Assembly (NCBI GenBank): GCA_004298155.1
Contig: SCRD01000024.1
Coordinates: 434,001 to 498,000, forward strand
DNA length: 64,000 nucleotides
Direction of reading: 5' to 3'
Source of the DNA: Acidobacteriota bacterium
GTDB taxonomy: Bacteria > Acidobacteriota > Terriglobia > UBA7540
Shown here: positions 1-64,000 of the stretch, piece after piece
Layout of the letters: each line of letters starts with the position of its first letter
Numbering within the stretch: position 1 is the first letter of the stretch
Notes under the pieces: model-generated
What the model was told of the DNA's origin: nothing
Databases searched by the model: none
Seen by the model: the letters and a program-made list of their open reading frames with translations, nothing else
Made by a program: the position numbers and the translations under genes

Positions 1-860
1 GTGAACGGCTGCTGGCACGGGCCCGATTAGGGCTCTATGCGAATACTTCGTTCCGTGAAAAACCTCAGCCATCCCGGCAGAAATACTTCGTTAGTTGTGA
101 AGAGGGCTGGCGGGTTCGAGAGGAAGTAACACGTTTAATACGCTTTGAAAAGGCGAACCTCCTCGACACCTCCCTTTTTCGCCAACATGCCCCCTACGAC
201 GCAATTTTCTGCCGAAATGCACTGATCTATCTCAACCAGCGCGCCCGTCACGAAGTCGTCAGAGAGATGAGCGAGCTTCTTCTCGAAGAAGGGTTGCTGT
301 TCACGGGGCCCTCCGAACTGACGCATTTTTACGAGGCCGGATATGTGCCGATGGATTACCCGCAAAGTTTTGTTTGTCACAAGAAGAAACCAATGGGCGC
401 TCTGACGCGGATAAGTTCACCAGCTGCAATCGTGACCGCAAGCACGGCCCGGCATGCAGCAACAACACGGGGACCGCTGGCTCCGGACGCCAACCACCCC
501 CGGGAGGTCTGCCCGTCTCCATTGCCTCTTTCAAGTATCGAACAGGCGGAACGACTGGCGGATCGTGGTGATGTTGACGGGGCCGCCAGCTTGTGTGAAC
601 GCATTCTGGAGGGCGGGGTCAAAGACTCCAGAGTTTATTCGCTGCTCGGCGTGATCAATGAGTCCAGAGGAGCACTCCAATCGGCAGAGGAGTTCTTTCG
701 CAAAGCTCTCTACCTTGCTCCGGGCCATTACGAATCATTGCTGCATATGAGCCTGCTCTGTGAACGGCGCGGGGATGTTGAGAACGCCCGCCTCTACCGC
801 GCGCGTGCCGGCAGAGCGCTCTCGCGGCAAGAAGGGACACCGGTTCTTAAAGCCTCATGA
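1..860 (+). CDS. cheR: Chemotaxis methyltransferase CheR with C-terminal TPRs (WspC-like), 5' truncated
   Basis: Methylates receptor glutamates with SAM to set the gain of a chemosensory array. The reading frame is open from base 3, so the N-terminal half lies outside the window. Visible are the CheR C-terminal core (YDAIFCRNALIYL, around bases 195-235) followed by a linker and two or three TPR-like helices (bases about 530-820, with SRVYSLLGVINESRG and AEEFFRKALYLAPGHYES). A CheR with TPRs fused at the C-terminus is the WspC architecture; in known WspC the TPRs help contact the receptor. The stop overlaps the next start by 4 bases (ATGA), so the two genes are probably translationally coupled. 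The family call is firm; the WspC subtype rests on the TPRs and the gene order. Confidence 0.9.
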   Translation, partial: ERLLARARLGLYANTSFREKPQPSRQKYFVSCEEGWRVREEVTRLIRFEKANLLDTSLFRQHAPYDAIFCRNALIYLNQRARHEVVREMSELLLEEGLLFTGPSELTHFYEAGYVPMDYPQSFVCHKKKPMGALTRISSPAAIVTASTARHAATTRGPLAPDANHPREVCPSPLPLSSIEQAERLADRGDVDGAASLCERILEGGVKDSRVYSLLGVINESRGALQSAEEFFRKALYLAPGHYESLLHMSLLCERRGDVENARLYRARAGRALSRQEGTPVLKAS

Positions 861-1522
861 CGAACACAAAGGCAGACAACGATTACTTGTGTTGGCGTGA
901 AATTGGGACGGCCGGTGACGGCTCCTGCGATCTGCTGGGCGAATACGTGCACTGCCGCAACTGCCCGCAATACTCGGCCATAGGGCGCACGTTGTTCGAT
1001 CGGGAAATGTCGGCCGACTACCGGCAAGAAGTCTCAGAAGAACTGGCTGCCGCCGCTGCGGTGACCGAGGAGACGGAGTCACTACTAATACTCCGGACTG
1101 GTTCCGAATGGTTTGCGCTCCGAACCCAACGCTTCGAGGGGATTTCGACGTACCAGAAACCCTACGTCGTTCCATTTCGGTCCGGCTCATTGCTGGCAGG
1201 GTTGGTGAACGTCAACGGCGAGTTACTTCTTTGTATTTCATTGGAAGCGGCTTTGGGGTTGCCGCCCGGATCGGGGACAGAAACAGCAGGCCGGCCGCGC
1301 CTTTGTGTGGTGGGAAACGGGAATGAGAGGTTCGCCTTTGGCGTGGACGAGATTCTGGGTGTGCGCCACGTTCCCAGCCGCAAGATGCAGCATGTTCCGG
1401 TAACGCTCGCAAAGTCTCCGTCCGCACAGGTCATCTCCTGCTTTGAGGTCGATGGGCGCAACGTTGGCTTGATCGACGAGCAAAGACTGTTCAACTCATT
1501 GGATAGGAGTCTGCAGTGGTGA
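857..1522 (+). CDS. cheW: CheW-like coupling protein with N-terminal Cys cluster (WspD-like)
   Basis: Scaffold that couples receptor and CheA kinase. Residues 1-40 carry a cysteine cluster (C12, C24, C33, C36; VHCRNCPQY), which from memory is also typical of Pseudomonas WspD. Residues about 75-215 form the CheW SH3-like domain (SEWFALRTQRFEGI, LAGLVNVNGELLLCISL). At 221 residues it is longer than classical CheW (about 165) because of the N-terminal extension. It overlaps cheR by 4 bases and cheA by 4-7 bases. The Cys cluster could bind a metal, but nothing in the sequence proves that. CheW call high; WspD subtype moderately high. Confidence 0.9.
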   Translation: MTNTKADNDYLCWREIGTAGDGSCDLLGEYVHCRNCPQYSAIGRTLFDREMSADYRQEVSEELAAAAAVTEETESLLILRTGSEWFALRTQRFEGISTYQKPYVVPFRSGSLLAGLVNVNGELLLCISLEAALGLPPGSGTETAGRPRLCVVGNGNERFAFGVDEILGVRHVPSRKMQHVPVTLAKSPSAQVISCFEVDGRNVGLIDEQRLFNSLDRSLQW

Positions 1523-4194
1523 GTGGACGGGGCGACACGGTGTCGATGCTCGACCTGTTCCGTTCGGAACTGGAGAGACACTCTTTCGCTCTCGAACAAG
1601 GGCTGGTGAGCGTCGAGGCGTGCGAGGAGCATCTTCAGCAGCTGATGCGTGCTGCACATTCTGTGGGGGGCGCTGCCCGCATTGTCCAACTTGATTGCGC
1701 CGCGCGGCTGGCGCGGGCGATGGAGGATGTCCTGCGGGCAGGGCAGAAAACCGAGTATCGATTGAGTCGTGATGTAGTCGATTCCTTGCGTACAGCAAAC
1801 GAGGTCTTTCGTCAACTGGTACAGAACAACGTGGAGGATATACCGGCAAAGCTTGAAAGCCGCCGCGACGATATCGAACGAATCATACACCAGTTGGTCT
1901 TGCTTACCCCTCAACAGACAGAGTCTCATGCGCCGGCGGAACCTGTCGCCGGACCGCCGCCATCGGCGGCCGTCGATATATCCCTGCTCGAATTGTTCCG
2001 AACTGAACTGGAAACCCACTCCCGCGTGCTTGAGGAAGGCCTGGTAGAAACAGAAGCCCGGCAAGATCCTGAACTGATCAAGTCATTGATGCGTGCCGCA
2101 CACTCACTCAAGGGGGCCGCGCGAATTATTGGCCTGGATTCCGCCGTGAAGCTGGCCCACGCGATGGAGGACATGCTCAGCTCAGCCCAACGCGGCGAGC
2201 GGCAACTGTCGCATGTGGATTTCGACCTGCTACTCCAGGGCACTGACGTGTTCACCCGCCTGGCCGGACACGAACCTGTTGACATTCCTGCTGCGCTTGA
2301 GGAAGCCGCTCCCAGCATCAGAGAACTGACCGTAAAGTTCAGGTTGCCTTCGAGTTCCGCCCAAACCGAGCCCGCTCCTCCTCAGTCCGTTATTGTTCCA
2401 GCGTCTCCACCGGCGGCCGGAGCATCCCCAAAGGCTCATGTCGATAAGACAGAGGCGACCTCAGTGCGCGTGTCTGTAGAGAACCTGAACCGGCTGAGCG
2501 GACTTGCAGGCGAATGCCTGGTGGAAGTTAAGACGCTCCACCCTCTCACACAAACTGTGCAACGCATCAAACAGCGGCACACGATGCTTGGGAAAGTGAT
2601 TGAACAGGCGCTGGAAGCATTGCGGAAAGAGTCTGAAGTCGAAGCACGGGGCCAGTTGGAAGAAGCTCTCAGGGAATCCGGGTGGATCCACAGTACGATT
2701 CCCCTTTTCCAGACAGAACTTGAGCGCTTCTCTGGAAAGTTGGAACGCCTGGCCAACCGCATGTACGACGACGCAGTCGCAAGCCGAATGCGACCTTTTT
2801 CTGATGGGCTGCACGGTTTCGCGCGTATGGTGCGCGACATGGCGAAATCGCTCGGCAAGCATGTTCGGTTCTCAGCCGAAGGCGAGACGACGCCGGTCGA
2901 TCGAGACATCCTCGAAAAGCTTGAGGCCCCGTTGACTCACCTGCTTCGGAATGCGTTGGATCATGGACTGGAGATACCGGAGGTACGGGCACAGGCCGGT
3001 AAGCCACCAGAAGGAAGGCTGACTCTCTCGGCCCGCCACGTCGCGGGGATGCTGGATATCTCCGTTACGGACGACGGGGGCGGGATCGACCTGGAGCGGC
3101 TTCGGCAGAAGATTGTGGCCAAGGGGCACGCAACCTCCGAGATGGTGGAAAAGTTGAGCGAAGGAGAGTTGCTGGACTTCCTGTTTCTCCCTGGCTTTTC
3201 CACCTCACAGCGAGTGACGGAGATCTCCGGGCGAGGAGTCGGGCTGGACGTGGTGCAATCGATGGCGCGCCGGGTGGGCGGGAACGTACGAATTGAGTCA
3301 AGGCTGGGGCAAGGCACGCGGGTCACGCTCCAGTTGCCCCTCACGCTCTCCGTCTTGAGGACTATGATGTTCGAGGTCAAGGGGCAGCCTTATGCCCTGC
3401 CGCTTACGCGCATTGACCGTGTGCTGAGCATTCCTCCCACAGACATCCAGGTGGTTGAAGATCGGCAGTATTGCCGGTTCGACGAGCAGAATATTGGCCT
3501 GGTTGATGCCACTCAGGTGCTGGACCTGGCAGGTTCTGATCGGCCTGCCGGCAGTCTGCGCTTGGTAGTGCTCAGTGATCGACTCAACCGCTACGGCTTG
3601 GTCGTGGACCGACTGATTGGCGAGCACGACCTCGTAGTGCTCCCACTTCCCGCCCGGTTGGGAAAGGTGCCAAACGTGAGCGCTGGTGCCATTCTGGAAA
3701 ATGGATCGCCGGTAGCAATCCTAGATAGCGAAGACCTTGTGCGTTCCATCGACAATTTGTTGACAGGCGGAAGCCTGGTGAAACTTGGTGCGCAGGCAAA
3801 GGCTCAGAAGGCGAAGCGAAAATGCGTCCTGGTAGTTGACGATTCACTCACCGTGCGCGAGGTGGAGCGGCGACTGCTTGAAAATCGGGGGTACGAAGTA
3901 ACCGTCGCAGTGGATGGTATCGATGGCTGGAACGCCCTGCAAACCACCCACTTTGACCTTGTAGTGACGGACGTCGACATGCCGCGGATGGACGGCATCG
4001 AACTTGTTAAGCGCATCAAAGGCTCCGCTCCTACGGCCTCCGTCCCGGTGATGATCGTTTCATACAAAGATCACGATGAATACCGAACTCGAGGTTTGGA
4101 GGCCGGCGCCAGCTATTACCTGACCAAGGGCAGTTTCCACGATGAAGCCCTGGTGAATGCTGTCCGTGACTTGATAGGAGAGGCGGAAAAGTGA
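1516..4194 (+). CDS. cheA: Hybrid CheA histidine kinase with two HPt domains and C-terminal receiver (WspE-like)
   Basis: Core kinase of the chemosensory array. Order of domains: HPt-1 (about residues 8-125, phospho-acceptor candidate H48 in RAAHSVGGAARIV); HPt-2 (about 155-270, H196 in RAAHSLKGAARII); an Ala/Pro-rich linker; dimerisation helices (about 315-450); HATPase (N box LLRNALDHG near 476-484, G boxes DDGGGID and SGRGVGLDVV near 519-580); CheW-like domain (about 610-750); REC (about 768-890, DD at 775-776, acceptor D819 in TDVDMP). HPt-2 has the canonical HSLKGAA motif; HPt-1 has lost the lysine. The start is GTG at 1516 or the GTG at 1519, which gives a GTGA overlap with the previous stop. 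It should phosphorylate its own REC, CheB and the regulator at 5222. Confidence 0.92.
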   Translation: MVSGRGDTVSMLDLFRSELERHSFALEQGLVSVEACEEHLQQLMRAAHSVGGAARIVQLDCAARLARAMEDVLRAGQKTEYRLSRDVVDSLRTANEVFRQLVQNNVEDIPAKLESRRDDIERIIHQLVLLTPQQTESHAPAEPVAGPPPSAAVDISLLELFRTELETHSRVLEEGLVETEARQDPELIKSLMRAAHSLKGAARIIGLDSAVKLAHAMEDMLSSAQRGERQLSHVDFDLLLQGTDVFTRLAGHEPVDIPAALEEAAPSIRELTVKFRLPSSSAQTEPAPPQSVIVPASPPAAGASPKAHVDKTEATSVRVSVENLNRLSGLAGECLVEVKTLHPLTQTVQRIKQRHTMLGKVIEQALEALRKESEVEARGQLEEALRESGWIHSTIPLFQTELERFSGKLERLANRMYDDAVASRMRPFSDGLHGFARMVRDMAKSLGKHVRFSAEGETTPVDRDILEKLEAPLTHLLRNALDHGLEIPEVRAQAGKPPEGRLTLSARHVAGMLDISVTDDGGGIDLERLRQKIVAKGHATSEMVEKLSEGELLDFLFLPGFSTSQRVTEISGRGVGLDVVQSMARRVGGNVRIESRLGQGTRVTLQLPLTLSVLRTMMFEVKGQPYALPLTRIDRVLSIPPTDIQVVEDRQYCRFDEQNIGLVDATQVLDLAGSDRPAGSLRLVVLSDRLNRYGLVVDRLIGEHDLVVLPLPARLGKVPNVSAGAILENGSPVAILDSEDLVRSIDNLLTGGSLVKLGAQAKAQKAKRKCVLVVDDSLTVREVERRLLENRGYEVTVAVDGIDGWNALQTTHFDLVVTDVDMPRMDGIELVKRIKGSAPTASVPVMIVSYKDHDEYRTRGLEAGASYYLTKGSFHDEALVNAVRDLIGEAEK

Positions 4195-5222
4195 TGCGTA
4201 TTGGCATCGTCAACGATCTAGCGCTGGCAGTAGAGGTGCTTCGGCGCTTGGTGCACAGTGTCCCGGATTACGAAGTGGCATGGACTGCTGGAACCGGCAT
4301 TGAGGCAGCGGAGAAGTGTGCCCGCGATTGCCCGGATCTGATTCTGATGGACCTCATCATGCCATTGATGGACGGCGCGCAAGCCACCCGCATCATCATG
4401 AAAGAATCACCTTGCGCCATCCTGGTCGTCACTGCAACTGTGGCCGGCAATGCGGACAAAGTTTTTGCGGCCTTGAGTGCGGGGGCACTGGACGCCGTGG
4501 CTACTCCTGTTTTCGGTCCCGGTGGGGGGATAAACGGCGGGGAGGAACTCCTGCGGAAAATTGCAGTGATAGGAAAACTCATCGCTTTAGCTGGACGGGG
4601 AACTCCTGCGGCCGCTCCGTCGAAACCTCAGATCGCGCCTGTACGTCCGCCTCGACTGGTGGCATTGGGGGCCTCGACTGGTGGCCCTAATGCTTTGGCG
4701 ATTATTCTGCGCAGCCTGCCAAAGAACCTGGAAGCGGCCCTGGTTGTAGTTCAACACCTCGATGCGCAGTTTGCCCCGGCGCTTGTTGAATGGCTGGGCA
4801 ACCAGACTGATCTTCCAGTATCGCTCATCCGGGAGAATCTCGCGCCCGAGGCAGGCAGAGTTTTCGTGGCAGGGACCAATGATCATTTGGTAATCGACGC
4901 CGACCTCACTTTTCATTACACCGCTGAGCCCGTGGACTATCCTTACCGGCCCTCGGTGGACGAGTTTTTCCTGAGCCTGGGACGCCACTGGCCACAACCC
5001 GGAGTAGCCTGCCTGCTGACGGGAATGGGCCGGGATGGAGCGCAGGGGCTGTTGGTACTTCACCGAGCAGGGTGGAAAACGATTGCGCAAGATGAAAAAA
5101 CTTGTGTTGTTTACGGTATGCCTCGTGCAGCGATGGAAGCAGGAGCAGTGGCACAATTGCTCCCTGTTGAGCGTATTTCAGTTGCCATCCTGGACGAAGT
5201 CAGAAAAGAGAAGGTAGCATAG
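4191..5222 (+). CDS. cheB: Chemotaxis response regulator / protein-glutamate methylesterase CheB (WspF-like)
   Basis: Removes receptor methyl groups when phosphorylated, giving negative feedback against CheR. REC domain at residues 1-120 with acceptor D54 (LILMDLIMP) and the reduced acidic pocket ND at residues 8-9 where most receivers have DD. Methylesterase domain about 150-340 with the full triad: S162 in LGASTGGPNAL, H189 in VVQHLDAQ, D282 in LTGMGRDGAQG. Possible starts are GTG 4191 and ATG 4194 (MRIGIVND); both overlap the cheA stop. Full length for the family. Its presence implies a methylatable receptor encoded upstream of the window. Confidence 0.93.
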   Translation: MMRIGIVNDLALAVEVLRRLVHSVPDYEVAWTAGTGIEAAEKCARDCPDLILMDLIMPLMDGAQATRIIMKESPCAILVVTATVAGNADKVFAALSAGALDAVATPVFGPGGGINGGEELLRKIAVIGKLIALAGRGTPAAAPSKPQIAPVRPPRLVALGASTGGPNALAIILRSLPKNLEAALVVVQHLDAQFAPALVEWLGNQTDLPVSLIRENLAPEAGRVFVAGTNDHLVIDADLTFHYTAEPVDYPYRPSVDEFFLSLGRHWPQPGVACLLTGMGRDGAQGLLVLHRAGWKTIAQDEKTCVVYGMPRAAMEAGAVAQLLPVERISVAILDEVRKEKVA

Positions 5223-6424
5223 TGTCTACAAACGCCGCCCAAACGTTTGTTCCCTCCTTGACCGAGTACCCAATCCGGGTCCTTCTGGTAGACGACCAGG
5301 CCATCGTAGGAGAGAGCGTGCGGCGGATGCTTGGACCGGAGTCTGACATCACCCTGAGATTCTGCCAGGATCCAGCGCGCGCGGTGCTCACCGCGGTTGA
5401 ATGGTCCCCTACTGTTATCCTTCAGGACCTCGTGATGCCAGACATCGATGGCTTGGACTTGGTACGCTTTTTCCGCGCGCACCCTCAATTGAAGGATATA
5501 CCTCTGATCGTGCTATCGAGCAGGGAGGATGCCTTGACCAAGGCAGAGGCATTTGCCCTAGGAGCAAATGATTACCTGGTCAAGTTGCCAGACCGCATTG
5601 AACTGATTGCGCGTATCCGTTACCACTCGAAGGGCTACATAAACCTGTTGCAGCGCAACGACGCGTACCAGGCCTTGCTTGTAAGCCAGCAAAAACTAGC
5701 CATTGAAATCGCGCGGGCAGCCGAATATGTTATTTCACTGCTTCCGGCACCGATCAGTGGCGGCGATGTGACGACGGCCTGGAGGTACTTCCCCTCTGCC
5801 ACGCTTGGAGGCGATTCGTTTGGCTATCACTGGCTCGATGAGGACCACTTTGCCTTCTATCTCCTCGACGTTTGCGGGCATGGCGTAGGTCCTGCTCTTT
5901 TGTCAGTCTCAGCGCTGAACGTACTGCGTGCCCAATCCCTGCCCGGCGTCGATTTCCATGACCCGGCGGCTGTGCTCGGCGGGATGAACACAAATTTTCA
6001 GATGGAGAAACAGAACGAACTTTACTTCACGCTTTGGTATGGAGTCTACAATCGACAAACGAGAAGTCTGAACCATGCAAGCGCCGGACATCCTCCAGCA
6101 TTGCTTTTCGGAAATTCTTCCCTGCCTGCTGAACAAGTAATATGCCAAAACATGTTTATCGGAGCTTTCCCCAACGTAGAATTTGAGAAATCCGAGACTC
6201 GGGTGCTGAAGGGGTCGCGAGTCTACCTTTTCTCGGACGGTGTCTATGAGGTTGAACGCCCCGATGGAACCATGTGGTCGTTAGAAGAGTTACAGGACTT
6301 CCTCCGCCGCCCGTTAGCCGAACCTGGCAAGGAGATCGAGACGCTTTACAAAACCCTCCAGGAATTGCACGGCGGGGATACGTTGGATGACGACTTCTCG
6401 CTTCTCCGTCTTGACTTCACCTAG
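5222..6424 (+). CDS. Response regulator: WspR-like receiver and stalk fused to a PP2C/SpoIIE (RsbU-type) phosphatase
   Basis: Likely output protein of the chemosensory operon. REC at residues about 19-140 has VDDQAIVGESVRRML, acceptor in ILQDLVMP, the conserved Ser in VLSS and the Lys in YLVKLPD. It is followed by the short helical stalk RIRYHSKGYINLLQR, which closely resembles what I recall of P. aeruginosa WspR. Where WspR continues into GGDEF, this protein enters a PP2C domain (about 175-400) with the metal-binding motifs LGGDSFGY, LDVCGHG, LFSDGVYE and LDDDFSL all intact, so it should be active. Family knowledge: RsbU/SpoIIE phosphatases dephosphorylate STAS anti-sigma antagonists. The GTG start shares one base with the cheB TAG. 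The STAS protein ending at 6572 is the obvious candidate substrate (inference). Confidence 0.9.
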   Translation: MSTNAAQTFVPSLTEYPIRVLLVDDQAIVGESVRRMLGPESDITLRFCQDPARAVLTAVEWSPTVILQDLVMPDIDGLDLVRFFRAHPQLKDIPLIVLSSREDALTKAEAFALGANDYLVKLPDRIELIARIRYHSKGYINLLQRNDAYQALLVSQQKLAIEIARAAEYVISLLPAPISGGDVTTAWRYFPSATLGGDSFGYHWLDEDHFAFYLLDVCGHGVGPALLSVSALNVLRAQSLPGVDFHDPAAVLGGMNTNFQMEKQNELYFTLWYGVYNRQTRSLNHASAGHPPALLFGNSSLPAEQVICQNMFIGAFPNVEFEKSETRVLKGSRVYLFSDGVYEVERPDGTMWSLEELQDFLRRPLAEPGKEIETLYKTLQELHGGDTLDDDFSLLRLDFT

Positions 6425-6571
6425 CTGCAGATTTCTTAAAGAAAGAGCCAAAATAAGAACTAGCTGGCAAACCTTAATTGAATACGTCGGCCAATAGGCG
6501 CGGATATGGAAGCAAGACTCCCACCGTCAAGTAAGGAATCGGCAGCCACCACCGAAAGCTTGAAACGTGTA

Positions 6572-6910
6572 TTAGACTTTGAGAGACTTGAGCGCTTCCT
6601 CCCGGGAATGATAGACACGGATGTGAGAAGTACACCCTGATACTTCGAGGACCCGATAGATCAATTCAGCCACATCTGCCAGGGCCATCTTTCCACCCAG
6701 ATCTGCCATCTTCTTGGCCGCCGCCAGGAGTGCCCGCAAGCCGGAGCTATTGATGTAGTCCACGCCGGATAAATCTAGAAGCATTTGACGCGCTCCGTTT
6801 TCGATAAGGCTGGTCATTTTTTTGGAAAAGCTTTCTGAGGCCTCGGTATTTATTTTTCCGCCTATCGCCAGGACGATAATACCCTCAACGTTCTCCTCGT
6901 TAAAGGTCAT
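6572..6910 (-). CDS. STAS-domain anti-anti-sigma factor (RsbV/SpoIIAA type)
   Basis: Single STAS domain, 112 residues, the normal size for this family. It has the conserved loop DYINSSGLR with candidate phosphorylated serines 55/56, preceded by MLLDLSGV. In known partner switches the unphosphorylated form binds the anti-sigma kinase and frees the sigma factor; kinase and PP2C phosphatase set its state. A strong ribosome-binding site AAGGAGGT lies at 6917-6924. It is the last gene of the minus-strand operon and its end faces the end of the REC-PP2C gene, 147 bp away. Its matching kinase is encoded 44 bp upstream. Confidence 0.9.
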   Translation of the reverse strand: MTFNEENVEGIIVLAIGGKINTEASESFSKKMTSLIENGARQMLLDLSGVDYINSSGLRALLAAAKKMADLGGKMALADVAELIYRVLEVSGCTSHIRVYHSREEALKSLKV

Positions 6911-6954
6911 GTTTGCACCTCCTTGACGCGAAGGCCCCGAAGAGAATGGTACCC

Positions 6955-7377
6955 TTATGCGCGGTCGATGATTTTCTTCATGACCAATAAGTTCTTATCG
7001 TTGAGCCGCTGGTATTCCAGCCTATCCATGACCTGCCGAACCAGGTGGATTCCTAATCCACCCACGGGGCGCTCAGCCGGTGGACAGTTAAGGTTAGGAC
7101 TTGGGACTTCCAGCGGGTTAAAGGGAGCACCGTCATCTTCAACCTCAACATCCAATGCATTTCCGGAGTGGCATGCACGGACGCCGACGTAATGCTCTCT
7201 GTCGTCTTTCCAACCGTAGCGGATGACGTTGCTGACGATTTCATCCAGGGCTAGATTGACATGGAATTCCGTCGCGGCGGAAATTCCGTTGCCACGGCAC
7301 CAGGCTGACACGGCCTCTGACATTCTCTGCAGTTCGCAGAGATCGTTTCTCAGTACGAGGGACAAGCGGCTTTCCAT
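6955..7377 (-). CDS. Anti-sigma factor serine kinase (RsbW-like, HATPase_c)
   Basis: A GHKL ATPase of about 140 residues. The N box is LALDEIVSNVIRYGW, G1 is EVEDDGAPFNP and G2 is GGLGIHLVRQVMD, which are the signatures of RsbW/SpoIIAB-type kinases. Such proteins bind a sigma factor, or another target, and phosphorylate the STAS antagonist. The frame begins GTG-ATG; I chose the ATG at 7377. It lies between the ABC ATPase gene and the STAS gene in the same direction. No sigma factor gene is seen in the window, so the target is unknown. Confidence 0.88.
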   Translation of the reverse strand: MESRLSLVLRNDLCELQRMSEAVSAWCRGNGISAATEFHVNLALDEIVSNVIRYGWKDDREHYVGVRACHSGNALDVEVEDDGAPFNPLEVPSPNLNCPPAERPVGGLGIHLVRQVMDRLEYQRLNDKNLLVMKKIIDRA

Positions 7378-7472
7378 CACTGCTCCGAACCTGTTCCGAT
7401 GTCGGGCCCAGCCGGAACAACAGCCACCGGCGTCGAGAGTGATGTCGGCAGGCGGGCGAAGCCAAACCCAGA

Positions 7473-8285
7473 TCAGATGTAGATTCGCTCCAGCATCTCG
7501 GCAGCAGTCTCATCCAACTGGTCAGCGCGCCGCACCTCCTCGAAACGCGCCAATAGATCGTCGACTCGGATGCGCCTCTTTTCCGCACCCTTGAATTCCT
7601 GGATAATCCTGCCGCGATGCATCATGATCAGTTGGTCTCCCAGATTGGCTGCCTGGTGCATCGAATGTGTCACCATGAGGGTTGTCAGCCGGCCACGCGT
7701 GACGATTGCATCCGTCAGGGCAATCACTTGGTCGGCGCTCTTCGGATCCAAAGCGGCCGTGTGCTCGTCCAGCAGGAGCAGTCGGGGCTTCAACCAGGTT
7801 GCCATCAAAAGGGTCAGTGCCTGCCGCTGCCCGCCGGAAAGGCTGCCGATGATATTATTCAGCCGATCCTCAAGGCCCATATTTAACTGCCGCACACGTT
7901 CCCGAAGTTCATCCTTTGTTTTTTTGTTCAGCGCCCAGCCGATCCCGCGTGGCAGGCCGCGCCGTGCTGCTAGCACCAGGTTTTCGGCGATTGTCAGGTT
8001 CGGGGAGGTTCCACTAAAGGGATTCTGAAATACGCGGCCCATCAGCCGTGCCCGCCGGTGTTCAGGCCAGGCCGTGATATCGGTGCCATCCAGGGAAATT
8101 GTGCCGGTATCAATCAGAAAGGCGCCGGCCACTGCATTGAGCAAAGTCGATTTCCCCGATCCGTTCGTTCCAATGATCGCTACGAAAGCGCCTTCTGCAA
8201 GCTTCAGATGTACGCCCTCGATTGCTCGGACTTCACTAGGGGTCCCTGGGTTAAAAACTTTGACCACATTTTGCATTTCAAGCAT
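7473..8285 (-). CDS. ABC transporter ATP-binding protein (COG1101 type, partner of PF04392 substrate-binding proteins)
   Basis: Powers import through the permease encoded just upstream. It has Walker A GTNGSGKSTLLNAVAG, signature LSGGQRQALTLLMA, Walker B LLLLDEHTAALDP and the switch His in MVTHSMHQA. The DEHTAALDP form is typical of the ATPase that travels with TrpXY-like / ABC_sub_bind transporters. It overlaps the permease gene by 8 bases. The 95 bp between its stop and the RsbW-like gene hold no obvious terminator, so all may be one transcript. The substrate cannot be read from the sequence; relatives are linked to amino acids or other small organics. Confidence 0.9.
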   Translation of the reverse strand: MLEMQNVVKVFNPGTPSEVRAIEGVHLKLAEGAFVAIIGTNGSGKSTLLNAVAGAFLIDTGTISLDGTDITAWPEHRRARLMGRVFQNPFSGTSPNLTIAENLVLAARRGLPRGIGWALNKKTKDELRERVRQLNMGLEDRLNNIIGSLSGGQRQALTLLMATWLKPRLLLLDEHTAALDPKSADQVIALTDAIVTRGRLTTLMVTHSMHQAANLGDQLIMMHRGRIIQEFKGAEKRRIRVDDLLARFEEVRRADQLDETAAEMLERIYI

Positions 8286-9216
8286 GGGACAGTCTGACCC
8301 TCCGTAACCTCAACTTGCGCATCAGGCTGGGCAAAACCAAGGCTAAAAAGACGAAGACCGCGGTGATCAGTTTAAGGTCGTTCGGGTTCAATCCCAGACG
8401 CAGGGCAATTGCCACCAGCAGACGGAACAACACCGAACCCATCACTGCACCACAAATAATAAAACCGAGTTGGCGTGTTCCCACCAGTGCTTCCCCTATG
8501 ATGACACTCGCCAGCCCCCAAACCACCATGCCAATGCCCATCTGGACATCAGCGAAACCCTGGTATTGCGCCAGAAAAGCACCGGAAAGCGCCACCAGAC
8601 CGTTTGAGACCGCAAGGCCCAGCACGATCATGTTGCCGTCGTTCACCCCTAACGCCCGGATCATCTGGCTATTGTCTCCGGTCGCACGCATCGCCGTTCC
8701 GAGGTGGGTCTGAAAGAATGCATACAAGAGCACGCCCGTCAGCGCGATTGAAACAAAGGTCAAAACCAGTACGGAGGCGTCGAGGCTGGATACTTCCCAA
8801 CCCATCACATTCAGGCTCGCGCGGCCGCCAAGCACCGTTGTGCCCATCTCCTGAGCGTAGGTCGCAAGTGTCTTTTCCCCCAGCAAAGGTACATTGCTGC
8901 GCCCCATGATGTGCAGATTAACTGAGTAGAGTCCCGTCATCACCAAGATGCCGGAAAGCAATCCATTGATTTTGAATTTAGTGGCCAGTGTGCCTGTTAC
9001 GGCACCGGCCACGAAACCTGCTCCAAAACCCGCAGCGGAGGCTGCCACGGGATTCACTCCTTTAACAATCATCGCCGCAGCAACCGCTGCGCCCAGCGTG
9101 CTCGACCCGTCAGCCGTAATGTCCGGAAAGCTGAAGATGCGAAAACTGATAAACACGCCCAAGGCCAGCAGTGAAAGGATAAATCCAATTGTCATTGCAC
9201 CAATCAGGAGGCTCAT
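8278..9216 (-). CDS. ABC transporter permease (COG4120 / TrpY-like)
   Basis: Membrane subunit of 312 residues with about eight hydrophobic segments. It begins MSLLIGAMTIGFILSLLALG and has the FPDITADGSSTLGAA region typical of the permease family paired with PF04392 binding proteins. Long Gly/Ala-rich segments (AASAAGFGAGFVAGAVTG) and a cytoplasmic-type EALVGTRQLG loop fit the BPD_transp_2 fold. The ATG begins directly after the stop of the STAS-fusion gene (TAG at 9217-9219), so translation is probably coupled. Substrate unknown. Confidence 0.9.
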   Translation of the reverse strand: MSLLIGAMTIGFILSLLALGVFISFRIFSFPDITADGSSTLGAAVAAAMIVKGVNPVAASAAGFGAGFVAGAVTGTLATKFKINGLLSGILVMTGLYSVNLHIMGRSNVPLLGEKTLATYAQEMGTTVLGGRASLNVMGWEVSSLDASVLVLTFVSIALTGVLLYAFFQTHLGTAMRATGDNSQMIRALGVNDGNMIVLGLAVSNGLVALSGAFLAQYQGFADVQMGIGMVVWGLASVIIGEALVGTRQLGFIICGAVMGSVLFRLLVAIALRLGLNPNDLKLITAVFVFLALVLPSLMRKLRLRRVRLSHA

Positions 9217-10488
9217 CTATGACCTCTCTTCAATGGTTTCGGCAAGCGGAGCAAGCCAGCACGCTCCGCGAACAAACTGGCTCTGGCCTGCCCCCGCGAA
9301 TACGCGATCGTCACTCAGGAGATGTAGGACGCCGAGCAGCGTCTGATTTTCGAAAAGCGATTTGACGGTTCTCCTCAGCTCGATCTTGCCTTTCTGCACT
9401 GGACGGTAAGAAAACGCCGCAGCGTGAAAGTGCCCCACAATTGGGGTGGCAGAGGTCAAGGGTTGCAGCAAAGGGGTGAGAATCCCTTCGACTCCACGTG
9501 CTGCCACACCTGCCACGAGCGCCAGGCTACGCGTATACGCAGGCTCCCCCGTAAAGCTGAGCCACTCGCGAATCCCGGGAAATTCGAAAGGCGCATTTTT
9601 TGCGGCCTCGCCGGTAGGCGAACGGCGCAGCGAAGCCCCTATCAATCCTGCAGACTCAGCCACGATGACCAGCCCAGACTGCTCGGCCTCGCTAATTTCC
9701 AGCAGCGAATCGACCAGTTGCATAAGTTTTACTGCCCCGGCTTCGTCCTTTGCCTCGAAGCGTACCAACTTTGAGAATTGGCCGTCGCAGGCGAGGCCAT
9801 AACAAACCTGCACGTCCGGCAAAGAGGAGCCTGCGGCCACCAGATAGTCGGGTACGTTCGTGCCGTCCGTGGGCAGATAAGCGACGGTCCCGCCGACCGC
9901 AATAAATTCACCGAAACGGCCCCGGCACTCCTCAAAACTGTCGCCCAGGGCGCCCAGGCCGATGCCGAAGGTGGATTCAGGAAACTGCACTGTACTGCAA
10001 CTGTCCCGGCGGAAACGGCAACCCCGCAGCAGATCCGGGTCACCCAACAGCCGGAGTTTCAGCGTGGCCTTCGGTGTACAGGGAAATACGTCGAAGGCTG
10101 TACCGTGCGCTTCCAAATGAATAGCCATTGCAGAGGCCGTCGCCGTCGTAGGGAGAGAGGGGGCGCCAACCGCGGCCATATCTCTCATGCCAGTGAGCAA
10201 CACACCGGTGAGTCTTGAAATTTCCAGAACTTTCTTGACAGGCTCGGAAGCCTCTGAGACCACCAGGGAGCCTTGGATTTCCCTCAACTGCCTGTAGTAC
10301 TTCACCAGGACTCTAATGCCTGCCGAACTGAGGAAGACGACCTCTGAAAGGTCCAACATCAGATGGTGTGAGCCACGGCGAATCTCTTCGTCCAACGCCC
10401 CTGCCAAGTGGTCCGCCCAATAGCCATCCAGCCGCCCTTTGACCTTTAGCTCTTTTACTTCTCCTGATTTCTCTACCGTGATTTCCAT
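9217..10488 (-). CDS. STAS-domain protein with a large unrecognised C-terminal region
   Basis: 423 residues. Residues 1 to about 110 are a STAS domain (LMLDLSEVVFLSSAGIRVLV, with serines at the usual phosphorylation loop). Residues about 120-423 form a mixed alpha/beta region that I do not recognise; marks include FGIGLGALGDSFEECRG, GGTVAYLPTDGTNVPDY and VCYGLACDGQ. There is no transmembrane helix, so it should be cytoplasmic. It sits between the substrate-binding-protein and permease genes of an ABC importer, an unusual place for a STAS protein. It could link transporter state to the partner-switch proteins encoded downstream (inference). STAS call firm, function unknown. Confidence 0.75.
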   Translation of the reverse strand: MEITVEKSGEVKELKVKGRLDGYWADHLAGALDEEIRRGSHHLMLDLSEVVFLSSAGIRVLVKYYRQLREIQGSLVVSEASEPVKKVLEISRLTGVLLTGMRDMAAVGAPSLPTTATASAMAIHLEAHGTAFDVFPCTPKATLKLRLLGDPDLLRGCRFRRDSCSTVQFPESTFGIGLGALGDSFEECRGRFGEFIAVGGTVAYLPTDGTNVPDYLVAAGSSLPDVQVCYGLACDGQFSKLVRFEAKDEAGAVKLMQLVDSLLEISEAEQSGLVIVAESAGLIGASLRRSPTGEAAKNAPFEFPGIREWLSFTGEPAYTRSLALVAGVAARGVEGILTPLLQPLTSATPIVGHFHAAAFSYRPVQKGKIELRRTVKSLFENQTLLGVLHLLSDDRVFAGAGQSQFVRGACWLAPLAETIEERS

Positions 10489-10523
10489 AATAGGATCCTC
10501 GCGTCCGGCCAGTATCCTCTCAA

Positions 10524-11546
10524 TTACCTGTCGATCACCCTGTCAGCGTTTTGAACGATTGATTGGGGAACCGTGAACCCAATGGCCCGTGCGGTCACCA
10601 AGTTGAGAATGATCTTGTTCTTGATGAGTGGCTGAACCGGGATGGAGGCCGGATCCTCTCCACGCATTACCCGGACTGCAAGCTGCGCAGTCTCAATGCC
10701 ACCATCGTAGTAGTCGCGCGCAACGACGGCAACGGCTCCCTGTTCCGCCGCGGAACTCATGAATGCAAACGTCGGTAGCCTGGCGTCTCGTGCCGCGCGA
10801 GCAATGCTGGTGAAGCCAGTGGCAGTGAGATTGCCCGCAACCTGGCATACCGCGTCAATTTTCATGCTGCACAAAGCCAGGGCGGCATCCGGCAAATCCG
10901 AACTCGTATTGGCCGGTACCGATACCACTTCGATTCCCATTTTTCGCGCTTCCAACACCAATTGGTCCCGGTGGTAAACCGTGTTCACCTCCGAAGGCAC
11001 CACGATCGTTCCAATCCGCCGGGCGTGAGGGAGGCACTCGTGAAGTATTGCAAGCACTTCCTGATCCGCGCCACCCGTAGCCACTCCTGTTACGTTGGGA
11101 CGATGCTCTGTAAAACTGCGGCCTGCGCCGGCGGAGATGGGATCAGCGAGATAAGTGAAAACGATCGGCATCCGCTGCGGGGACTTGCGAATGGCCGCCT
11201 GCAAGGTCGGCGTCGAGAGTGTCATCAGTAGACCGGCTCTGGCGGTCAACGCGGCATCCACCAGGCCGTTCAGTGTTGTCATGTCCCCTTGCGCGTTGCG
11301 GATCGTCACCTCATAGTCGCGTCCTTCCACCAGACCGGATTGCCGTAGGCCTTCCAAAATCCCTCTCTCCGACTCTTCCGAGTCCTCCACATTCACATAC
11401 TCCAAAAGATTCACCACCCATTTCTTGTTTACTCCGGTAACGCCGCCGCGACTCTCGCGCCTGCCCCAATCAGAAACCAGCAAAACCGCTGAGGCGAGCA
11501 GAATCAGCGCCAATCCCAGAGACAACCGCTTGGTAACGAGCCACAT
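10524..11546 (-). CDS. Membrane-anchored ABC substrate-binding protein (PF04392 family)
   Basis: 340 residues: a short N-terminal hydrophobic anchor (LSLGLALILLASAVLLVSDW) followed by one ABC_sub_bind domain with two Rossmann-like lobes. Recognition motifs are YEVTIRNAQGD, LMTLSTPTLQAA, VFTYLADPISAGAGRS and PNVTGVATG. There is no lipobox Cys, so it is probably held by an uncleaved anchor. The anchor and the following LLVSDWGRR closely match the start of the neighbouring 936-residue protein (LLVSDWNRR), so one gene arose from the other by duplication. It presents ligand to the permease at 8278-9216. Confidence 0.88.
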   Translation of the reverse strand: MWLVTKRLSLGLALILLASAVLLVSDWGRRESRGGVTGVNKKWVVNLLEYVNVEDSEESERGILEGLRQSGLVEGRDYEVTIRNAQGDMTTLNGLVDAALTARAGLLMTLSTPTLQAAIRKSPQRMPIVFTYLADPISAGAGRSFTEHRPNVTGVATGGADQEVLAILHECLPHARRIGTIVVPSEVNTVYHRDQLVLEARKMGIEVVSVPANTSSDLPDAALALCSMKIDAVCQVAGNLTATGFTSIARAARDARLPTFAFMSSAAEQGAVAVVARDYYDGGIETAQLAVRVMRGEDPASIPVQPLIKNKIILNLVTARAIGFTVPQSIVQNADRVIDR

Positions 11547-11585
11547 GCGAAATCTCCAAAAGTTCGCACTTGCCCACGACTCCTG

Positions 11586-14396
11586 TCACTTGGCCACCGC
11601 AGTCCGCTGGATCCGGGTCTTCTCAGGCAGCAGTGAGTTGGGGCTGACTCCCGCGAGCACCTTGGCAGCGAGGTGGCCGCTTTGCTTGCCCCACTCGACA
11701 TAATCATCGCCGATAGCTCCAGCCGCTCCGCGCTCCACAAACCTGGGTTCGGTCGCGTATACCGGCACCCCGTTTTTCTTTGCTGCCCCGAGGATCCCTG
11801 GGAAGCCGGTTGTGGTCAGATTATCTGCAGAGATCACAATGATCCCGGCGTGACGCTGGCATAAGGACTCCGTTGCTTGCGGCAGGTCTGATACAACCGC
11901 GGCGGTGGCCTCAACCAGCGTCAATTTCCGTTCCTGGCATGCCTTGCGAAGCTTCTTCACAGAAATTTCGGAATTCGGTTGGGAGGGGTCCCATACTGTT
12001 CCTACGGTAGCGAAAGGTGCTTCTCGTTTGAGCGCAAGGTCCAAAACACGATCCAGGGGCGGATCATCGTAAACGCCTGTGATGTTCGGTGGCCGCTGAT
12101 TGCCCTGGAAGATTCCCAGCACTTTGGGGTCGCTTGCCACAGTGAACACAATCGGGATTTCATGGATCGCGCGGGCCGCAGCTAGAAGTACCGGTGTTCC
12201 AGAAGTCACTACGAGATCTGCGCCTTCCGACTTGATAGCAGACATGATCAGCGGGAGTTGTGTCACATCACCCTGAGCGTTAAATCGACGCAATACAAAA
12301 TCGGCACCTTGCCTCAGGTGGGCTTCTTCCAGGCCCTTGATGAAGCCCTCACAGCTTTCGTCAATCACCGGGTTATCGACAATCTGCACCATCGCCACCC
12401 TTGCCGGGCGGCCCAGTTTGGCACGGAGATTGTAGAAGCTTACGCTCTCCTTCAGGATGTCCTCAGGGACGGTCAGGCCCAGCGTCTTCAGCGATGCAAA
12501 GTTGACCTCAATGCGTTTCTTCGCGATGTTCTGCATCGGCATGGTGGCGGGTTTCTCCCCCAGCAGAATGCGGGAAACTATGAGGCCGGCTTCGTACCCC
12601 GGTTGATAAAAGCCAATCTGAACAGCAAGCGTTGCGCCTTTATCAACGGCCTCAATATCGTTCGTCAGCACCGGAAGTTTCGCTTTGGAGGCCACGTTCG
12701 CAATGGCGTCGAAAGCGATCGTGGCTGTGTTGTCTCCTGCGATCCAAATGGCATCGACATTCTTCTGGGCGGCAACCTGGGTCGCCAGGTAAACTTCGCT
12801 GGTACCTGTTACCGGCACTTCCTCCAGGCGGATGCCTTGCTTCCTGCAAAGCCCCCTGGCCACCTCGACCACCTTGCGCGAATTTGCCTCCGAGCTGTTG
12901 TAGATGATGCCAAGAGACTTCAAGCGCGGTAGGAACCGCTTGTAGACAGCCAGCGATTCCTCCAGAGGCGGAAAAGAGCCAATACCGGTAACATGCGGCA
13001 AGTGGTCCATCATGCTCTTACCGGCGCCGGCCGCTATGGGATCGTAAACATATGCAAAAACCACTGGTTTCCTTTTCACGGTGGCGGATGCAGCGGTGAG
13101 ACATGGCGTCGTGAGTGCCACAATCGCGTCTACATCGGAATTGTCAAAGTTCTGCAGGAGTTGTGTGATGTTCGATATCTCTGCTTGCGCGTGAGCCCGA
13201 CGAAATTCCAGGTTCTTGCCCTCGACAAACCCTCGATCGCGCAATGCGTCCTGCACTGCCCTGATCACCAGATCCGCGCCGGGTTCAGGCGCAAAATAGA
13301 CAAGCCCAACTTTGTAGGTTCGTCCGAGTTCGGGTGCTTTGAGCTGCCCTGCACTTGTCGACTGAGCTGCGTCAGGGGCGCTTGCCCTTGCCATCACTGC
13401 GGGTAAAATCCTCCAAGGACCTTTGAGGCCCTGGAGCACAGAGGTATCAACAACCAGCTTTTCGGGAACAATGTTCTCAATGCGAACGCTGGCGGGATCC
13501 TTGCCCTTCAAAACCTCTGCTGCGAGCTTTCCGGCAAGCGTGCCGACCTCGAAATAGTCGGCTCCCAATGCAAACAGTTCGCCTCGTTTCACCGAGGCAG
13601 GAGTGTTGCTGAAAACCGGGATTCTTCCCTCCCTGGCTGCGGCCACTACAGAGTCAGTAGCCGTTTCCACAGTATTGTCTCCGCCGATCCACAGCGCCTG
13701 TGCTCCGCGACCCACAAGCGATCTGGCAGCTTCCAGAACGCCCGCAGAATTTTCAACGTTGGCTTCCAGAAGCTCGACACTCATTTCTTTGCACTTCTTG
13801 CGCGCTTTCAGAACACACGCCTCAGAGCTGGCTTCGGAAGCATTCCACACCACCCCCACACGAGTTAGCGCCGGGTAGATTTCTTTTGCGATCTGAAACG
13901 TGTGCTCAACGGGCTGGAAAGTGCCGATACCAACGAGATGTCGCGGATGGTCAAGCGGGTTGACGCCACTGATGCCGACTCCTGCTCCGAACGGGTCCGT
14001 CACCGCCGCGAAAACATGGATAGTGTTTCCATCCTTGTTCGCGCTTGCCATGGTCTGAAGCGCAGGCGTGCTGGAGGTTAGAACGAGGTCGAAATGTCCA
14101 GTAACGAGAGCCTTGGCTATGGTATTAGCGGTTACAAAATCGCCTTCGGCGTTGAAACGCTGGATCGAGATCGTCTGGCCGTCTACAAAACCGTCCTTCG
14201 CCAGCGCATCGACCATTCCGGCCACGTTTTCGTCAAGGATGGAATTGGAACCAAACTGAAAAATCGCCACACGCCGGACTTTCTCAGTTACACCGCTCCT
14301 CTGGTCGCGGCGATTCCAGTCGGATACGAGCAGTACCGTGGACGCCCCAATGATCAACGCAATTCCTAACGCAAGTTTTCGGATGGCCGGCAGCAT
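11586..14396 (-). CDS. Membrane-anchored protein with three tandem ABC substrate-binding domains (PF04392)
   Basis: 936 residues, about three times the normal length. After an N-terminal anchor (LALGIALIIGASTVLLVSDW) come three ABC_sub_bind units at about 40-325, 359-650 and 665-930. Each repeats the same signs: a strand such as VAIFQFGS, VGLVYFAP or VAMVQIVD; TSSTPALQ, TTPCLTAA or SGTPVLLA; and a DP motif (VTDPFGAG, YDPIAAGAG, ASDPKVLG). Linkers are short. It is the first gene of the minus-strand operon, 39 bp before the single-domain homologue. The triple form could hold several ligands or different ligands per unit; the units are clearly diverged. Confidence 0.88.
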   Translation of the reverse strand: MLPAIRKLALGIALIIGASTVLLVSDWNRRDQRSGVTEKVRRVAIFQFGSNSILDENVAGMVDALAKDGFVDGQTISIQRFNAEGDFVTANTIAKALVTGHFDLVLTSSTPALQTMASANKDGNTIHVFAAVTDPFGAGVGISGVNPLDHPRHLVGIGTFQPVEHTFQIAKEIYPALTRVGVVWNASEASSEACVLKARKKCKEMSVELLEANVENSAGVLEAARSLVGRGAQALWIGGDNTVETATDSVVAAAREGRIPVFSNTPASVKRGELFALGADYFEVGTLAGKLAAEVLKGKDPASVRIENIVPEKLVVDTSVLQGLKGPWRILPAVMARASAPDAAQSTSAGQLKAPELGRTYKVGLVYFAPEPGADLVIRAVQDALRDRGFVEGKNLEFRRAHAQAEISNITQLLQNFDNSDVDAIVALTTPCLTAASATVKRKPVVFAYVYDPIAAGAGKSMMDHLPHVTGIGSFPPLEESLAVYKRFLPRLKSLGIIYNSSEANSRKVVEVARGLCRKQGIRLEEVPVTGTSEVYLATQVAAQKNVDAIWIAGDNTATIAFDAIANVASKAKLPVLTNDIEAVDKGATLAVQIGFYQPGYEAGLIVSRILLGEKPATMPMQNIAKKRIEVNFASLKTLGLTVPEDILKESVSFYNLRAKLGRPARVAMVQIVDNPVIDESCEGFIKGLEEAHLRQGADFVLRRFNAQGDVTQLPLIMSAIKSEGADLVVTSGTPVLLAAARAIHEIPIVFTVASDPKVLGIFQGNQRPPNITGVYDDPPLDRVLDLALKREAPFATVGTVWDPSQPNSEISVKKLRKACQERKLTLVEATAAVVSDLPQATESLCQRHAGIIVISADNLTTTGFPGILGAAKKNGVPVYATEPRFVERGAAGAIGDDYVEWGKQSGHLAAKVLAGVSPNSLLPEKTRIQRTAVAK

Positions 14397-14963
14397 GTCT
14401 TTTCAGCACCATCACGAAGCTGTACGCGTTCAGCCGACCTCACGGTCCTCGATCAATTCGCAAAGTTGAAGGAGGATGTGACTAGCCCGTTCACCACGCA
14501 CAGCCTGTATCTTGTAGGAAATAAATAGCGGGATTATCTTTTGCAGCGCCAATCGGAGAGAGATTATGGGTCCGAGCATGGCTCCGTCTCCCATAGCATC
14601 AATGCTTCTGGACTGTCATTCCAATATTGTCCGTTCATATCTCCGCTGGCTGTGATGTGTGCCACACGACGGTGTGACCCAAATCTCCTGTCGGAGGGTC
14701 CGTCAAAAAAACACGTTAAGCCTGCGTAGCCAAGCTTAAGAAATCGCTTGATAACGGGAAAGCGGTTCCAAGGGCCTCTGGATAACTATGTGCGACTCTA
14801 AAACCTTATGCCCATTTAACGTTCTGACTGACCACCCAGAAATTATGCACTTGGCTGATTATTCCGCCCGCGCAATTCGCCGTATTTAGCTTGGACGTGC
14901 ACCGATCAAATTCTATGCCCGGTGTTTGTTAAATAATCCTAGGTGGAGTCAAACGCTCCAAGG
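14397..14963. other. Intergenic stretch without recognised genes
   Basis: 567 bases between the triple binding-protein gene and the RepA-type gene. No reading frame here looks coding, and no tRNA or convincing terminator is visible. It should contain the promoter of the minus-strand transporter operon, but I could not pick out -35/-10 boxes with confidence. Confidence 0.5.
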
Positions 14964-15887
14964 TCACTGTGAGCTTGCAATGGCAAAAGTTCGCTTTGCG
15001 GAACGGACGACAAGAGCTTGGCCATCCTGTGAGATTCGGGCCGGGCATTCGGGCCAGAAGGTTCGCACTTCCCTGAGCCAACAGGCCAGCTTCCTCCGGA
15101 AGAAGCGCTTTTCCGAGTACTCGATTGGCCCAAGTTCGTCTACAAGCCCACCCTGTGTGAATAAGGGAATCCGAACAGAGCGGCCGTTGAGTGACCAGCT
15201 TTTCCATGACAACCAAAGGTAAAGGTCAGGCACTCCGGGTACGTCGGCAAGCGCCGCGACAACCTCCCGCTCCACAGGGATCCGGTGCTGATCGATCTCT
15301 TCGTAAAAGGCTTCGCTCAGCACGATAGAATTCTCATCACTGCCGGAATCTACTGGCTCTCCTTCACCCTTGTGAAACCAGAGACGCATGCGATCAAAGA
15401 AGTGGAACCTGGCCCAATCAAGGACAAGGTTGCCATTAGGCTCGTCACTGGTTCCGAAAAAGATGGTAGCCGCAAAGATCCTCTGGAATCCTTCCATTAT
15501 GCGGCGGTACCGTTTGCCGTCCTTGAAGAGATGGAAGAAGTCAAGCATCTCGGCGGCAGAAGCAAAGCGGACCACCCGGCTGCGCTGGCGCAAGGCCAAG
15601 GTGGCAATCCAAATTGCGATGAGCCTGTCCTGGCCGTAAGGAAGCCCAAACTGCGGGTGGCCGATAACCTGGAGGAAGAATTTGCCGTTGCGGCGGACGT
15701 GCGAAGTGGAATTTCGAGGAGGACGTCGTAAGGGAAGGCTGCACAGGATGAAAGGGCGGGCATGAAAAGCGAGTTGTTGTCTGCCGTTCTCCCGCTGTTC
15801 GCGAATGAGTTGAATGGATTCGAGTTGCTTCAATCGCCGTTTGGTGATACCAACGGTAGGCAGAATTGATTGAACGGAACGTGGCAA
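14964..15887 (-). CDS. Plasmid-type replication initiator RepA (PF04796-like)
   Basis: 307 residues, resembling plasmid-encoded RepA proteins that bind an origin and start replication. Points of match recalled from the family: GLPYGQDRLIAIWIATLAL, a middle QRIFAATIFFGT segment, IVLSEAFYEEI, PDLYLWLSWKSWSL and a C-terminal EYSEKRFFRRKLACWLREV helix. It begins with TTG; no strong ribosome-binding site is seen. No partition gene, integrase or iteron array is recognisable nearby, so it is probably a stranded remnant of an integrated plasmid or island, or a domesticated copy. The frame is intact, suggesting recent arrival or retained use. Confidence 0.7.
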   Translation of the reverse strand: MPRSVQSILPTVGITKRRLKQLESIQLIREQRENGRQQLAFHARPFILCSLPLRRPPRNSTSHVRRNGKFFLQVIGHPQFGLPYGQDRLIAIWIATLALRQRSRVVRFASAAEMLDFFHLFKDGKRYRRIMEGFQRIFAATIFFGTSDEPNGNLVLDWARFHFFDRMRLWFHKGEGEPVDSGSDENSIVLSEAFYEEIDQHRIPVEREVVAALADVPGVPDLYLWLSWKSWSLNGRSVRIPLFTQGGLVDELGPIEYSEKRFFRRKLACWLREVRTFWPECPARISQDGQALVVRSAKRTFAIASSQ

Positions 15888-16924
15888 GAAGCCGCGTGTG
15901 ACCGGCTGGCAGAAATCGGCCGAGTGGTTAAGAATCCCGCGCTGTGCGAAAACTGTGTCAAAACGATATGTAATTGAAGCAAAAAGGGTTCTTTGCTGAG
16001 CGAAAGCAGAAGCCCCGAATGTGTGTAAGGTTATGAAAAGAATGATATTGAGTAGAAGGGATGTAAAGCGGGCAGATTCCTGGCAGTCATGAGGTCGAGG
16101 GTTCGAACCCCTCCAGGTCCACCAACATTTTGTACTTGACGATCACTTACAGACGTAGAAAACCTGCCAGGCGATAAATCGCCCTTGTGCATACCCAATT
16201 TTTGCGCTCTGCGCGACTGAAATCGTCCCCCCTTCTAAAGTGTATTCAGCGGGGCCAACAAACCGCGGAGCAGCTCGGGTGGATGCGCCACCTAAAGGGC
16301 TGCACAAATAAACCCTATGATTGGTGGGGATAGAGATGCTAGTCACGGCAATAGCCGAATGGTCGTCCAATCCTGCAATCGGCTGGTGAGGTTGGCCAGG
16401 GACCTTTCCAACGGGCCTGCTGAATCTGGGCTTTTGTACTTTCAGTTCATCAGCTTCCGCGATTAAATTGATACGGCGGGAGGGCTGGGAAGGGCCGCAA
16501 TTAGATTGTAGGAACGGGGGGGTTTCTAATGACCTGGCAGTGGCGGAGTTGACATTGCGAGGCGAGCCAGGAAGGGCAGAAGGTTGGAAGGCCGATGCTT
16601 CGAATAGATCGTGAAACAGTACTGCAGGAACGCTCTCAGCATTTGAGCCAGAACGAAAAGCCCGGAAGCGCTATCGAGGCGAACCCTGCATCTGCAAGTT
16701 GTCGAAAAAAGCCTCCGGCTTCGGCAGTAACAATGCACTGTCGAGGCTGCCTGGGCGACGTGTTCAAATTACAACCCTGAATTTCCCTGGCTTGGCTCTT
16801 TAAGAAAGTGCGGGACCTTCAGATCACTGGAGTGCTGAGATAGCTGACCATGCAGGAAGAGGAAATCAGAGGAGGATACGGAGATACTGCTTCACATAGG
16901 AAAGGCACACGAACAGCGGGATCG
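15888..16924. other. Gene-poor stretch between the RepA-type gene and the polysaccharide locus
   Basis: About 1 kb. The only feature I can support is the tRNA 3'-end fragment at 16091-16124. A 75-codon frame on the minus strand (16143-16370, TTG start) and a 70-codon frame (16526-16738) are open, but have no good ribosome-binding site and no recognisable similarity; they may be decayed genes or chance. No integrase is seen. Confidence 0.5.
16091..16124 (+). other. Isolated tRNA 3'-end fragment (candidate attachment-site scar)
   Basis: The sequence shows a perfect T arm, GAGGG-TTCGAAC-CCCTC, then CAGGTCC, a discriminator A and an encoded CCA. A variable-loop-like AGGTC precedes it. The matching 5' acceptor strand (GGACCTG), D arm and anticodon arm are absent upstream, so this is not a complete tRNA gene. 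Tyrosine integrases commonly use tRNA 3' ends as attachment sites and leave such a duplicated end at the far border of an island. Its closeness to a RepA-type gene fits that reading. Confidence 0.7.
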
Positions 16925-19900
16925 TCACCGCCATAGATTGCGCCGGGTCCAGCGATCAAGGTAATAACGCATGCGGCGATCAATGGTTGCTGGCTCCGGT
17001 GGACCGAGTTTGGCGATGAAATCATCCATTTTATCGGCACCCAATATCTCCTGGCGTGGAAGGGCCATCTGATCATCGCCGAGGCGGCTCAGCCCAGGAT
17101 TCGTAGACACGGCTGAGATGAAGCCACATGATTCCATAGCACGACGGACCAAATCGCTGTTTCCGCCGTAAGGGTATGCCATTACCCGTACAGGGCTGCC
17201 GAGTTCGGCCTCGATCTTCTCACGTGAAAGGCGTCCTTCGACAAACATATCGGCGACACTCAACTGATTCAGGCGGCGATGGCCTGCACCGTGCGCCCCG
17301 AATGTGACCCCCTCCTTTGCCAAAGCACGAACGTCATTCCAGGACATCAGCTCTGCCGGCTCGCCATAGGTACGGTCCCATTCTGCCGACCTTCCTACAA
17401 GGTCCGTGGGAAGAAAGACAGTCGCTGAAAACCCGTAGTGCTTTAACAACGGCCAGGCATTCTCGCGGAAGTCGAGATAGCCATCATCGAACGTCAGACA
17501 TACCAGCCTGCCCGGCAGGCGCCCATCCTGGGCAGACAGGGCGTACACCCATTCGTCCAGGCCTATACTGATATACCCATGGTGCTTCAGATACGCAAGC
17601 TGCCGTTCGAAGGCCTCTGGTGACACGCGATACGGAGCCAGTCCATCCGGGCCATGAGAAGCGATCCGATGATACATCAGGATTGGAAGTTCGCGAGTAA
17701 CATTGGTGGTATAAGCCCGAGCTCGAGTGATGGCACAACCGTCCCAGTTAATCCGACCGCAGACCTCGGGATCAGACGGCAGGACCGCCTCCCGGCTGAT
17801 TAATTCCCCGGGCCCGGTCGAATACCGGCGACGACCCGGCTCGCGACGAAACAGTTGCACGCGGTAGAGTGGAGTACGCAGTTCACGAACCAGATGCAGG
17901 CCCGGTATGCTGGCAAAAGTTTCACCGATAAATCTGGCCCCGAAGCCATGCACCCAATCAAAACCCGTGACGCCATTATCGTCAACCACCAGGTTCGAGT
18001 GCGTCATCAGCAAATGGCCACCCGTGCTGAGGCTTTTTGCAAGCCGCGAGGCAAGGCGACGCAGCTCGAAGCGGTCGTTTAGATAGTAGAGTACCTCGCT
18101 GCAGACGATAAGGTCGAACCGGCCGATGGGATCACGGCGGAGGTTCGACCGTCGAAACGTAACGTTCTGGAGTTCTCCGCACCTCTGCCGGGCGCGCAAC
18201 AACGCCTGCTCAGAAATATCTGCAGCAACCAGATGGCCAACGCGAGGGGCCAATTTGGCCGTGAAATCACCCTCTGCGCATGCAAGCTCCAGCGCATCGC
18301 CGATGGGCGTGTCGGGCAGCAATTCGAGTGTGTGCTTATATTTAGTCTGCTCGTAGGCGCTCCCAAAGCTCCACGGGTCAACAGTAGCGAAAACCTTTTC
18401 CCATGCCATCCGCTCAGGATCGGACTCAGCCAGAGATGGAGCCCGGTCTTCAATTGTCGGACATTCCTGTTGTCTGGATTGTACCGGCGAGAGCCCGAAT
18501 CGAACTGCCAGAAAAGAATTAATTCGCGAGGAAAGGTAGGCAGAAAGCCTGCGACGCCAACGCGACCTCGACACATGAATGAGGTCCCAAAGGAAAAATA
18601 TTGTGCGGCGCCCCAGAAGCAGACGGACCAGTTGCGGGTTGTCCCTGATGATCCGGCGCGTGTGCGGGTCGAATATGCTGCGGTGTTTTTTGAGGACTGC
18701 GGCTGCGGGAGCCGCCTGGGCCAGCACGCCGGGAACAACAGGCATATCTGCTACGTCGAAAGGCCTGTTATCGAGAGACACGTGCGCACGAACTACTTCA
18801 ACGCCCTCCGGAATCTCGACTGGAGTTCCTCCGGCCTCTAACCGGGCGCGCAAAACATGCGTGCGGCCGAGGGTAACCGGCGCGGTTTCAGGCCCAAGTT
18901 CTTTCGCAAGCTGCCGCTCCACCTCCCGCCGAACCACATCTTCGTTCAGGTCAGCAACAGACTCCGGAAAGATATTTTGCAATGCCTGCGCGAGAGCTGG
19001 CCATAATTCCATCCAGCGGGCGGCGAGCTCCGCTCGCGAGCACCCGGCACCGTACATTAATCCATCGAGCACCGTCGAGGCGGCAATGTTTTCGGGAAAG
19101 CTTTGAACATTTATACTCGGGAGTTCATTGCACGCCTTTGGAACCTCGGCGCCAGCCCCAACCAGATAACCAGTTGCCACCAGAATGAAATAAAATATTG
19201 CCGATGGGAAATTACCTGCGGGAGCTCCGGATTCATATGCTGGTTGAGAGCCATTGTGGCTCGTATCTGCTGCGTGTCCCCGCCGGATGACGGTTAATCC
19301 GTCTGGGATGATGCGTCCACAAGCACGGGTTAGGGATCCTTTTCGAGCCTGGTAGAATGCCGAACATTCATCCAAAGATAGAAATTTGATATTTCGCCGT
19401 GTGAGACGCTGCCAGAGGTCCCAATCCTCGCCGAAAACGAGAGTTTCGTCGAACCCAAGGGCATCCTGCACGAGATGACGCTTTACAAGGCAGGCATGGA
19501 TCGCGAAAGGACAGGAATGCGCAAGGTATTGGGACAGCGGTTCGGCCAAGTTCCGATGTATACGATACTGCGACCGGCCGTCTTCTGTAACGAAGGTGTA
19601 TCCAGTATACGCACCTCCAGCCAAGGGATTGCGATGCAGCGCCTTGACCAGGCGCAAGATGTGATGTTTGCCAATCCAGTCGTCTGCATCGAGGAACATC
19701 ACATATTCGCCTTGGGCCTTCGCGAGTCCGCTGTTACGGGCCGCACTTGGACCTTTATTGGACGGCGTCTTGTGGTAGCGAATACGCCGGTCTGACAACG
19801 CCAACGAAGCGACAACCTCAGCAGTGCGGTCTTTCGAGCCGTCGTCGATGACGACAGCCTCCCACTGCCGAAAGCTCTGCTCTTGAACGCTTCCAAGAGC

Positions 19901-19963
19901 GGTACGCAGGGTGTCCGCAGCATTGAAAGCGGGGATAATTACCGACACTGTTGGTTGAGTCAT
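16925..19963 (-). CDS. Trimodular polysaccharide enzyme: GT2 glycosyltransferase + NodS-like methyltransferase + NodB-like deacetylase
   Basis: About 1012 residues. Module 1 (about 1-230): GT-A glycosyltransferase, SVIIPAFNAADT, VIDDGSKDR, DXD-type FLDADDW, and GEDWDLW as acid region. Residues about 235-515 are a spacer of unknown fold. Module 2 (about 520-705): SAM methyltransferase with NodS-like entry DPWSFGSAYEQTKYKHTL, LELACAEGDFTAKLA and VCSEVLYYL. Module 3 (about 760-975): polysaccharide deacetylase with ILMYHRI, catalytic TFDDGY, metal site HGAGH and YPYGG. The ORF can also start at TTG 19975; I prefer ATG 19963. It is the last gene of the polysaccharide locus and lies 33 bp after the ABC exporter gene. 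No signal peptide, so it probably acts in the cytoplasm on a lipid- or nucleotide-linked sugar (inference). Confidence 0.87.
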   Translation of the reverse strand: MTQPTVSVIIPAFNAADTLRTALGSVQEQSFRQWEAVVIDDGSKDRTAEVVASLALSDRRIRYHKTPSNKGPSAARNSGLAKAQGEYVMFLDADDWIGKHHILRLVKALHRNPLAGGAYTGYTFVTEDGRSQYRIHRNLAEPLSQYLAHSCPFAIHACLVKRHLVQDALGFDETLVFGEDWDLWQRLTRRNIKFLSLDECSAFYQARKGSLTRACGRIIPDGLTVIRRGHAADTSHNGSQPAYESGAPAGNFPSAIFYFILVATGYLVGAGAEVPKACNELPSINVQSFPENIAASTVLDGLMYGAGCSRAELAARWMELWPALAQALQNIFPESVADLNEDVVRREVERQLAKELGPETAPVTLGRTHVLRARLEAGGTPVEIPEGVEVVRAHVSLDNRPFDVADMPVVPGVLAQAAPAAAVLKKHRSIFDPHTRRIIRDNPQLVRLLLGRRTIFFLWDLIHVSRSRWRRRLSAYLSSRINSFLAVRFGLSPVQSRQQECPTIEDRAPSLAESDPERMAWEKVFATVDPWSFGSAYEQTKYKHTLELLPDTPIGDALELACAEGDFTAKLAPRVGHLVAADISEQALLRARQRCGELQNVTFRRSNLRRDPIGRFDLIVCSEVLYYLNDRFELRRLASRLAKSLSTGGHLLMTHSNLVVDDNGVTGFDWVHGFGARFIGETFASIPGLHLVRELRTPLYRVQLFRREPGRRRYSTGPGELISREAVLPSDPEVCGRINWDGCAITRARAYTTNVTRELPILMYHRIASHGPDGLAPYRVSPEAFERQLAYLKHHGYISIGLDEWVYALSAQDGRLPGRLVCLTFDDGYLDFRENAWPLLKHYGFSATVFLPTDLVGRSAEWDRTYGEPAELMSWNDVRALAKEGVTFGAHGAGHRRLNQLSVADMFVEGRLSREKIEAELGSPVRVMAYPYGGNSDLVRRAMESCGFISAVSTNPGLSRLGDDQMALPRQEILGADKMDDFIAKLGPPEPATIDRRMRYYLDRWTRRNLWR

Positions 19964-19996
19964 ACCGCGGTCCAATACGCCCGGGTTTGGATGGGA

Positions 19997-21829
19997 TCAA
20001 CCAGTTGCAACACCAGAATACTCGGTCGTCTGCCCGTAGCTTTGAAGCTCATACATGCGGGCAAAGAGTCCATTTCCTGCCAGTAAACTTGAGAAGCTTC
20101 CTTGCTCCACCAGCTTTCCCTGGTGGAGAACGAGGATGTGGTCCGCTTGCTGGATTGTTGATAGCCGGTGGGCAACAATGATCACAGTATGGTCCCTGGT
20201 GAAGCGCGCCAGCGCCTGCTGAAATGCCTGCTCCGTGACGCTGTCCAGCGCATTGGTCGCTTCATCAAGGACCAGGACATCCGGCTTGCGCACCAGGGCA
20301 CGCGCCAGGACCAGCCGCTGCTGCTCGCCCCCGGATAGACGCACTCCACGCTCGCCGACCAATGTGTCGTAACCCTTAGGCAATCCGCGGATAAAAGGGT
20401 CGGCGCATGCCAGTTCGGCTGCCTCCAACACATCACGTTGGTCAGCCCCGGGCTGGCCGTAGAGGATATTGAAACGAACCGTCTCATCAAATATGTAGGG
20501 GTCCTGATTGACCACGGCGAATTTGGACCGCCAAGCGCCGCGATCAAGGTCATTCATCGCAGTTCCGTCGATTGCCACTAAACCGCCCTGGGCATCACGG
20601 AATCCCAGCAGCAGATCGATCAAAGTGGATTTTCCAGCACCTGACGAGCCGACAATTGCCACGGTAGCGCCACGGCATATTTCAAATGAGACATTGTCCA
20701 ACGCTGGAGCCCGCTGGCCATTAAACCGGAATGTGACACCTTCAAAGCGAATTGTCCGCCACGAAGCGGGACACAAAGCGTCTGATCGAGCAGGCGGCGT
20801 AATATCCCCATTGAGGAAGCGAGTAACAGCCAGAACCGGGCCCTCAAACCCGGCAATCGAAACCCGGGAAGAAACCAGATTTCGGACACGCGGGTGCAGA
20901 CGGTAGAGAACAAGGATAAAAGCCGATAGCGTGGCGATATCTATCAGGTGCGCCTGGACCAGTAAGGCGAGTCCAGCGATTATAGCCGTAATCAGGATCT
21001 CACCCGCCGGGACATTTCTCGCAAGGATAAGTGATTGCCGTAGCGAGATATCGCGGGCCGCGCGTGAGGAATCCTCGAAACATTTCCGTTCAAAATCCTC
21101 CCGCCCAAAAAGATGAATTACACGAAGACCATTAAGGCTTGACCACATTCTGGTCGCTAAGTCCGAATTGGCGCCGACGGCCCGCTCACCAAGCGCCCTC
21201 ATCTCACGGGTCACAAGCGAGACGATGAAAGGTAGGGTCGCGATACTGAGCAAGGCAACGATCGCAAGGCGCCAGGAAAGAAGGAACAGGAGCGGGACAA
21301 AAATCACGGCAGTGCAGGCGCTTGTGACTGCACTGAAGAGCGCTTTTAAAGCCTGGCTGGTATGCCAGGTCTCGGTTTCCAGCAAATTCATCAGATATCC
21401 CGGAGGAAAGTCTTCTAGGTTGGCGTAGGGCACGTTCAAGATACGGGTGAAGAGCCGGACACGGAGGTCGTGGCTCACACGTGATTCGACATAGGAAAAT
21501 GCAGTAACGTCAGCGTAGCTGATCAGGTTCTTAAAACAGATCGCAACGAAAATTGCCAGGACGACACACAAGAGCTGCCACTCGGGCGGCACGACATCCA
21601 TCACGTTCTGAAACCGCAGGACCAACGAGCTATTGCCCGCCACCGATCTGCTGTGGTCCGTCAGCACGTGCAGAAGGGGGACCAGGAGTGAAAGGCTCGC
21701 GCCTTCCATCACCGCGGCCAGCAAACCCAAAACCACAACCACCGGCAGCAGCCACTTGTACCTTTGCAGAAAAGGCAAGAGACTGCGGACGACGCCGAGT
21801 TCGTGCTGAAGGTTCATATTTCTCTGCAT
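19997..21829 (-). CDS. ABC exporter, half-transporter (MsbA-like flippase)
   Basis: 610 residues: an N-terminal six-helix exporter domain (about 20-330) and a C-terminal nucleotide-binding domain. The latter has Walker A GSSGAGKSTLIDLLLG, Q-loop VVNQDPYIFDE, signature LSGGEQQRLVLARAL, Walker B VLVLDEATNALD and switch VAHRLSTI. It works as a homodimer in the inner membrane. In polysaccharide loci such proteins flip lipid-linked glycans or export glycolipids. A GGGAG ribosome-binding site precedes the ATG. The same locus also encodes a Wzx flippase, so this pump may serve a different glycan or a modified intermediate. Confidence 0.9.
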   Translation of the reverse strand: MQRNMNLQHELGVVRSLLPFLQRYKWLLPVVVVLGLLAAVMEGASLSLLVPLLHVLTDHSRSVAGNSSLVLRFQNVMDVVPPEWQLLCVVLAIFVAICFKNLISYADVTAFSYVESRVSHDLRVRLFTRILNVPYANLEDFPPGYLMNLLETETWHTSQALKALFSAVTSACTAVIFVPLLFLLSWRLAIVALLSIATLPFIVSLVTREMRALGERAVGANSDLATRMWSSLNGLRVIHLFGREDFERKCFEDSSRAARDISLRQSLILARNVPAGEILITAIIAGLALLVQAHLIDIATLSAFILVLYRLHPRVRNLVSSRVSIAGFEGPVLAVTRFLNGDITPPARSDALCPASWRTIRFEGVTFRFNGQRAPALDNVSFEICRGATVAIVGSSGAGKSTLIDLLLGFRDAQGGLVAIDGTAMNDLDRGAWRSKFAVVNQDPYIFDETVRFNILYGQPGADQRDVLEAAELACADPFIRGLPKGYDTLVGERGVRLSGGEQQRLVLARALVRKPDVLVLDEATNALDSVTEQAFQQALARFTRDHTVIIVAHRLSTIQQADHILVLHQGKLVEQGSFSSLLAGNGLFARMYELQSYGQTTEYSGVATG

Positions 21830-22064
21830 CAGGCTCCCGCGAAAAAGGAATTCAGGATGGGCGAAATTTCACAGGTTCTCTCCTGCCTCACACTTTCACG
21901 TGCCGGCAACAACCTGGCGGTTCAGCGAGTTAAGCTTTTCGTCGCCCTTCGATTCTGGCATCACGGGCGAGTCAAAGCGCGTTACATCAGAGAAACGGCA
22001 AGAACCAGGTTGCCCGCGGGACTTCATGTGAGCAAAGGGGTCATGGTCATAGTCGAACGTGGGA

Positions 22065-23183
22065 TTAGGTAACGGATTTCAGCGGCAGAGCAGCAGAGGG
22101 CGTGCACATGTCTTCCGTGTTCGTTTCCAGCGGGGGCGCTGAGATGGAACTAGTAACCTGCCAGAAAGCATTCAAAGAGAATTGGCCGGGGTTCGTTCGA
22201 TGGGCGCGTTGGCGCAACCTGTAGAGCCAATGGTCGCAGATTCTTTGTGGAATCCTGCGGGCGATGAGGTCGAGCAGACACCAGGCCCCACCATCACGAC
22301 CGGCGCTGGAGACGACACCGGGCAGTTTACCCAACTCGCGATTGCGGACTGCAGCTGCCAGCATTTCTCGGTAATAAACTGCCTGGCATCGACCCAGCCG
22401 GTACCCTCGAAGATCGGGCCTGCGCCGCCGCAACTCTGTAAGGACGATGGCCCCCGAACGCGCCATGCGGAAAGAGTCCCGTGACATTGCCGTGGCATGG
22501 CGCCGGTAAGCGATCAGGTACTGCGGTACGACCGCAAAATTCCAGCGTTGAGCTAGCGCCAGGTGAAGAGCATGGTCTTCGCACCCCTCTGCTCCATGCG
22601 CGCGCAAGCTGACATCGTAGCCGCCGACAGCTTCGACTCTGCTGCGTCTCATTACAGTGCTGCTTCCGTTACCAATAAAATTCCCGGCTACCAGACCGAA
22701 GACTACCTCCCGGCTCATGCGATGCCGGTTGGACCGACCAAAACTGAGAAACCGGCCGCATTCATCGATTGATACAAACCACGCGTATGAAAGGGCTGTT
22801 TCAGGTCCCGCCGCCTTCAAAGATTCCATTTGCAAGGCAAGGTTCCAGGGGTGCCATACATCGTCGGCGTCTAGCGGCGCAACGTACTCGCCGCGCGCCT
22901 CGGCAATACCTCGATTGCGCGCCGCAGCCACTCCGCAATTTTGCTGGTGGACAACCCGGACCCTTCGATCGACTCGAGCCGCCGCCTCAGCAATTTCTGG
23001 TGTCGCGTCTGTGGAGCCGTCATCGACAACAATAATCTCAAGATCGGGGTAAGTCTGCGCCCGCGCCGACGTCAACGTCATTGGCAAGAAGCGCTGCGCG
23101 TTATATGCAGGGATGATGACCGAGACCAGCCCGGGAGGCCCCGATTTTATGCTCTCTTGAACCATAAATTCCGGCCGAGGCAT
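22065..23183 (-). CDS. GT2 family glycosyltransferase
   Basis: 372 residues. N-terminal GT-A domain with VSVIIPAYNAQRFLP, IIVVDDGSTDATPE, GVAAARNRGIAEARGEY and the metal-binding APLDADDVW; the EGCEDHALHLALAQRW segment is the usual acid region. The C-terminal 130 residues are basic and unassigned. It probably adds one sugar to the lipid-linked repeat unit on the cytoplasmic side. The donor sugar cannot be read from the sequence. An internal ATG at residue 7 is an alternative start. Confidence 0.88.
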   Translation of the reverse strand: MPRPEFMVQESIKSGPPGLVSVIIPAYNAQRFLPMTLTSARAQTYPDLEIIVVDDGSTDATPEIAEAAARVDRRVRVVHQQNCGVAAARNRGIAEARGEYVAPLDADDVWHPWNLALQMESLKAAGPETALSYAWFVSIDECGRFLSFGRSNRHRMSREVVFGLVAGNFIGNGSSTVMRRSRVEAVGGYDVSLRAHGAEGCEDHALHLALAQRWNFAVVPQYLIAYRRHATAMSRDSFRMARSGAIVLTELRRRRPDLRGYRLGRCQAVYYREMLAAAVRNRELGKLPGVVSSAGRDGGAWCLLDLIARRIPQRICDHWLYRLRQRAHRTNPGQFSLNAFWQVTSSISAPPLETNTEDMCTPSAALPLKSVT

Positions 23184-23440
23184 CGTGGACCCAGGAATGC
23201 AACGCTTTCCGGGAGGCGCCTATGCCTCTGGAAATTCCTTGCGTCCACCTATTGCCGGACAATCCGGAAATACGAGATCGTTTTCGGAATGCCTGGCAAT
23301 CTCAAATGGCAATTGGTAGGAGCGATGGGCAGCGACACCCGTTGTTCGCTGAAAATCGAAAGGGGTAAAAGATCTGACTGCGAATTGGCCGATAAGCCTT
23401 CGTTTGCTTTCAGGCACTTTGGCACCAGACCCAGGAATGT

Positions 23441-24127
23441 TCAAGGGCCGGGCGTGACGGGGGAAACAGGTGTGGGAGCTCCACCGGATGTGCTTGCTAC
23501 GATGGCCCACGCGACAAGTCCCACCCCAGCAGCCAGCCCGATATAAAGGAATATGGGGGCTATGCGCTTAAGGTGTCTGTTTCCGCCCTGATTGTCCTGT
23601 GGAGCGCTTTCGTTACGGGCTGTGATCTGAATGGTCTTACCCTTAAGCACTTCCTGTGTTGTCCCAGCCTTTTCAACTTGCAACACTCCGTCCCTGGCCG
23701 TCACCATCAATATCCCATCGATCATGGCGATATCGCCCAGCGTGCTGTAACCTTTTGCCGGAGCCACGGTCACTTCGCCGGCTTTTACGCGGAACGTACT
23801 GCTGGTTTGCGGGTGATAGAGTGAAAGGTTCCCTTGCTCCAGAGATATTGTGACGGCATCAGCCTCACGCAGGAAAGAAGCTTCTGTTTCGCGCCCCAGA
23901 ATCATGCGGTTTCCCTGCTCCAGCGATACCGCCGCAAGACCATCATTGACCCGCAGGTTATCGCCACTTAAGAGCGTCGTATGGGGTAAAGGCACCTGGC
24001 CATCAATCGTCGCATTCTTACTTCCCATCAAGGCGCCGACGGGCATTGAGCCTCCAATCGCAATGGTCAATGTCAACCCCATGGATACAAAAAGTAGCAG
24101 GGCTGTATCAAAACGATTCTGTCTCAT
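23441..24127 (-). CDS. FecR-domain-like protein with N- and C-terminal membrane segments
   Basis: 228 residues. Hydrophobic N-terminus (TALLLFVSMGLTLTIAIG), then a FecR-like beta region at about 35-165 (MGSKNATIDGQVPLPHTTLLSGDNLRV, here given as MGSKNATIDG followed by LLSGDNLRV; then VSLEQGNRMILG and VKAGEVTVAPAKG). A second hydrophobic helix lies near the end (FLYIGLAAGVGLVAWAIVAS), with a Pro-rich tail. A GGAGGCGGTG ribosome-binding site precedes the ATG. Unlike classical FecR there is no sigma-binding N-terminal tail, so a structural or surface-sensing role linked to the polysaccharide is more likely than signalling through an ECF sigma factor. Function inferred weakly. Confidence 0.65.
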   Translation of the reverse strand: MRQNRFDTALLLFVSMGLTLTIAIGGSMPVGALMGSKNATIDGQVPLPHTTLLSGDNLRVNDGLAAVSLEQGNRMILGRETEASFLREADAVTISLEQGNLSLYHPQTSSTFRVKAGEVTVAPAKGYSTLGDIAMIDGILMVTARDGVLQVEKAGTTQEVLKGKTIQITARNESAPQDNQGGNRHLKRIAPIFLYIGLAAGVGLVAWAIVASTSGGAPTPVSPVTPGP

Positions 24128-24280
24128 CTTGCACCGCCTCCAGTACTATTTGGTTATATCGATCTTCGGCATAAAGGTCAATCCGATAGCTTGGACCGGG
24201 TCACAACTATCTTCTTGGGACGCCTTCAAGGCCGCGTTCTTCTGGCCGGCACAAAAGGTTTTCAGCCGGGCTTTGGGTGG

Positions 24281-26839
24281 TTATTGCGTAAGTTTTACAA
24301 CATCGGCAGCACCAAGAGGAAGCGAGAACGCCACAACATCCCCTTGGCGTTGGAACCTGATGGGCCCATGTGTCACGCTTGTAGCCGTGCCGATTCGAAA
24401 AGGTTCGCGAACGGTTACTCGCACAGAAGACAGATCACCACCCGTCCAGTTGAGAAGCGTGATAGCTGCCCCGGCAGATGACACGAGCATCGGAGTTTCG
24501 ACATAGGAAGCGCTCACTTGCACAGCGGGACTTACATGGGCAACCCGAACTGGAGTGAGCACCTGGCTGCGAAGAGAGTCGGCTTCCGCACTCCTCTGTA
24601 AACCCAGATGATTGTCCAGGACGAGCCGCCCGTACGAAAGGCCGGGGAAATAGGAGAAATAGATGATATTCCCAGCTTCTACATGGCCCTCATATACAGC
24701 AGGCGTATGATCGTTAAATAAGACGACTGGTTTACCTTTGAACGTTGGTTCAGACCGTTCACCGAAGGTATGGGAATTGCCAATCATCCCCGTGCTCTTG
24801 AGACCAGGCGCATACCAGATGTATGTTCGCTGGTGTGGCGGGCTTCCTGCCAGTAAAGTGAGGATGTTCGCAGACTCATCATAGCGGTCTGCCTGGGCCG
24901 CTCCAGGCACCATTGCCAGTGTTCCACCGTTTCTTACCCATCGGGCGATGGCTTTCTGCCCTTCACTCGGGATGTCAGGTTCTGTTATATAGAGGACTTT
25001 GTATTTGGCCAGGGTCCCATCGGTTAACCCATCCTCGCTAACAAAATCAACTGGAATGTCGCTCATCTCGAGAGCGACGTACTCATCAAACTCCTCCGCG
25101 ATGTAATCCAGATTTTGGTTGTTGAGTTCATTGTTGGTAACGCCGAGGACCCTGGATCCCGGAGGGATATGCAGGCCATCCCAAACTTCAGAGCTGCGAG
25201 GCTGCAGAATGGCCACCTGCGCCTGTGGTTCTCGGCCCGGCCACAACACGTCTTCCGCTTCCGCTATCATCTTGTCAGCATGGGCGAACTGCGCGGCCGC
25301 ACCGGGAACCTCCGAGTAGGAGTTGCCTGGGAAGTTGTATTCCGGCCCAAAGTTGTAATAAAAGACGGCCTTGGCGCCGCCGCCGATGAGGGTCAATACC
25401 TTCTGAAGGAAGCCATCCAGTGGCTCGCCGGCCGACCTCCCCACGATGTATGCGCCGAATTGCAAATCATTCTTATAAGCAATCGAGCGAAGTTTTGAAG
25501 CGTAAAATGACCATTCCCAAGCGCGGTTGTTACCAAACCAATCCTCGGTCCACAGGAAATCAGTTGCCTTCATCCGTCCCGACTCAAACCAATCCGGAGC
25601 TGCCATCGCCGCATCCGGGCTTTGAGGATTTGGGTTATTTGCCGGGAATCCCTCGAAGTAGTATTGCCCTGCGAAATTGTTCCAGTTGCTGAATGTTTTA
25701 AGATCTGGAGTGAATGCCCGGTGCAGCTCGTCTGTCCCCTCGCGCATATATTCAGCCGCGTACCAGGGAAAAAATCTGCAGGTCCAATAAAACAGCCGCC
25801 GGGCGGCCAGCGGCGCACCCTGCGTCACCCTGCTGCGTCCTATCGGATGGACCTGTCCCCAATAGGCCGCTCCCAGCATCGCAGGAGTCAGATGCTGATC
25901 TGCCAGGTAATGTTGGAAAATCCGAAGCGCGGCGGGATTCTTGTCCACAGCCTCCATCGCCGACGGATAATACCAGCCAGGCTCATCCGCCAATGCAAAC
26001 TGGGAAAAATCCCCGGGTTGAAAGTTGGCTTTGAAGTAGTTGGCCGCGAAACCCGAGCTCCACTTTTCGATGTCCGCAGTGGTAGTTCCGATACCCAAAG
26101 GGCCATCGACAATCCCGCCGCCAAGAGCGATTCGCCGTATGCCATTCTCAAGGAGCATATCGCGAAGCGGCGCGGTTGGAGGCACGATCATCGCCGTGAT
26201 GCCGATCTCTGCTAAATGGGAAATGCCTTCCTGCCAATCGAGCCGATCTGCGTCGCCGCCGATAAAGCGGTCCACAATGAGGAAGTTTTTAGGCCTTTGC
26301 GAGGCGGGGAGCGCGGCGGCGTCAAACTCATGCCAGTACCGCTGGTTGTAGCCTGCCATCGTAGCCGCTCGAGGGGCATTCGTATTCGCGTCGCGCCAGA
26401 CCATAATGCCAAGGCTGGGGCCAAACAAATCACCGTGAAGGTCAAACGTGCTGTCCGGCCCGGGGAAGCGGATCTGAACATTGACCAGCGTCGGATCCAC
26501 GACGGGAGTAATCCCAAGCCACAACATGACCGGGAATTGGCCGCGTGACCGGTTTGAGTACACCTGGAGCGCGGCCTCCGCATCCGCCGCCGAAAACTCA
26601 AGCCATGGGCTCCAGGCATCGCTCCGGGCACTGACTTTCTGTTTCCCCGTGTTCAGGCTGAATATAAAGGATTGCGTTGTAGGCGCATGCCCACCCGTTT
26701 TGGCCACCTGTGCGCGGAGGCTGAACAGCGGAACCTGGCTGGCTTTGAGCGCCGGCGGACCCTGCGAGGGCCCGGCCTCTGCGCAGCTCAGGACCAGAGC
26801 CAGAACAGCCGCGGCACGTTTGATTGATTTGTGTGCCAT
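24281..26839 (-). CDS. Secreted glycoside-hydrolase-like protein (GH42-type architecture)
   Basis: 852 residues with a signal peptide (AAAVLALVLSCAEA). After a beta-rich N-terminal region (about 40-150) comes a TIM-barrel-like part (about 165-540) with candidate acidic catalytic residues in ALADEPGWYYP and FLWTEDWFG. A flavodoxin/amidotransferase-like domain (about 545-720) follows, with EMSDIPVDFVSEDGL and VLYITEPDIPSEGQKAIARW, as in the trimerisation domain of GH42 beta-galactosidases. A small beta domain ends the protein. Within a capsule locus it could trim or release the exported glycan. The family assignment is by architecture only. Confidence 0.65.
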   Translation of the reverse strand: MAHKSIKRAAAVLALVLSCAEAGPSQGPPALKASQVPLFSLRAQVAKTGGHAPTTQSFIFSLNTGKQKVSARSDAWSPWLEFSAADAEAALQVYSNRSRGQFPVMLWLGITPVVDPTLVNVQIRFPGPDSTFDLHGDLFGPSLGIMVWRDANTNAPRAATMAGYNQRYWHEFDAAALPASQRPKNFLIVDRFIGGDADRLDWQEGISHLAEIGITAMIVPPTAPLRDMLLENGIRRIALGGGIVDGPLGIGTTTADIEKWSSGFAANYFKANFQPGDFSQFALADEPGWYYPSAMEAVDKNPAALRIFQHYLADQHLTPAMLGAAYWGQVHPIGRSRVTQGAPLAARRLFYWTCRFFPWYAAEYMREGTDELHRAFTPDLKTFSNWNNFAGQYYFEGFPANNPNPQSPDAAMAAPDWFESGRMKATDFLWTEDWFGNNRAWEWSFYASKLRSIAYKNDLQFGAYIVGRSAGEPLDGFLQKVLTLIGGGAKAVFYYNFGPEYNFPGNSYSEVPGAAAQFAHADKMIAEAEDVLWPGREPQAQVAILQPRSSEVWDGLHIPPGSRVLGVTNNELNNQNLDYIAEEFDEYVALEMSDIPVDFVSEDGLTDGTLAKYKVLYITEPDIPSEGQKAIARWVRNGGTLAMVPGAAQADRYDESANILTLLAGSPPHQRTYIWYAPGLKSTGMIGNSHTFGERSEPTFKGKPVVLFNDHTPAVYEGHVEAGNIIYFSYFPGLSYGRLVLDNHLGLQRSAEADSLRSQVLTPVRVAHVSPAVQVSASYVETPMLVSSAGAAITLLNWTGGDLSSVRVTVREPFRIGTATSVTHGPIRFQRQGDVVAFSLPLGAADVVKLTQ

Positions 26840-26848
26840 ATGAGCAGG

Positions 26849-28570
26849 TCAGATCCGGCGTATAGCCATTCCCAATGCTCTGGCCTTCTCTTCAGAAATC
26901 TTTGCGCTGGAGACCAGGACCTCGCTGACCAGATGCTTCTCCTTCACCCGCGCAAGGTCGCCGGGCCCGTAAATTGAAATTCCGTGGAGCCGTCTTCCAA
27001 TCTTGCTTCCGTCGTCATCGAGGAAGCCCACTGGAAAATATTCGTCTCCGCCCAGCATTCCCCTTACCAGCAGGTCGCCGCGCTCTCCGGCGCCGTAGAT
27101 CAGGACGGGCGTGGCGGCCTCGCACCTGTTCGCGTGACTTCGCAGCCAGGTCGCGAACAGCCGCAGCGCAACACGGCTGCCAGCAACCAGCATCAGCAAT
27201 AAAATTGCGTTCAGGGCCAGCACTGCCAGCGAAAGGCGCGGGTTGGCCTGGGTGAGCAAGACGGCAACCGCTGCGCCCGCTCCTGCCAGCGTCACACACC
27301 GGACAATGACAATCACATCCTCAATTCCGACATAACGCCAGATTCCGCGATAAAGGCCGCCGCTCAGAAAGAGCACCATTTCAACTCCCAGCACCAGCGG
27401 CGCAAAGCGTTCGAAGAAATAGATTTGCCTGGCCGGGATTGCGCCACCGAAGCGGAGCAGGAACGCGCCATAGTAAGCCAGCGTCATCAGCACCAGGTCA
27501 AAGAGGACCTCAGCGATGCGCCGTTTGTAGGAGAAATCCACAAGAAACGAAAATAGGTTGCCCTGTGGCAATTTTTCTTCATCGTAGACTCGCATCATGC
27601 CCAGGTGGAGAGCGAAAAAGAGCACGACCAGGGCAAAACAAGGGACCACAAAATACAACACCTCTTCGTGCAGATATCGGAGTTCGAACGCGATCCCGCC
27701 GGATACGGCTGTAAGTCCATACAGGAGCAGGACCGCGCGCCGCTCGGAGAGCCCGGTTGCCACCAGCCGGTGCGAAACGTGATCTTTTCCTCCCTGGGAA
27801 ACGGGCCTGCCGCGAAGGATTCGGGTAACCGTGACCAGCGATGTGTCGACAATCGGTACCAGCATGAGCAGCACAGGAGTCATCAATACGGCCACCAATC
27901 CGCGTGACCGTCCCCAATTGTTGAGCAGCGCCGTCCCGCCCAGCATGAACCCCAGGAAAAGCGACCCGCAATCGCCCATAAAAATGGAGGCTGGATGAGA
28001 GTTGAATACGAGGAATCCTGCAATCGCGCATGCCAGCAGCAGCGATAATGTCGCCGCCGCCACCTGGCCGTTCACAATAAAATATGCCGATTGGAAGAGG
28101 CTCGCCAGCGCCGTGACCCCTCCGGCGAGGCCGTCCATGTTGTCGAGCAGATTTACCGCGTTCGTAATCCCCACCATCCAGAACAGGGTAATGACATCAT
28201 TGACGAGTTTAAAAGGCGTCCAGGGCAGCACCAGGCCCACCAACGGCAGCACAGAGGCCGCCGCCACTTGCATCACCAGCTTGACGTGCGGCCTCAACGT
28301 GTGAAGGTCATCCACCAACCCGACGGCGAAGAGAAAGGTTGCCGCCCCCATCAGAGGCCACAGCCCTTGAATGGACGGCCGAAGCACCAGCAACCCGAGG
28401 ACAAATGGAACAAAAATTCCAACCCCGCCGAGCAACGCGGTCGGTTTGCGGTTCCAGCGGTCGGCCCTTGGCATCGCCACGATGCCCGCAAACCGGGCCA
28501 CCCATCGTACACAGGCGGTCGCAGCAAGGGAAACGATCAATACGGCGATGGGGAGAATTGTGATTGTCAT
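26849..28570 (-). CDS. WecA/TagO-like polyprenyl-phosphate sugar-1-phosphate transferase fused to a truncated CapD/FlaA1-type N-terminal part
   Basis: 573 residues. Residues 1 to about 330 are a PNPT-family membrane enzyme: about ten helices, LVDDLHTL, NAVNLLDNMDGLAGG, FMGDCGSLFLGFMLGG and the cytoplasmic HVSHRLVATG loop with catalytic-type residues. It should place the first sugar phosphate on undecaprenyl phosphate. Residues about 345-573 match the membrane helices and Rossmann domain (LIYGAGERGDLLVRGM) that precede the epimerase/dehydratase domain in CapD/PglF proteins, but that catalytic domain is missing and the protein stops at ALGMAIRRI. It is followed after 9 bp by the glycosidase gene. 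The PNPT call is firm; the role of the appended part is open. Confidence 0.87.
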   Translation of the reverse strand: MTITILPIAVLIVSLAATACVRWVARFAGIVAMPRADRWNRKPTALLGGVGIFVPFVLGLLVLRPSIQGLWPLMGAATFLFAVGLVDDLHTLRPHVKLVMQVAAASVLPLVGLVLPWTPFKLVNDVITLFWMVGITNAVNLLDNMDGLAGGVTALASLFQSAYFIVNGQVAAATLSLLLACAIAGFLVFNSHPASIFMGDCGSLFLGFMLGGTALLNNWGRSRGLVAVLMTPVLLMLVPIVDTSLVTVTRILRGRPVSQGGKDHVSHRLVATGLSERRAVLLLYGLTAVSGGIAFELRYLHEEVLYFVVPCFALVVLFFALHLGMMRVYDEEKLPQGNLFSFLVDFSYKRRIAEVLFDLVLMTLAYYGAFLLRFGGAIPARQIYFFERFAPLVLGVEMVLFLSGGLYRGIWRYVGIEDVIVIVRCVTLAGAGAAVAVLLTQANPRLSLAVLALNAILLLMLVAGSRVALRLFATWLRSHANRCEAATPVLIYGAGERGDLLVRGMLGGDEYFPVGFLDDDGSKIGRRLHGISIYGPGDLARVKEKHLVSEVLVSSAKISEEKARALGMAIRRI

Positions 28571-28731
28571 TTTGCGGAATTCATTGACAATGGTTGTGGA
28601 ATTATAGCCTTCAACTCCCTGGAGTTCTGGTTCTTAGCGGAGCACCGCAGGAATTTGACGCACGGAATAGGACCGCTGCATGGCGGGTGGCAAAACCAAC
28701 TCCTTCTATAATCTGTCAGGGCGTGCTTGCC

Positions 28732-29784
28732 TCACAATGCTTCTGAGGGCTGCCAGGCGATTTGACGCCCGGCCGTGCCTGCACGCCGGTCAGTCGTCAC
28801 CGGGATCTGTCCGTCGGCTGCAAGCCGAAATTGCGTGTACGCGATAACGTCTTTCAGGATATCGTCCAGGCCGTATTGCGGCGCAAAGCCGGTGAGCGCA
28901 TTCAGCTTCGAGACATCGGGAACGCGGCGAAGCATGTCCTCAAACCCTTCCTCGTAGGCTTCGTCGTAAGGAATCTTGACGATCGTCGAGGAGGATGCAG
29001 TCATCGCCTTTACTTTTTCAGCGAGACTGCGGATTGTGATCTCCTCCGGGCTGCCAACGTTATAGACTTCACCCACCGCGCTGGTCTCAACCATCAGCGC
29101 CATCAATGCGTCAACCGCGTCGGACACATGGAGGAAGCAACGGCGCTGAGTGCCATCACCAAAGATCGTAATATCTTCGTTCATCAGCGCCTGCCGCACA
29201 AAATTGGGGACCACCATTCCATAGCGCCCGGTCTGGCGCGGACCAACTGTATTGAAGAGGCGGACAACGGTAGTAGGCACGCGCTTCTCCTTCCAGTAAG
29301 CCAGTGCCAGGAATTCGTCCAGGGCTTTGGAGCATGCGTAGCTCCAGCGGCCTTTGCTGGACGGTCCCATCAGCAGATCGTCGTCCTCCCGGAAGGGCAC
29401 CTGCGTGCGTTTCCCGTACACCTCGGAAGTCGACGTGATCAGAACCCGCTTCTTCTTTTTTGCCGCCAGGTTGAGCACAAGCTCCGTTGCCCGGACGTTG
29501 GTTTCAATTGTCCGCACCGGGCTTTCCACGATCAGCCGCACCCCGACGGCCGCGGCGAGGTGAAAGATGACGTCACACTCGTCAACGAGTTCCGCCGCCA
29601 ACTGGCGGTTCTCGACACTGTCGAGGAAATATTCAAATCGCTTGTGGGCCTTCAGGTGCCGGATGTTTTCAACCGATCCGGTCGAAAGGTCGTCGATCAC
29701 GTATACCTTGTCGTCGCAGGCAAGATAACGTTCCGCCAGGTGTGATCCAATAAATCCTGCTCCGCCGGTAATTAGAACTTTCAT
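28732..29784 (-). CDS. NAD-dependent sugar epimerase/dehydratase (extended SDR)
   Basis: 350 residues. NAD-binding ITGGAGFIGSHLAE, catalytic Tyr-Lys in WSYACSKALDE, Ser/Thr in ITSTSEVYG and RLFNTVGPRQTGRYG. This is the extended SDR fold of UDP-glucuronate decarboxylases and UDP-glucose 4-epimerases. The locus makes UDP-glucuronate (dehydrogenase at 57.7 kb), so a decarboxylase or epimerase role on that product is plausible. An AAAGGAG site precedes the ATG, and the start overlaps the upstream glycosyltransferase stop by 4 bases (ATGA). Confidence 0.87.
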   Translation of the reverse strand: MKVLITGGAGFIGSHLAERYLACDDKVYVIDDLSTGSVENIRHLKAHKRFEYFLDSVENRQLAAELVDECDVIFHLAAAVGVRLIVESPVRTIETNVRATELVLNLAAKKKKRVLITSTSEVYGKRTQVPFREDDDLLMGPSSKGRWSYACSKALDEFLALAYWKEKRVPTTVVRLFNTVGPRQTGRYGMVVPNFVRQALMNEDITIFGDGTQRRCFLHVSDAVDALMALMVETSAVGEVYNVGSPEEITIRSLAEKVKAMTASSSTIVKIPYDEAYEEGFEDMLRRVPDVSKLNALTGFAPQYGLDDILKDVIAYTQFRLAADGQIPVTTDRRAGTAGRQIAWQPSEAL

Positions 29785-30986
29785 TGCATTTCTCCTTTTG
29801 TCCCCGTGCTCCTGCCCTTCCCCTGATCAAGCACAGATGCGTAAACCTTCTCGATTTCATGCACCAGACGTTCCTTGGAAAAGTTCTGCTGCGCAAAAAC
29901 ACTCGCCGCCCGGCCCATCCGTTCACGGCGCTGCGGGTTTGAGGCCAGCCAGCTCAGGGCCTCAGCGAAAGTCTCGGGCGCGCGCCGCGTCACAAGAATG
30001 CCGTTGTCAAATATGGAATATCCGGAGTGGCGTTCGGGATTGCCCGACATCAGGTCTGCTACGCCTCCAACATCCGGCAGAATTGCAGGGCAGCCCGCAG
30101 CCATGGCCTCGATGGCCGCAACCGGGGTCCCTTCGTTGATTGAAGTCAACAGAAGGATATCCATCAGGCTGTAGATGGAAACCATGTCCCGCTGCCAGCC
30201 GGTCACACGCAGTTGGTCCCCCAGATCAAGGTTGCCTTTTTCAGCTTCGACCTGTGCTCTCAATTCGCCGTCGCCCACCATCAGAAATGTACTGATGGCA
30301 TTCCCGCCTGTGCAGAGGGCCGCGACTTTTGGAAACATCAGCGGGTCCTTGACCGCCGTCAGGCGGCCTACCCAGGCTACAACGAGAGGATGGCAGCCGT
30401 TCTTTTGCGCAAAACGGCCATGCGCAACCTTCAGGAAGCCGCTCAGATCGAAGCCGAGGCGAACCGTGGAAATTCTTGCCGCGGGCGCAACCCGAAACCG
30501 GCCCGCCAGGTCGTCACGCTGCCTGGGACTGATTGCGATGATGCGCTTTGTGCCTCGGGCAAGCAGGCGCTCGACCAGGAGATACACTGCTGCCTTTTTT
30601 CGAGAAAAATATCCTTCAAAGACGTTTCCGTGATACGTGTGCACGCAAGGCGTGCCGGAAGCAAAAGCCGCAAGCCTCCCCAGTGCCCCGGCTTTTGCGG
30701 TGTGGGTGTGGAGAATGTCCGGCCTCTCGCGCCTGAGCCATCGGTAGAGGTCCCAGCAAGCCCGCAGGTCGGAAAGGATGGAAACCTCGCGCGAGAGCCT
30801 GGGGATCCTCACCAGGCGGACGCCCATCTCATCGGCAAGATATTCCATGCTTCCTTCTGATTCCGGCACGGTCCCGACCAGCAGACTCGTCGCATGACCG
30901 GCCTCCGCCAGCTCGCGGGTCAGCAGAACTGCCTGGATCGCCGGCCCCCCGATGTTGAGACGGGCGATCGCTCGGGCGATTTTCAT
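29781..30986 (-). CDS. GT4 family glycosyltransferase
   Basis: 401 residues, GT-B fold. N-terminal IARLNIGGPAIQAVLLTREL and ILHTHTAKAGALGRLAA; C-terminal donor domain with VAWVGRLTAVKDP, MVGDGELR, the GWQRDM motif and the EX7E-type SINEGTPVAAIEAMAAG, typical of GT4 enzymes. It probably acts as a retaining transferase adding one residue to the lipid-linked unit. Coupled by a 4-base overlap to the epimerase gene that follows. Confidence 0.9.
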   Translation of the reverse strand: MKIARAIARLNIGGPAIQAVLLTRELAEAGHATSLLVGTVPESEGSMEYLADEMGVRLVRIPRLSREVSILSDLRACWDLYRWLRRERPDILHTHTAKAGALGRLAAFASGTPCVHTYHGNVFEGYFSRKKAAVYLLVERLLARGTKRIIAISPRQRDDLAGRFRVAPAARISTVRLGFDLSGFLKVAHGRFAQKNGCHPLVVAWVGRLTAVKDPLMFPKVAALCTGGNAISTFLMVGDGELRAQVEAEKGNLDLGDQLRVTGWQRDMVSIYSLMDILLLTSINEGTPVAAIEAMAAGCPAILPDVGGVADLMSGNPERHSGYSIFDNGILVTRRAPETFAEALSWLASNPQRRERMGRAASVFAQQNFSKERLVHEIEKVYASVLDQGKGRSTGTKGEMQ

Positions 30987-31070
30987 ATTGTTGAGTGGGT
31001 TTAGAAGTGCAGGGTCCGCAACTCGCAGCCACGACAGAAGCGCTGCCCTTGCGCCGCTTCTACGCCGGGC

Positions 31071-32006
31071 TCAGATTGCTCGCGCAACTTCCGTGCAGGC
31101 ATTAGCCAGGTCTTCGCTGAACACTGCGCTGTATTCAGCCAGACAGGTTTTCCAATCCCGCATCACATTCAGGCCGCGCGCCGTGAGTTTGAGGTTCACG
31201 AGGCGTTCGCTTGACGGCCGATGCGCAAAATACTCTGAGGCAAAGTAGTCCGACGCCACGGGTTCAACCTGGACCTTGCCTTCCAGCCCCAGGCATTTGA
31301 CGAACTCCTCGGCAACGTCCCGTCTTGTTCCGGAGCCTCCGCACACCTGGTTGTACAGTCCATAGAGGCCGCTTTCAAGGACCTTTACGATCCCTTCGGC
31401 AAAGTCCACGGTGTATGTCGGCGTACCACTCTTGTCCTCGACCACATGGAGAACGCTCTTTCCCGACTTGATTTGGCGGTAGAGTTTGTTGATGAACTTC
31501 TTGTCCTTTTTAGGGCCGCCGCCCATCATCCACCCGGCCCTCAAGACAAAGTGTTTTCGCACATTGCGCAGGACGTACTGTTCGCCGTAGTATTTTGCTT
31601 TCGCGTAGATGGAGCCTGGTTGAGGAGTGTCGAAATCGGTGTAATACTCTTTTTCCCCGCCGAAGATCCCAGCGGTTGAAATGTACACGCAGGGGACGCC
31701 AAGCTGTTCCGCAATCAGGCCCAGGTTTTCTGCTCCCAGAGCATTGGTGAGCCATGCGTTCTCAGGATCTTTCTCGCAAAGCTCCAGGTCTGTGAGAGCC
31801 GCAAGATTGATGATGACGTCCGGGCCGAAACTTCTGACCGAATCCCGCATCTGAGAGAAATCACGCACGTCCGCGAATTCGAGCCAGGGCTCGTTCAGGT
31901 CAATGTCTGTCGCCCTGACATCAGCAAATCTGCTGATCCGCCGGTAGACGGCCTCGCCCAGCATGCCACCACAACCCGCAATATATACTCTCTGTCGGTG
32001 GTTCAT
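31071..32006 (-). CDS. RmlD-like NAD(P)-dependent sugar reductase (SDR)
   Basis: 311 residues from ATG 32006, which has an ideal AGGAGG at 32010-32015; the frame continues upstream without a good start. Rossmann motif IAGCGGMLGEAV, then NLAALTDLELCEKDP, VYISTAGIFGG and YAKAKYYGEQ as the Tyr-Lys pair. This resembles dTDP-4-dehydrorhamnose reductase and GDP-6-deoxy-4-keto-mannose reductases. A second, canonical RmlD is encoded at 54764-55666. This one could therefore be the missing reductase for the Gmd product made by the same locus (inference). Confidence 0.82.
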   Translation of the reverse strand: MNHRQRVYIAGCGGMLGEAVYRRISRFADVRATDIDLNEPWLEFADVRDFSQMRDSVRSFGPDVIINLAALTDLELCEKDPENAWLTNALGAENLGLIAEQLGVPCVYISTAGIFGGEKEYYTDFDTPQPGSIYAKAKYYGEQYVLRNVRKHFVLRAGWMMGGGPKKDKKFINKLYRQIKSGKSVLHVVEDKSGTPTYTVDFAEGIVKVLESGLYGLYNQVCGGSGTRRDVAEEFVKCLGLEGKVQVEPVASDYFASEYFAHRPSSERLVNLKLTARGLNVMRDWKTCLAEYSAVFSEDLANACTEVARAI

Positions 32007-32013
32007 ATGCCTC

Positions 32014-33195
32014 CTATTCCAGGTTGTTCTCTTTCCATGCCTTGATGCCGTGCGGTAAGCGAACGGCGGCCGGCCGGCCGTCGCTTTGATGGCCCATTGC
32101 CGTTCGGCGTGCCGCGTGCTTAAAAATCTGGTAAACACGCGGAGCCTGCACATCAGCCGAGTACCAGGCCTGGACCGTTTCCCGGCCTGCCTGCCCAAGC
32201 CGTCGTCGCAATTCCGCTGAGTTGATAAGCGAACTCAATTTTTCCACCCACTCATCTTCCGAAGAGGCCAGAAGGCCGTTCTCGCCATCCTTGATGAGTT
32301 GCGTGTTCATGCCGACCGGGGAACACACTGCAGGAACTTCGACAGCCATATATTGGAGCGCCTTGCATGCGCATTTGCCGCGCGCCCAGACGTCGTCCGG
32401 CGCAGGCATCAGCCCGGCCCACGCCCCTTGTAGGTCCAGCGCCTCGGTTTCGGCCTGCCACGGCGTCATCTCCACGTTGATTCCCGGCAACGAAACCCGG
32501 TGGGCCCCGATAACGCGAAGGATGAAATCATGACGCGCACGTACGCGGAGCAGAGCCCCTGCGAGGCCTTCGAGATAGCGAACCGTTGTCGGGCTTCCGG
32601 TCCAGACGAGCCGCGGCGCGGGGTTTTCCCAGCGAGGGCGCGGCGGCTGATATTTCTCAGTGTCAATAGTTGTTGGGACCACCGTCACTTGGCGGTTGAA
32701 CCGGCTGGCATATTCGCCCAGGTAATCGTTGCCGGCCATCACGTGCGCCGCCAGCCTGCATGCAGTTGCGGTTTTGCCTGGAAACTTCAGAAAGCCGAAG
32801 CGCTGATTGGCTTCACTGACGTTTGGAAGAAAGATGGCGTCATCAAAATCAAAGACGTACGGAACCCCCGCAAAATTCATCCAGCGTTCGAACAACGCGG
32901 GTCCGATCAAAGAAGTTTCTCGCTGCACGTACACCAGATCGAATTCCCCTAAATGACGCAGGCGGGCGGCTCGGCGAAATATCGCCCTGCCAATTAGTAC
33001 CGCCTTCCTTCCGTAGTTTCCGGCGTCGTAAAGAATGGCATTGAGCTCAGGAGGCATGAAAGGCTCAAACTCAAGTTGCACTCCCAGCGCTCGGAGCGGA
33101 GGAGCCCATTGTTCAATCCGGAAGCGCTGCCCCGGAGACCGATTCAATGGAGCAAGACAAAGGGCCAAGATTCGCAGATTGGGGGTTTGGCTCAT
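32014..33195 (-). CDS. Glycosyltransferase, GT4-like
   Basis: About 393 residues from ATG 33195 (a GTG at 33207 is also possible). N-terminal LRILALCLAPLNRSPGQRF, an acceptor domain with FDLVYVQRETSLIGP and VFDFDDAIFLP, and a donor domain with RLVWTGSPTTVRYL, MPAPDDVWARGKCACKALQY and NGLLASSEDEW. Variant GT-B proteins of this kind are common in O-antigen loci. The stop lies in the ribosome-binding site of the next gene, so the two are tightly coupled. Donor unknown. Confidence 0.85.
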   Translation of the reverse strand: MSQTPNLRILALCLAPLNRSPGQRFRIEQWAPPLRALGVQLEFEPFMPPELNAILYDAGNYGRKAVLIGRAIFRRAARLRHLGEFDLVYVQRETSLIGPALFERWMNFAGVPYVFDFDDAIFLPNVSEANQRFGFLKFPGKTATACRLAAHVMAGNDYLGEYASRFNRQVTVVPTTIDTEKYQPPRPRWENPAPRLVWTGSPTTVRYLEGLAGALLRVRARHDFILRVIGAHRVSLPGINVEMTPWQAETEALDLQGAWAGLMPAPDDVWARGKCACKALQYMAVEVPAVCSPVGMNTQLIKDGENGLLASSEDEWVEKLSSLINSAELRRRLGQAGRETVQAWYSADVQAPRVYQIFKHAARRTAMGHQSDGRPAAVRLPHGIKAWKENNLE

Positions 33196-33269
33196 GAATA
33201 TTTGCACGATTCGGGATAGCTTCGGGGAAACCTGCGCAGGATACAGTAGCTTATGTCAGTTCCGAAAGT

Positions 33270-34124
33270 TTAGCTCTCAACATCCCTCAGGCCGACCGCG
33301 CACCAGAATGGCGGCCCCTCGGAAAAGCGCACCTTTTCAAATCCGGCTCGCTCGAGCATTCCTGCAATCTGGATGCGTGTGAATCGTTGCTCGAGCTGAG
33401 TGCCGAGCCGGTCCAGCGCGTCGGTCCGCATCACATAAAACGAGCGGTCGCGGTAGTAAGCCAGAGGCCAGTTTTGGATTTTTGCGCCGAAGCGGGCGAA
33501 AAGCGCGCCCATGCGTGCCAGAGGCCAATAAATCCAGAGCGCCACCATTTCCGCCATCGTGACTTTCACCCATTGGGGCTGGCGTGAAAGCGCTCGTCTT
33601 ACAAGGTCACTTAAACGCCACAACCCGCGGTACCATGCCGGCCTGTTATCGAAGGCGTAGTACAGGTACAGCAGAAGTGGAGCGCCGGGTTTCAGCGCTG
33701 AGGCGATGCTCCTGAGGCCGCCCTCCGGATCGGGAATGTGGTGAAGCACACCCAGCGAGTAGGCAAAATCAAGGCTCTGTTTTTCGAAAGGCAAATCTCC
33801 GGCGCTGGCATGATGGAATCTCACGTTTGGCAGGCTGGACAGGTTCGTCCGCGCCACTTTCAATGCGCCGCTGCTCGCGTCGACAAGGTGAAGTTCCCTC
33901 ACTCTTGGGGCCACTGCCCGTGCCCACCTTCCGCTTCCGCAGCCGATGTCGGCGCCACAGCCTCCGTCTTTCGGCAGGGCGTCCCAGGGAAAAATCGAAA
34001 AGTACTGCTGGAAAATTTCCTTGCCTTCCTCCGGGCTGAGCACCTCTTGCGTAAAGCGAGTCCATTCCCTGCCAAATCCGGCCACCGTTGCGGCGTCAGT
34101 GTTATTGAGCGAGCAGTTGCTCAT
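33270..34124 (-). CDS. Class I SAM-dependent methyltransferase
   Basis: 284 residues from the ATG at 34124, which shares one base with the TAA of the upstream gene. The frame is open further upstream, but that part only shadows the neighbouring membrane-protein gene. Methyltransferase_11-type core: GADIGCGSGRWARAVA, LHLVDASSGALKVA, SAGDLPFEKQSLDFAYSLG and VLHHIPDPEGGLRSI. The C-terminal 130 residues are longer than the core and carry an amphipathic WIYWPLARMGALFARFG region. Likely methylates a sugar or lipid-linked intermediate of the locus. Confidence 0.87.
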   Translation of the reverse strand: MSNCSLNNTDAATVAGFGREWTRFTQEVLSPEEGKEIFQQYFSIFPWDALPKDGGCGADIGCGSGRWARAVAPRVRELHLVDASSGALKVARTNLSSLPNVRFHHASAGDLPFEKQSLDFAYSLGVLHHIPDPEGGLRSIASALKPGAPLLLYLYYAFDNRPAWYRGLWRLSDLVRRALSRQPQWVKVTMAEMVALWIYWPLARMGALFARFGAKIQNWPLAYYRDRSFYVMRTDALDRLGTQLEQRFTRIQIAGMLERAGFEKVRFSEGPPFWCAVGLRDVES

Positions 34125-35440
34125 TAGCGAGCCGCCTCCCCGCCGCCATCCAGATAACTGCGTCCGCGCTTCGTTCCCAGCAGCAGCGCAACCAGGACGA
34201 GGATAGGCATCACTTCCAGGCGCTCTCGTACTGCCATGCCAAGGTTTGCGTATCCGCCAAACCCGTAGAGTGACGCCCAGCATAGGAGGTAGGCCAGCGC
34301 CCAGAACATCACAGGGTCCCGAAGCCTGCGAAAATGCCAGTGCCTCACCGCGGAAATCACCAGAACCAGCAGCACGGTGCATTCCAGTGCAGAGATTGCC
34401 ATAAACGCGTTGCGGACATCCCACAGCATCGGCCTGAACGTTGCCGTGAAAACGCCCCACGGCCAGAACAAAACCATGGAACTCAAGGAATGGAACCCCT
34501 GAAAGCTCTGGCCGCTGCCGCCGCGGCCTGCGACGCCGCTTATGATTGCGTTCGTCGTTGGCACGATGCTCGCCGTGCCATCGGTAAGGAACTGGCTTTG
34601 AAAGATGGAATAGGCGTACACCATCCCAGCCAGACCCCCTGCCACGCAGAGGACGCGCTGGATGGGATGGCGAAGCCGTGGCCCCACAACAAACAGGAGA
34701 GGGGCTATCATAATCACGCCGTACCACTCGCGGATGAACATGGCAATCAGGACTCCACCGGCCAGGGGTAGCGCAAAACGTATTCGGCCCGTGCGAAGCC
34801 AGCCCACAGCGCCCATCGCGTAAAGACCGGCGCCGAAAAACACCACGGGATCTTTCCCCAGGATCGACGACCAGAACAGCACAGTGGGCGTAAAACCTAT
34901 TACGTAAAGGAGCCAGGGTTCCCGGCTTCTCAGGTAGTGGCAGGCGGCGCGGTAGAAGCAGAAGGAGCCCCACAATCCGATGAAGGAATAGGCGATCTTC
35001 ATCGCGTGATAGCTGGGCCCCACCACACCTGCAACAATGGCCGAGAACCGCAGGATTGTTTCCGTGCCGTCTCCCAGGACAGGCAGGAGCGAGCCATGCT
35101 GCGACCAGGCGCCCATCCTGAAGTACCAATAGGCATCGAGTCCGTAATGCCATTCGTAAATCAGCATAAGGCCGAGATCGACGGCAGCTTTCGCAAGCCA
35201 TAGTTTCAGGAGAGGGCCGCCGTCTTTCAAAGGGAGAACGGCGAGAAACGCAGCAAGCCCCAGCGCCCACATCCAGCCGCGAACGTAATCGCTCACGATA
35301 TCCGGCTGCGGAATATTCCGCCCGAACATCCCCATGTGGGCGACCAGCCAGACAACCATGAGACTGAATACAATGCCGGCCGCGATGAGTCCGCCGAACT
35401 GCAATCGTGGATCTAATGTGTCCGCATGGGTGTGACGCAT
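34124..35440 (-). CDS. Polytopic membrane protein, possible polysaccharide polymerase (EpsG/Wzy-like)
   Basis: 438 residues with about ten hydrophobic segments and a periplasmic-type loop (DAYWYFRMGAWSQHGS). SILGKDPVVFFGAGLYAMG and REWYGVIMIAPLLFVVG recall EpsG-type and other exopolysaccharide polymerases, but I do not find a decisive motif. It lies 9 bp after the asparagine synthase gene. A second candidate polymerase or ligase is encoded at 59326-60693, so this one could polymerise while the other ligates, or the reverse. The membrane nature is clear and the function tentative. Confidence 0.65.
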   Translation of the reverse strand: MRHTHADTLDPRLQFGGLIAAGIVFSLMVVWLVAHMGMFGRNIPQPDIVSDYVRGWMWALGLAAFLAVLPLKDGGPLLKLWLAKAAVDLGLMLIYEWHYGLDAYWYFRMGAWSQHGSLLPVLGDGTETILRFSAIVAGVVGPSYHAMKIAYSFIGLWGSFCFYRAACHYLRSREPWLLYVIGFTPTVLFWSSILGKDPVVFFGAGLYAMGAVGWLRTGRIRFALPLAGGVLIAMFIREWYGVIMIAPLLFVVGPRLRHPIQRVLCVAGGLAGMVYAYSIFQSQFLTDGTASIVPTTNAIISGVAGRGGSGQSFQGFHSLSSMVLFWPWGVFTATFRPMLWDVRNAFMAISALECTVLLVLVISAVRHWHFRRLRDPVMFWALAYLLCWASLYGFGGYANLGMAVRERLEVMPILVLVALLLGTKRGRSYLDGGGEAAR

Positions 35441-35449
35441 GATGTCTGG

Positions 35450-37393
35450 TTATATGGATGCCAGCGTTTCGCCGCGCTGCCAGGAATGCTGCGGCACAAG
35501 ACATGGAACTTTGGGCTGACGCCGGCGCCAGGCCTGCAACATAAGCAAAGCCCAGACACGGTGGTGGTTTGCCCGGTTTCCCGCCCGGAATTCGTTCCAA
35601 TCTCCGCGGACCGAGTCTGGATGGAGGAGGTCCTGTTCGCGAAGGGCTTCTTCACCGAGCAGTTCTTCGGCCCACTCCGAGAGGGGTCCCCGCAGCCACG
35701 TTGCAAGCGGAATTGCAAATCCCGCCTTGGGCCTTTCAATCATCGCGCGAGGAACATGCTTGTACAGGACATGGCGGAGAAGCCACTTCGTGCGGTTGCC
35801 TCGGATCTTCATTTCTAACGGAAGCGAGGCGGCAAATTGAATGAGTTTATCGTCCAGCAGTGGAACGCGCGCCTCCAGGCCCACGGCCATGCTGGCGCGG
35901 TCCACTTTGGTCAGGATGTCATCGGGCAGATAAGTGAGGATATCCAGGCGCATAAGGTCCGTTACAGACTCCCCGGCCCTCGGGGCGCTGAACTCATCTT
36001 CGATCGGGTGCTGCGTTCCGTTCGCCCGGTATTGAGTGCGGCAAAGGCTCCAATAGATTCCAGTCAGAGATGAGGTTCGCAGCGCCCCCGCGGCCTTCAC
36101 AGCCTTATCAGCGGCATGCCCGCGCAGGCCGTGCCGGCGCATCGCCATGACTGTCGCCGTCAATGCGCCTGCCGCCGTGCTCCTTACTGCTTCCGGAACA
36201 ATCGTGACTGCCCGCCAGATCTTGGGTGCATAGAGGTAGCGGTTATATCCGCCGAAGAGTTCATCACCTCCGTCGCCGGTAAGCGCCACCGTCACTTGCG
36301 TCCGCGCCAGCCGCGAAACCAGGAACGTGGGAATCTGTGATGAGTCGGCAAAAGGTTCATCGTAAATTTCCGGCAATTGCGGAATCACCTCGAGCGCGTC
36401 TTGCGGCGTTAGGAGCATCTCCGTGTGGTTGGTTCCCAGATGCTTTGCGACGACCCGCGCGTGGCGCGACTCGTCAAACCCTTTTTCCGTGAAGCCAACC
36501 GAGAACGTCTTGACTTGCTTCCGGGCTTTTGCGCACATCATCGCAACCACAGCAGAGGAATCGACCCCGCCTGAGAGCATCGCCCCCAGCGGCACGTCTG
36601 AAACCATGTGGCGGTCCACTGCTGACTCGAGTTCCTGCTCCAGCCGTTCAGCGGCCTCCTGCTCGGTCCCGCTCCATGGAGCGGCCCCAAAAGCCGATGC
36701 CAGGTCCCAATACTTCACCGGCACAGCCACGTTCTTGCCCACCGCCGCTTGCAAGACGCTTCCCGGCGGCAATTTTCGAATTCCTTCATAAATGCTCAGC
36801 GGCGCCGGTACGTAGCCAAAATCCAGGTACAGCTCAACAGCTTCGCGGTTGCTCCGCCTCTCAAAGTCCGGATGTTGTTCGATGGCTCGCAACTCCGACC
36901 CAAACAGAAACGTTTCCCCAGCCCATCCGTAGTAGAGAGGCTTGATGCCGACCCGGTCGCGCGCCAGGTGAAGCATCCGTAGCTGGCGGTCCCACAGCGC
37001 ATAGGCAAACATTCCCTGGAGGCGGGCAGGCACTTCGCCAGCCCCCCATTGAACGGCAGTTGCCAGGATCACTTCCGTGTCTGTGCCGGATGAAAATTTA
37101 TGCCCCAGGCCTTCCAGCCGCGTCCGAAGCTCTTTGAAGTTGTAAATCTCGCCGTTAAAGATGATTACGTATCGTCCATCGGCGGAAAGCATGGGCTGAT
37201 GGCCGCGTGGAGATACGTCCAGGATCGCGAGCCGCCGGAAGCCGAGAGCAACGCCGGCGTTATTGTCCACCCACGCTCCGCCGTCGTCCGGGCCCCGGTG
37301 CCGCAATGCCATGGCCATCCGCTGTACGGTCTCTTCGAAACCGTTTGCGGTGAATTCATTCTTACGGGTGAGAAAGCCAGTTATTCCGCACAT
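35450..37393 (-). CDS. asnB: Asparagine synthetase (glutamine-hydrolysing), AsnB family
   Basis: 647 residues. N-terminal glutaminase domain starting MCGITGFL, with Cys2 as nucleophile, IIFNGEIYNFKELR and RHRGPDDGG. C-terminal synthetase domain with the PP-loop MLSGGVDSSAVVAMM and the ALTGDGGDELFGGYNRYL motif. Such AsnB homologues are common in capsule loci, where they are thought to amidate uronic acids or other carboxylated sugars. With UDP-glucuronate made by this locus, uronamide formation is a reasonable guess. Full length with all key residues visible. Confidence 0.9.
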   Translation of the reverse strand: MCGITGFLTRKNEFTANGFEETVQRMAMALRHRGPDDGGAWVDNNAGVALGFRRLAILDVSPRGHQPMLSADGRYVIIFNGEIYNFKELRTRLEGLGHKFSSGTDTEVILATAVQWGAGEVPARLQGMFAYALWDRQLRMLHLARDRVGIKPLYYGWAGETFLFGSELRAIEQHPDFERRSNREAVELYLDFGYVPAPLSIYEGIRKLPPGSVLQAAVGKNVAVPVKYWDLASAFGAAPWSGTEQEAAERLEQELESAVDRHMVSDVPLGAMLSGGVDSSAVVAMMCAKARKQVKTFSVGFTEKGFDESRHARVVAKHLGTNHTEMLLTPQDALEVIPQLPEIYDEPFADSSQIPTFLVSRLARTQVTVALTGDGGDELFGGYNRYLYAPKIWRAVTIVPEAVRSTAAGALTATVMAMRRHGLRGHAADKAVKAAGALRTSSLTGIYWSLCRTQYRANGTQHPIEDEFSAPRAGESVTDLMRLDILTYLPDDILTKVDRASMAVGLEARVPLLDDKLIQFAASLPLEMKIRGNRTKWLLRHVLYKHVPRAMIERPKAGFAIPLATWLRGPLSEWAEELLGEEALREQDLLHPDSVRGDWNEFRAGNRANHHRVWALLMLQAWRRRQPKVPCLVPQHSWQRGETLASI

Positions 37394-37455
37394 CGTCGAA
37401 AGTCTGCAATCCTTTTCAAGCTTCCGAGGTCAAGCTGTAGCACGCCAGGTTGCCA

Positions 37456-38364
37456 TCACAACTGCCCGCGCAAGTGCTCCCAGATCATGCCCAGCCTCTC
37501 GTGCCCGGCTACTTCTGATTGCACCAGCGCATCGGCGTCGGGCCGGATGTACAGGACAAAAGGCTGCGTGTTCCAGCGTCCGACGTAGTTGGATGGGGCC
37601 GCGATGGGCTGCATGCCGAGGCGCCGAAACAAACCCATGGCGCGCGGCATGTGGTAGGCAGAGGTGACCAGGATGAAAGGTTTGCGCCCGAGGTAAGGCA
37701 GGAGATCCTTTGCTTCGCTCGCGGTGTCATCCGAACGTGTCTCCATGAGAATAGCGTTTGACGGCACTCCCAGCGACTCAGCCAGCTTTTGCATGGGGAC
37801 GGCTTCGGCGGCTGAATTAACGGTCGAGCCACCCGAAAGCAGAAGCCGCGGCGCCTGCCGTACTGTCGGCTTTTCTTCGTCCGGGGCGCGATGGCCTTCA
37901 GGCACGGGCGAAACCGAAGATGCAAGGTCCCGATAAATCTCGACCGCCTCAACAACGCGAAGGGCGGAATCGGGGGTAAGCCGGCCGGCAACAGGCAATC
38001 CCTTATCGTCGCTCGCGCCTCCGCTCAGCACCACGATGATGGAGTCCCGCCCCGGCATTGAGTTGGCGTTGCCGGCTTTGCCTTCAGCAAGCGCAGGTTG
38101 TGCGCCGGCAGTTCCATCCCCGCCCGGCTGGGCAAGCAGAAACGGCGGGTATCGGGATTCAAGGCCGTGCACAAGGTGATAACCCACGAACCTGTTGCTG
38201 AAGATTATCAGCAGCACCGTCCCTGCCGTCACCAGGCATTTCGCCAGCCGCCGCCATCGGCCCATCCAAAGCAGGATTACGCCGAAAACGATCAGTACCA
38301 GCGAAAATTGCAGGGGCATCAGCATGGCCCCGACCAGCTTCTTTGTGATGAAAAATATTTTCAT
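37456..38364 (-). CDS. YdcF/ElyC (DUF218) family membrane protein
   Basis: 302 residues. Two N-terminal hydrophobic helices (about 12-60), then a DUF218 domain: IIVVLSGGASDDKG, RLLLSGGSTVNSAAEA, MQKLAESLGVPSNAILMETRSDD (split here as MQKLAESLGVP and ILMETRSDD) and ILVTSAYHMPRAMGLFRRLG. E. coli ElyC of this family affects lipid-carrier use in envelope synthesis, so a role in undecaprenyl-linked glycan handling fits the context. An insertion of about 30 residues (near 80-105 and 155-170) makes it slightly longer than usual. Confidence 0.85.
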   Translation of the reverse strand: MKIFFITKKLVGAMLMPLQFSLVLIVFGVILLWMGRWRRLAKCLVTAGTVLLIIFSNRFVGYHLVHGLESRYPPFLLAQPGGDGTAGAQPALAEGKAGNANSMPGRDSIIVVLSGGASDDKGLPVAGRLTPDSALRVVEAVEIYRDLASSVSPVPEGHRAPDEEKPTVRQAPRLLLSGGSTVNSAAEAVPMQKLAESLGVPSNAILMETRSDDTASEAKDLLPYLGRKPFILVTSAYHMPRAMGLFRRLGMQPIAAPSNYVGRWNTQPFVLYIRPDADALVQSEVAGHERLGMIWEHLRGQL

Positions 38365-38412
38365 CGCGTCTCGCAGACTAATCGGGACCCATTCTGGCGT
38401 GGTTGATTTTCG

Positions 38413-39705
38413 CTATCGATGAGACCACTCCCGGTCGTAATCAAACTCCTGGGCCCGGCCGCTTGGATTTGCAACTTCGGGGGCGCGTTTTCGATCTTCT
38501 ATCTCACGGTAGATTCTTCGATAGGCTTCCACGCCCTGCTCAAGTGAAAAGTGGCGGCTCGCCGCCTCTACGCACCGGACCCTGGTCTCTTCGTCCGCGC
38601 AAAGCGCCAGCAATTCGCGCACTGCCGCCCGGCGCGCTTCGGGTGAAAACTCTCTCATCACCACTCCAGTTTGCGCCTGGGAGACAACTGAGTCCATGTC
38701 CCCCACCCCCGAGTTAACCAGGCAGGGAACTCCGCACCCCAGAAACTCACCCAGGCGTGTGGGGGACGAACTCTTTTTTGAAAAGACTGGCCTGATAAAA
38801 AAGGCTGCGGCATCCATACGGCGCATGTACCCGGGAACCTCGCGATATTCCGCGGAGTGCAACTCCACCCTGTCAATCGGGGCCCCGCAAACGCTGATTC
38901 TGGCCCGCACATAATTGTGATCGCCCCGGTTCAGGACCAGCAGCCGGGCGTCGGGCCGCGCCTCGAGCAGTTCTTTGAAACATTCGAGGACTTCGTCAAA
39001 CAGATAGAATGTTCCCACTGATCCCACGTATCCCAGCACGAACCCGCGGCGCTCCCGGGCGCGACCGCCATCTGCGGGGTGGAATAGCTCCAGGTCCGTG
39101 CAGGTCGGAATCACCTCAAATCTTACGTGGCGCGTGCGAAGGTAAGGGAACTCCCGCATCGCTTCCACGCCGGCCTGCGTGAGTGAAACCACCACATCCG
39201 CCTGTTCGAGCAGCCTCTTTTCAAACCACTTTGCCGTCCGGTACACGCGCGAGCCGTAGCGCCAGGCCCCGCCATCAACCTTCTCATCCGGCCAGAAACC
39301 ACGCATGTCAAAGATCAGCCTTGTTCCTGCCAGGCCCTTAAGCGCGAGCCCGATTACGCCCGGGACGTATCCCCGCACGTGCACAATCCGGGGACGCATC
39401 CGAAGAGCGAATTTCGCGCCACGCAAAATGCCAGAAGCGACATCTAACGCCGTGGCCGGCACGCTCGGCCTTTTGTGATACCGCAAAGGGATCCATTGGA
39501 TTCCAGCCCGGCCAAGCTGTTTCTGCAACTCCTCTCGCCGTCCTAAGTCTGCCCAGTCCTGCGGCTTCTCGAAGCTCATTACCGTGATGGCGAAGTCGCC
39601 GGCCAACCCGCGAAGGTAGGGCAGCACCTGCGACTGCCCCAGAGGCTCCAGCAGCCCGTCATACGTGATGTAGAGCACGGTCCGCGGCAAAGGTTGCTCA
39701 CTCAT
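38413..39705 (-). CDS. GT4 family glycosyltransferase
   Basis: 430 residues from ATG 39705, which has GAGG nine bases upstream; the frame could begin 24 bases earlier but would then overlap the upstream gene. N-terminal LYITYDGLLEPLGQSQVLPYL (given as LYITYDGLLEPLGQSQ), an acceptor domain with RIVHVRGYVPGVIGLA and FDMRGFWPDEKVDGG, and a donor domain with LGYVGSVGTFYLFDE and the SPTRLGEFLGCGVP segment. GT-B fold. Probably one of the series of transferases that build the repeat unit. Confidence 0.88.
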   Translation of the reverse strand: MSEQPLPRTVLYITYDGLLEPLGQSQVLPYLRGLAGDFAITVMSFEKPQDWADLGRREELQKQLGRAGIQWIPLRYHKRPSVPATALDVASGILRGAKFALRMRPRIVHVRGYVPGVIGLALKGLAGTRLIFDMRGFWPDEKVDGGAWRYGSRVYRTAKWFEKRLLEQADVVVSLTQAGVEAMREFPYLRTRHVRFEVIPTCTDLELFHPADGGRARERRGFVLGYVGSVGTFYLFDEVLECFKELLEARPDARLLVLNRGDHNYVRARISVCGAPIDRVELHSAEYREVPGYMRRMDAAAFFIRPVFSKKSSSPTRLGEFLGCGVPCLVNSGVGDMDSVVSQAQTGVVMREFSPEARRAAVRELLALCADEETRVRCVEAASRHFSLEQGVEAYRRIYREIEDRKRAPEVANPSGRAQEFDYDREWSHR

Positions 39706-39709
39706 CTGC

Positions 39710-40663
39710 TCAGACCTCGAACTGCGCATGCCACCTGCCCCGCGCCTGGTCCATCAGATTCAAGGCCAGACCCGCCGGAAGGGCCGCCAGCCAAAGGGCC
39801 CTGCCGGGCGCGGTCCCGAGCTCCCGCCACTGGGCCGCGGGACCGATTCCCAGCCGAAAGGAATACCTGGAATAAGCCGCAGCCTGGCGATAAAACTGGA
39901 TGGGCGCGTACCACAACCATTGCGCGTCGCACGCCAGCAGGTCCCGGTATTGTGCCCGGAGCCCGGGCCAGTGCGTAAAGCCCGACCCATTCCCCGACAG
40001 CGAGACTCTGCCCTGATCAGCCTGGAAGTATACGTACAAGATTTCGTTCAACCACCGCGCCCTGTAAACCCTGCCGACCCGCGCATGAGTCAGTCCCTCT
40101 GGCAGCCAGCCCGAAAAGCCCTGCAGGATGGGCGCAGGAAATTTTCGGATGATTTGGGTCACCCAGCAGGGACGCTGGTCCTCGCGGGCGCGAAATCTGT
40201 AATACTGCTCCTGGAATGTCGCGTCACGCCACGGCACGCCGAACCCTGGGCCGTTGGGTCTGCCGTTTTCATCGCAGGACCGGACGTACATCCCAGCGTA
40301 ACCTGGCCTGGCCTGCTCAGGAATTTCCCGCCACGCTTCCCAAATTCTTTCGAGGGCCTCTGGCTTGCAGCCATCGTCATGGTCGATCTGGAAGAAAAAT
40401 TCTCCACGCGCAATCGAAACGGCGCGATTGAAAGACGCCGCGGTGCCGGAGTGCGCATGCCGTTCGAAGTGGATTGGGAACGGCGCGTTCGCCCGCCACT
40501 TTTCGGCGATCTCCTCCGTTCTGTCGACGGACCCATCGCTGACCACCACCCATTCAAAGCTGCGCAGGGTTTGATTCTGGAGGCTTTCATACACTCGGTG
40601 CAGTGTGCGCTCCGCATTGAACGCCGACGTGAAGACCGTGAATTTCAGCCGCTGCTCAGCCAT
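39710..40663 (-). CDS. GT2 family glycosyltransferase
   Basis: 317 residues. GT-A core: FTVFTSAFNAERTLHRVY, WVVVSDGSVDRTEEI, AASFNRAVSIARGEFF and the metal motif IDHDDG. The C-terminal half is longer than the core and aromatic-rich (QFYRQAAAYSRYSFRLG). It starts on the base where the upstream glycosyltransferase stops. The cytoplasmic face of the membrane is the expected site. Confidence 0.88.
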   Translation of the reverse strand: MAEQRLKFTVFTSAFNAERTLHRVYESLQNQTLRSFEWVVVSDGSVDRTEEIAEKWRANAPFPIHFERHAHSGTAASFNRAVSIARGEFFFQIDHDDGCKPEALERIWEAWREIPEQARPGYAGMYVRSCDENGRPNGPGFGVPWRDATFQEQYYRFRAREDQRPCWVTQIIRKFPAPILQGFSGWLPEGLTHARVGRVYRARWLNEILYVYFQADQGRVSLSGNGSGFTHWPGLRAQYRDLLACDAQWLWYAPIQFYRQAAAYSRYSFRLGIGPAAQWRELGTAPGRALWLAALPAGLALNLMDQARGRWHAQFEV

Positions 40664-41838
40664 CAGTCCCGGCTTTTCTCCAGCCCAGCCTTCTGCGGGC
40701 TGAATTCAGCGCCGTCAAATGCGTATTGCCCGGCGCCCGATTCCCCGCGGCAAAGCGCGCGCATCAACTGGTAATGGCCGGCGTACGTCCGTCTGAATGA
40801 ATAACGGCCCTCAACCCGCGCTCGGGCGGCCCGTGCCATCGCCTGGTATCGCGGTCCGTCCCGCACCAGTCGCACCGTCTGCGCCGCCAATTCCCTGGCA
40901 TCCTTCGGCGGAACCAGCACTCCACAACCGCCCTGCAACAAATCGCGCACGCCCCGCACATCAAATCCGAGGACCGGCAGGCCTGAGGCCATCGCTTCGG
41001 CGCAGGCAATTCCAAATCCCTCGCTCTCGCTCGGCATCCACAGGACCGTCGCTTGCCGCAATTGCGTCTCGGGCTGCTGCTGCATTCCCCAGAAGGTGAC
41101 CGCCTTGTTCCATCCCCTGGCCGTTACCTCGGCAGCCAATGCATTCCGCATCGGCCCATCGCCCACAAACCACAGCCTTGCCGCCGGGAACTGTTTCTTC
41201 AGCGCGCCAAATCCTTCCAGCGCCTGCCCTGGCCCCTTTTCAGCAATCAGCCGTCCCAGCACGCACACCACCACATCATCAGTCGGCCTTCTTTCTTCAA
41301 ACTGGACCTGTTCCGTGTTAACTCCGTTGGGGAGCACGGCAATCTCCTCGCGTGGCATGCCAAGCCCGAGAGCGGCGTGATCGGCGAGAGAAGGAGAGAC
41401 AGCGGCCACATGCCCTCCCAGCCTGCTCTGGACCCAGCGCTGCAAACCTCGAGAAAGCCTGTGCCGTGCCGTTGCGCCGTCCCAGCAAACGTCGTGCCCA
41501 TGCAGCACCCAAAGCGCTGGGACCCGCACCGCCGCCAGCGCCGCGACCACGGCCGCCTTCGGAGTGTGGATCGCCATAACGTCCGGCTGCAGGCGGTCAA
41601 TAATCCTGCGCAGTCGCCGGGCTGCCTGTAACGCTGACCACGGCCAGCTAAATTTTCCCGGCTTGAACAGTGGAAACTCCTGAACGTCACGATTCATAAG
41701 GCCGTCACACACCGGCATTTCCCGCAACGTGACAACGTACGACTCAGAGCCCTCGCCTTGCGCCATTCGTGCAAGTTCCTGCACCACGCGCTCGGCTCCT
41801 GCCACCTCCAAGCTCTCAACCAGGAAGACCATCCGCAT
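40663..41838 (-). CDS. GT4 family glycosyltransferase
   Basis: 391 residues, GT-B. The N-terminal motif VESLEVAGAERVVQELARM is typical of GT4 enzymes; HTPKAAVVAALAAV and ALWVLHGHDVCWDG follow. The donor domain has VCVLGRLIAEKGPGQALE, FVGDGPMRNALA, and the EX7E region PSESEGFGIACAEAMASGLP, complete. The ATG is 5 bp after the upstream gene and the stop overlaps the next start by one base. Very compact packing argues for one transcript. Confidence 0.9.
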   Translation of the reverse strand: MRMVFLVESLEVAGAERVVQELARMAQGEGSESYVVTLREMPVCDGLMNRDVQEFPLFKPGKFSWPWSALQAARRLRRIIDRLQPDVMAIHTPKAAVVAALAAVRVPALWVLHGHDVCWDGATARHRLSRGLQRWVQSRLGGHVAAVSPSLADHAALGLGMPREEIAVLPNGVNTEQVQFEERRPTDDVVVCVLGRLIAEKGPGQALEGFGALKKQFPAARLWFVGDGPMRNALAAEVTARGWNKAVTFWGMQQQPETQLRQATVLWMPSESEGFGIACAEAMASGLPVLGFDVRGVRDLLQGGCGVLVPPKDARELAAQTVRLVRDGPRYQAMARAARARVEGRYSFRRTYAGHYQLMRALCRGESGAGQYAFDGAEFSPQKAGLEKSRD

Positions 41839-41843
41839 TTGAT

Positions 41844-43013
41844 TTACTCTCCCAGCAGGCCCTTGAGGACCCGTCCGCGCGCGCCTCCCTCAATTTCCAG
41901 CAAGTATCCGATGGCCTTCCTCGGCAGCGTGCTATATGCGACGGCAAAGATTGAGTAGGCGAGCCTTCGCCGGATATTCCTCTCGGGCTGCCGCCAGGTC
42001 GCCTTCACGGCCTTCATCGTCAGGCGCGGAAGACTTTCCGGCCGCGAGTCGTCTCGCGCGCCTTCCCGCCGCAAGACGATGCGGCGCACCCAGTGCTGCG
42101 GACAGGCGCCAACCCACTCCTCCAAAGGCATCATCTTTCCATCGGTCAGCCGGTCGAGCGCCTGGTACAGCTTGATATCCAGTTGAATGCGGTTTCTGAT
42201 CACGGCCAGCGGCTCTCCGCATGCAAGGCAATTGCTTCCATGCACGCGGTACTTTGCCAGCGGTTGCCGAAGGCGCTTGACCTCGCCGAACAAACCTGCC
42301 GCAGCCAGATACATATCCGGACAGGCTGTCCACTCTGTTTCCGGAATCGGCAACATCTTTTCGAGCGCCGCTCGCGAAAACACGTTTCCACTGGTGGGCG
42401 AGCCCACGCCAAAAGGTCCCAGCACGGGACTCGGCAACTCCTGCCCTCCCACTTCCCTTCCAAGAGGTTTGCCGCCCTTGTCCACGACCTCCAGCGGAAA
42501 GAGCACGCGAGCCATCCCCTCGCGCCATTCCCCCACAACGGTTTCGATTGCGTTCGGCTCCAGCACGTCGTCGGAATCGAGAAAAAGCACCAGATCGCCG
42601 GAGGAGGCTGCAAAGCCCAGATTCAACGCTGAGACGTGCCCGCCGTTCGCCTTGAAGATGGCCCGGACGCGGTCTCCCTGGCTTTCGATCACCTGCCGCG
42701 AGTTGTCCGTCGAGCCGTCGTCCACCACAATCACTTCCGTATCGGCCCAGGTCTGGGCCAGCGCGCTGTCAATCGCTTCGCCCAAAAATCGCCCGTAATT
42801 GCAGTTGCAGATAACAATGCTGGCTTTCGGCGGCCGCGTGCTGCGGACCTCCGATGCGGCCGGCTCGCCGCCCGCCTTTAGCGCAACTCCCCTGCGCTCA
42901 TCCTCGATTTCCAGTGCAACGCCCGATGGCTCCATGGTGTTCACGACCGTGTCACCCCCTCGCACGACCCTCAAAACAGCTTCAGCTCCCGTTGTTGATG
43001 ACAAAACTACCAA
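41844..43013 (-). CDS. GT2 family glycosyltransferase, tandem paralogue 1
   Basis: Up to 389 residues. The reading frame opens with a TTG at 43013 but has no ribosome-binding site there; GTG 42944 or ATG 42935 are also possible, and the catalytic domain begins only near residue 60. GT-A motifs: ASIVICNCNYGRFLGEAID, VIVVDDGSTDNSRQVIE, VLFLDSDDVLEPNAIE. The protein is clearly a duplicate of the next gene upstream: long identical blocks such as YGRFLGEAIDSALAQT, LGPFGVG, PTSGNVFSRAALEK and RRLAYSIFA. N-terminal residues 1-58 are unlike the paralogue and look low in structure. Confidence 0.87.
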   Translation of the reverse strand: MVVLSSTTGAEAVLRVVRGGDTVVNTMEPSGVALEIEDERRGVALKAGGEPAASEVRSTRPPKASIVICNCNYGRFLGEAIDSALAQTWADTEVIVVDDGSTDNSRQVIESQGDRVRAIFKANGGHVSALNLGFAASSGDLVLFLDSDDVLEPNAIETVVGEWREGMARVLFPLEVVDKGGKPLGREVGGQELPSPVLGPFGVGSPTSGNVFSRAALEKMLPIPETEWTACPDMYLAAAGLFGEVKRLRQPLAKYRVHGSNCLACGEPLAVIRNRIQLDIKLYQALDRLTDGKMMPLEEWVGACPQHWVRRIVLRREGARDDSRPESLPRLTMKAVKATWRQPERNIRRRLAYSIFAVAYSTLPRKAIGYLLEIEGGARGRVLKGLLGE

Positions 43014-43089
43014 CTGGCGGTTGTTCTACGGCACCTTAAATGCCGCACCCGCCTCCCTTCCGCTAGGAAATATTTTTTCTGGCGAGTCT

Positions 43090-44244
43090 TCATGTGCCAA
43101 GGAGTCTCTTGAGTACCCGTCCGCGTTCACCTCCATCCACCCTCCACATGGCGCCAGTGGCTTTTTTCGGGAGGACGGCATATCCGAAAGCAAAAATTGA
43201 ATATGCGAGCCGCCGCCGAAAATTCCTGTCAGGTTGGCGCCACGTCGCCTTGATTGCGCGCAGCGTCAGGCCTGGCAGACTGTCCGGCCAGGGGTAGTCG
43301 TTCGGGCTCTCGCGCAGCGATTTGATCCGCATTATCCAGTGCTGGGGGCAGGCGCTGAGCCAGTGCTCAAGAGACCCAATCTTTCCGCCGGTCAGACGAA
43401 ACAGCGTGTCGTGCAACTTCAGGTCCAGGCTGACGTGGGTTGTGACAGCCCAGACCACATTGTCCTGCGGGTGGCCCGCGTCCCGATGTACGCGGTATTT
43501 GCCAAGCGGCTGCCTCAGGCAAAGCGTCTCACCGAACAAGCACGCTGCCGTCAGAAATAAGTCCGCGGCAATTCTCCATCCCTCTTCCGGCATCGGCAAG
43601 ATCTTTTCGAGAGCCGCTCTGGAAAATACATTACCGCTCGTCGGAGTGCCAACCCCGAAAGGCCCCAGCGCGGGGCTTGGCAGTTCTTTCCCTCCGACCG
43701 TCTTCCCCAGGGGCCTCCCGCTCTTGTCCACAACCTCAAGAGGAAAAACCATTCGAGCGACACCATCCCTCCACTCGCGGGCAGTAGTTTCGATTGCTTC
43801 CGGCTCCAGCATGTCATCGGAATCCAGGAACAGAATCAATTCGCCCTTCGAAGCTTTGAAGCCTGCGTTGAATGCCGAGGCCTGCCCGCCGTTCTCCTTC
43901 AGCACCGGAAGGATGCGCCGGCCGTAACCGGCAATCACCTCGCGCGAGTTGTCCCGCGAGCCATCGTCAACCACAATCACTTCTTTATTGGGGTAGGTCT
44001 GGGCCAGCGCGCTGTCAATCGCCTCCCCTAAAAAGCGGCCGTAGTTGTAGTTGTTGACGATGATGGAAACCAGCGGTGTCCCGACCGATGTCGCGGAAGG
44101 GGTAGCGCAGAGTTGTTCTGTAACTCTGCGGCTTTTGACCTTAATTGAAAAGTCCGCAGAGTAGTCCCGCAGGTCGGGACAACTCTGCGCTACCATCCTA
44201 TCCTGGTCCGCCGAAAAACCGCGGATTCTCGTTGGCCGTCTCAT
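43090..44244 (-). CDS. GT2 family glycosyltransferase, tandem paralogue 2, N-terminus partly encoded by a repeat
   Basis: 384 residues. GT-A motifs: VSIIVNNYNYGRFLGEAID, VIVVDDGSRDNSREVIA, LFLDSDDMLEPEAIE. Paralogue of the gene at 41844-43013. Residues about 17-48 (MVAQSCPDLRDYSADFS and on) are encoded inside the palindromic repeat at 44102-44194, and the first 16 residues contain RGFSADQD, which recurs at the C-terminus of the protein encoded at 45301. Thus the true ancestral start may have been lost or moved by the repeat; the GT domain itself starts near residue 58. Confidence 0.85.
   Translation of the reverse strand: MRRPTRIRGFSADQDRMVAQSCPDLRDYSADFSIKVKSRRVTEQLCATPSATSVGTPLVSIIVNNYNYGRFLGEAIDSALAQTYPNKEVIVVDDGSRDNSREVIAGYGRRILPVLKENGGQASAFNAGFKASKGELILFLDSDDMLEPEAIETTAREWRDGVARMVFPLEVVDKSGRPLGKTVGGKELPSPALGPFGVGTPTSGNVFSRAALEKILPMPEEGWRIAADLFLTAACLFGETLCLRQPLGKYRVHRDAGHPQDNVVWAVTTHVSLDLKLHDTLFRLTGGKIGSLEHWLSACPQHWIMRIKSLRESPNDYPWPDSLPGLTLRAIKATWRQPDRNFRRRLAYSIFAFGYAVLPKKATGAMWRVDGGERGRVLKRLLGT
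44102..44194. repeat. Palindromic repeat copy C
   Basis: 93 bases bounded by perfect 15-bp inverted ends (GTAGCGCAGAGTTGT and ACAACTCTGCGCTAC). Internally it folds as two hairpins: CGCAGAGTT/AACTCTGCG at the left and GTCCCG/CGGGAC within GCAGAGT/ACTCTGC at the right. The adjacent CCGAAAAACCGCGGA motif is shared with copies A and B. It lies inside the 5' coding part of the glycosyltransferase gene. Confidence 0.8.
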
Positions 44245-44274
44245 CTGTCGCCCTGGTGTCCTGTCGTTAAGAAG

Positions 44275-45249
44275 CTAATTTGCATGGCAAATGAAATGCT
44301 CCTCGACATCCCTATAAAGCTCGCAAATGTAATCGCAGTCAATTGACCTTAGAAGTTTGGGCAGTTCCGTTTTGTCTTCCGGGTTGTGATATGCCGACAT
44401 CGCGATAATTGGCCTGAACGTTTTGATCGACTCTGCCGCGCCCCTGAGTATTCTCGCCTCGTACCCCTCTGTATCGATCTTAAGAAAATCGAACCGTGCG
44501 ATTCTGTTCCGCGATACAAATTCGTCGATCGTCGTAACGGCAACCTTCTCCCAGTTGCCGCTACCAGCCCCCAGTTGTTTACAAAGCGGGCTGTCCTCAA
44601 TGACATTGCCTAAATGACCGACACCCCTGTTCAAGAGTTTCTTCTCGGCAGCCGCTTCTCCGAGGCCGGCATTGAAGCAGGTCAGATTGGAATATCCCTT
44701 CGCATTGGTTTCCAGAAATGAGAACGTACCCGCCGCCGGCTCAAACACGTATACATGACCCTCCGGAGCAAGGTGGGCGGCAAGGACGGAGAAGGGACCA
44801 ATGTTTGCGCCGGCATCGATGACGACGGAATCCTTCTTAATAAATTTTCTGGCGTGATACTGATCGGCCAAAGCAACGTGCAATACTAAGGTGAGTGCAT
44901 CCAAGCGATCAGGCATATGAAACGCGCGTCCGAAAAGGTTGACCGAGCCATCCGCCGAAAGATAATCGCCTAATTCATCCCTTGCTTCCAGGTTGAAAAC
45001 TTCTCTTTGCCGCCTCAAATACAACGATTTGGATGAGCACACGCTAAGCGGCAGCATCAGAACTAGAAATTCCTTAAGAGAAAAATATCTTTTTGCGACC
45101 CCGAGAATGTAGAGCCTTCTTTCGTTCAGAGGTGACCGGCTTTTTATGAGGCGCGTAATCGGCGTGCCTCTCTCAAAGAAATCAACGATGGATTTATCGG
45201 GCAATTTGTCGGTGTTCCGCTTCCTTGCTTCCATCTCTTGGCCCAGCAT
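44275..45249 (-). CDS. FkbM-family SAM-dependent methyltransferase
   Basis: 324 residues from ATG 45249 (a TTG at 45267 is possible). FkbM core in the second half: SVVIDAGANIGPFSVLAAHL, VYVFEPAAGTFSFLETNA, TTIDEFVSRNRIARFDFLK (shown as TTIDEFV and DFLKIDTEGYEA), ending IAMSAYHNPED. The N-terminal 110 residues are extra and basic. FkbM enzymes O-methylate sugars or other hydroxyls. Codon and base use look slightly less G+C-rich than the neighbours, which may mean separate acquisition. Confidence 0.87.
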   Translation of the reverse strand: MLGQEMEARKRNTDKLPDKSIVDFFERGTPITRLIKSRSPLNERRLYILGVAKRYFSLKEFLVLMLPLSVCSSKSLYLRRQREVFNLEARDELGDYLSADGSVNLFGRAFHMPDRLDALTLVLHVALADQYHARKFIKKDSVVIDAGANIGPFSVLAAHLAPEGHVYVFEPAAGTFSFLETNAKGYSNLTCFNAGLGEAAAEKKLLNRGVGHLGNVIEDSPLCKQLGAGSGNWEKVAVTTIDEFVSRNRIARFDFLKIDTEGYEARILRGAAESIKTFRPIIAMSAYHNPEDKTELPKLLRSIDCDYICELYRDVEEHFICHAN

Positions 45250-45300
45250 TGTCAAATCTCGACCCAAGGGAACTATGTCTGGCCCATCATCACGGATAAG

Positions 45301-46605
45301 TTAGCGGAGTAGCACAGACCGCCGATCTTGCGGTCTGCGGCTCTTATCCTGATCCACCGAAAAACCGCGGACCTCACAATCGGAGGTCCGCGCTACTTCC
45401 TGAGGGCGGCCGCTCCTTGCCAGGCACTCGCGTATCACGGCACGTATCTTGTCCTCTTGCGCGTCCCACGACCATTCCCGCAGGAACCGCTGGTGGGCAC
45501 GGTCTGCGATGGCCCTGCCCAGCTCAGGATCGCGCGCTAAGCGGACGCAGGCAGAGGCAAAATCCTGCGCATCATCCGCATGCAGGAACTCTTCGCCATC
45601 GCGGACGCCGTATCCGAATGCGCCAATGGTTGTAGCCACAATCGGACATTTCCTGGCAAACCCCTCCGCCATTTTCACGCGCGTGCCGGCACCGAACCTG
45701 ATGGGGACAATCATTGCGGACCAGGTGGCAATTTCCTCTCCAGGATCTTCCAGCCAGCCCAGTCCCGCAATGTCCGGGCCCATCCCGCCCGCATCGCCGG
45801 TGCTCTTGCCAATGATGCGCAATTGGGCGCGAGGAAGTTCGCGTTTTATGTTGGGCCAAACGTCACGCGCAAACCATTCGAATCCTTCCCGGTTAGGCCT
45901 CCATCCGAGGGTTCCAATAAACCCGAGTCGTGGAGCTTCCGAAAGGAAAGAGCGGAGGACCGGTTGGGCGTTGAAGCCATTGGGAATAACGTGGACGCGA
46001 GGGTGGGCCCCGAACAGGCGGCTCTCATCTTCGCTGCAAACCGTTACCACGTCGAACCTCTCGGTGAACAACCGCTCTCGCCTCATCCATATCCAGGAAT
46101 GCCGGTAATCAAGCAAGCGTCTCGGGACATTGCCTCGTGTTCTCGCCATCGAGCGGCACATGTTGCTCGGGACATCCACAGTGTCCAACACGGAATGTGT
46201 CCACCGTCCAATTCGGCACGAATTGGCCGTCTTAACGTCTTGGACCCACACGACATCGTACCCTTGAACCAGATTCAACAATGCCGCGCGGTCGCAGGCG
46301 CTGATCGAGTATATGTCTGTCTCCAAACAACCGGCGTCAAACTCGCGACGGAAACGGCGGCCAAGCCGCCCAAAGGCGCCTTTGGGCGCCTCAGGTGCAG
46401 CGTGGAAGACCACGCGAACGTCAAATCCGCGCTTGTTCAGACTCACCATCTCCGGATCGTCGGTATGGCGTGGAATAATGGCGAATGAGACGTCCCCGAT
46501 CCGGCCCAGCAACCTGCTTATGTTTAGCGCGCGCTGCTGTGCCCCGTTGCCAAGCGGGAGAATCCAATCTCCCGTCACAAACAGGATTTTCAACCGTTGT
46601 TGCAT
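45301..46605 (-). CDS. GT4-like glycosyltransferase, C-terminal tail encoded by a repeat
   Basis: 434 residues. N-terminal KILFVTGDWILPLGNGAQQR, then VVWVQDVKTANSC and LDTVDVPSNMCRSM; donor domain LGFIGTLGWRPNREGFEWF, LGWLEDPGEEIATW and VPIRFGAGTRVKMAEGFARK, as in the sugar-transferase group found in exopolysaccharide loci. A GGGTGAGTGA site precedes the ATG. The last 30 or so residues (after SGRPQEVA) are read from palindromic repeat copy A and end in GFSVDQDKSRRPQDRR, so they are unlikely to be part of the ancestral enzyme. Confidence 0.86.
   Translation of the reverse strand: MQQRLKILFVTGDWILPLGNGAQQRALNISRLLGRIGDVSFAIIPRHTDDPEMVSLNKRGFDVRVVFHAAPEAPKGAFGRLGRRFRREFDAGCLETDIYSISACDRAALLNLVQGYDVVWVQDVKTANSCRIGRWTHSVLDTVDVPSNMCRSMARTRGNVPRRLLDYRHSWIWMRRERLFTERFDVVTVCSEDESRLFGAHPRVHVIPNGFNAQPVLRSFLSEAPRLGFIGTLGWRPNREGFEWFARDVWPNIKRELPRAQLRIIGKSTGDAGGMGPDIAGLGWLEDPGEEIATWSAMIVPIRFGAGTRVKMAEGFARKCPIVATTIGAFGYGVRDGEEFLHADDAQDFASACVRLARDPELGRAIADRAHQRFLREWSWDAQEDKIRAVIRECLARSGRPQEVARTSDCEVRGFSVDQDKSRRPQDRRSVLLR
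45309..45396. repeat. Palindromic repeat copy A
   Basis: 88 bases starting GTAGCACAGACC and ending GGTCCGCGCTAC. Two hairpins: CAGACCGC-CGATCTT-GCGGTCTG and CGCGGACCTC-ACAATCG-GAGGTCCGCG. The loops contain CGAT and ATCG, which could pair. About 88 percent identical by eye to copy B, 1.3 kb away. It covers the 3' end of the glycosyltransferase gene at 45301-46605. Confidence 0.85.
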
Positions 46606-46655
46606 TCACTCACCCGCTAAAAAGAAAAGCCGATCACGGTGCCGAATCCTGAGGA

Positions 46656-46744
46656 GTAGCGCAGACCGCCGATCTTGCGGTCTGCGGTTCTTAATCCTAA
46701 TTCGCGGAAAAACCGCGGACCTCACCATCGGAGGTCCGCGCTAC
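46656..46744. repeat. Palindromic repeat copy B
   Basis: 89 bases, GTAGCGCAGACC to GGTCCGCGCTAC, with the same two-hairpin layout as copy A (loops CGATCTT and ACCATCG). It is entirely intergenic, between the methyltransferase stop at 46751 and the glycosyltransferase start at 46605, and would form strong RNA hairpins on the minus-strand transcript. Confidence 0.85.
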
Positions 46745-46750
46745 CGCCTT

Positions 46751-47596
46751 TCAGGTCGTACATTTCGAAACCGCCAGCTCCAGATGGTCCGGCTTTCTCG
46801 CGGCCCGTCCCTCCCATTTGCGCAGGACCAGCGCCTGCGTGAGCGTGGGCCAGTCGGACCCGATGAAAAACTGCGGAAGACGTTCCAGGATGTCCCCGGG
46901 GCTGAACGCATCAAAGCCATACAGCTCTTCCGGGCGTCCGGCAGCCAGTTCGAGGCCGCTGTTTTCAATAAGCCAGCGGATCGAGATATTGCGGCCGAAC
47001 TTGTTCGTTTCGAGCCTGGTAAATGGCTTCAGATCAAGAAACAGGTCCACGGTCAGCACGAACAGGCCCCCGGGCTTGAGCACGCGCCGAACATGTTCCA
47101 GGATCGTCAGAACATCGTCTGGCGGGATATGCTCGATGGCAGAGATGCTAAAAACCCGGTCGAACGATTCATTCGCGAGCCCTGCATCCTCAATGAAGCA
47201 GTTCTTTAGGCAAACGCTTGTCCCAAACCGGCGGTTGAGCAGATTCACTGATTCCTGGTCCACCGGCCAGCCCACGCCATGCGCCGCCATGCCCGGATCA
47301 ACGTTGGTGACCTCGCACCCGCATCGGCTCAGGACGAACTGCAGGCCCGACAAGCCGCCGCCGATTTCAAGAACTTTGGCGCCTGGAAAAATGTCCAGCG
47401 CCTCGAAAGCCCACGGGTACTCAAAAGTCCGGGAGCCGTTGTTTCTCTGGAAGGCAAAGCATCCCACCATTTTCGCCGCCACCGGCTTGGTCCAATGCCT
47501 GGGCGGAATAAGCCCCCTCCATCGAAATCCGGCCGGGGACCCATTTCCACGGTTCCACTGCCGGTACGAAGCCGGAAAATCTCTCGAAGCCAGCAT
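46751..47596 (-). CDS. Class I SAM-dependent methyltransferase
   Basis: 281 residues from ATG 47596, chosen for the GAGGAAAACAAG ribosome-binding site just before it; the frame is open 69 bases further upstream. Core: AKVLEIGGGLSGLQFVLS, CEVTNVDPGMAAHGVG, FDRVFSISAIEHIPPDDV and VRRVLKPGGLFVLTVDLF. The C-terminal part is specific (DAFSPGDILERLPQF). It lies between gmd and the glycosyltransferase gene. Likely methylates a sugar of the repeat unit. Confidence 0.86.
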   Translation of the reverse strand: MLASRDFPASYRQWNRGNGSPAGFRWRGLIPPRHWTKPVAAKMVGCFAFQRNNGSRTFEYPWAFEALDIFPGAKVLEIGGGLSGLQFVLSRCGCEVTNVDPGMAAHGVGWPVDQESVNLLNRRFGTSVCLKNCFIEDAGLANESFDRVFSISAIEHIPPDDVLTILEHVRRVLKPGGLFVLTVDLFLDLKPFTRLETNKFGRNISIRWLIENSGLELAAGRPEELYGFDAFSPGDILERLPQFFIGSDWPTLTQALVLRKWEGRAARKPDHLELAVSKCTT

Positions 47597-47675
47597 CTTG
47601 TTTTCCTCAGGTATCCGCGTGATTCGATGTGAGGGTCCCAGCCGCAAGGGCGAATGGTTCTGCAAGCCCCCGGTA

Positions 47676-48692
47676 CTACTCTGCCGCCATCATGAGGTCC
47701 CGCTCAGAGGTCCCGAGCGATTCCCGGCCTAAAGCCAAGTCAGACCGGACCATCATTCGGACCAATTGCACGAAATCTGTCGCCGGCTTCCAGCCGAACT
47801 CTTTTTGGGCCAGGCTTGGGTCCGCACGCAGATCGTGGATTTCCCCCGTTCGCAGAAACCGTGGGTCCACTTCCACCCAGTCCTCGAAGACGGGCACGTC
47901 AGCGGTTCCGCAAATGGCGCTGAGTTCTTTCAAGGTCTGTCGCACAAAATCTTCGACGCTGTGTGAAATTCCCGTGCCAACCACGTAATCCTTCGGCGCG
48001 CTGTTTTGCAGCATGGCGTGCATCGCCTTCACATAGTCGCCTGCAAATCCCCAGTCCCGCCTCGCGTGCAAATTTCCCAGCTTGAGCTTCGTCCTGTCGC
48101 CCAGCGCCCAGCGGGCCGCGGCCCGCGTTATTTTGCGGGTCACCATTTCCGGCCCGCGCCGCGGGGATTCATGGTTGAACAGGATGCCCGCAGCCACAAA
48201 GAGCCCCCGGTTGCGGTAGACCTCCACGAGGCGGTGGGCCGCCATCTTTGAAACCCCGTAAGGGGACATGGGCTGGAACAGAGTTTGCTCACTACGCGCG
48301 CCATCGGCGTTCCCGAACATTTCCGAGGTGGATGCCTGGTAAACCCGCGTGCCAGGCTTCTGGCGCTCGACAATTTGCAGCAATCGCGATAGCCCCCCCG
48401 CGTTGATGTCAAAAGTCTCAGCGGGATGCTCCCAGCTCGTGGGAACAAAAACCTGGGCCGCCAGGTTGTAGAGTTCGTCGGGCCAGGCCTTCTGGAACGC
48501 CACCGCAAGCGATTCGGCGTCCCGCAGGTCGCCGTACACCAGCTCAATGCGATGGGCAAAAGGACCCAGCCATCGTGACGTTGCCGGCTCTCGCCGCACA
48601 AGGCCCCAGACCTCATAGCCGAGGTCCAGCAGGTACTCGGCAAGATAACTTCCGTCCTGGCCGGAAATGCCCGTGATCAGTGCTTTCTTCAT
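47676..48692 (-). CDS. gmd: GDP-mannose 4,6-dehydratase
   Basis: 338 residues from ATG 48692. Makes GDP-4-keto-6-deoxy-mannose, the precursor of GDP-fucose, GDP-rhamnose and related sugars. NAD motif ITGISGQDGSYLAEYLL, STSEMFG, YGVSKMAAHRLVEVYRN as Tyr-Lys pair, GILFNHESPRRG and NLHARRDWGFAGDYV are all hallmarks of Gmd. No fucose synthase (Fcl) is found in the window; the RmlD-like protein at 31071 is the best candidate for the reduction step. Confidence 0.93.
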   Translation of the reverse strand: MKKALITGISGQDGSYLAEYLLDLGYEVWGLVRREPATSRWLGPFAHRIELVYGDLRDAESLAVAFQKAWPDELYNLAAQVFVPTSWEHPAETFDINAGGLSRLLQIVERQKPGTRVYQASTSEMFGNADGARSEQTLFQPMSPYGVSKMAAHRLVEVYRNRGLFVAAGILFNHESPRRGPEMVTRKITRAAARWALGDRTKLKLGNLHARRDWGFAGDYVKAMHAMLQNSAPKDYVVGTGISHSVEDFVRQTLKELSAICGTADVPVFEDWVEVDPRFLRTGEIHDLRADPSLAQKEFGWKPATDFVQLVRMMVRSDLALGRESLGTSERDLMMAAE

Positions 48693-48741
48693 TTCACGCA
48701 ATCCTTTGCTTTGAGTAACTCAGTGGAGAGGCCGGGGGGAT

Positions 48742-50277
48742 TCAGCGCGCCAGCCTGAGCAGGAGCATGATCTGCCCTTTTTCCTCCAGGCTTAGTACAT
48801 AACGCCAGGCGGCCAGTAGAAACCCGCCGCCGAGCGCGAGGGCGAGGATGGCCTCGCCAATGAGGGCGTGGGTTGAGACCCACAGGAGCGCCAGCCCCGC
48901 CGCGAGGGCCGCCAGTGTTCCCAGGCTGCGCCGCAAGTCTCTGCCGGCCAGGAGGCGCGCAGGCGTCCGGGTAAGCCAGCAAGCCGCCACAAGGTAGAAA
49001 GCCAGCTCCAATGTGGAGCGCAACGCCCAGGCCAGGGCCGCGCCCGGCAGGCCGAAGCGCGTGGCCAGGAACCAGACCAGGACAAGGTAAAAGGGCAGCT
49101 CTGCCATGTGTACCTTGGACGGAATATCGGGCCGGCCGACGCCCAGGAGAAGGCTGTACGGGACCCACGCCAGCGAGTTGGCAAAGGCGGCTATGGCCAT
49201 GATCTGGAGAACCAGCGTGCCCTCGCTCGCAAACTTTGGGCCCAGCCACAGCAGCAGGAGCGGCCGGGCAAAAAAGACCAGCAGCAGGGCGGCGGGGCCG
49301 ACCATCAGGATCAAGAACTTGAGCGAACGGACAAACGTGCGCCTGATCCATTCGCCATCCCCACGCCCGGCAGACGTGCTGAAGGCAGGAAAGAGCGTGG
49401 ACACAAGGCTGGTGGGGAGGATCAGCATCTTTGTCGCGATCATGTATGGCGGAGCGTAATAGCCGACGGCCGCGATGGAAACAATTGACCCGATGAGAAA
49501 CCGGTCAAAATAGTTGAGGATGGGGCCGACAATGCTGGTGACCGTGACCCAGCCGCCAAAGCTGAGCAGCGACCGGACGAGGCGGAAATCAAACCGGACA
49601 CGGCGCAGCGCGGGATAGAGCCGAAGGCAAAGCACCGTGACCACAGCAAGCGTGGCAAGCCGCGCCACGGCCAGGGCAAGCACGATGGCCGGCAGCCCGA
49701 ACCCAAGCGCCAGCACAGCCACGGGCAGAAGGTAACTGATGGAACTGGCAGGGATGCTGACTGCGTTCAGCAGGTCAAAGCGCTGCGACGCTCCCAGCAC
49801 GCCCTGCATGGAGGCGTTGGCAAAGTCAAAGACCAGAAGCGCAGCCATGATCAGGAGAATCATGTGGGCCTCGGCATGAAGGCCGGCGGGAATCTTGAGC
49901 ACTCGCTCCACCAGATAGGGTGAGGTGGCAGCCAGTGCGATTCCGCCCGCAAAGCCCATCAGCGTCTGGCTCGCAAGCGCCGTCCACACCAGCTCCGGCA
50001 GCTTCCCGGCTTCACCCTTGCCCAGAAGCTCGGCCACAAATTTGGTGGTGGCCGGGCCAATGCCCAGATTGAAGAGCGCGAAATAGCCCACTACAATCCA
50101 GGCCAGCGAAAGCAGCCCGTAACGGTCCGGCCCCAGGTGATGGATCACGTAAGGGACGGTGACGATGGCCACGATAAGAGGCGTAACACGGCCGGCAAGG
50201 TTCAGCGCCGTGTTGCGGGCCAGCGTGCGTCCGCTGACATCAACCTGAATGGCGGATTTTTCTTCGGTTGGCTTCAT
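48742..50277 (-). CDS. Wzx-type polysaccharide flippase (MOP superfamily)
   Basis: 511 residues with 12-14 hydrophobic helices. N-terminal LARNTALNLAGRVTPLIVAI and GPDRYGLLSLAWIVVGYFALF are typical of Polysacc_synt / MVF-type flippases. It should move the undecaprenyl-linked repeat unit across the inner membrane. The 352 bp upstream are non-coding, so this gene may head its own transcript. It is accompanied by a Wzz-kinase and a Wza-like exporter, the normal Wzx/Wzy set. Confidence 0.9.
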   Translation of the reverse strand: MKPTEEKSAIQVDVSGRTLARNTALNLAGRVTPLIVAIVTVPYVIHHLGPDRYGLLSLAWIVVGYFALFNLGIGPATTKFVAELLGKGEAGKLPELVWTALASQTLMGFAGGIALAATSPYLVERVLKIPAGLHAEAHMILLIMAALLVFDFANASMQGVLGASQRFDLLNAVSIPASSISYLLPVAVLALGFGLPAIVLALAVARLATLAVVTVLCLRLYPALRRVRFDFRLVRSLLSFGGWVTVTSIVGPILNYFDRFLIGSIVSIAAVGYYAPPYMIATKMLILPTSLVSTLFPAFSTSAGRGDGEWIRRTFVRSLKFLILMVGPAALLLVFFARPLLLLWLGPKFASEGTLVLQIMAIAAFANSLAWVPYSLLLGVGRPDIPSKVHMAELPFYLVLVWFLATRFGLPGAALAWALRSTLELAFYLVAACWLTRTPARLLAGRDLRRSLGTLAALAAGLALLWVSTHALIGEAILALALGGGFLLAAWRYVLSLEEKGQIMLLLRLAR

Positions 50278-50629
50278 GCAATCCAGAGGACAGTTGAAGC
50301 GGTCCAGAGCGCGCCGGCAACAGGAATGCGGCGGGCCCGCCCTTGCGGCCGCGACGGCAACGCGTTGCCGGTGAAAGAGAGCGCGTTAATCAGAAAGGCG
50401 GGCGGGCGGAATGCTATCAGAGCCTCTGCTAGTAGGCTACATACTGTCCGGACCCTTCCAAATGGGACGTATGGGATTTTCCAGTCTGCAAATTTCAAAA
50501 AATGTAAGTTATTGAAATATAACAATTTGGTTTTATTATATGGCTCGTGAATTTGTCATTTTTCAAAAAGCTGTTGATTTTCGGTACAGCGTGTAAGTTT
50601 TACCCGCCCGTACGAATTCATGTGCTCCA
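50278..50629. other. A+T-rich intergenic region
   Basis: 352 bases between the Wzx and exporter genes, with a markedly A+T-rich block at about 50490-50580 against the G+C-rich surroundings. No coding frame is convincing. It holds a perfect TATAAT on the minus strand and probably the promoter for the glycosyltransferase half of the locus. Confidence 0.55.
50535..50540 (-). promoter_or_regulatory. Candidate -10 box upstream of the Wzx gene
   Basis: TATAAT on the minus strand in an A+T-rich block. No good -35 box lies at 16-18 bp; a TTGAAA is 20 bp upstream. If used, it would give a leader of about 250 nt before the flippase ATG. Confidence 0.3.
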
Positions 50630-51697
50630 TTATCTGATGATCAGGTATCCCGTTGCCAACATCACGGCCCCTCCGATTCCTTTGATCGCCGCCAGGCCGA
50701 CAGCCTTCCCTGTACTCCCCGGCACGTAGACCAGGTCATTCGCTTCCAGGGTGACATCAGGCTCCTTACGCGCCATGATCTTGGGCAGATTCAGCGGGAC
50801 GGTTTGCCGCTGGCCATTCGAATCCTCCCGCACGATCACGGCTTTGTCGGGTTTGGCGGTGGCTTGCCATCCGCCCGTGAGCGCCATCAGCTTTGAGACC
50901 GTAAGCTGCTGGCCGCGGCCCAGTGGGAACGCTCCGGGAGTCTTAAAGTCTCCGGCAGCGAAGACTTTCTGATCGGGAAGGACCTGAACGGTATCCCCTG
51001 GCTGAACGGGGATGTTGAATCTTGGGTCTGTCCCGGAGAGTACTTTCTTCAGCGCTAGATCATACGATATAGCGCTTCCAGTTCCGTCGACTCGAGTCAC
51101 TAGTACACTATTCCCGGCCCCGTCCTGGGGACCTCCCGCAAGCATAAGCGTCTCCTGCAATGTTAGAGGTTGCATTTCCTGCAGCACCTGCGGATTCCTG
51201 ACACTCCCACCCACGACGACAGGCTTGCTCTCAACTCTGATTACTGCGACGCTTACCTGGGGGTCAAGAAGGATTTGAAGTTGCTTTAGCTCTAGAGCAA
51301 CGTCCTGCCCGATCTCCTGCGTCGTTTTTCCATTGATCCCAAGCGGGCGCGGGAAATAGGAAAGCACGAGTGTCCCTTCCGATCCCACAACAGCGATTCG
51401 GTTGAACTCAGGCATGTCATAGACGGTGATACCCAGAACGTCCCCTTTCCCCACTCGATACTCAGGGGGAGCGCTTGTGGCGGAGGAAACAGGCGCCGTC
51501 GTCGTTATCGGCTGCTGCAAGGACGGAGACTGCGTGGAAGTTGATGTGGATGTAAGGGAGGAAGATGATTGAGCCAACACCGGAGTCGTCATCCCTAATA
51601 CAGCGCCCGCCAAAGCGACTGTGACTGCAACAACTATTCTGAAGCGAATGGGACGCAGCCGCCAAAGAATCGTTTGAGGAAAGCAGGAATGCGCCAT
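50630..51697 (-). CDS. Polysaccharide export protein (Wza/Poly_export, SLBB)
   Basis: 355 residues from ATG 51697, chosen for the AGGAG five bases upstream; the open frame extends into the kinase gene but that part is a shadow. Signal peptide FRIVVAVTVALAGAVLG to PVLA. Poly_export domain: YRVGKGDVLGITVYDMPEFN and a PLGINGKTTQEIG block. Two SLBB-type repeats follow (VVVGGSVRNPQVLQEM, VFAAGDFKTPGAFPLG). The C-terminus has a hydrophobic segment (AVGLAAIKGIGGAVMLATG), unusual for a lipoprotein-type Wza; no lipobox Cys. It forms the outer part of the export channel. Confidence 0.88.
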   Translation of the reverse strand: MAHSCFPQTILWRLRPIRFRIVVAVTVALAGAVLGMTTPVLAQSSSSLTSTSTSTQSPSLQQPITTTAPVSSATSAPPEYRVGKGDVLGITVYDMPEFNRIAVVGSEGTLVLSYFPRPLGINGKTTQEIGQDVALELKQLQILLDPQVSVAVIRVESKPVVVGGSVRNPQVLQEMQPLTLQETLMLAGGPQDGAGNSVLVTRVDGTGSAISYDLALKKVLSGTDPRFNIPVQPGDTVQVLPDQKVFAAGDFKTPGAFPLGRGQQLTVSKLMALTGGWQATAKPDKAVIVREDSNGQRQTVPLNLPKIMARKEPDVTLEANDLVYVPGSTGKAVGLAAIKGIGGAVMLATGYLIIR

Positions 51698-51722
51698 CAG
51701 TTCTCCTCGTGGAGGATCCCAA

Positions 51723-53915
51723 TTAAGCATCGTGGTTTCCATTCCTATGAGGACGGTAAGAGTGATACCCGTCGTGATAGTAATAATAGTGATGGCCCAT
51801 TTCCGGGGTGACACCGTTGAGCACAATGCCAGCGAGCTGGGCCCGGACCTGCCGGAGCTGGTCGATTACCTGCTGCACGTAGTCGCGCGAAGTTCGGCCC
51901 GCCCTGACCACCAGAAGGGAGGCATCCGCGACGCTGGCCACGTTTAACCCATCGGCAAAGCCCAACATTGGGGGCGTATCAATAACGACGATGTCGAATT
52001 GGGATTTGAGATCCTCGATCACCTCCCCGATGCGGGCTGCGATATGTTCGCGTGCGTTGGCGGAGAGGGGGCCGGCAGGCAGGATACTTAATCTGTCAAT
52101 TTGCCCTGGAACCACTGCCTCTTGCACTTTCGCCTGATCCTGCAATATGGAACTCAGGCCCAAGCGGTTGGGAATGTCCAGGATCCGGTGCACCTGAGGC
52201 CGGCGAAGATCACCGTCTACAAGAACAGTCCGCCTGCCAAGTGCGGCCATCGACATGGCGAGAGCCATCGCGATCGTTGTCTTGCCTTCTTCAGGCCTCG
52301 AGCTGATGACAGCCAAAGCGCGCATTGAATTGCCGGAAGCCCCAAGAAGAAGAGTGGACCGGATTCCCAAAAGCGACTCTGCGAAGGGCGTGCCATCCAC
52401 CTCGTCATTTCCTCGAACGCTTGCAGGTGTCAACAGTGATTTGATCTCGATGTCGTTCTGCAGCTCCGGCAGGGAGCCCAGGAGTCCGGCGCCCAGCTCG
52501 GAAGGAACTGCCCTCGGATCGCGCAACGTCCGGTCCATTCCGTCGGCCGCAACCGCGCCCAGCACGCCCAGCATCCCGGACAATATCAGGGCTAGCATGA
52601 GGGTCTGCTTAGTGCGTGGGTAAACAGGAGCAGAGTTCGGCCTGGCCGGATCAATAATTCGCAACGCGGTCGAATGATAGCCGGCGCTGACGTCAGCGGC
52701 ATCCAGGCGTTCCAGCAGGTCATCGTAAACAAGCTTGTCAGTATCTGCCTGGTGCTTGAGAATCTGGAATTCCACGCCTTTGCGGTTGAACTCTTCGAGC
52801 TGGGCTTTGACATCAGCCAACTGACGCTCCGTCAACTTTACCTGAACGGCCTGGGCCCTGGCCTGGGCTTTAATTTGTGCCAGGATGTGCTGCTGTCCTT
52901 TCCGAATCGAGTTGTCAATTTGAGTCAGTTCGCGCTGTTTTTGCTGGAAGAGATAGTTTCCAGGCCCATACTTTGAAGAAAGGGCGTCAAGCTGCAACTG
53001 CGTCTGCTGCTGAGCCTGGACAAGAGTAGCCAGCGAATCACCCCTGTCTGAGACGAGGAGAGCATCCAGGCTTCCCTCATTTGCAAGCGCCAGGTTGGCT
53101 TCAAGCGTCCGTTGTTTCGACTGCTCCTGCCCAAGCTCCTGTTGCAGGGATGAAAGCTGCTGGGTCAGGAGGCCTGAGGTATTTTCAGGATTGATAATAC
53201 TATTTTCGCGCTCAAACGCATTGAGGGCGAGTTGGCTCTCCTTCATTCGTTCGCTCAGTTCCTTAACCTGCTCGCGCATATACTGGGTCAGGCTTACGAG
53301 GGCGCTGTTGCGGGTTTTGTATTCATGTTCGATGAATGCCTCAGCAAGAGCATTGGCCACTGCCGCCGACTGGTCCGGGGAAGAAGATCGATATGAAACG
53401 TTTAGAAGATACGTTCCAGGGTCCTGGCTGGTCTTAATGCCTCCCGTAATCCCCGCCACGAAGGAGCGAGGGACCTCAGTTGAAGAGCTGTCGGCGGGAG
53501 GAGCCCATAGTCCGAGCTTCAGTATGGCCGGCGTCACTACGGCGGGCGTAATAATTTCCTTCGTTGCCGTGGCAAACAACACGTCCATGCTGTCCAGGCT
53601 CACGGTGCCAGGTTGGTTGTTGACCACGCTGACCGGCACGGAAGGATCCAGCCGTATAACGCAGGTCGATTCGTATTTCCTGGGCAGGCGCAACAGGATG
53701 ATCCCGGTGAACAGAAATGTTGCCGCTACAAAGATGGCGATCCGCAGAGCGTGCCGCCGGATTGCGCCCCAGTAACGCGAGAGAGCCAGGCTGATGGCCG
53801 GCTCTGTTGGAAAACCCCAGGTCCCTTTTTGATTGTCTGGAGCCAGTCGCGTCGCCTCTTCCGGACCTGCCGAGCGCAATACTGCATCCGATCTCTCAGT
53901 AATGTTGAAGTTCAT
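51723..53915 (-). CDS. Wzz/BY-kinase: chain-length regulator and tyrosine autokinase
   Basis: 730 residues. Wzz domain with a transmembrane helix at about 57-78 (ALRIAIFVAATFLFTGIILL), a long coiled-coil periplasmic part (about 190-430) and a second helix (LMLALILSGMLGVLGAVA). The cytoplasmic BY-kinase domain has Walker A SSRPEEGKTTIAMALAM, Walker A' TVLVDGDLRRP and Walker B VVIDTPPMLGFADG. The C-terminus ends in a tyrosine cluster (HHYYYYHDGYHSY), the autophosphorylation tail. It controls polymer length and export together with the exporter gene 25 bp downstream. Confidence 0.92.
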   Translation of the reverse strand: MNFNITERSDAVLRSAGPEEATRLAPDNQKGTWGFPTEPAISLALSRYWGAIRRHALRIAIFVAATFLFTGIILLRLPRKYESTCVIRLDPSVPVSVVNNQPGTVSLDSMDVLFATATKEIITPAVVTPAILKLGLWAPPADSSSTEVPRSFVAGITGGIKTSQDPGTYLLNVSYRSSSPDQSAAVANALAEAFIEHEYKTRNSALVSLTQYMREQVKELSERMKESQLALNAFERENSIINPENTSGLLTQQLSSLQQELGQEQSKQRTLEANLALANEGSLDALLVSDRGDSLATLVQAQQQTQLQLDALSSKYGPGNYLFQQKQRELTQIDNSIRKGQQHILAQIKAQARAQAVQVKLTERQLADVKAQLEEFNRKGVEFQILKHQADTDKLVYDDLLERLDAADVSAGYHSTALRIIDPARPNSAPVYPRTKQTLMLALILSGMLGVLGAVAADGMDRTLRDPRAVPSELGAGLLGSLPELQNDIEIKSLLTPASVRGNDEVDGTPFAESLLGIRSTLLLGASGNSMRALAVISSRPEEGKTTIAMALAMSMAALGRRTVLVDGDLRRPQVHRILDIPNRLGLSSILQDQAKVQEAVVPGQIDRLSILPAGPLSANAREHIAARIGEVIEDLKSQFDIVVIDTPPMLGFADGLNVASVADASLLVVRAGRTSRDYVQQVIDQLRQVRAQLAGIVLNGVTPEMGHHYYYYHDGYHSYRPHRNGNHDA

Positions 53916-54189
53916 ATCGTTGTGTTTGAACTCGCTGCCTCAGCCGCCGTCCGCAGAAAACGGCAAACGAGTCATTCACCTCCCTGATGCCACTTCAAGG
54001 AAAGCACCCTTGAACCGCGGTCTTTACTGCTGCGGCGCGCTGATTCCGATCCAAGGTCAGGCCACCGCAATCCATTCTGCGCACGTCAGCCGCACTGGGG
54101 CCCGACGCCAAAGCGAAGCCGGGTAGTAACCCCATCTGACATCGACGAACCGATACGAATGCCGGCACGCAACAGAAATCCCGGATAAC

Positions 54190-54813
54190 TTAACGTGGCC
54201 TTTGGTCCCAATCGTAATTGATCTCCGGATCGTCGAAAGCAATCCGGCCTTCGTCGGCCGGGTCGTAGAAATGATTGGTTGCGTAAAGCAATTGAGCGAC
54301 CTCGTTCCCGATGACCTTGTAACCGTGGGCGACGCCCGGAGGGATCCGCACCTTCCAGAGACGCTGGGCGCCGATGAACAAAGTGTTGATGCAACCCGTG
54401 CTGGGTGACTCTTCTCGAAGGTCGCAGAGAAAAACCTGGAGCATGCCAGCCAGGGGGGCCCATAGATCGGTTTGTTCATAATGGTAGTGAATTGCCTTGA
54501 TGACACCCGGATACGAAACAGTGAATGACACCTGGACCTGATGGCCACCTCCAGGCACGAAGTCGCGCGCGAGACCAGGGGCGCCGAAACGAAAAATCTC
54601 CGCGAAGCAGCCGCGATCGTCCGGCCACTGGACAGCCGGTTCAACTTCAACACCGGAGATCAGCCGGGAAGACTGCGGGCTGGCAATCACGTCCCCGATG
54701 CCAGCCTCTTCATGGTGTGGCGCCACAAGGCGAAGGCCCGCTCGTTCTCCAATCAACCGCCTCTCAGGCAAGTCTTGAACAAGCTGGTTGTTTCTCGATG
54801 ACTTTGTCAGCAC
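54190..54813 (-). CDS. rmlC: dTDP-4-dehydrorhamnose 3,5-epimerase family protein (RmlC-like)
   Basis: 207 residues from GTG 54813, chosen because AGGAGG lies at 54819-54824; an ATG at 54831 is in frame but sits before that site. Cupin fold: GVIKAIHYHYEQTDLWAPL with the catalytic-type His, KVRIPPGVAHGYKV, and a C-terminal YDPADEG...DDP...W pattern as in RmlC. The usual GxLRGxHxQ is changed to GVIKAIHYH. The gene overlaps rmlD by 50 bases. It completes the dTDP-rhamnose set, although the divergent active-site strand leaves room for a related 3- or 5-epimerase. Confidence 0.82.
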   Translation of the reverse strand: MLTKSSRNNQLVQDLPERRLIGERAGLRLVAPHHEEAGIGDVIASPQSSRLISGVEVEPAVQWPDDRGCFAEIFRFGAPGLARDFVPGGGHQVQVSFTVSYPGVIKAIHYHYEQTDLWAPLAGMLQVFLCDLREESPSTGCINTLFIGAQRLWKVRIPPGVAHGYKVIGNEVAQLLYATNHFYDPADEGRIAFDDPEINYDWDQRPR

Positions 54814-55666
54814 ATTTCCCTCCTCCACCAATTTCCGCGAGATAGCTCCTCAAACCTTCCTCCCAATCGGGCAGGAGTCCAATGCCCAATGAACTGAGCC
54901 GCCGGTTTTCAAGTACGGAGTAGGCGGGCCTGGCGGCGGGACGGCCACATTCCGATGTAGAAATGGGAACCAGATGAATTCCTTGAAGGCTGCACAATTC
55001 AAGGATCTTCCGGGCAAACTCATACCAGGTGCAGCTTCCCCTCGCCGTCACATGGTAAATTCCGTACTCGCGGGTGACCACAAGTTCTGCCAGCTTTTCC
55101 GCCAGATGGTTTGTGTAAGTCGGCGATCCTCGCTGGTCATTGACAACACGGAGCTCAGGCTTCTCACGCGCCAGCCTCAGGATCGTGGACACAAAATTCT
55201 TTCCGTCAGTTCCGTATAGCCACGACGTCCGGACAATAAAATAATTTTCAACTATCTCTCGCACGTGCCTTTCTCCCATCAGCTTTGTTCTTCCATAAAC
55301 ACTGAGAGGAGATGGAGGAGCGTCTTCGGAATATGGGCTGGTCGCCCGGCCGTCAAAGATATAGTCGGTGCTGGTGTATAAAACAGCCGCCCCGATATGC
55401 TTAGCCGCCATGGCAACATTGAGGGTCGCCAGTTCATTCCAGGACTTCGCTTTCTCAGGATCAAGTTCGCAACCGTCAACATTGGTGAATGCAGCGAGAT
55501 GAACCACCATCTCAGGCTTTTGCAGCCGAAACAATTCCTGAACATTGTCCCTGTCACAGAGGTCGCAGTCTTCTCTCGCGAGTGCGGCGACCTCATGATC
55601 TTCTTTGAGAACCGGGACCAGGGCATGCCCGAGCATCCCGGCCGCTCCGGTCACAAGGATGCGCAT
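54764..55666 (-). CDS. rmlD: dTDP-4-dehydrorhamnose reductase
   Basis: 300 residues. Final NADPH-dependent step to dTDP-L-rhamnose. NAD(P) motif VTGAAGMLGHALVPVL, VHLAAFTNVDGCELDPEKA, STDYIFDG, VYGRTKLMGERHV (Tyr-Lys pair) and RTSWLYG are all RmlD hallmarks, and the length is right. The start overlaps the rmlB 3' end by 16 bases. Confidence 0.92.
   Translation of the reverse strand: MRILVTGAAGMLGHALVPVLKEDHEVAALAREDCDLCDRDNVQELFRLQKPEMVVHLAAFTNVDGCELDPEKAKSWNELATLNVAMAAKHIGAAVLYTSTDYIFDGRATSPYSEDAPPSPLSVYGRTKLMGERHVREIVENYFIVRTSWLYGTDGKNFVSTILRLAREKPELRVVNDQRGSPTYTNHLAEKLAELVVTREYGIYHVTARGSCTWYEFARKILELCSLQGIHLVPISTSECGRPAARPAYSVLENRRLSSLGIGLLPDWEEGLRSYLAEIGGGGKCADKVIEKQPACSRLA
54819..54824 (-). 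promoter_or_regulatory. Ribosome-binding site that decides the rmlC start
   Basis: AGGAGG five bases before GTG 54813, inside the 3' end of rmlD. It argues against the upstream ATG at 54831. Confidence 0.65.
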
Positions 55667-56718
55667 GCGGAGCTTCCTCCCGGGTTCTGTATTCTTCTTA
55701 AAGTCTCGTCACGTTGTTCGTACTGCTCCTGATAGTACGAACGGTACGCCTGATTCTGGATCCGCTCTCTCCATCCGGTGTTTGCCACATACCAGTCAAT
55801 TGTTCTGGCTAAACCTTCTGCGAAATGCATCTCAGGTCTCCACCCCAGTTCTGTCTCGATCTTCTCAGAATTGACTGAATAGCGCCGGTCATGGCCGGGC
55901 CGATCCTGAACGTACGTTAACAGGGAATGAGGCTTGCGAAGCAGGTCGAGAATTCGGCCCGCGATTTCGAGATTGGGCCATTCGTTACCCCCACCGATGT
56001 TATAGACTTCACCCTCGCGGCCGCTGTGGAGAACAGCATCCAAGGCCCGGCAGTGGTCCTCTACAAAAATCCAGTCGCGCACTTGAAGGCCGTCGCCGTA
56101 AATGGGAATGCTTTGGTCCTCCAGCGCGCGGCTGATGAGGAGAGGAATAAATTTTTCAGGAAACTGGTAAGGCCCGAAGTTGTTGGAACAACGGGTAACA
56201 ATTACCGGAAAGCGATAGGTTTGGAAATAAGCGCGAGCCAGCAGATCGGACGCGGCTTTGCTTGCCGCATACGGGCTGTTGGGAGCCAGAGGAGAACCTT
56301 CCTGAAATTGCTGCTTTCCGGGCGCACTCCCGTACACCTCATCCGTGCTGACATGCAAAAAGCGCTGGACGCCGGACTGGCGAGCAGCCTCCAGCAGGGA
56401 CTGTGTTCCCAGCACGTTGGTCCTGACAAAAACAGAGCCGTCCAGGATGCTCCGGTCGACGTGTGATTCGGCTGCAAAATGAACGACGGCGTCAATTCCT
56501 TGAGAAAGTGCCCGTGTTGTTTCATCGCGTCGGCAAATATCCACTTTCAAAAATTGATGCCCCGGATTATCGAGCACATCGGAAAGGTTTTCAAGGTTCC
56601 CGGAATAGGTCAGGTTGTCCAGGTTGAGGATGTTATAGGCCGGGTATTTCCCGAGCATGTACCGGATGAAGTTCGAACCAATAAAACCCGCTCCTCCGGT
56701 GATCGCCAGTTTCATCAT
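55651..56718 (-). CDS. rmlB: dTDP-glucose 4,6-dehydratase
   Basis: 355 residues. Second step of dTDP-rhamnose synthesis. ITGGAGFIGSNFIRYML, LDNLTYSGNLENL, HFAAESHVDRSI, STDEVYGSAPG, YAASKAASDLLARAY and TRCSNNFGPYQFPEK are the RmlB signatures. The frame begins ATG-ATG with GTGA close before it. It lies 8 bp after rmlA. Confidence 0.95.
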   Translation of the reverse strand: MMKLAITGGAGFIGSNFIRYMLGKYPAYNILNLDNLTYSGNLENLSDVLDNPGHQFLKVDICRRDETTRALSQGIDAVVHFAAESHVDRSILDGSVFVRTNVLGTQSLLEAARQSGVQRFLHVSTDEVYGSAPGKQQFQEGSPLAPNSPYAASKAASDLLARAYFQTYRFPVIVTRCSNNFGPYQFPEKFIPLLISRALEDQSIPIYGDGLQVRDWIFVEDHCRALDAVLHSGREGEVYNIGGGNEWPNLEIAGRILDLLRKPHSLLTYVQDRPGHDRRYSVNSEKIETELGWRPEMHFAEGLARTIDWYVANTGWRERIQNQAYRSYYQEQYEQRDETLRRIQNPGGSSACASL

Positions 56719-56726
56719 TGACTCAC

Positions 56727-57503
56727 TTATTTCTGTGTTTCCGCTACCGCCGCCACCTGGCCCTGAGCTTCCAGGTTGAGTTTGTTCGCACCCGTCTCCG
56801 CAACAAGGTTCGTGGCGCTTCTCAGGGATTCAAAGGTCCCGGCATCTGTCCACCAGCCTTCCAAAAAGCTGTATGTCAGGGTACCTTCACTCAGGTAGGA
56901 ATTATTGACATCGGTGATTTCAAGTTCGCCGCGCTTCGAGGGTTTCAGGTCTCTAATCCTCTCGAAGACAGTCGAGTCGTAGAAGTAAACGCCCGTGACG
57001 GCAAAAGGGCTCGCTGGTCTTTCCGGCTTCTCTTGAATCCGGACGATCCTATCACCATCAAAAGCGGGGACGCCGAATCTCTGAGGAAAGGGGACTTCCT
57101 TGAGAATGATGTGGGCCCCCAACTCCTGGCGTTCGAAACGGTCGGCAGCCTGTGCGACACTGCCCTCGATGATGTTGTCACCCAGAATAACGCACGTCTT
57201 CTCTCCGCCCACAAAATACTCTGCCAGTTTCAGGGCGTCGGCGATGCCGCCCTCGCCTTCCTGATAGGTGTAGTTAAGGTGGCGAAGGCCAAACTCCTTG
57301 CCATTGCTGAGGAGGCGCAAGAAATCGCCTGAATTGCGCCCGCCCGTTACGAGCAGAATCTCCGTGATACCGGCATTGATCAATGTCCGAATGGGGTAAA
57401 AGATCATCGGCTCGGTATAAACAGGGAGCAGATGCTTATTGGTAATCTTGGTCAGGGGAAAAAGACGCGACCCCGTCCCTCCGGCAAGAATGACTCCTTT
57501 CAA
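56727..57503 (-). CDS. rmlA: Glucose-1-phosphate thymidylyltransferase, short type
   Basis: 258 residues. Activates glucose-1-phosphate with dTTP. LAGGTGSRLFPLTKITNKHL, PVYTEPMIFYPI, QEGEGGIADALKL and ILGDNIIEGS mark the active site. It is about 30 residues shorter than E. coli RmlA, matching the short form. The start is TTG, supported by AGGAGG at 57510-57515. It heads the rmlABDC run; a 21-bp tandem repeat lies 70-115 bp upstream. Confidence 0.92.
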   Translation of the reverse strand: MKGVILAGGTGSRLFPLTKITNKHLLPVYTEPMIFYPIRTLINAGITEILLVTGGRNSGDFLRLLSNGKEFGLRHLNYTYQEGEGGIADALKLAEYFVGGEKTCVILGDNIIEGSVAQAADRFERQELGAHIILKEVPFPQRFGVPAFDGDRIVRIQEKPERPASPFAVTGVYFYDSTVFERIRDLKPSKRGELEITDVNNSYLSEGTLTYSFLEGWWTDAGTFESLRSATNLVAETGANKLNLEAQGQVAAVAETQK

Positions 57504-57509
57504 ATTGCG

Positions 57510-57515
57510 CCTCCT
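57510..57515 (-). promoter_or_regulatory. Ribosome-binding site supporting the TTG start of rmlA
   Basis: AGGAGG six bases before TTG 57503. No ATG or GTG is nearby in frame, so this fixes an unusual start codon. Confidence 0.7.
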
Positions 57516-57575
57516 TTCAAAGAGCTGGCTCGAAATCTCGACAATCGTCTCCCAGACTGTATCCAGCTGAACAGC

Positions 57576-57617
57576 AGTAGATTCCTTCGAATGCGAAGTA
57601 GATTCCTTCGAATGCGA
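57576..57617. repeat. Tandem 21-bp direct repeat upstream of rmlA
   Basis: Two perfect copies of a 21-base unit (AGTAGATTCCTTCGAATGCG plus A), at 57576-57596 and 57597-57617. Each contains the palindrome TTCGAA. They lie in the 225-bp gap between the UDP-glucose dehydrogenase stop and the rmlA start, in the position expected for a regulatory leader. Confidence 0.75.
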
Positions 57618-57728
57618 AAGTGAAAGAGAGTTGAGGCATCTTCATTTTGTTGGACCCCACCGGCGACCTCGGCTTCGGAACGCAACGAACAGTGCTGAAA
57701 ACGGCAAGGCCGCGGAATGGATTTGCCG

Positions 57729-59204
57729 TCAACTTCCGGGACGAGCCCGCGCATGTTCCAAACTCAGCACGGTCGGTTCAGGAAAAGCTTCCGAGAGCAA
57801 ACCAGGATTCACCGCGTCGCTCCTGCCGACACTGAAGTATTCAAAGCCCGCTTTCTGCATAGCTTGAGGGTCAAAAAGATTACGCCCGTCGATAATTGTT
57901 GGAACGGCCATCGCACTCCGCAACAGGGAGAGATCAAGCCCAAGAAATTCGTCCCACTCAGTCAGGATCAGCAACGCGTCGGCGTCTTTCGCAGCCTCGT
58001 AAGCGGACCCGCAATAAGCAAGGCGCTCTCCTTCGGCAAGGACTTTCTTCGCATTTGGCATTGCACATGGATCGTAAAGGCGAAGGGTCGCGTCTTCCCT
58101 GCGGAGCTGTTCAATAATCTTGAGACTGGGAGCTTCACGGATATCATCGGTTCCTGCTTTGAAGGCCAGGCCCAAAACTCCAATTCTTTTCTCGCGAATC
58201 ACCCATAGCGCTCGTTGGACTTTTTTGATGATCATTTCGATACGCCGCTGATTAACTCGTTCAACCTGCTTCAGAAGAGAAAAATCTGCGCCGTGTTCCT
58301 CAGCAAGATAGATGAATGCTTTCAGGTCTTTCGGAAAGCAATAGCCGCCAAAGCCAACGCCAGCCTGTAGAAAATCGAGGCCGATACGGTGGTCCAACCC
58401 TATGCCCCGGGTGAGGCTTGTGATATCCGCCCCTACCGCCTCACAAAGGTCAGCGACCATGTTGATAAACGAAATCTTGGTGCACAGGAAGGCATTGGCC
58501 GCGTGTTTTATTAATTCTGAGGTTGTAAGATCCGTCATCACGATCGGGCACCCCAAAGGCTGATAAATGTCCTCCAGAATGCGCCCCGCTTTTTCGGTTT
58601 CGACTCCGCATACGATCCGGTCCGGGTGGAAAAAATCCTGCAAAGCCTTTCCCTCCCGGAGAAACTCGGGATTTGACGCAATGTCAAAATCCGGCCGAGA
58701 CTTTTCGGCGCCTGCATATCGAAGGATTGTTTTCTTGATCCATTGGGCCGTGATCGCGGGGACCGTGCTTTTCTCAACAATCAGCTTGTACCCGTTCAAG
58801 TTGCACGCGATGGTTCGGGCTAAGGTTTCAACCTGGCTGAGATCTGCCTGTCCATTGTCACGTTGCGGCGTGCCGACACAGAGGAAAAGAATTTCAGACG
58901 AGCGGATCGCAAGATCAATATCGCCGGTAGGCTTAAGAGTTCCCTGTCGCAGGTGCTTCTCCAACATTTCCTGCAGACCGGGCTCAAAAAAAGGGCAACG
59001 CCCTCGCTGGATGAGAGCTACCTTGGCAGGATCACTGTCAGCGCACACAATTTCCCACCCGAGCTCTGCAAACCCCAGCGCAGTTGGCAAACCTACATGC
59101 CCAAGCCCCAGAACTGAAATTGTCCGCTTCTTCAATTGTGAGTTGGAAAAGCTAGAATCCACTTTTTTATTTCTCAATGCCTTTTTTCTTTGAATGCGTG
59201 CCAT
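57729..59204 (-). CDS. ugd: UDP-glucose/GDP-mannose dehydrogenase family (UDP-glucose 6-dehydrogenase)
   Basis: 491 residues from ATG 59204; the frame can also start at TTG 59282. Oxidises a nucleotide sugar to the uronate in two NAD-dependent steps. NAD motif ISVLGLGHVGLPTALGFAE, VEKSTVPAITAQW, NPEFLREGKALQDF, HAANAFLCTKISFINM, the catalytic Cys in GFGGYCFPKDLKAF, and GLAFKAGTDDIREAPSL. A Lys/Arg-rich N-terminal extension of about 25 residues is unusual. UDP-glucose is the more likely substrate; GDP-mannose or UDP-HexNAc cannot be excluded from sequence. Confidence 0.9.
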   Translation of the reverse strand: MARIQRKKALRNKKVDSSFSNSQLKKRTISVLGLGHVGLPTALGFAELGWEIVCADSDPAKVALIQRGRCPFFEPGLQEMLEKHLRQGTLKPTGDIDLAIRSSEILFLCVGTPQRDNGQADLSQVETLARTIACNLNGYKLIVEKSTVPAITAQWIKKTILRYAGAEKSRPDFDIASNPEFLREGKALQDFFHPDRIVCGVETEKAGRILEDIYQPLGCPIVMTDLTTSELIKHAANAFLCTKISFINMVADLCEAVGADITSLTRGIGLDHRIGLDFLQAGVGFGGYCFPKDLKAFIYLAEEHGADFSLLKQVERVNQRRIEMIIKKVQRALWVIREKRIGVLGLAFKAGTDDIREAPSLKIIEQLRREDATLRLYDPCAMPNAKKVLAEGERLAYCGSAYEAAKDADALLILTEWDEFLGLDLSLLRSAMAVPTIIDGRNLFDPQAMQKAGFEYFSVGRSDAVNPGLLSEAFPEPTVLSLEHARARPGS

Positions 59205-59325
59205 ATGACGGAGTGTTCTGGAAATCAGCCTTATTGCCTCGAATGAAGAAGGCTTTAAGTTATGTGAGCGAGACGCTCTCAAGCGCTTCGCACCATCCGA
59301 ATCGTGTTGCCGATGTCAAACGCGT

Positions 59326-60693
59326 TCAATTTTCATTACTGTCTTGACGCGATCCGTTTTTAAGTCTCGGGGATGCAATCGGCGCAATTGACAGGCCCAC
59401 GCACGTGGCGAACCACGCTGCATTCGCCGGAATGTGTAAGTTGAAGTCAGCGAAACTATGGACCAGCAAGCCGCAACAGCCAAGCGCCGCACCGAGTTGA
59501 ATCCACCCCTGGACACTCTCGGTTCGCTCCTGCAAGTTGCGAAATGCGAGCCATCCAAAGAGCAGCAAACCTGATAGGATGATTATCCCGCCCACAATTC
59601 CCGTTTCAGTTAACGCTTCCACATAGTCATTGTGAGCGTGGGTCCAGGCTAAATCTGTCGGGAATGTCTGATACTGGGGAAAAACCGTATCAAAGCTTCC
59701 TAAACCGGTCCCAAGCCACGGGTAGTCTCGCAGTTCCGCCATGGCATCGCGACTGACGGTCAACCTGTTCTCAAGCGTCACGTCCGGCCTCCGGACAAGG
59801 CCCGCGATTGAAGCCAGGCGTTGCCAACCGCTGTCTGGCGTGACGGCAAGAAGCAAGGCCGCCAAGCCAGCCACCCCAACCAATCCAACAAGACTCCATT
59901 TCCGGAAGCTCGCTTCGCCTTTCTTCCACCGCCAGGTGATGACACCGAGAAGGACCATCTCAACAGCAACCGATATCATCCCGCCTCTCGATCCGGAAAG
60001 GAGTAACGAGGCCACCGCTCCGAACACTCCGATGACCAGCAGCGCCTGGCTTGACCTTTTCAGAGTACGGTATAGTGCGTAGCACATGCCGATAGGAATC
60101 AGCATCTCCATAAGGCCCGCATAGTTGTTGTGATTGACGTAGGGGCCAAAAACTCCCCCGGGCGAGGGGATCTTCCAGTAAATCAAGCCGTAGCTCGTAA
60201 AGTACTGGACGATCGCGAACAAAGAGATAGAAAACGCATAAATGACAACGGCCAGGCCAAACCTTTTCGAGATCCTGGCGGAAGCGTTGGCCCAGAGCTG
60301 CACAGCCAGGAAAAAGAATACAAAATTTGTTAACAGCTTAATCAGTGCTTCCCGTGTCGCGTACGGGTCAAGCGTGAGATGGCTGGCAAACTGACTAAGC
60401 CCTAACAGGAAGTACAATACCACTGGAATATAGAGTGGCGACCAATGTATTGGAATAACCTGCTGTTGGATACAACCCGCTGCCCACAGAATCAAAAGAA
60501 CTGCAGCAATCACAGCGAGCCCTGCCCATGCCCATGCCTGAACTGCACCGAACGCCAAAGGGGCAGCCATCAGTGCTAATACGAGCACGTAACGGGCGAT
60601 CGTAGTAACACGAGGTACACACAAGCTTTCAGATTGGTGCAATACTTTCTCAGAGGACCATTGGCCTCTCAGGGCAGTGGCACTACTTGCCAT
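59326..60693 (-). CDS. O-antigen ligase/polymerase-like membrane protein (Wzy_C, PF04932)
   Basis: 455 residues with about eleven hydrophobic segments. The Wzy_C region has VNHNNYAGLMEMLIP, LLLSGSRGGMISVAVEM and, after the large loop, LGTGLGSFDTVFPQYQ and WTHAHNDYVEALTETG, which are hallmarks of the family. It polymerises or ligates lipid-linked repeat units on the periplasmic side. It overlaps the upstream TPR gene by 11 bases. Confidence 0.9.
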   Translation of the reverse strand: MASSATALRGQWSSEKVLHQSESLCVPRVTTIARYVLVLALMAAPLAFGAVQAWAWAGLAVIAAVLLILWAAGCIQQQVIPIHWSPLYIPVVLYFLLGLSQFASHLTLDPYATREALIKLLTNFVFFFLAVQLWANASARISKRFGLAVVIYAFSISLFAIVQYFTSYGLIYWKIPSPGGVFGPYVNHNNYAGLMEMLIPIGMCYALYRTLKRSSQALLVIGVFGAVASLLLSGSRGGMISVAVEMVLLGVITWRWKKGEASFRKWSLVGLVGVAGLAALLLAVTPDSGWQRLASIAGLVRRPDVTLENRLTVSRDAMAELRDYPWLGTGLGSFDTVFPQYQTFPTDLAWTHAHNDYVEALTETGIVGGIIILSGLLLFGWLAFRNLQERTESVQGWIQLGAALGCCGLLVHSFADFNLHIPANAAWFATCVGLSIAPIASPRLKNGSRQDSNEN

Positions 60694-62011
60694 CAGGAGG
60701 CCCCCCGCTTTTTTCTACCTGAGCTGTAACCTCGGCTTCGGACCTAAGTGAGACTTGGTCCACCCATAGAGTTCCCAAAATCTCCGTCGGATAACCGAGG
60801 CTGCGAGCGCGCCAGACGGAGACGCGCACAGCGGCCGTCTGGGGGCCCGTTCGAAACCTCAAGGTGAGTTGATGCCATGGTGTAGTGCCAACAACAGCGT
60901 TGGTTAAGGTCGTCAGGCAATCCTGGCATGCGGGATCGGTCACACGCAAACGCGGTCCGCTGTCAGAAACAATATTGACTGAACGAACCCGGGCAGTGAG
61001 CAGGTAAGTCTGATCCGGCCTGACCGGTACAATCTGATAGACTGGCTCGTCCTGATGATTTTCAACATCGCTGAAGTCAAGCCGAAGACAACCTCCTCCG
61101 GCGCAACGCTGACGATTCTCGAACCGAACCGCCGTATAAGGCTCCTGGTGGTATCGCCAGTCAAACCCGGCGTTTAAAGGGAAATGCTCAAAGCTCCCGT
61201 TGAAAACCAGGTTGGAACTGTCGTCTGACTGCGGCACGAGGCCTCGAATTTCAAGGTCATTCCACACACTCAAGGCTTCCTGGTATTTGCGGGCGCTGAT
61301 CAGGTCTTCGAGGTATTGATCGGCATCGGAGAAGGCGATAGGAGTTTTGCTTGCGGCCAGTGCTTTCCAGATATGGAATGCAAAGTCTCCGTACTCGCGG
61401 GAAGAAAGGAAATTAAGGTAAGCGAGCTTCAATTTTGGATGGGCGGCAGGCGTAAGCACGGCATCGTACACAACCTGGGGGTCGCCTGCTGCTCCTAGTG
61501 AAGCCCGAAAAGTTGGACCGGCATAACTGGGATCCAGTTCCAGCAAACGTCGAAACTGATTGAAGGCCTTTTCCTGTTGGTTGGCCCACAAGTAATAGTT
61601 AGCCGCTTCCCAATGAATGCGAGGCGCCATTGCACTCAGCGCAAGGGTTCTGGCGATTGCATCGCCGGCGCAATTGCTCTTTCCTTCGAATTGGCAGGCC
61701 GAGGCAAGAGCGCTCCAGTAGCGCGTTTCGCGTGGATTTAAATGAGTGGCAAGATCCAATTGTTCAGTCCCGTCCAGTGCGTCGGGATTTTCCAGGTCAA
61801 AAACTTCTGCCATTCCCAGTCGGTAGTGAAGGTCTGGATTGGTTGGGTCCAGAGAAACCGCTTTCCTTAAATCCGCGACCTTCGATGACTTGCCAAGCCG
61901 GGTTGCCCAGGCGATGCGGACACTTTCTGCTGCCAGAAACAAGCTGATAAGGCAGATGACTATCAGGAGAGCGGCTAGTTTTGGGCGAATATGCTGAAAG
62001 TTTTTGGCCAT
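60683..62011 (-). CDS. Membrane-anchored TPR protein with a C-terminal carbohydrate-binding-like beta domain
   Basis: 442 residues from ATG 62011 (GTG 62020 also possible). N-terminal membrane helix (LAALLIVICLISLFLAAES), TPR-like helices at about 40-260 (LRKAVSLDPTNPDLHYRLG, FRRLLELDPSYAG), then a beta-sandwich at about 275-435 starting NLVFNGSFEHFPLNAGFDW, like CBM4/9-type modules. With the membrane helix the rest should face the periplasm. Its coupling to the Wzy gene suggests a polymerisation or export helper that touches the glycan. Domain calls moderate. Confidence 0.72.
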   Translation of the reverse strand: MAKNFQHIRPKLAALLIVICLISLFLAAESVRIAWATRLGKSSKVADLRKAVSLDPTNPDLHYRLGMAEVFDLENPDALDGTEQLDLATHLNPRETRYWSALASACQFEGKSNCAGDAIARTLALSAMAPRIHWEAANYYLWANQQEKAFNQFRRLLELDPSYAGPTFRASLGAAGDPQVVYDAVLTPAAHPKLKLAYLNFLSSREYGDFAFHIWKALAASKTPIAFSDADQYLEDLISARKYQEALSVWNDLEIRGLVPQSDDSSNLVFNGSFEHFPLNAGFDWRYHQEPYTAVRFENRQRCAGGGCLRLDFSDVENHQDEPVYQIVPVRPDQTYLLTARVRSVNIVSDSGPRLRVTDPACQDCLTTLTNAVVGTTPWHQLTLRFRTGPQTAAVRVSVWRARSLGYPTEILGTLWVDQVSLRSEAEVTAQVEKSGGPPDGK

Positions 62012-62181
62012 ATAAGGCACTTGTGCGAACTGCAGTCCTAGTGGCAGGGGATTCCAGAGAGCTTGAGTTCGAAACCGCCGAACGCTCTTGAAACGGCCAG
62101 CGTCATACCAAGTCAGATGGGTTTGTGCAGGGGGGCGGCCTGAAGGCAGTGATGATTTGCCTCATCTTCACGTTCCTATTG

Positions 62182-62769
62182 TCAGAAAGCAACATTGACA
62201 AGTGAATCTTCTATCGATCGAGCAACAGCAGCAGGCCTTGTGACGCTCCGCTCTACGTCGCAAGCCTCCACTTCAACTGAAATCGACTTCATCAGCAGTT
62301 CGACCGAGAGGACCAATCGATAGAAGTTTTTTTTGCGAACCAGAATTCCTTCCAAACCTTCAAGCGGACCCGATTTCACCCGCACTCGGTCCCCGGACTT
62401 CAGCAGGGAATGAGGTTCAACGTTCAGGCCGTGCTCAACTGCGCACCGCACGGCATCGATTTCTTCCACCGGTATTGCCGCCGGGACACCACTCAGACGC
62501 ACAAAGTCATAGACGCCCGGCGTTGAAAGTACGGCAACCCGTTGATTGGGACCCGCCAGGACAAACACATAATTAGGAAATAGGGGCAAAGCCAGGTCCT
62601 TCATCCGGTCTTTCCAGCGGTGGACCGTCTTATAGAGCGGGAGGAAAACTTCCACCCCTTTCCCCATAATGAACTGCGCAACAGCCTTTTCATGCCGGTG
62701 ACGCGTATAAACAGCAAACCAAGCCGGTGGTTGGGCTATACAATCAGTCGAGATTGAAATTTTGTCCAT
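62182..62769 (-). CDS. NusG/RfaH-like transcription antiterminator (UpxY-type)
   Basis: 195 residues from ATG 62769; the frame is open 30 bases upstream. NGN domain: WFAVYTRHRHEKAVAQFI, VEVFLPLYKTVHRWKDR, LPLFPNYVFV. KOW domain: SGDRVRVKSGPLEGLEGILV. Specialised NusG paralogues of this kind (RfaH, UpxY, LoaP) sit at the head of long polysaccharide operons and keep polymerase from terminating early. It is the first gene of the 46-kb minus-strand run after the PilZ gene, which fits that role exactly. Confidence 0.9.
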   Translation of the reverse strand: MDKISISTDCIAQPPAWFAVYTRHRHEKAVAQFIMGKGVEVFLPLYKTVHRWKDRMKDLALPLFPNYVFVLAGPNQRVAVLSTPGVYDFVRLSGVPAAIPVEEIDAVRCAVEHGLNVEPHSLLKSGDRVRVKSGPLEGLEGILVRKKNFYRLVLSVELLMKSISVEVEACDVERSVTRPAAVARSIEDSLVNVAF

Positions 62770-62858
62770 AGCTCCGCCCTGTAAGTTACAGAGACGCATC
62801 TCCCTGAGTCTAGGTCACTTACCGCTTGCGAGTTGTGTGATCCCCCACGGGCGCATTG

Positions 62859-63278
62859 TCAATTAATCCAGTAGTTGCCTTTGGTGACCAGGTTCCATGG
62901 TGAGGCTTCACCCTTCCATCGGGAACCTTTGCCGCGAACATAGGATTCACCTTTTAAGAAAGAAACCGCGACTTCGTATGATTCTCCAGGCAACACTCGT
63001 AGGACGAGGCTGCGGAACCGTATGGTAGTAACACCGCCATCCGGATGTCGAAAATCAACCTCGAGCGAGACCCGATGACCTGCCTCCAGCGAGCCGTCCA
63101 AGAAAAATCTTGCCCCTTTTTCGCTGATATCATAAAGCGATCCGCAACCAATCAACCGCTTTTTCCCCCGGCCCGGAGTGAGGACAGTCACCGGGCAATC
63201 AATTTTGAAACGCGCGCGTTGCCTTCTCTCCTTACTCATCGGCACACTTGCCGCATTATTCGACGAATCTGTTCTCAT
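62859..63278 (-). CDS. PilZ-domain protein (candidate c-di-GMP receptor)
   Basis: 139 residues. PilZ signature: RxxxR in ERRQRARFKID and, about 30 residues later, DISEKGARF (the DxSxxG motif); both halves of the c-di-GMP site are present. A single domain with a short C-terminal tail. An internal ATG at residue 14 is an alternative start; neither start has a strong ribosome-binding site. Its location directly before the NusG-like gene suggests that c-di-GMP tunes expression or assembly of the polysaccharide. Confidence 0.87.
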   Translation of the reverse strand: MRTDSSNNAASVPMSKERRQRARFKIDCPVTVLTPGRGKKRLIGCGSLYDISEKGARFFLDGSLEAGHRVSLEVDFRHPDGGVTTIRFRSLVLRVLPGESYEVAVSFLKGESYVRGKGSRWKGEASPWNLVTKGNYWIN

Positions 63279-63794
63279 GCCTGTCTATTCGGGGCCGCAG
63301 GGATGACTCTACCACTGGCCCCAACACCTGAAGCAATCCCGTGAGTGGGTGAGATTTGGGGGAGACACCCGCACAAAAGGGTTACCCTTATATTCAGGCG
63401 TTCCTGACCCTGAATCCGATTTTTGTCGTATTTTTGGCTCCGGATTCTCAAGCAGGAAGGTTGGGTGAATCGAAAGGGCTATCGATAAACTCCAATCGTC
63501 TAATGGAGTGGTTGCAAAGCTCTGGCCCGTCAAGCTTCTCTATTTAGGACTGTTACGTCTTCGTCCCTGAAGAGCCGGAAATCGAACCGTTCCTCAAGAC
63601 GCCGGATATGGGCACACCCAAGAACCGTACTAAGAAGATAGCTGAGGAAGCAGAGATGGGTAACCAAAGCTGGAGTTCCGAATACGAATCAAGCCATAAG
63701 TTTCGCAACTCATCAGTCGAAATGGCGCATGAGCTGAACACCCCTCTCAGATGCATGAAAGAACTGCGATTCGAGGCTGGAAACACAAAAGCGG
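63279..63794. other. Intergenic stretch without a recognised gene
   Basis: 516 bases between the PilZ gene and the LuxR-type gene. Several short frames are open on both strands but none has both a ribosome-binding site and a recognisable product. It probably carries the promoter for the PilZ/NusG transcript. Confidence 0.5.
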
Positions 63795-64000
63795 CTACGA
63801 GGCGCCAGGCAAACTGACCTCTTCAGAAGACCTGGTCGATGGTGGACGATCGGGACCAACTCGCTTGAAATAGCAAACTGCCGCAGCCCGCCGCGTACTA
63901 ACCTGGAGTTTCTTATAGATCGACTTCACATGTGAGCGCGCGGTCTCCGTGCTGATAAAAAGACTCCTTGCCACTTCTTTGTCAGTATACCCTTGTGCAA
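63795..64000 (-). CDS. LuxR-family regulator, C-terminal HTH (3' part only)
   Basis: 67 codons are visible up to the TAG at 63795-63797; the gene continues beyond the window. The residues form the second half of a LuxR/GerE helix-turn-helix: QGYTDKEVARSLFIS, TETARSHVKSIYKKL and QVSTRRAAA, followed by a 25-residue tail. It is transcribed towards the polysaccharide locus and is a candidate for its transcriptional regulator, or the output half of a two-component response regulator. Confidence 0.85.
   Translation of the reverse strand, partial: AQGYTDKEVARSLFISTETARSHVKSIYKKLQVSTRRAAAVCYFKRVGPDRPPSTRSSEEVSLPGAS

Follow-up and report, generated by a model that had tools for sequence, protein, structure and literature searches.

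How a Wsp-type chemosensory operon comes to end in a protein phosphatase, and to what effect, is the question raised by a gene at positions 5222-6424 (plus strand) of the window, i.e., the whole stretch of 64,000 nucleotides that was analysed. The gene begins with GTG, whose first base also ends the CheB ORF, and encodes a protein of 400 residues in which a WspR-type receiver and stalk are fused to a PP2C/SpoIIE phosphatase, as seen by Pfam, phmmer, structural modelling, and alignment.

The receiver-phosphatase gene and its operon

Two modules make up the protein. The first, common to WspR, occupies residues 1-159 (5222..5698, plus strand; phmmer, alignment) and carries the phospho-acceptor D69; the second is the PP2C output of residues 160-400 (5699..6421, plus strand; Pfam, fold search, alignment), with predicted metal ligands D198, D216, D339, and D390/D391. 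Pfam places Response_reg at residues 20-133 (1.1e-17) and SpoIIE (PF07228) at residues 206-399 (3.3e-39), the latter spanning profile positions 1-191 of 192 with 135.2 bits against a curated cut-off of 25, i.e., a full SpoIIE/RsbU-type PPM phosphatase domain; GGDEF is absent from the protein by Pfam, with SpoIIE from residue 206 on. The top PDB matches of the receiver and stalk in phmmer are both WspR, namely 3i5a (6.3e-53, residues 15-159) and 3bre (4.2e-50, residues 15-160), with RssB 3eq2 next (7.5e-23). Within its own genome, the closest other receiver is at most 36% identical (15 other matches at E<=1e-5). The initial annotation, in which a receiver and helical stalk very close to WspR were said to lead into a complete SpoIIE/RsbU-type phosphatase domain instead of GGDEF, is thus upheld on both points.

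Across an alignment of 95 relatives, D24, D25, D69, K121, D198, D216, and D339 are kept in every one, S99 in 94 (T in the other), and D390 and D391 in 94 (gap in the other). The PP2C aspartates are presumably metal-binding, their positions having been taken from SpoIIE and SiaA alignments. With its predicted catalytic residues kept in 94-95 of 95 relatives, the PP2C domain appears intact, and a degenerate PP2C as in E. coli RssB is ruled out by the same metal ligands. An AlphaFold model built with 53 sequences (pLDDT 91.9, pTM 0.70) contains a single helix at residues 125-173. When searched with Foldseek, this model retrieves the REC-PP2C protein RssB of P. aeruginosa at ranks 1-4, WspR from rank 7, and the PP2C of SiaA from rank 17.

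The genes preceding the fusion, all on the plus strand, are those of a Wsp-type operon. They encode (i) a CheR with C-terminal TPR, of WspC type (1..860; CheR 4.3e-41, plus TPR matches), whose start lies upstream of the window and whose whole gene is L009:9592-10860, (ii) a CheW in the WspD position (857..1522; PF01584, 2.9e-15), (iii) a WspE-type hybrid kinase with Hpt, ATPase, CheW, and C-terminal receiver domains (1516..4194; Pfam, CheA tree), and (iv) a CheB methylesterase in the WspF position (4191..5222; CheB_methylest 1.8e-53; NF009206, 420.8 bits against a cut-off of 342). The order CheR-TPR, CheW, CheA-REC, CheB, REC-PP2C is tightly joined, with successive overlaps of 4, 7, 4, and 1 bases. 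The contig sequence upstream supplies a further CheW along with two MCPs, of which the first carries a Cache_3-Cache_2 domain, and with it the full order MCP-CheW-CheR(TPR)-CheW-CheA(REC)-CheB-response regulator is present; the statement that the rest of the operon keeps Wsp order is confirmed. No second CheA of the genome reaches E<=1e-15, and in a CheA tree the operon's CheA groups with 82 other Wsp-type CheAs against 23 other CheAs with support of 100.

Spread of the fusion and the join in the stalk

An assembly or annotation artefact is ruled out, since the same gene stands in the same kind of operon in a genus mate, at 88% identity, and in many other genomes, among them the best 80 named loci. 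Close to home (61 genomes, i.e., its own, 2 genus mates, 34 family members, and 24 further ones), the fusion is present in its own genome and in that one genus mate, and was not found at E<=1e-25 in the other genus mate or in the 34 family members. Two of these 34 have other REC-PP2C-like matches. Elsewhere in its phylum (396 genomes), at least four more genomes hold the fusion at 49-56% identity, a lower bound with four candidates scored per genome. In a scan of named genomes, the best 80 of 582 confirmed relatives all have a WspR-type receiver followed by PP2C, with L062 ending at residue 361, at a contig end. These 80 comprise 39 loci from Planctomycetota, 9 from Thermodesulfobacteriota, 6 from Lentisphaerota, 5 from Acidobacteriota, 4 from Pseudomonadota, 3 from Verrucomicrobiota, 2 each from Myxococcota, Ignavibacteriota, and Elusimicrobiota, 1 from Chlamydiota, and 7 without phylum; this amounts to ten named phyla among the best 80 of 582 relatives, with many loci from MAGs, so that single phylum calls may be wrong. 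The closest named relative among them is from an Acidobacteriales MAG (L059, 71%). In 24 of 29 named genomes with the fusion, there is no second WspR-type receiver at E<=1e-25. The WspR-type receiver-stalk on PP2C is thus a widespread counterpart of the GGDEF form rather than a local accident, and a reading of the output swap as a lone event is not supported.

Surveys by receiver and stalk alone (E<=1e-25, the centre genome counted in each) found a WspR-type receiver in at least 10 of 396 genomes of the window's own phylum, 9 of 199 of the Limnoglobus phylum, 71 of 398 of Pseudomonadota (centred on a Methylococcus MAG), and 9 of 198 of the Desulfoferrobacter phylum; these counts are lower bounds because 9 to 18 candidates were scored per genome. 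Outputs on these receivers vary. The 11 matches in the window's own phylum divide into 5 PP2C, 2 GGDEF, 1 cyclase, 1 other PP2C, 1 histidine kinase, and 1 receiver alone; the Limnoglobus phylum yields 8 PP2C and 1 kinase among 9 matches, the Desulfoferrobacter phylum 4 PP2C and 5 GGDEF among 9, and Pseudomonadota 25 GGDEF, 4 kinase, and 1 PP2C (the centre itself) among 30 loci fetched from a longer list. One of these GGDEF labels (L193) was assigned via a receiver identical to that of L192, and the histidine kinase labels (L146, L181, L208, L209, L212, L213, L250) and a PAS label (L102) were given by eye instead of by Pfam. All loci together hold 148 distinct ORFs, i.e., 95 PP2C, 40 GGDEF, 3 cyclase, and 10 without a match to these three, a tally skewed toward PP2C, the named scan having been run with a PP2C query. 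GGDEF forms of Wsp are also present in G297 and G052, which belong to the same class as the window, in the Desulfoferrobacter phylum, and in two alphaproteobacteria, Novosphingobium and Mesorhizobium, where plasmids carry them.

PP2C genes are less tightly tied to a Wsp operon than GGDEF genes are. Where 7.5 kb of upstream sequence was available, an MCP-CheR-CheA-CheB series precedes 23 of 60 PP2C genes as against 24 of 25 GGDEF genes, and the exact order MCP-CheW-CheR-CheW-CheA-CheB precedes 17 of 60 and 21 of 25, respectively. CheB lies directly upstream of 44 of the 83 PP2C genes with 1.2 kb upstream; among all 84 PP2C genes, 8 stand at the front (5') of a Che operon and 29 lack any Che gene on their own strand, although for 7 of these the opposite strand carries Che genes.

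The place of the exchange is sharply marked. When 95 PP2C and 35 GGDEF proteins are aligned, the mean PP2C-GGDEF identity is 0.52 at residues 155-159, near the 0.47 and 0.74 within each kind, and falls to 0.05 at residues 160-164, with 0.41 and 0.50 within kinds. As cross identity stays near the within-family level until residue 159 and then collapses, the proposal of an exchange at the stalk is supported, with the break at 159/160. By eye, the same break point is found in three kinase versions (L146, L181, L208) and one cyclase version (L035), and an earlier one in two cyclase versions (L066, L089) and the WspH-type protein (L250). Heptad positions L152, L159, A166, and L173 span the join at a spacing of 7, in the most hydrophobic of the seven phases. 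The best hydrophobic period is 3.45 over residues 133-173 and 4.0 over 133-159, and the coiled coil is therefore not clean throughout.

Direction of the exchange

In a receiver tree of 99 rows (with 42 of the 95 PP2C rows, namely every third one and those on a named list), the PP2C receivers fall within the WspR-type group, apart from the receivers of other REC-PP2C proteins (100/99, on long branches, those of the outgroup being very long). They stand outside the Pseudomonas/Burkholderia-type clade; the 19 WspR rows of that type form a clade of their own (100/93), which rules out PP2C receivers nested in Pseudomonas-type WspR. Starred branches of the tree force at least three changes of the PP2C label, with cyclase, PAS, and kinase receivers among the PP2C ones, so several exchanges or duplications are possible. 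In a tree of the phosphatase domains, those of the 31 sampled WspR-type receivers constitute one subfamily (99), together with four PP2Cs on other or no receivers; a single clade for the 31 is not rejected (p 0.479, with L036 left out). The window's row was dropped in sampling and is represented there by L019. L036 was set aside as an independent fusion, its PP2C being of another type.

The core genes bear on which output came first. GGDEF systems are not a single group in the tree of CheA alone. In a quick-search tree of CheA, CheB, and CheR joined (87 rows from 125 loci, those with a usable CheA core and an output label, with L109, L124, L130, and L131 labelled PP2C and L132 and L227 GGDEF by hand), GGDEF systems and WspH form one group (94) inside the PP2C systems. 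This first rooted tree, with GGDEF inside a PP2C grade, would suggest an ancestral PP2C output, a claim that the AU test and two root scans do not allow. When GGDEF systems and outgroup are constrained to share one side, the joined tree even gains 10.6 log units and is not rejected (p 0.673, AU test). The root scans covered 163 branches, of which 112 have a side without GGDEF, 48 a GGDEF-only side, and 3 are mixed, on an ingroup tree without the split of GGDEF plus WspH; the smallest side holding all of these takes in six PP2C rows and one HK row as well. With the joined data, the roots kept were 32 of 112, 4 of 48, and 2 of 3, respectively; with CheA alone (22 outgroup rows, the long row L276 left out), they were 52 of 112, 8 of 48, and 3 of 3.

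On the direction of the root, the joined data lean toward PP2C and CheA alone favours neither. In a speculative reading, to which we give clearly less than even odds, the oldest Wsp form would have driven serine dephosphorylation and partner switching, with the c-di-GMP form of Pseudomonas, and then WspH, as later offshoots that arose by output exchange in the receiver stalk. The opposite history, proposed in the initial annotation, has a GGDEF Wsp pathway losing GGDEF and gaining PP2C, and we consider it unlikely. It draws on the GGDEF-only roots kept in both scans, on the constrained tree described above, and on the best CheA-only root, which sits next to two GGDEF systems of the Desulfoferrobacter phylum; against it, the 28 best root positions in the joined data have no GGDEF-only side, even the most favourable GGDEF-only root costs 17.6 log units, and the PP2C receivers are not nested within the Pseudomonas/Burkholderia-type WspR clade. 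As both directions are allowed by the root scans, with the PP2C receivers outside that clade, the conversion of a c-di-GMP pathway into a phosphatase pathway is not borne out.

A predicted partner-switching output and its context

Immediately convergent on the fusion gene is a tightly packed minus-strand group. Its nearest member encodes a STAS protein of the anti-sigma-factor-antagonist type (6572..6910; Pfam, NCBIfam, alignment) that can be aligned with SpoIIAA and in which S55, the first S of an SSG motif, is the predicted substrate; we take this to be the phosphorylated serine of SpoIIAA-like STAS proteins. Next is an RsbW-like HATPase_c_2 protein (6955..7380, minus strand; Pfam, PDB match, motifs), the predicted opposing serine kinase, which matches RsbW 6m36 at 5.8e-4 and by eye keeps the N, G1, and G2 box motifs. 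The rest of the group (7473..14396, minus strand; Pfam) encodes an ABC ATPase, a permease, a 423-aa STAS protein, and two substrate-binding proteins, and is a candidate target. One of the substrate-binding proteins has three matched stretches. The hallmarks of partner switching, a STAS protein with the serine motif and a HATPase_c_2 protein, are thus found beside the phosphatase as genes and motifs, and since both adjoin the gene, partner switching is the likely output of the window's pathway.

The same pair flanks the fusion in the genus mate G002 and as far away as Desulfoferrobacter and SM23_31. Among 74 PP2C loci with 1.5 kb or more of downstream sequence, 10 have a STAS or HATPase gene no farther than 2.5 kb away, versus none of 25 GGDEF loci (0.9 kb or more; Fisher p 0.061), counts that fit partner switching and that come from home-made HMMs, which may miss members. 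HATPase_c_2 occurs in 3 of 110 flanking proteins by Pfam (110 of 125 picks, made greedily by length and with 36 GGDEF picks left out; the 25 commonest of 117 families were listed). Given these low counts, the STAS substrate is predicted for the window rather than for the PP2C family as a whole.

Our main reading, to which we give a probability of roughly two in three, is that this Wsp-type chemosensory pathway belongs to the alternative-function class and has an output of a third kind, CheA acting through a WspR-type receiver and PP2C on STAS partner switching. What speaks against it are the low counts of adjacent STAS and HATPase genes, the 29 of 84 PP2C genes that lack Che genes on their strand, the patchy presence of the fusion near home, and the uneven hydrophobic period of the stalk. 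Two chemoreceptors with CheW proteins would control the CheA-REC kinase, with receptor adaptation by CheR-TPR and CheB, as is established for such systems and here suggested by the genes. CheA would phosphorylate D69 of the receiver, whose dimerisation may be relayed along the one long helix of residues 125-173, with its hydrophobic heptads crossing the join of WspR stalk and phosphatase linker. As suggested by model and sequence, and by the way the RsbU linker works according to the available text of PMC12143880, this helix would set the switch helices of the PP2C domain. The phosphatase would then take the phosphate off S55 of the neighbouring STAS protein, against the neighbouring RsbW-like kinase, and the freed STAS protein would swap partner, with a sigma factor, a diguanylate cyclase, or the co-encoded transporter as candidate targets.

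Two other outcomes can be weighed against this one. Partner switching might still end on c-di-GMP, with the phosphatase acting via the STAS protein on a diguanylate cyclase of the genome, much as in the SiaABCD system, to which HsbR-HsbA-HsbD is similar. The genome has 5 GGDEF matches over cut-off (and 10 SpoIIE matches in all), and SiaA PP2C is among the fold matches of the model; against this, none of 20 neighbouring proteins has a GGDEF match by Pfam and there is no direct link, and we regard this ending as quite improbable, SiaABCD of P. aeruginosa serving as its precedent (PMC9239204, in its available text). Still more doubtful is an RssB-like adaptor, in which the PP2C domain, catalytic or not, would serve mainly to bind a sigma factor or protease under the control of phosphorylation, with STAS as a co-factor: the best NCBIfam match is indeed Pseudomonas RssB (NF045505, residues 18-395), as are the leading Foldseek ranks, but its 93.8 bits compare with a family cut-off of 700, the receiver is far nearer WspR than RssB, and the kept metal ligands argue for catalysis.

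P. aeruginosa RssB with RssC does share the REC-helix-PP2C order and a nearby STAS-type partner; the window differs in its WspR-type receiver and in the score below the NCBIfam cut-off. We know of no chemosensory operon with P. aeruginosa RssB. The RsbU/SpoIIE/SiaA PPM phosphatases share the PP2C fold, the metal ligands, and the neighbouring STAS and HATPase_c_2 genes, whereas the input in the window is a receiver in a chemosensory operon. The Wsp R-system (WspABCDEF-WspR of Pseudomonas and betaproteobacteria) has the same gene order, CheR-TPR, hybrid CheA, and receiver plus stalk to residue 159; the window has PP2C in place of GGDEF and two MCPs, and the fusion occurs in other phyla. The Wsp H-system of Burkholderia (available text of PMC8552884) also has the Wsp core and a non-GGDEF output on a WspR-type receiver. 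WspH is a histidine kinase encoded 5' of its operon, whereas the window's PP2C gene lies at the 3' end and has no histidine kinase output by Pfam. The window system is therefore of the Wsp-type chemosensory class, yet neither a WspR nor a WspH system, and represents a third output variant.

That such clusters can have a PP2C output is, as a general idea, already in print, since a 2012 paper (PMC3447774) lists a PP2C phosphatase and a nucleotidyl cyclase among the receiver outputs of ACF CheR-TPR clusters; in its available text, these outputs are not tied to a WspR-type receiver and the fusion family is not described. In the literature searched, as far as its texts were available and supplements aside, we found no description of a WspR-type receiver on PP2C. 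According to the available text of the 2021 survey PMC8552884, whose search relied on synteny and on an identity of 30% or more to two operons from proteobacteria, Wsp is exclusive to beta- and gammaproteobacteria and ends in WspR or WspH; the loci reported here conflict with that statement for PP2C and GGDEF forms alike. WspR was reported in Planctomycetes (PMC6461901, available text), and our guess is that these were PP2C forms. In the available text of PMC12143880, RsbT switches on RsbU by turning the linkers of the phosphatase into a coiled coil and so dimerising it, the linker is compared with that of P. aeruginosa RssB, and a modular exchange among phosphatases, diguanylate cyclases, and kinases is proposed; a search of that text for the word Wsp found no mention.

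Ultimately, a pathway known for a c-di-GMP biofilm signal, here ending in a protein phosphatase, offers a natural test of output swapping: one input module (array, kinase, receiver, and stalk) has four catalytic outputs in nature, several of them joined at the same residue. The Wsp family is thus a natural test set for the proposal of output exchange at coiled-coil linkers, as put forward in the available text of PMC12143880, and its range is widened from the beta- and gammaproteobacteria stated in that of PMC8552884 to ten named phyla. Genes named WspR by their receiver may, accordingly, be unrelated to c-di-GMP.

Alternative outputs in Wsp operons and on WspR-type receivers

In two of the loci drawn from other genomes, the Wsp operon carries a tandem pair of WspR-type outputs (L066:7567-11191 and L089:8344-11185), one being a class III nucleotidyl cyclase and the other a PP2C domain. 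A class III nucleotidyl cyclase on a WspR-type receiver is also the sole output found in the Wsp operon of genome G404 (L048:4227-6635). The operon at L102:9887-11995 holds a receiver-PP2C fusion (REC-PP2C) and, after it, another WspR-type receiver whose tail is PAS-like by eye. Tandem REC-GGDEF gene pairs occur in Pseudomonadota (loci L232, L233, L200, and L204), where the second gene is a diverged copy. In genome G336 (locus L036), a PP2C domain of a different type is found on a WspR-type receiver; this is an independent phosphatase fusion.

REC-PP2C beside non-Wsp Che clusters

In four planctomycete loci (L078, L085, L117, and L120), a different, non-Wsp Che cluster lies upstream, back to back with REC-PP2C; two ORFs of this cluster match CheA.

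Minus-strand genes of the window

Seven minus-strand genes form a close array at 6572-14396, encoding a 936-aa protein with three consecutive ABC_sub_bind stretches, a second binding protein, a STAS protein of 423 aa whose C-terminal part carries no name, an ABC permease, an ABC ATPase, an RsbW-like HATPase, and a further STAS protein. To our knowledge, such packing of partner-switching components together with a transporter is unusual. Also on the minus strand are a replication initiator resembling plasmid RepA_C (14964-15887), on a contig of 0.5 Mb, and a 1016-aa protein (16925-19975) with matches to glycosyltransferase family 2, methyltransferase, and polysaccharide deacetylase.
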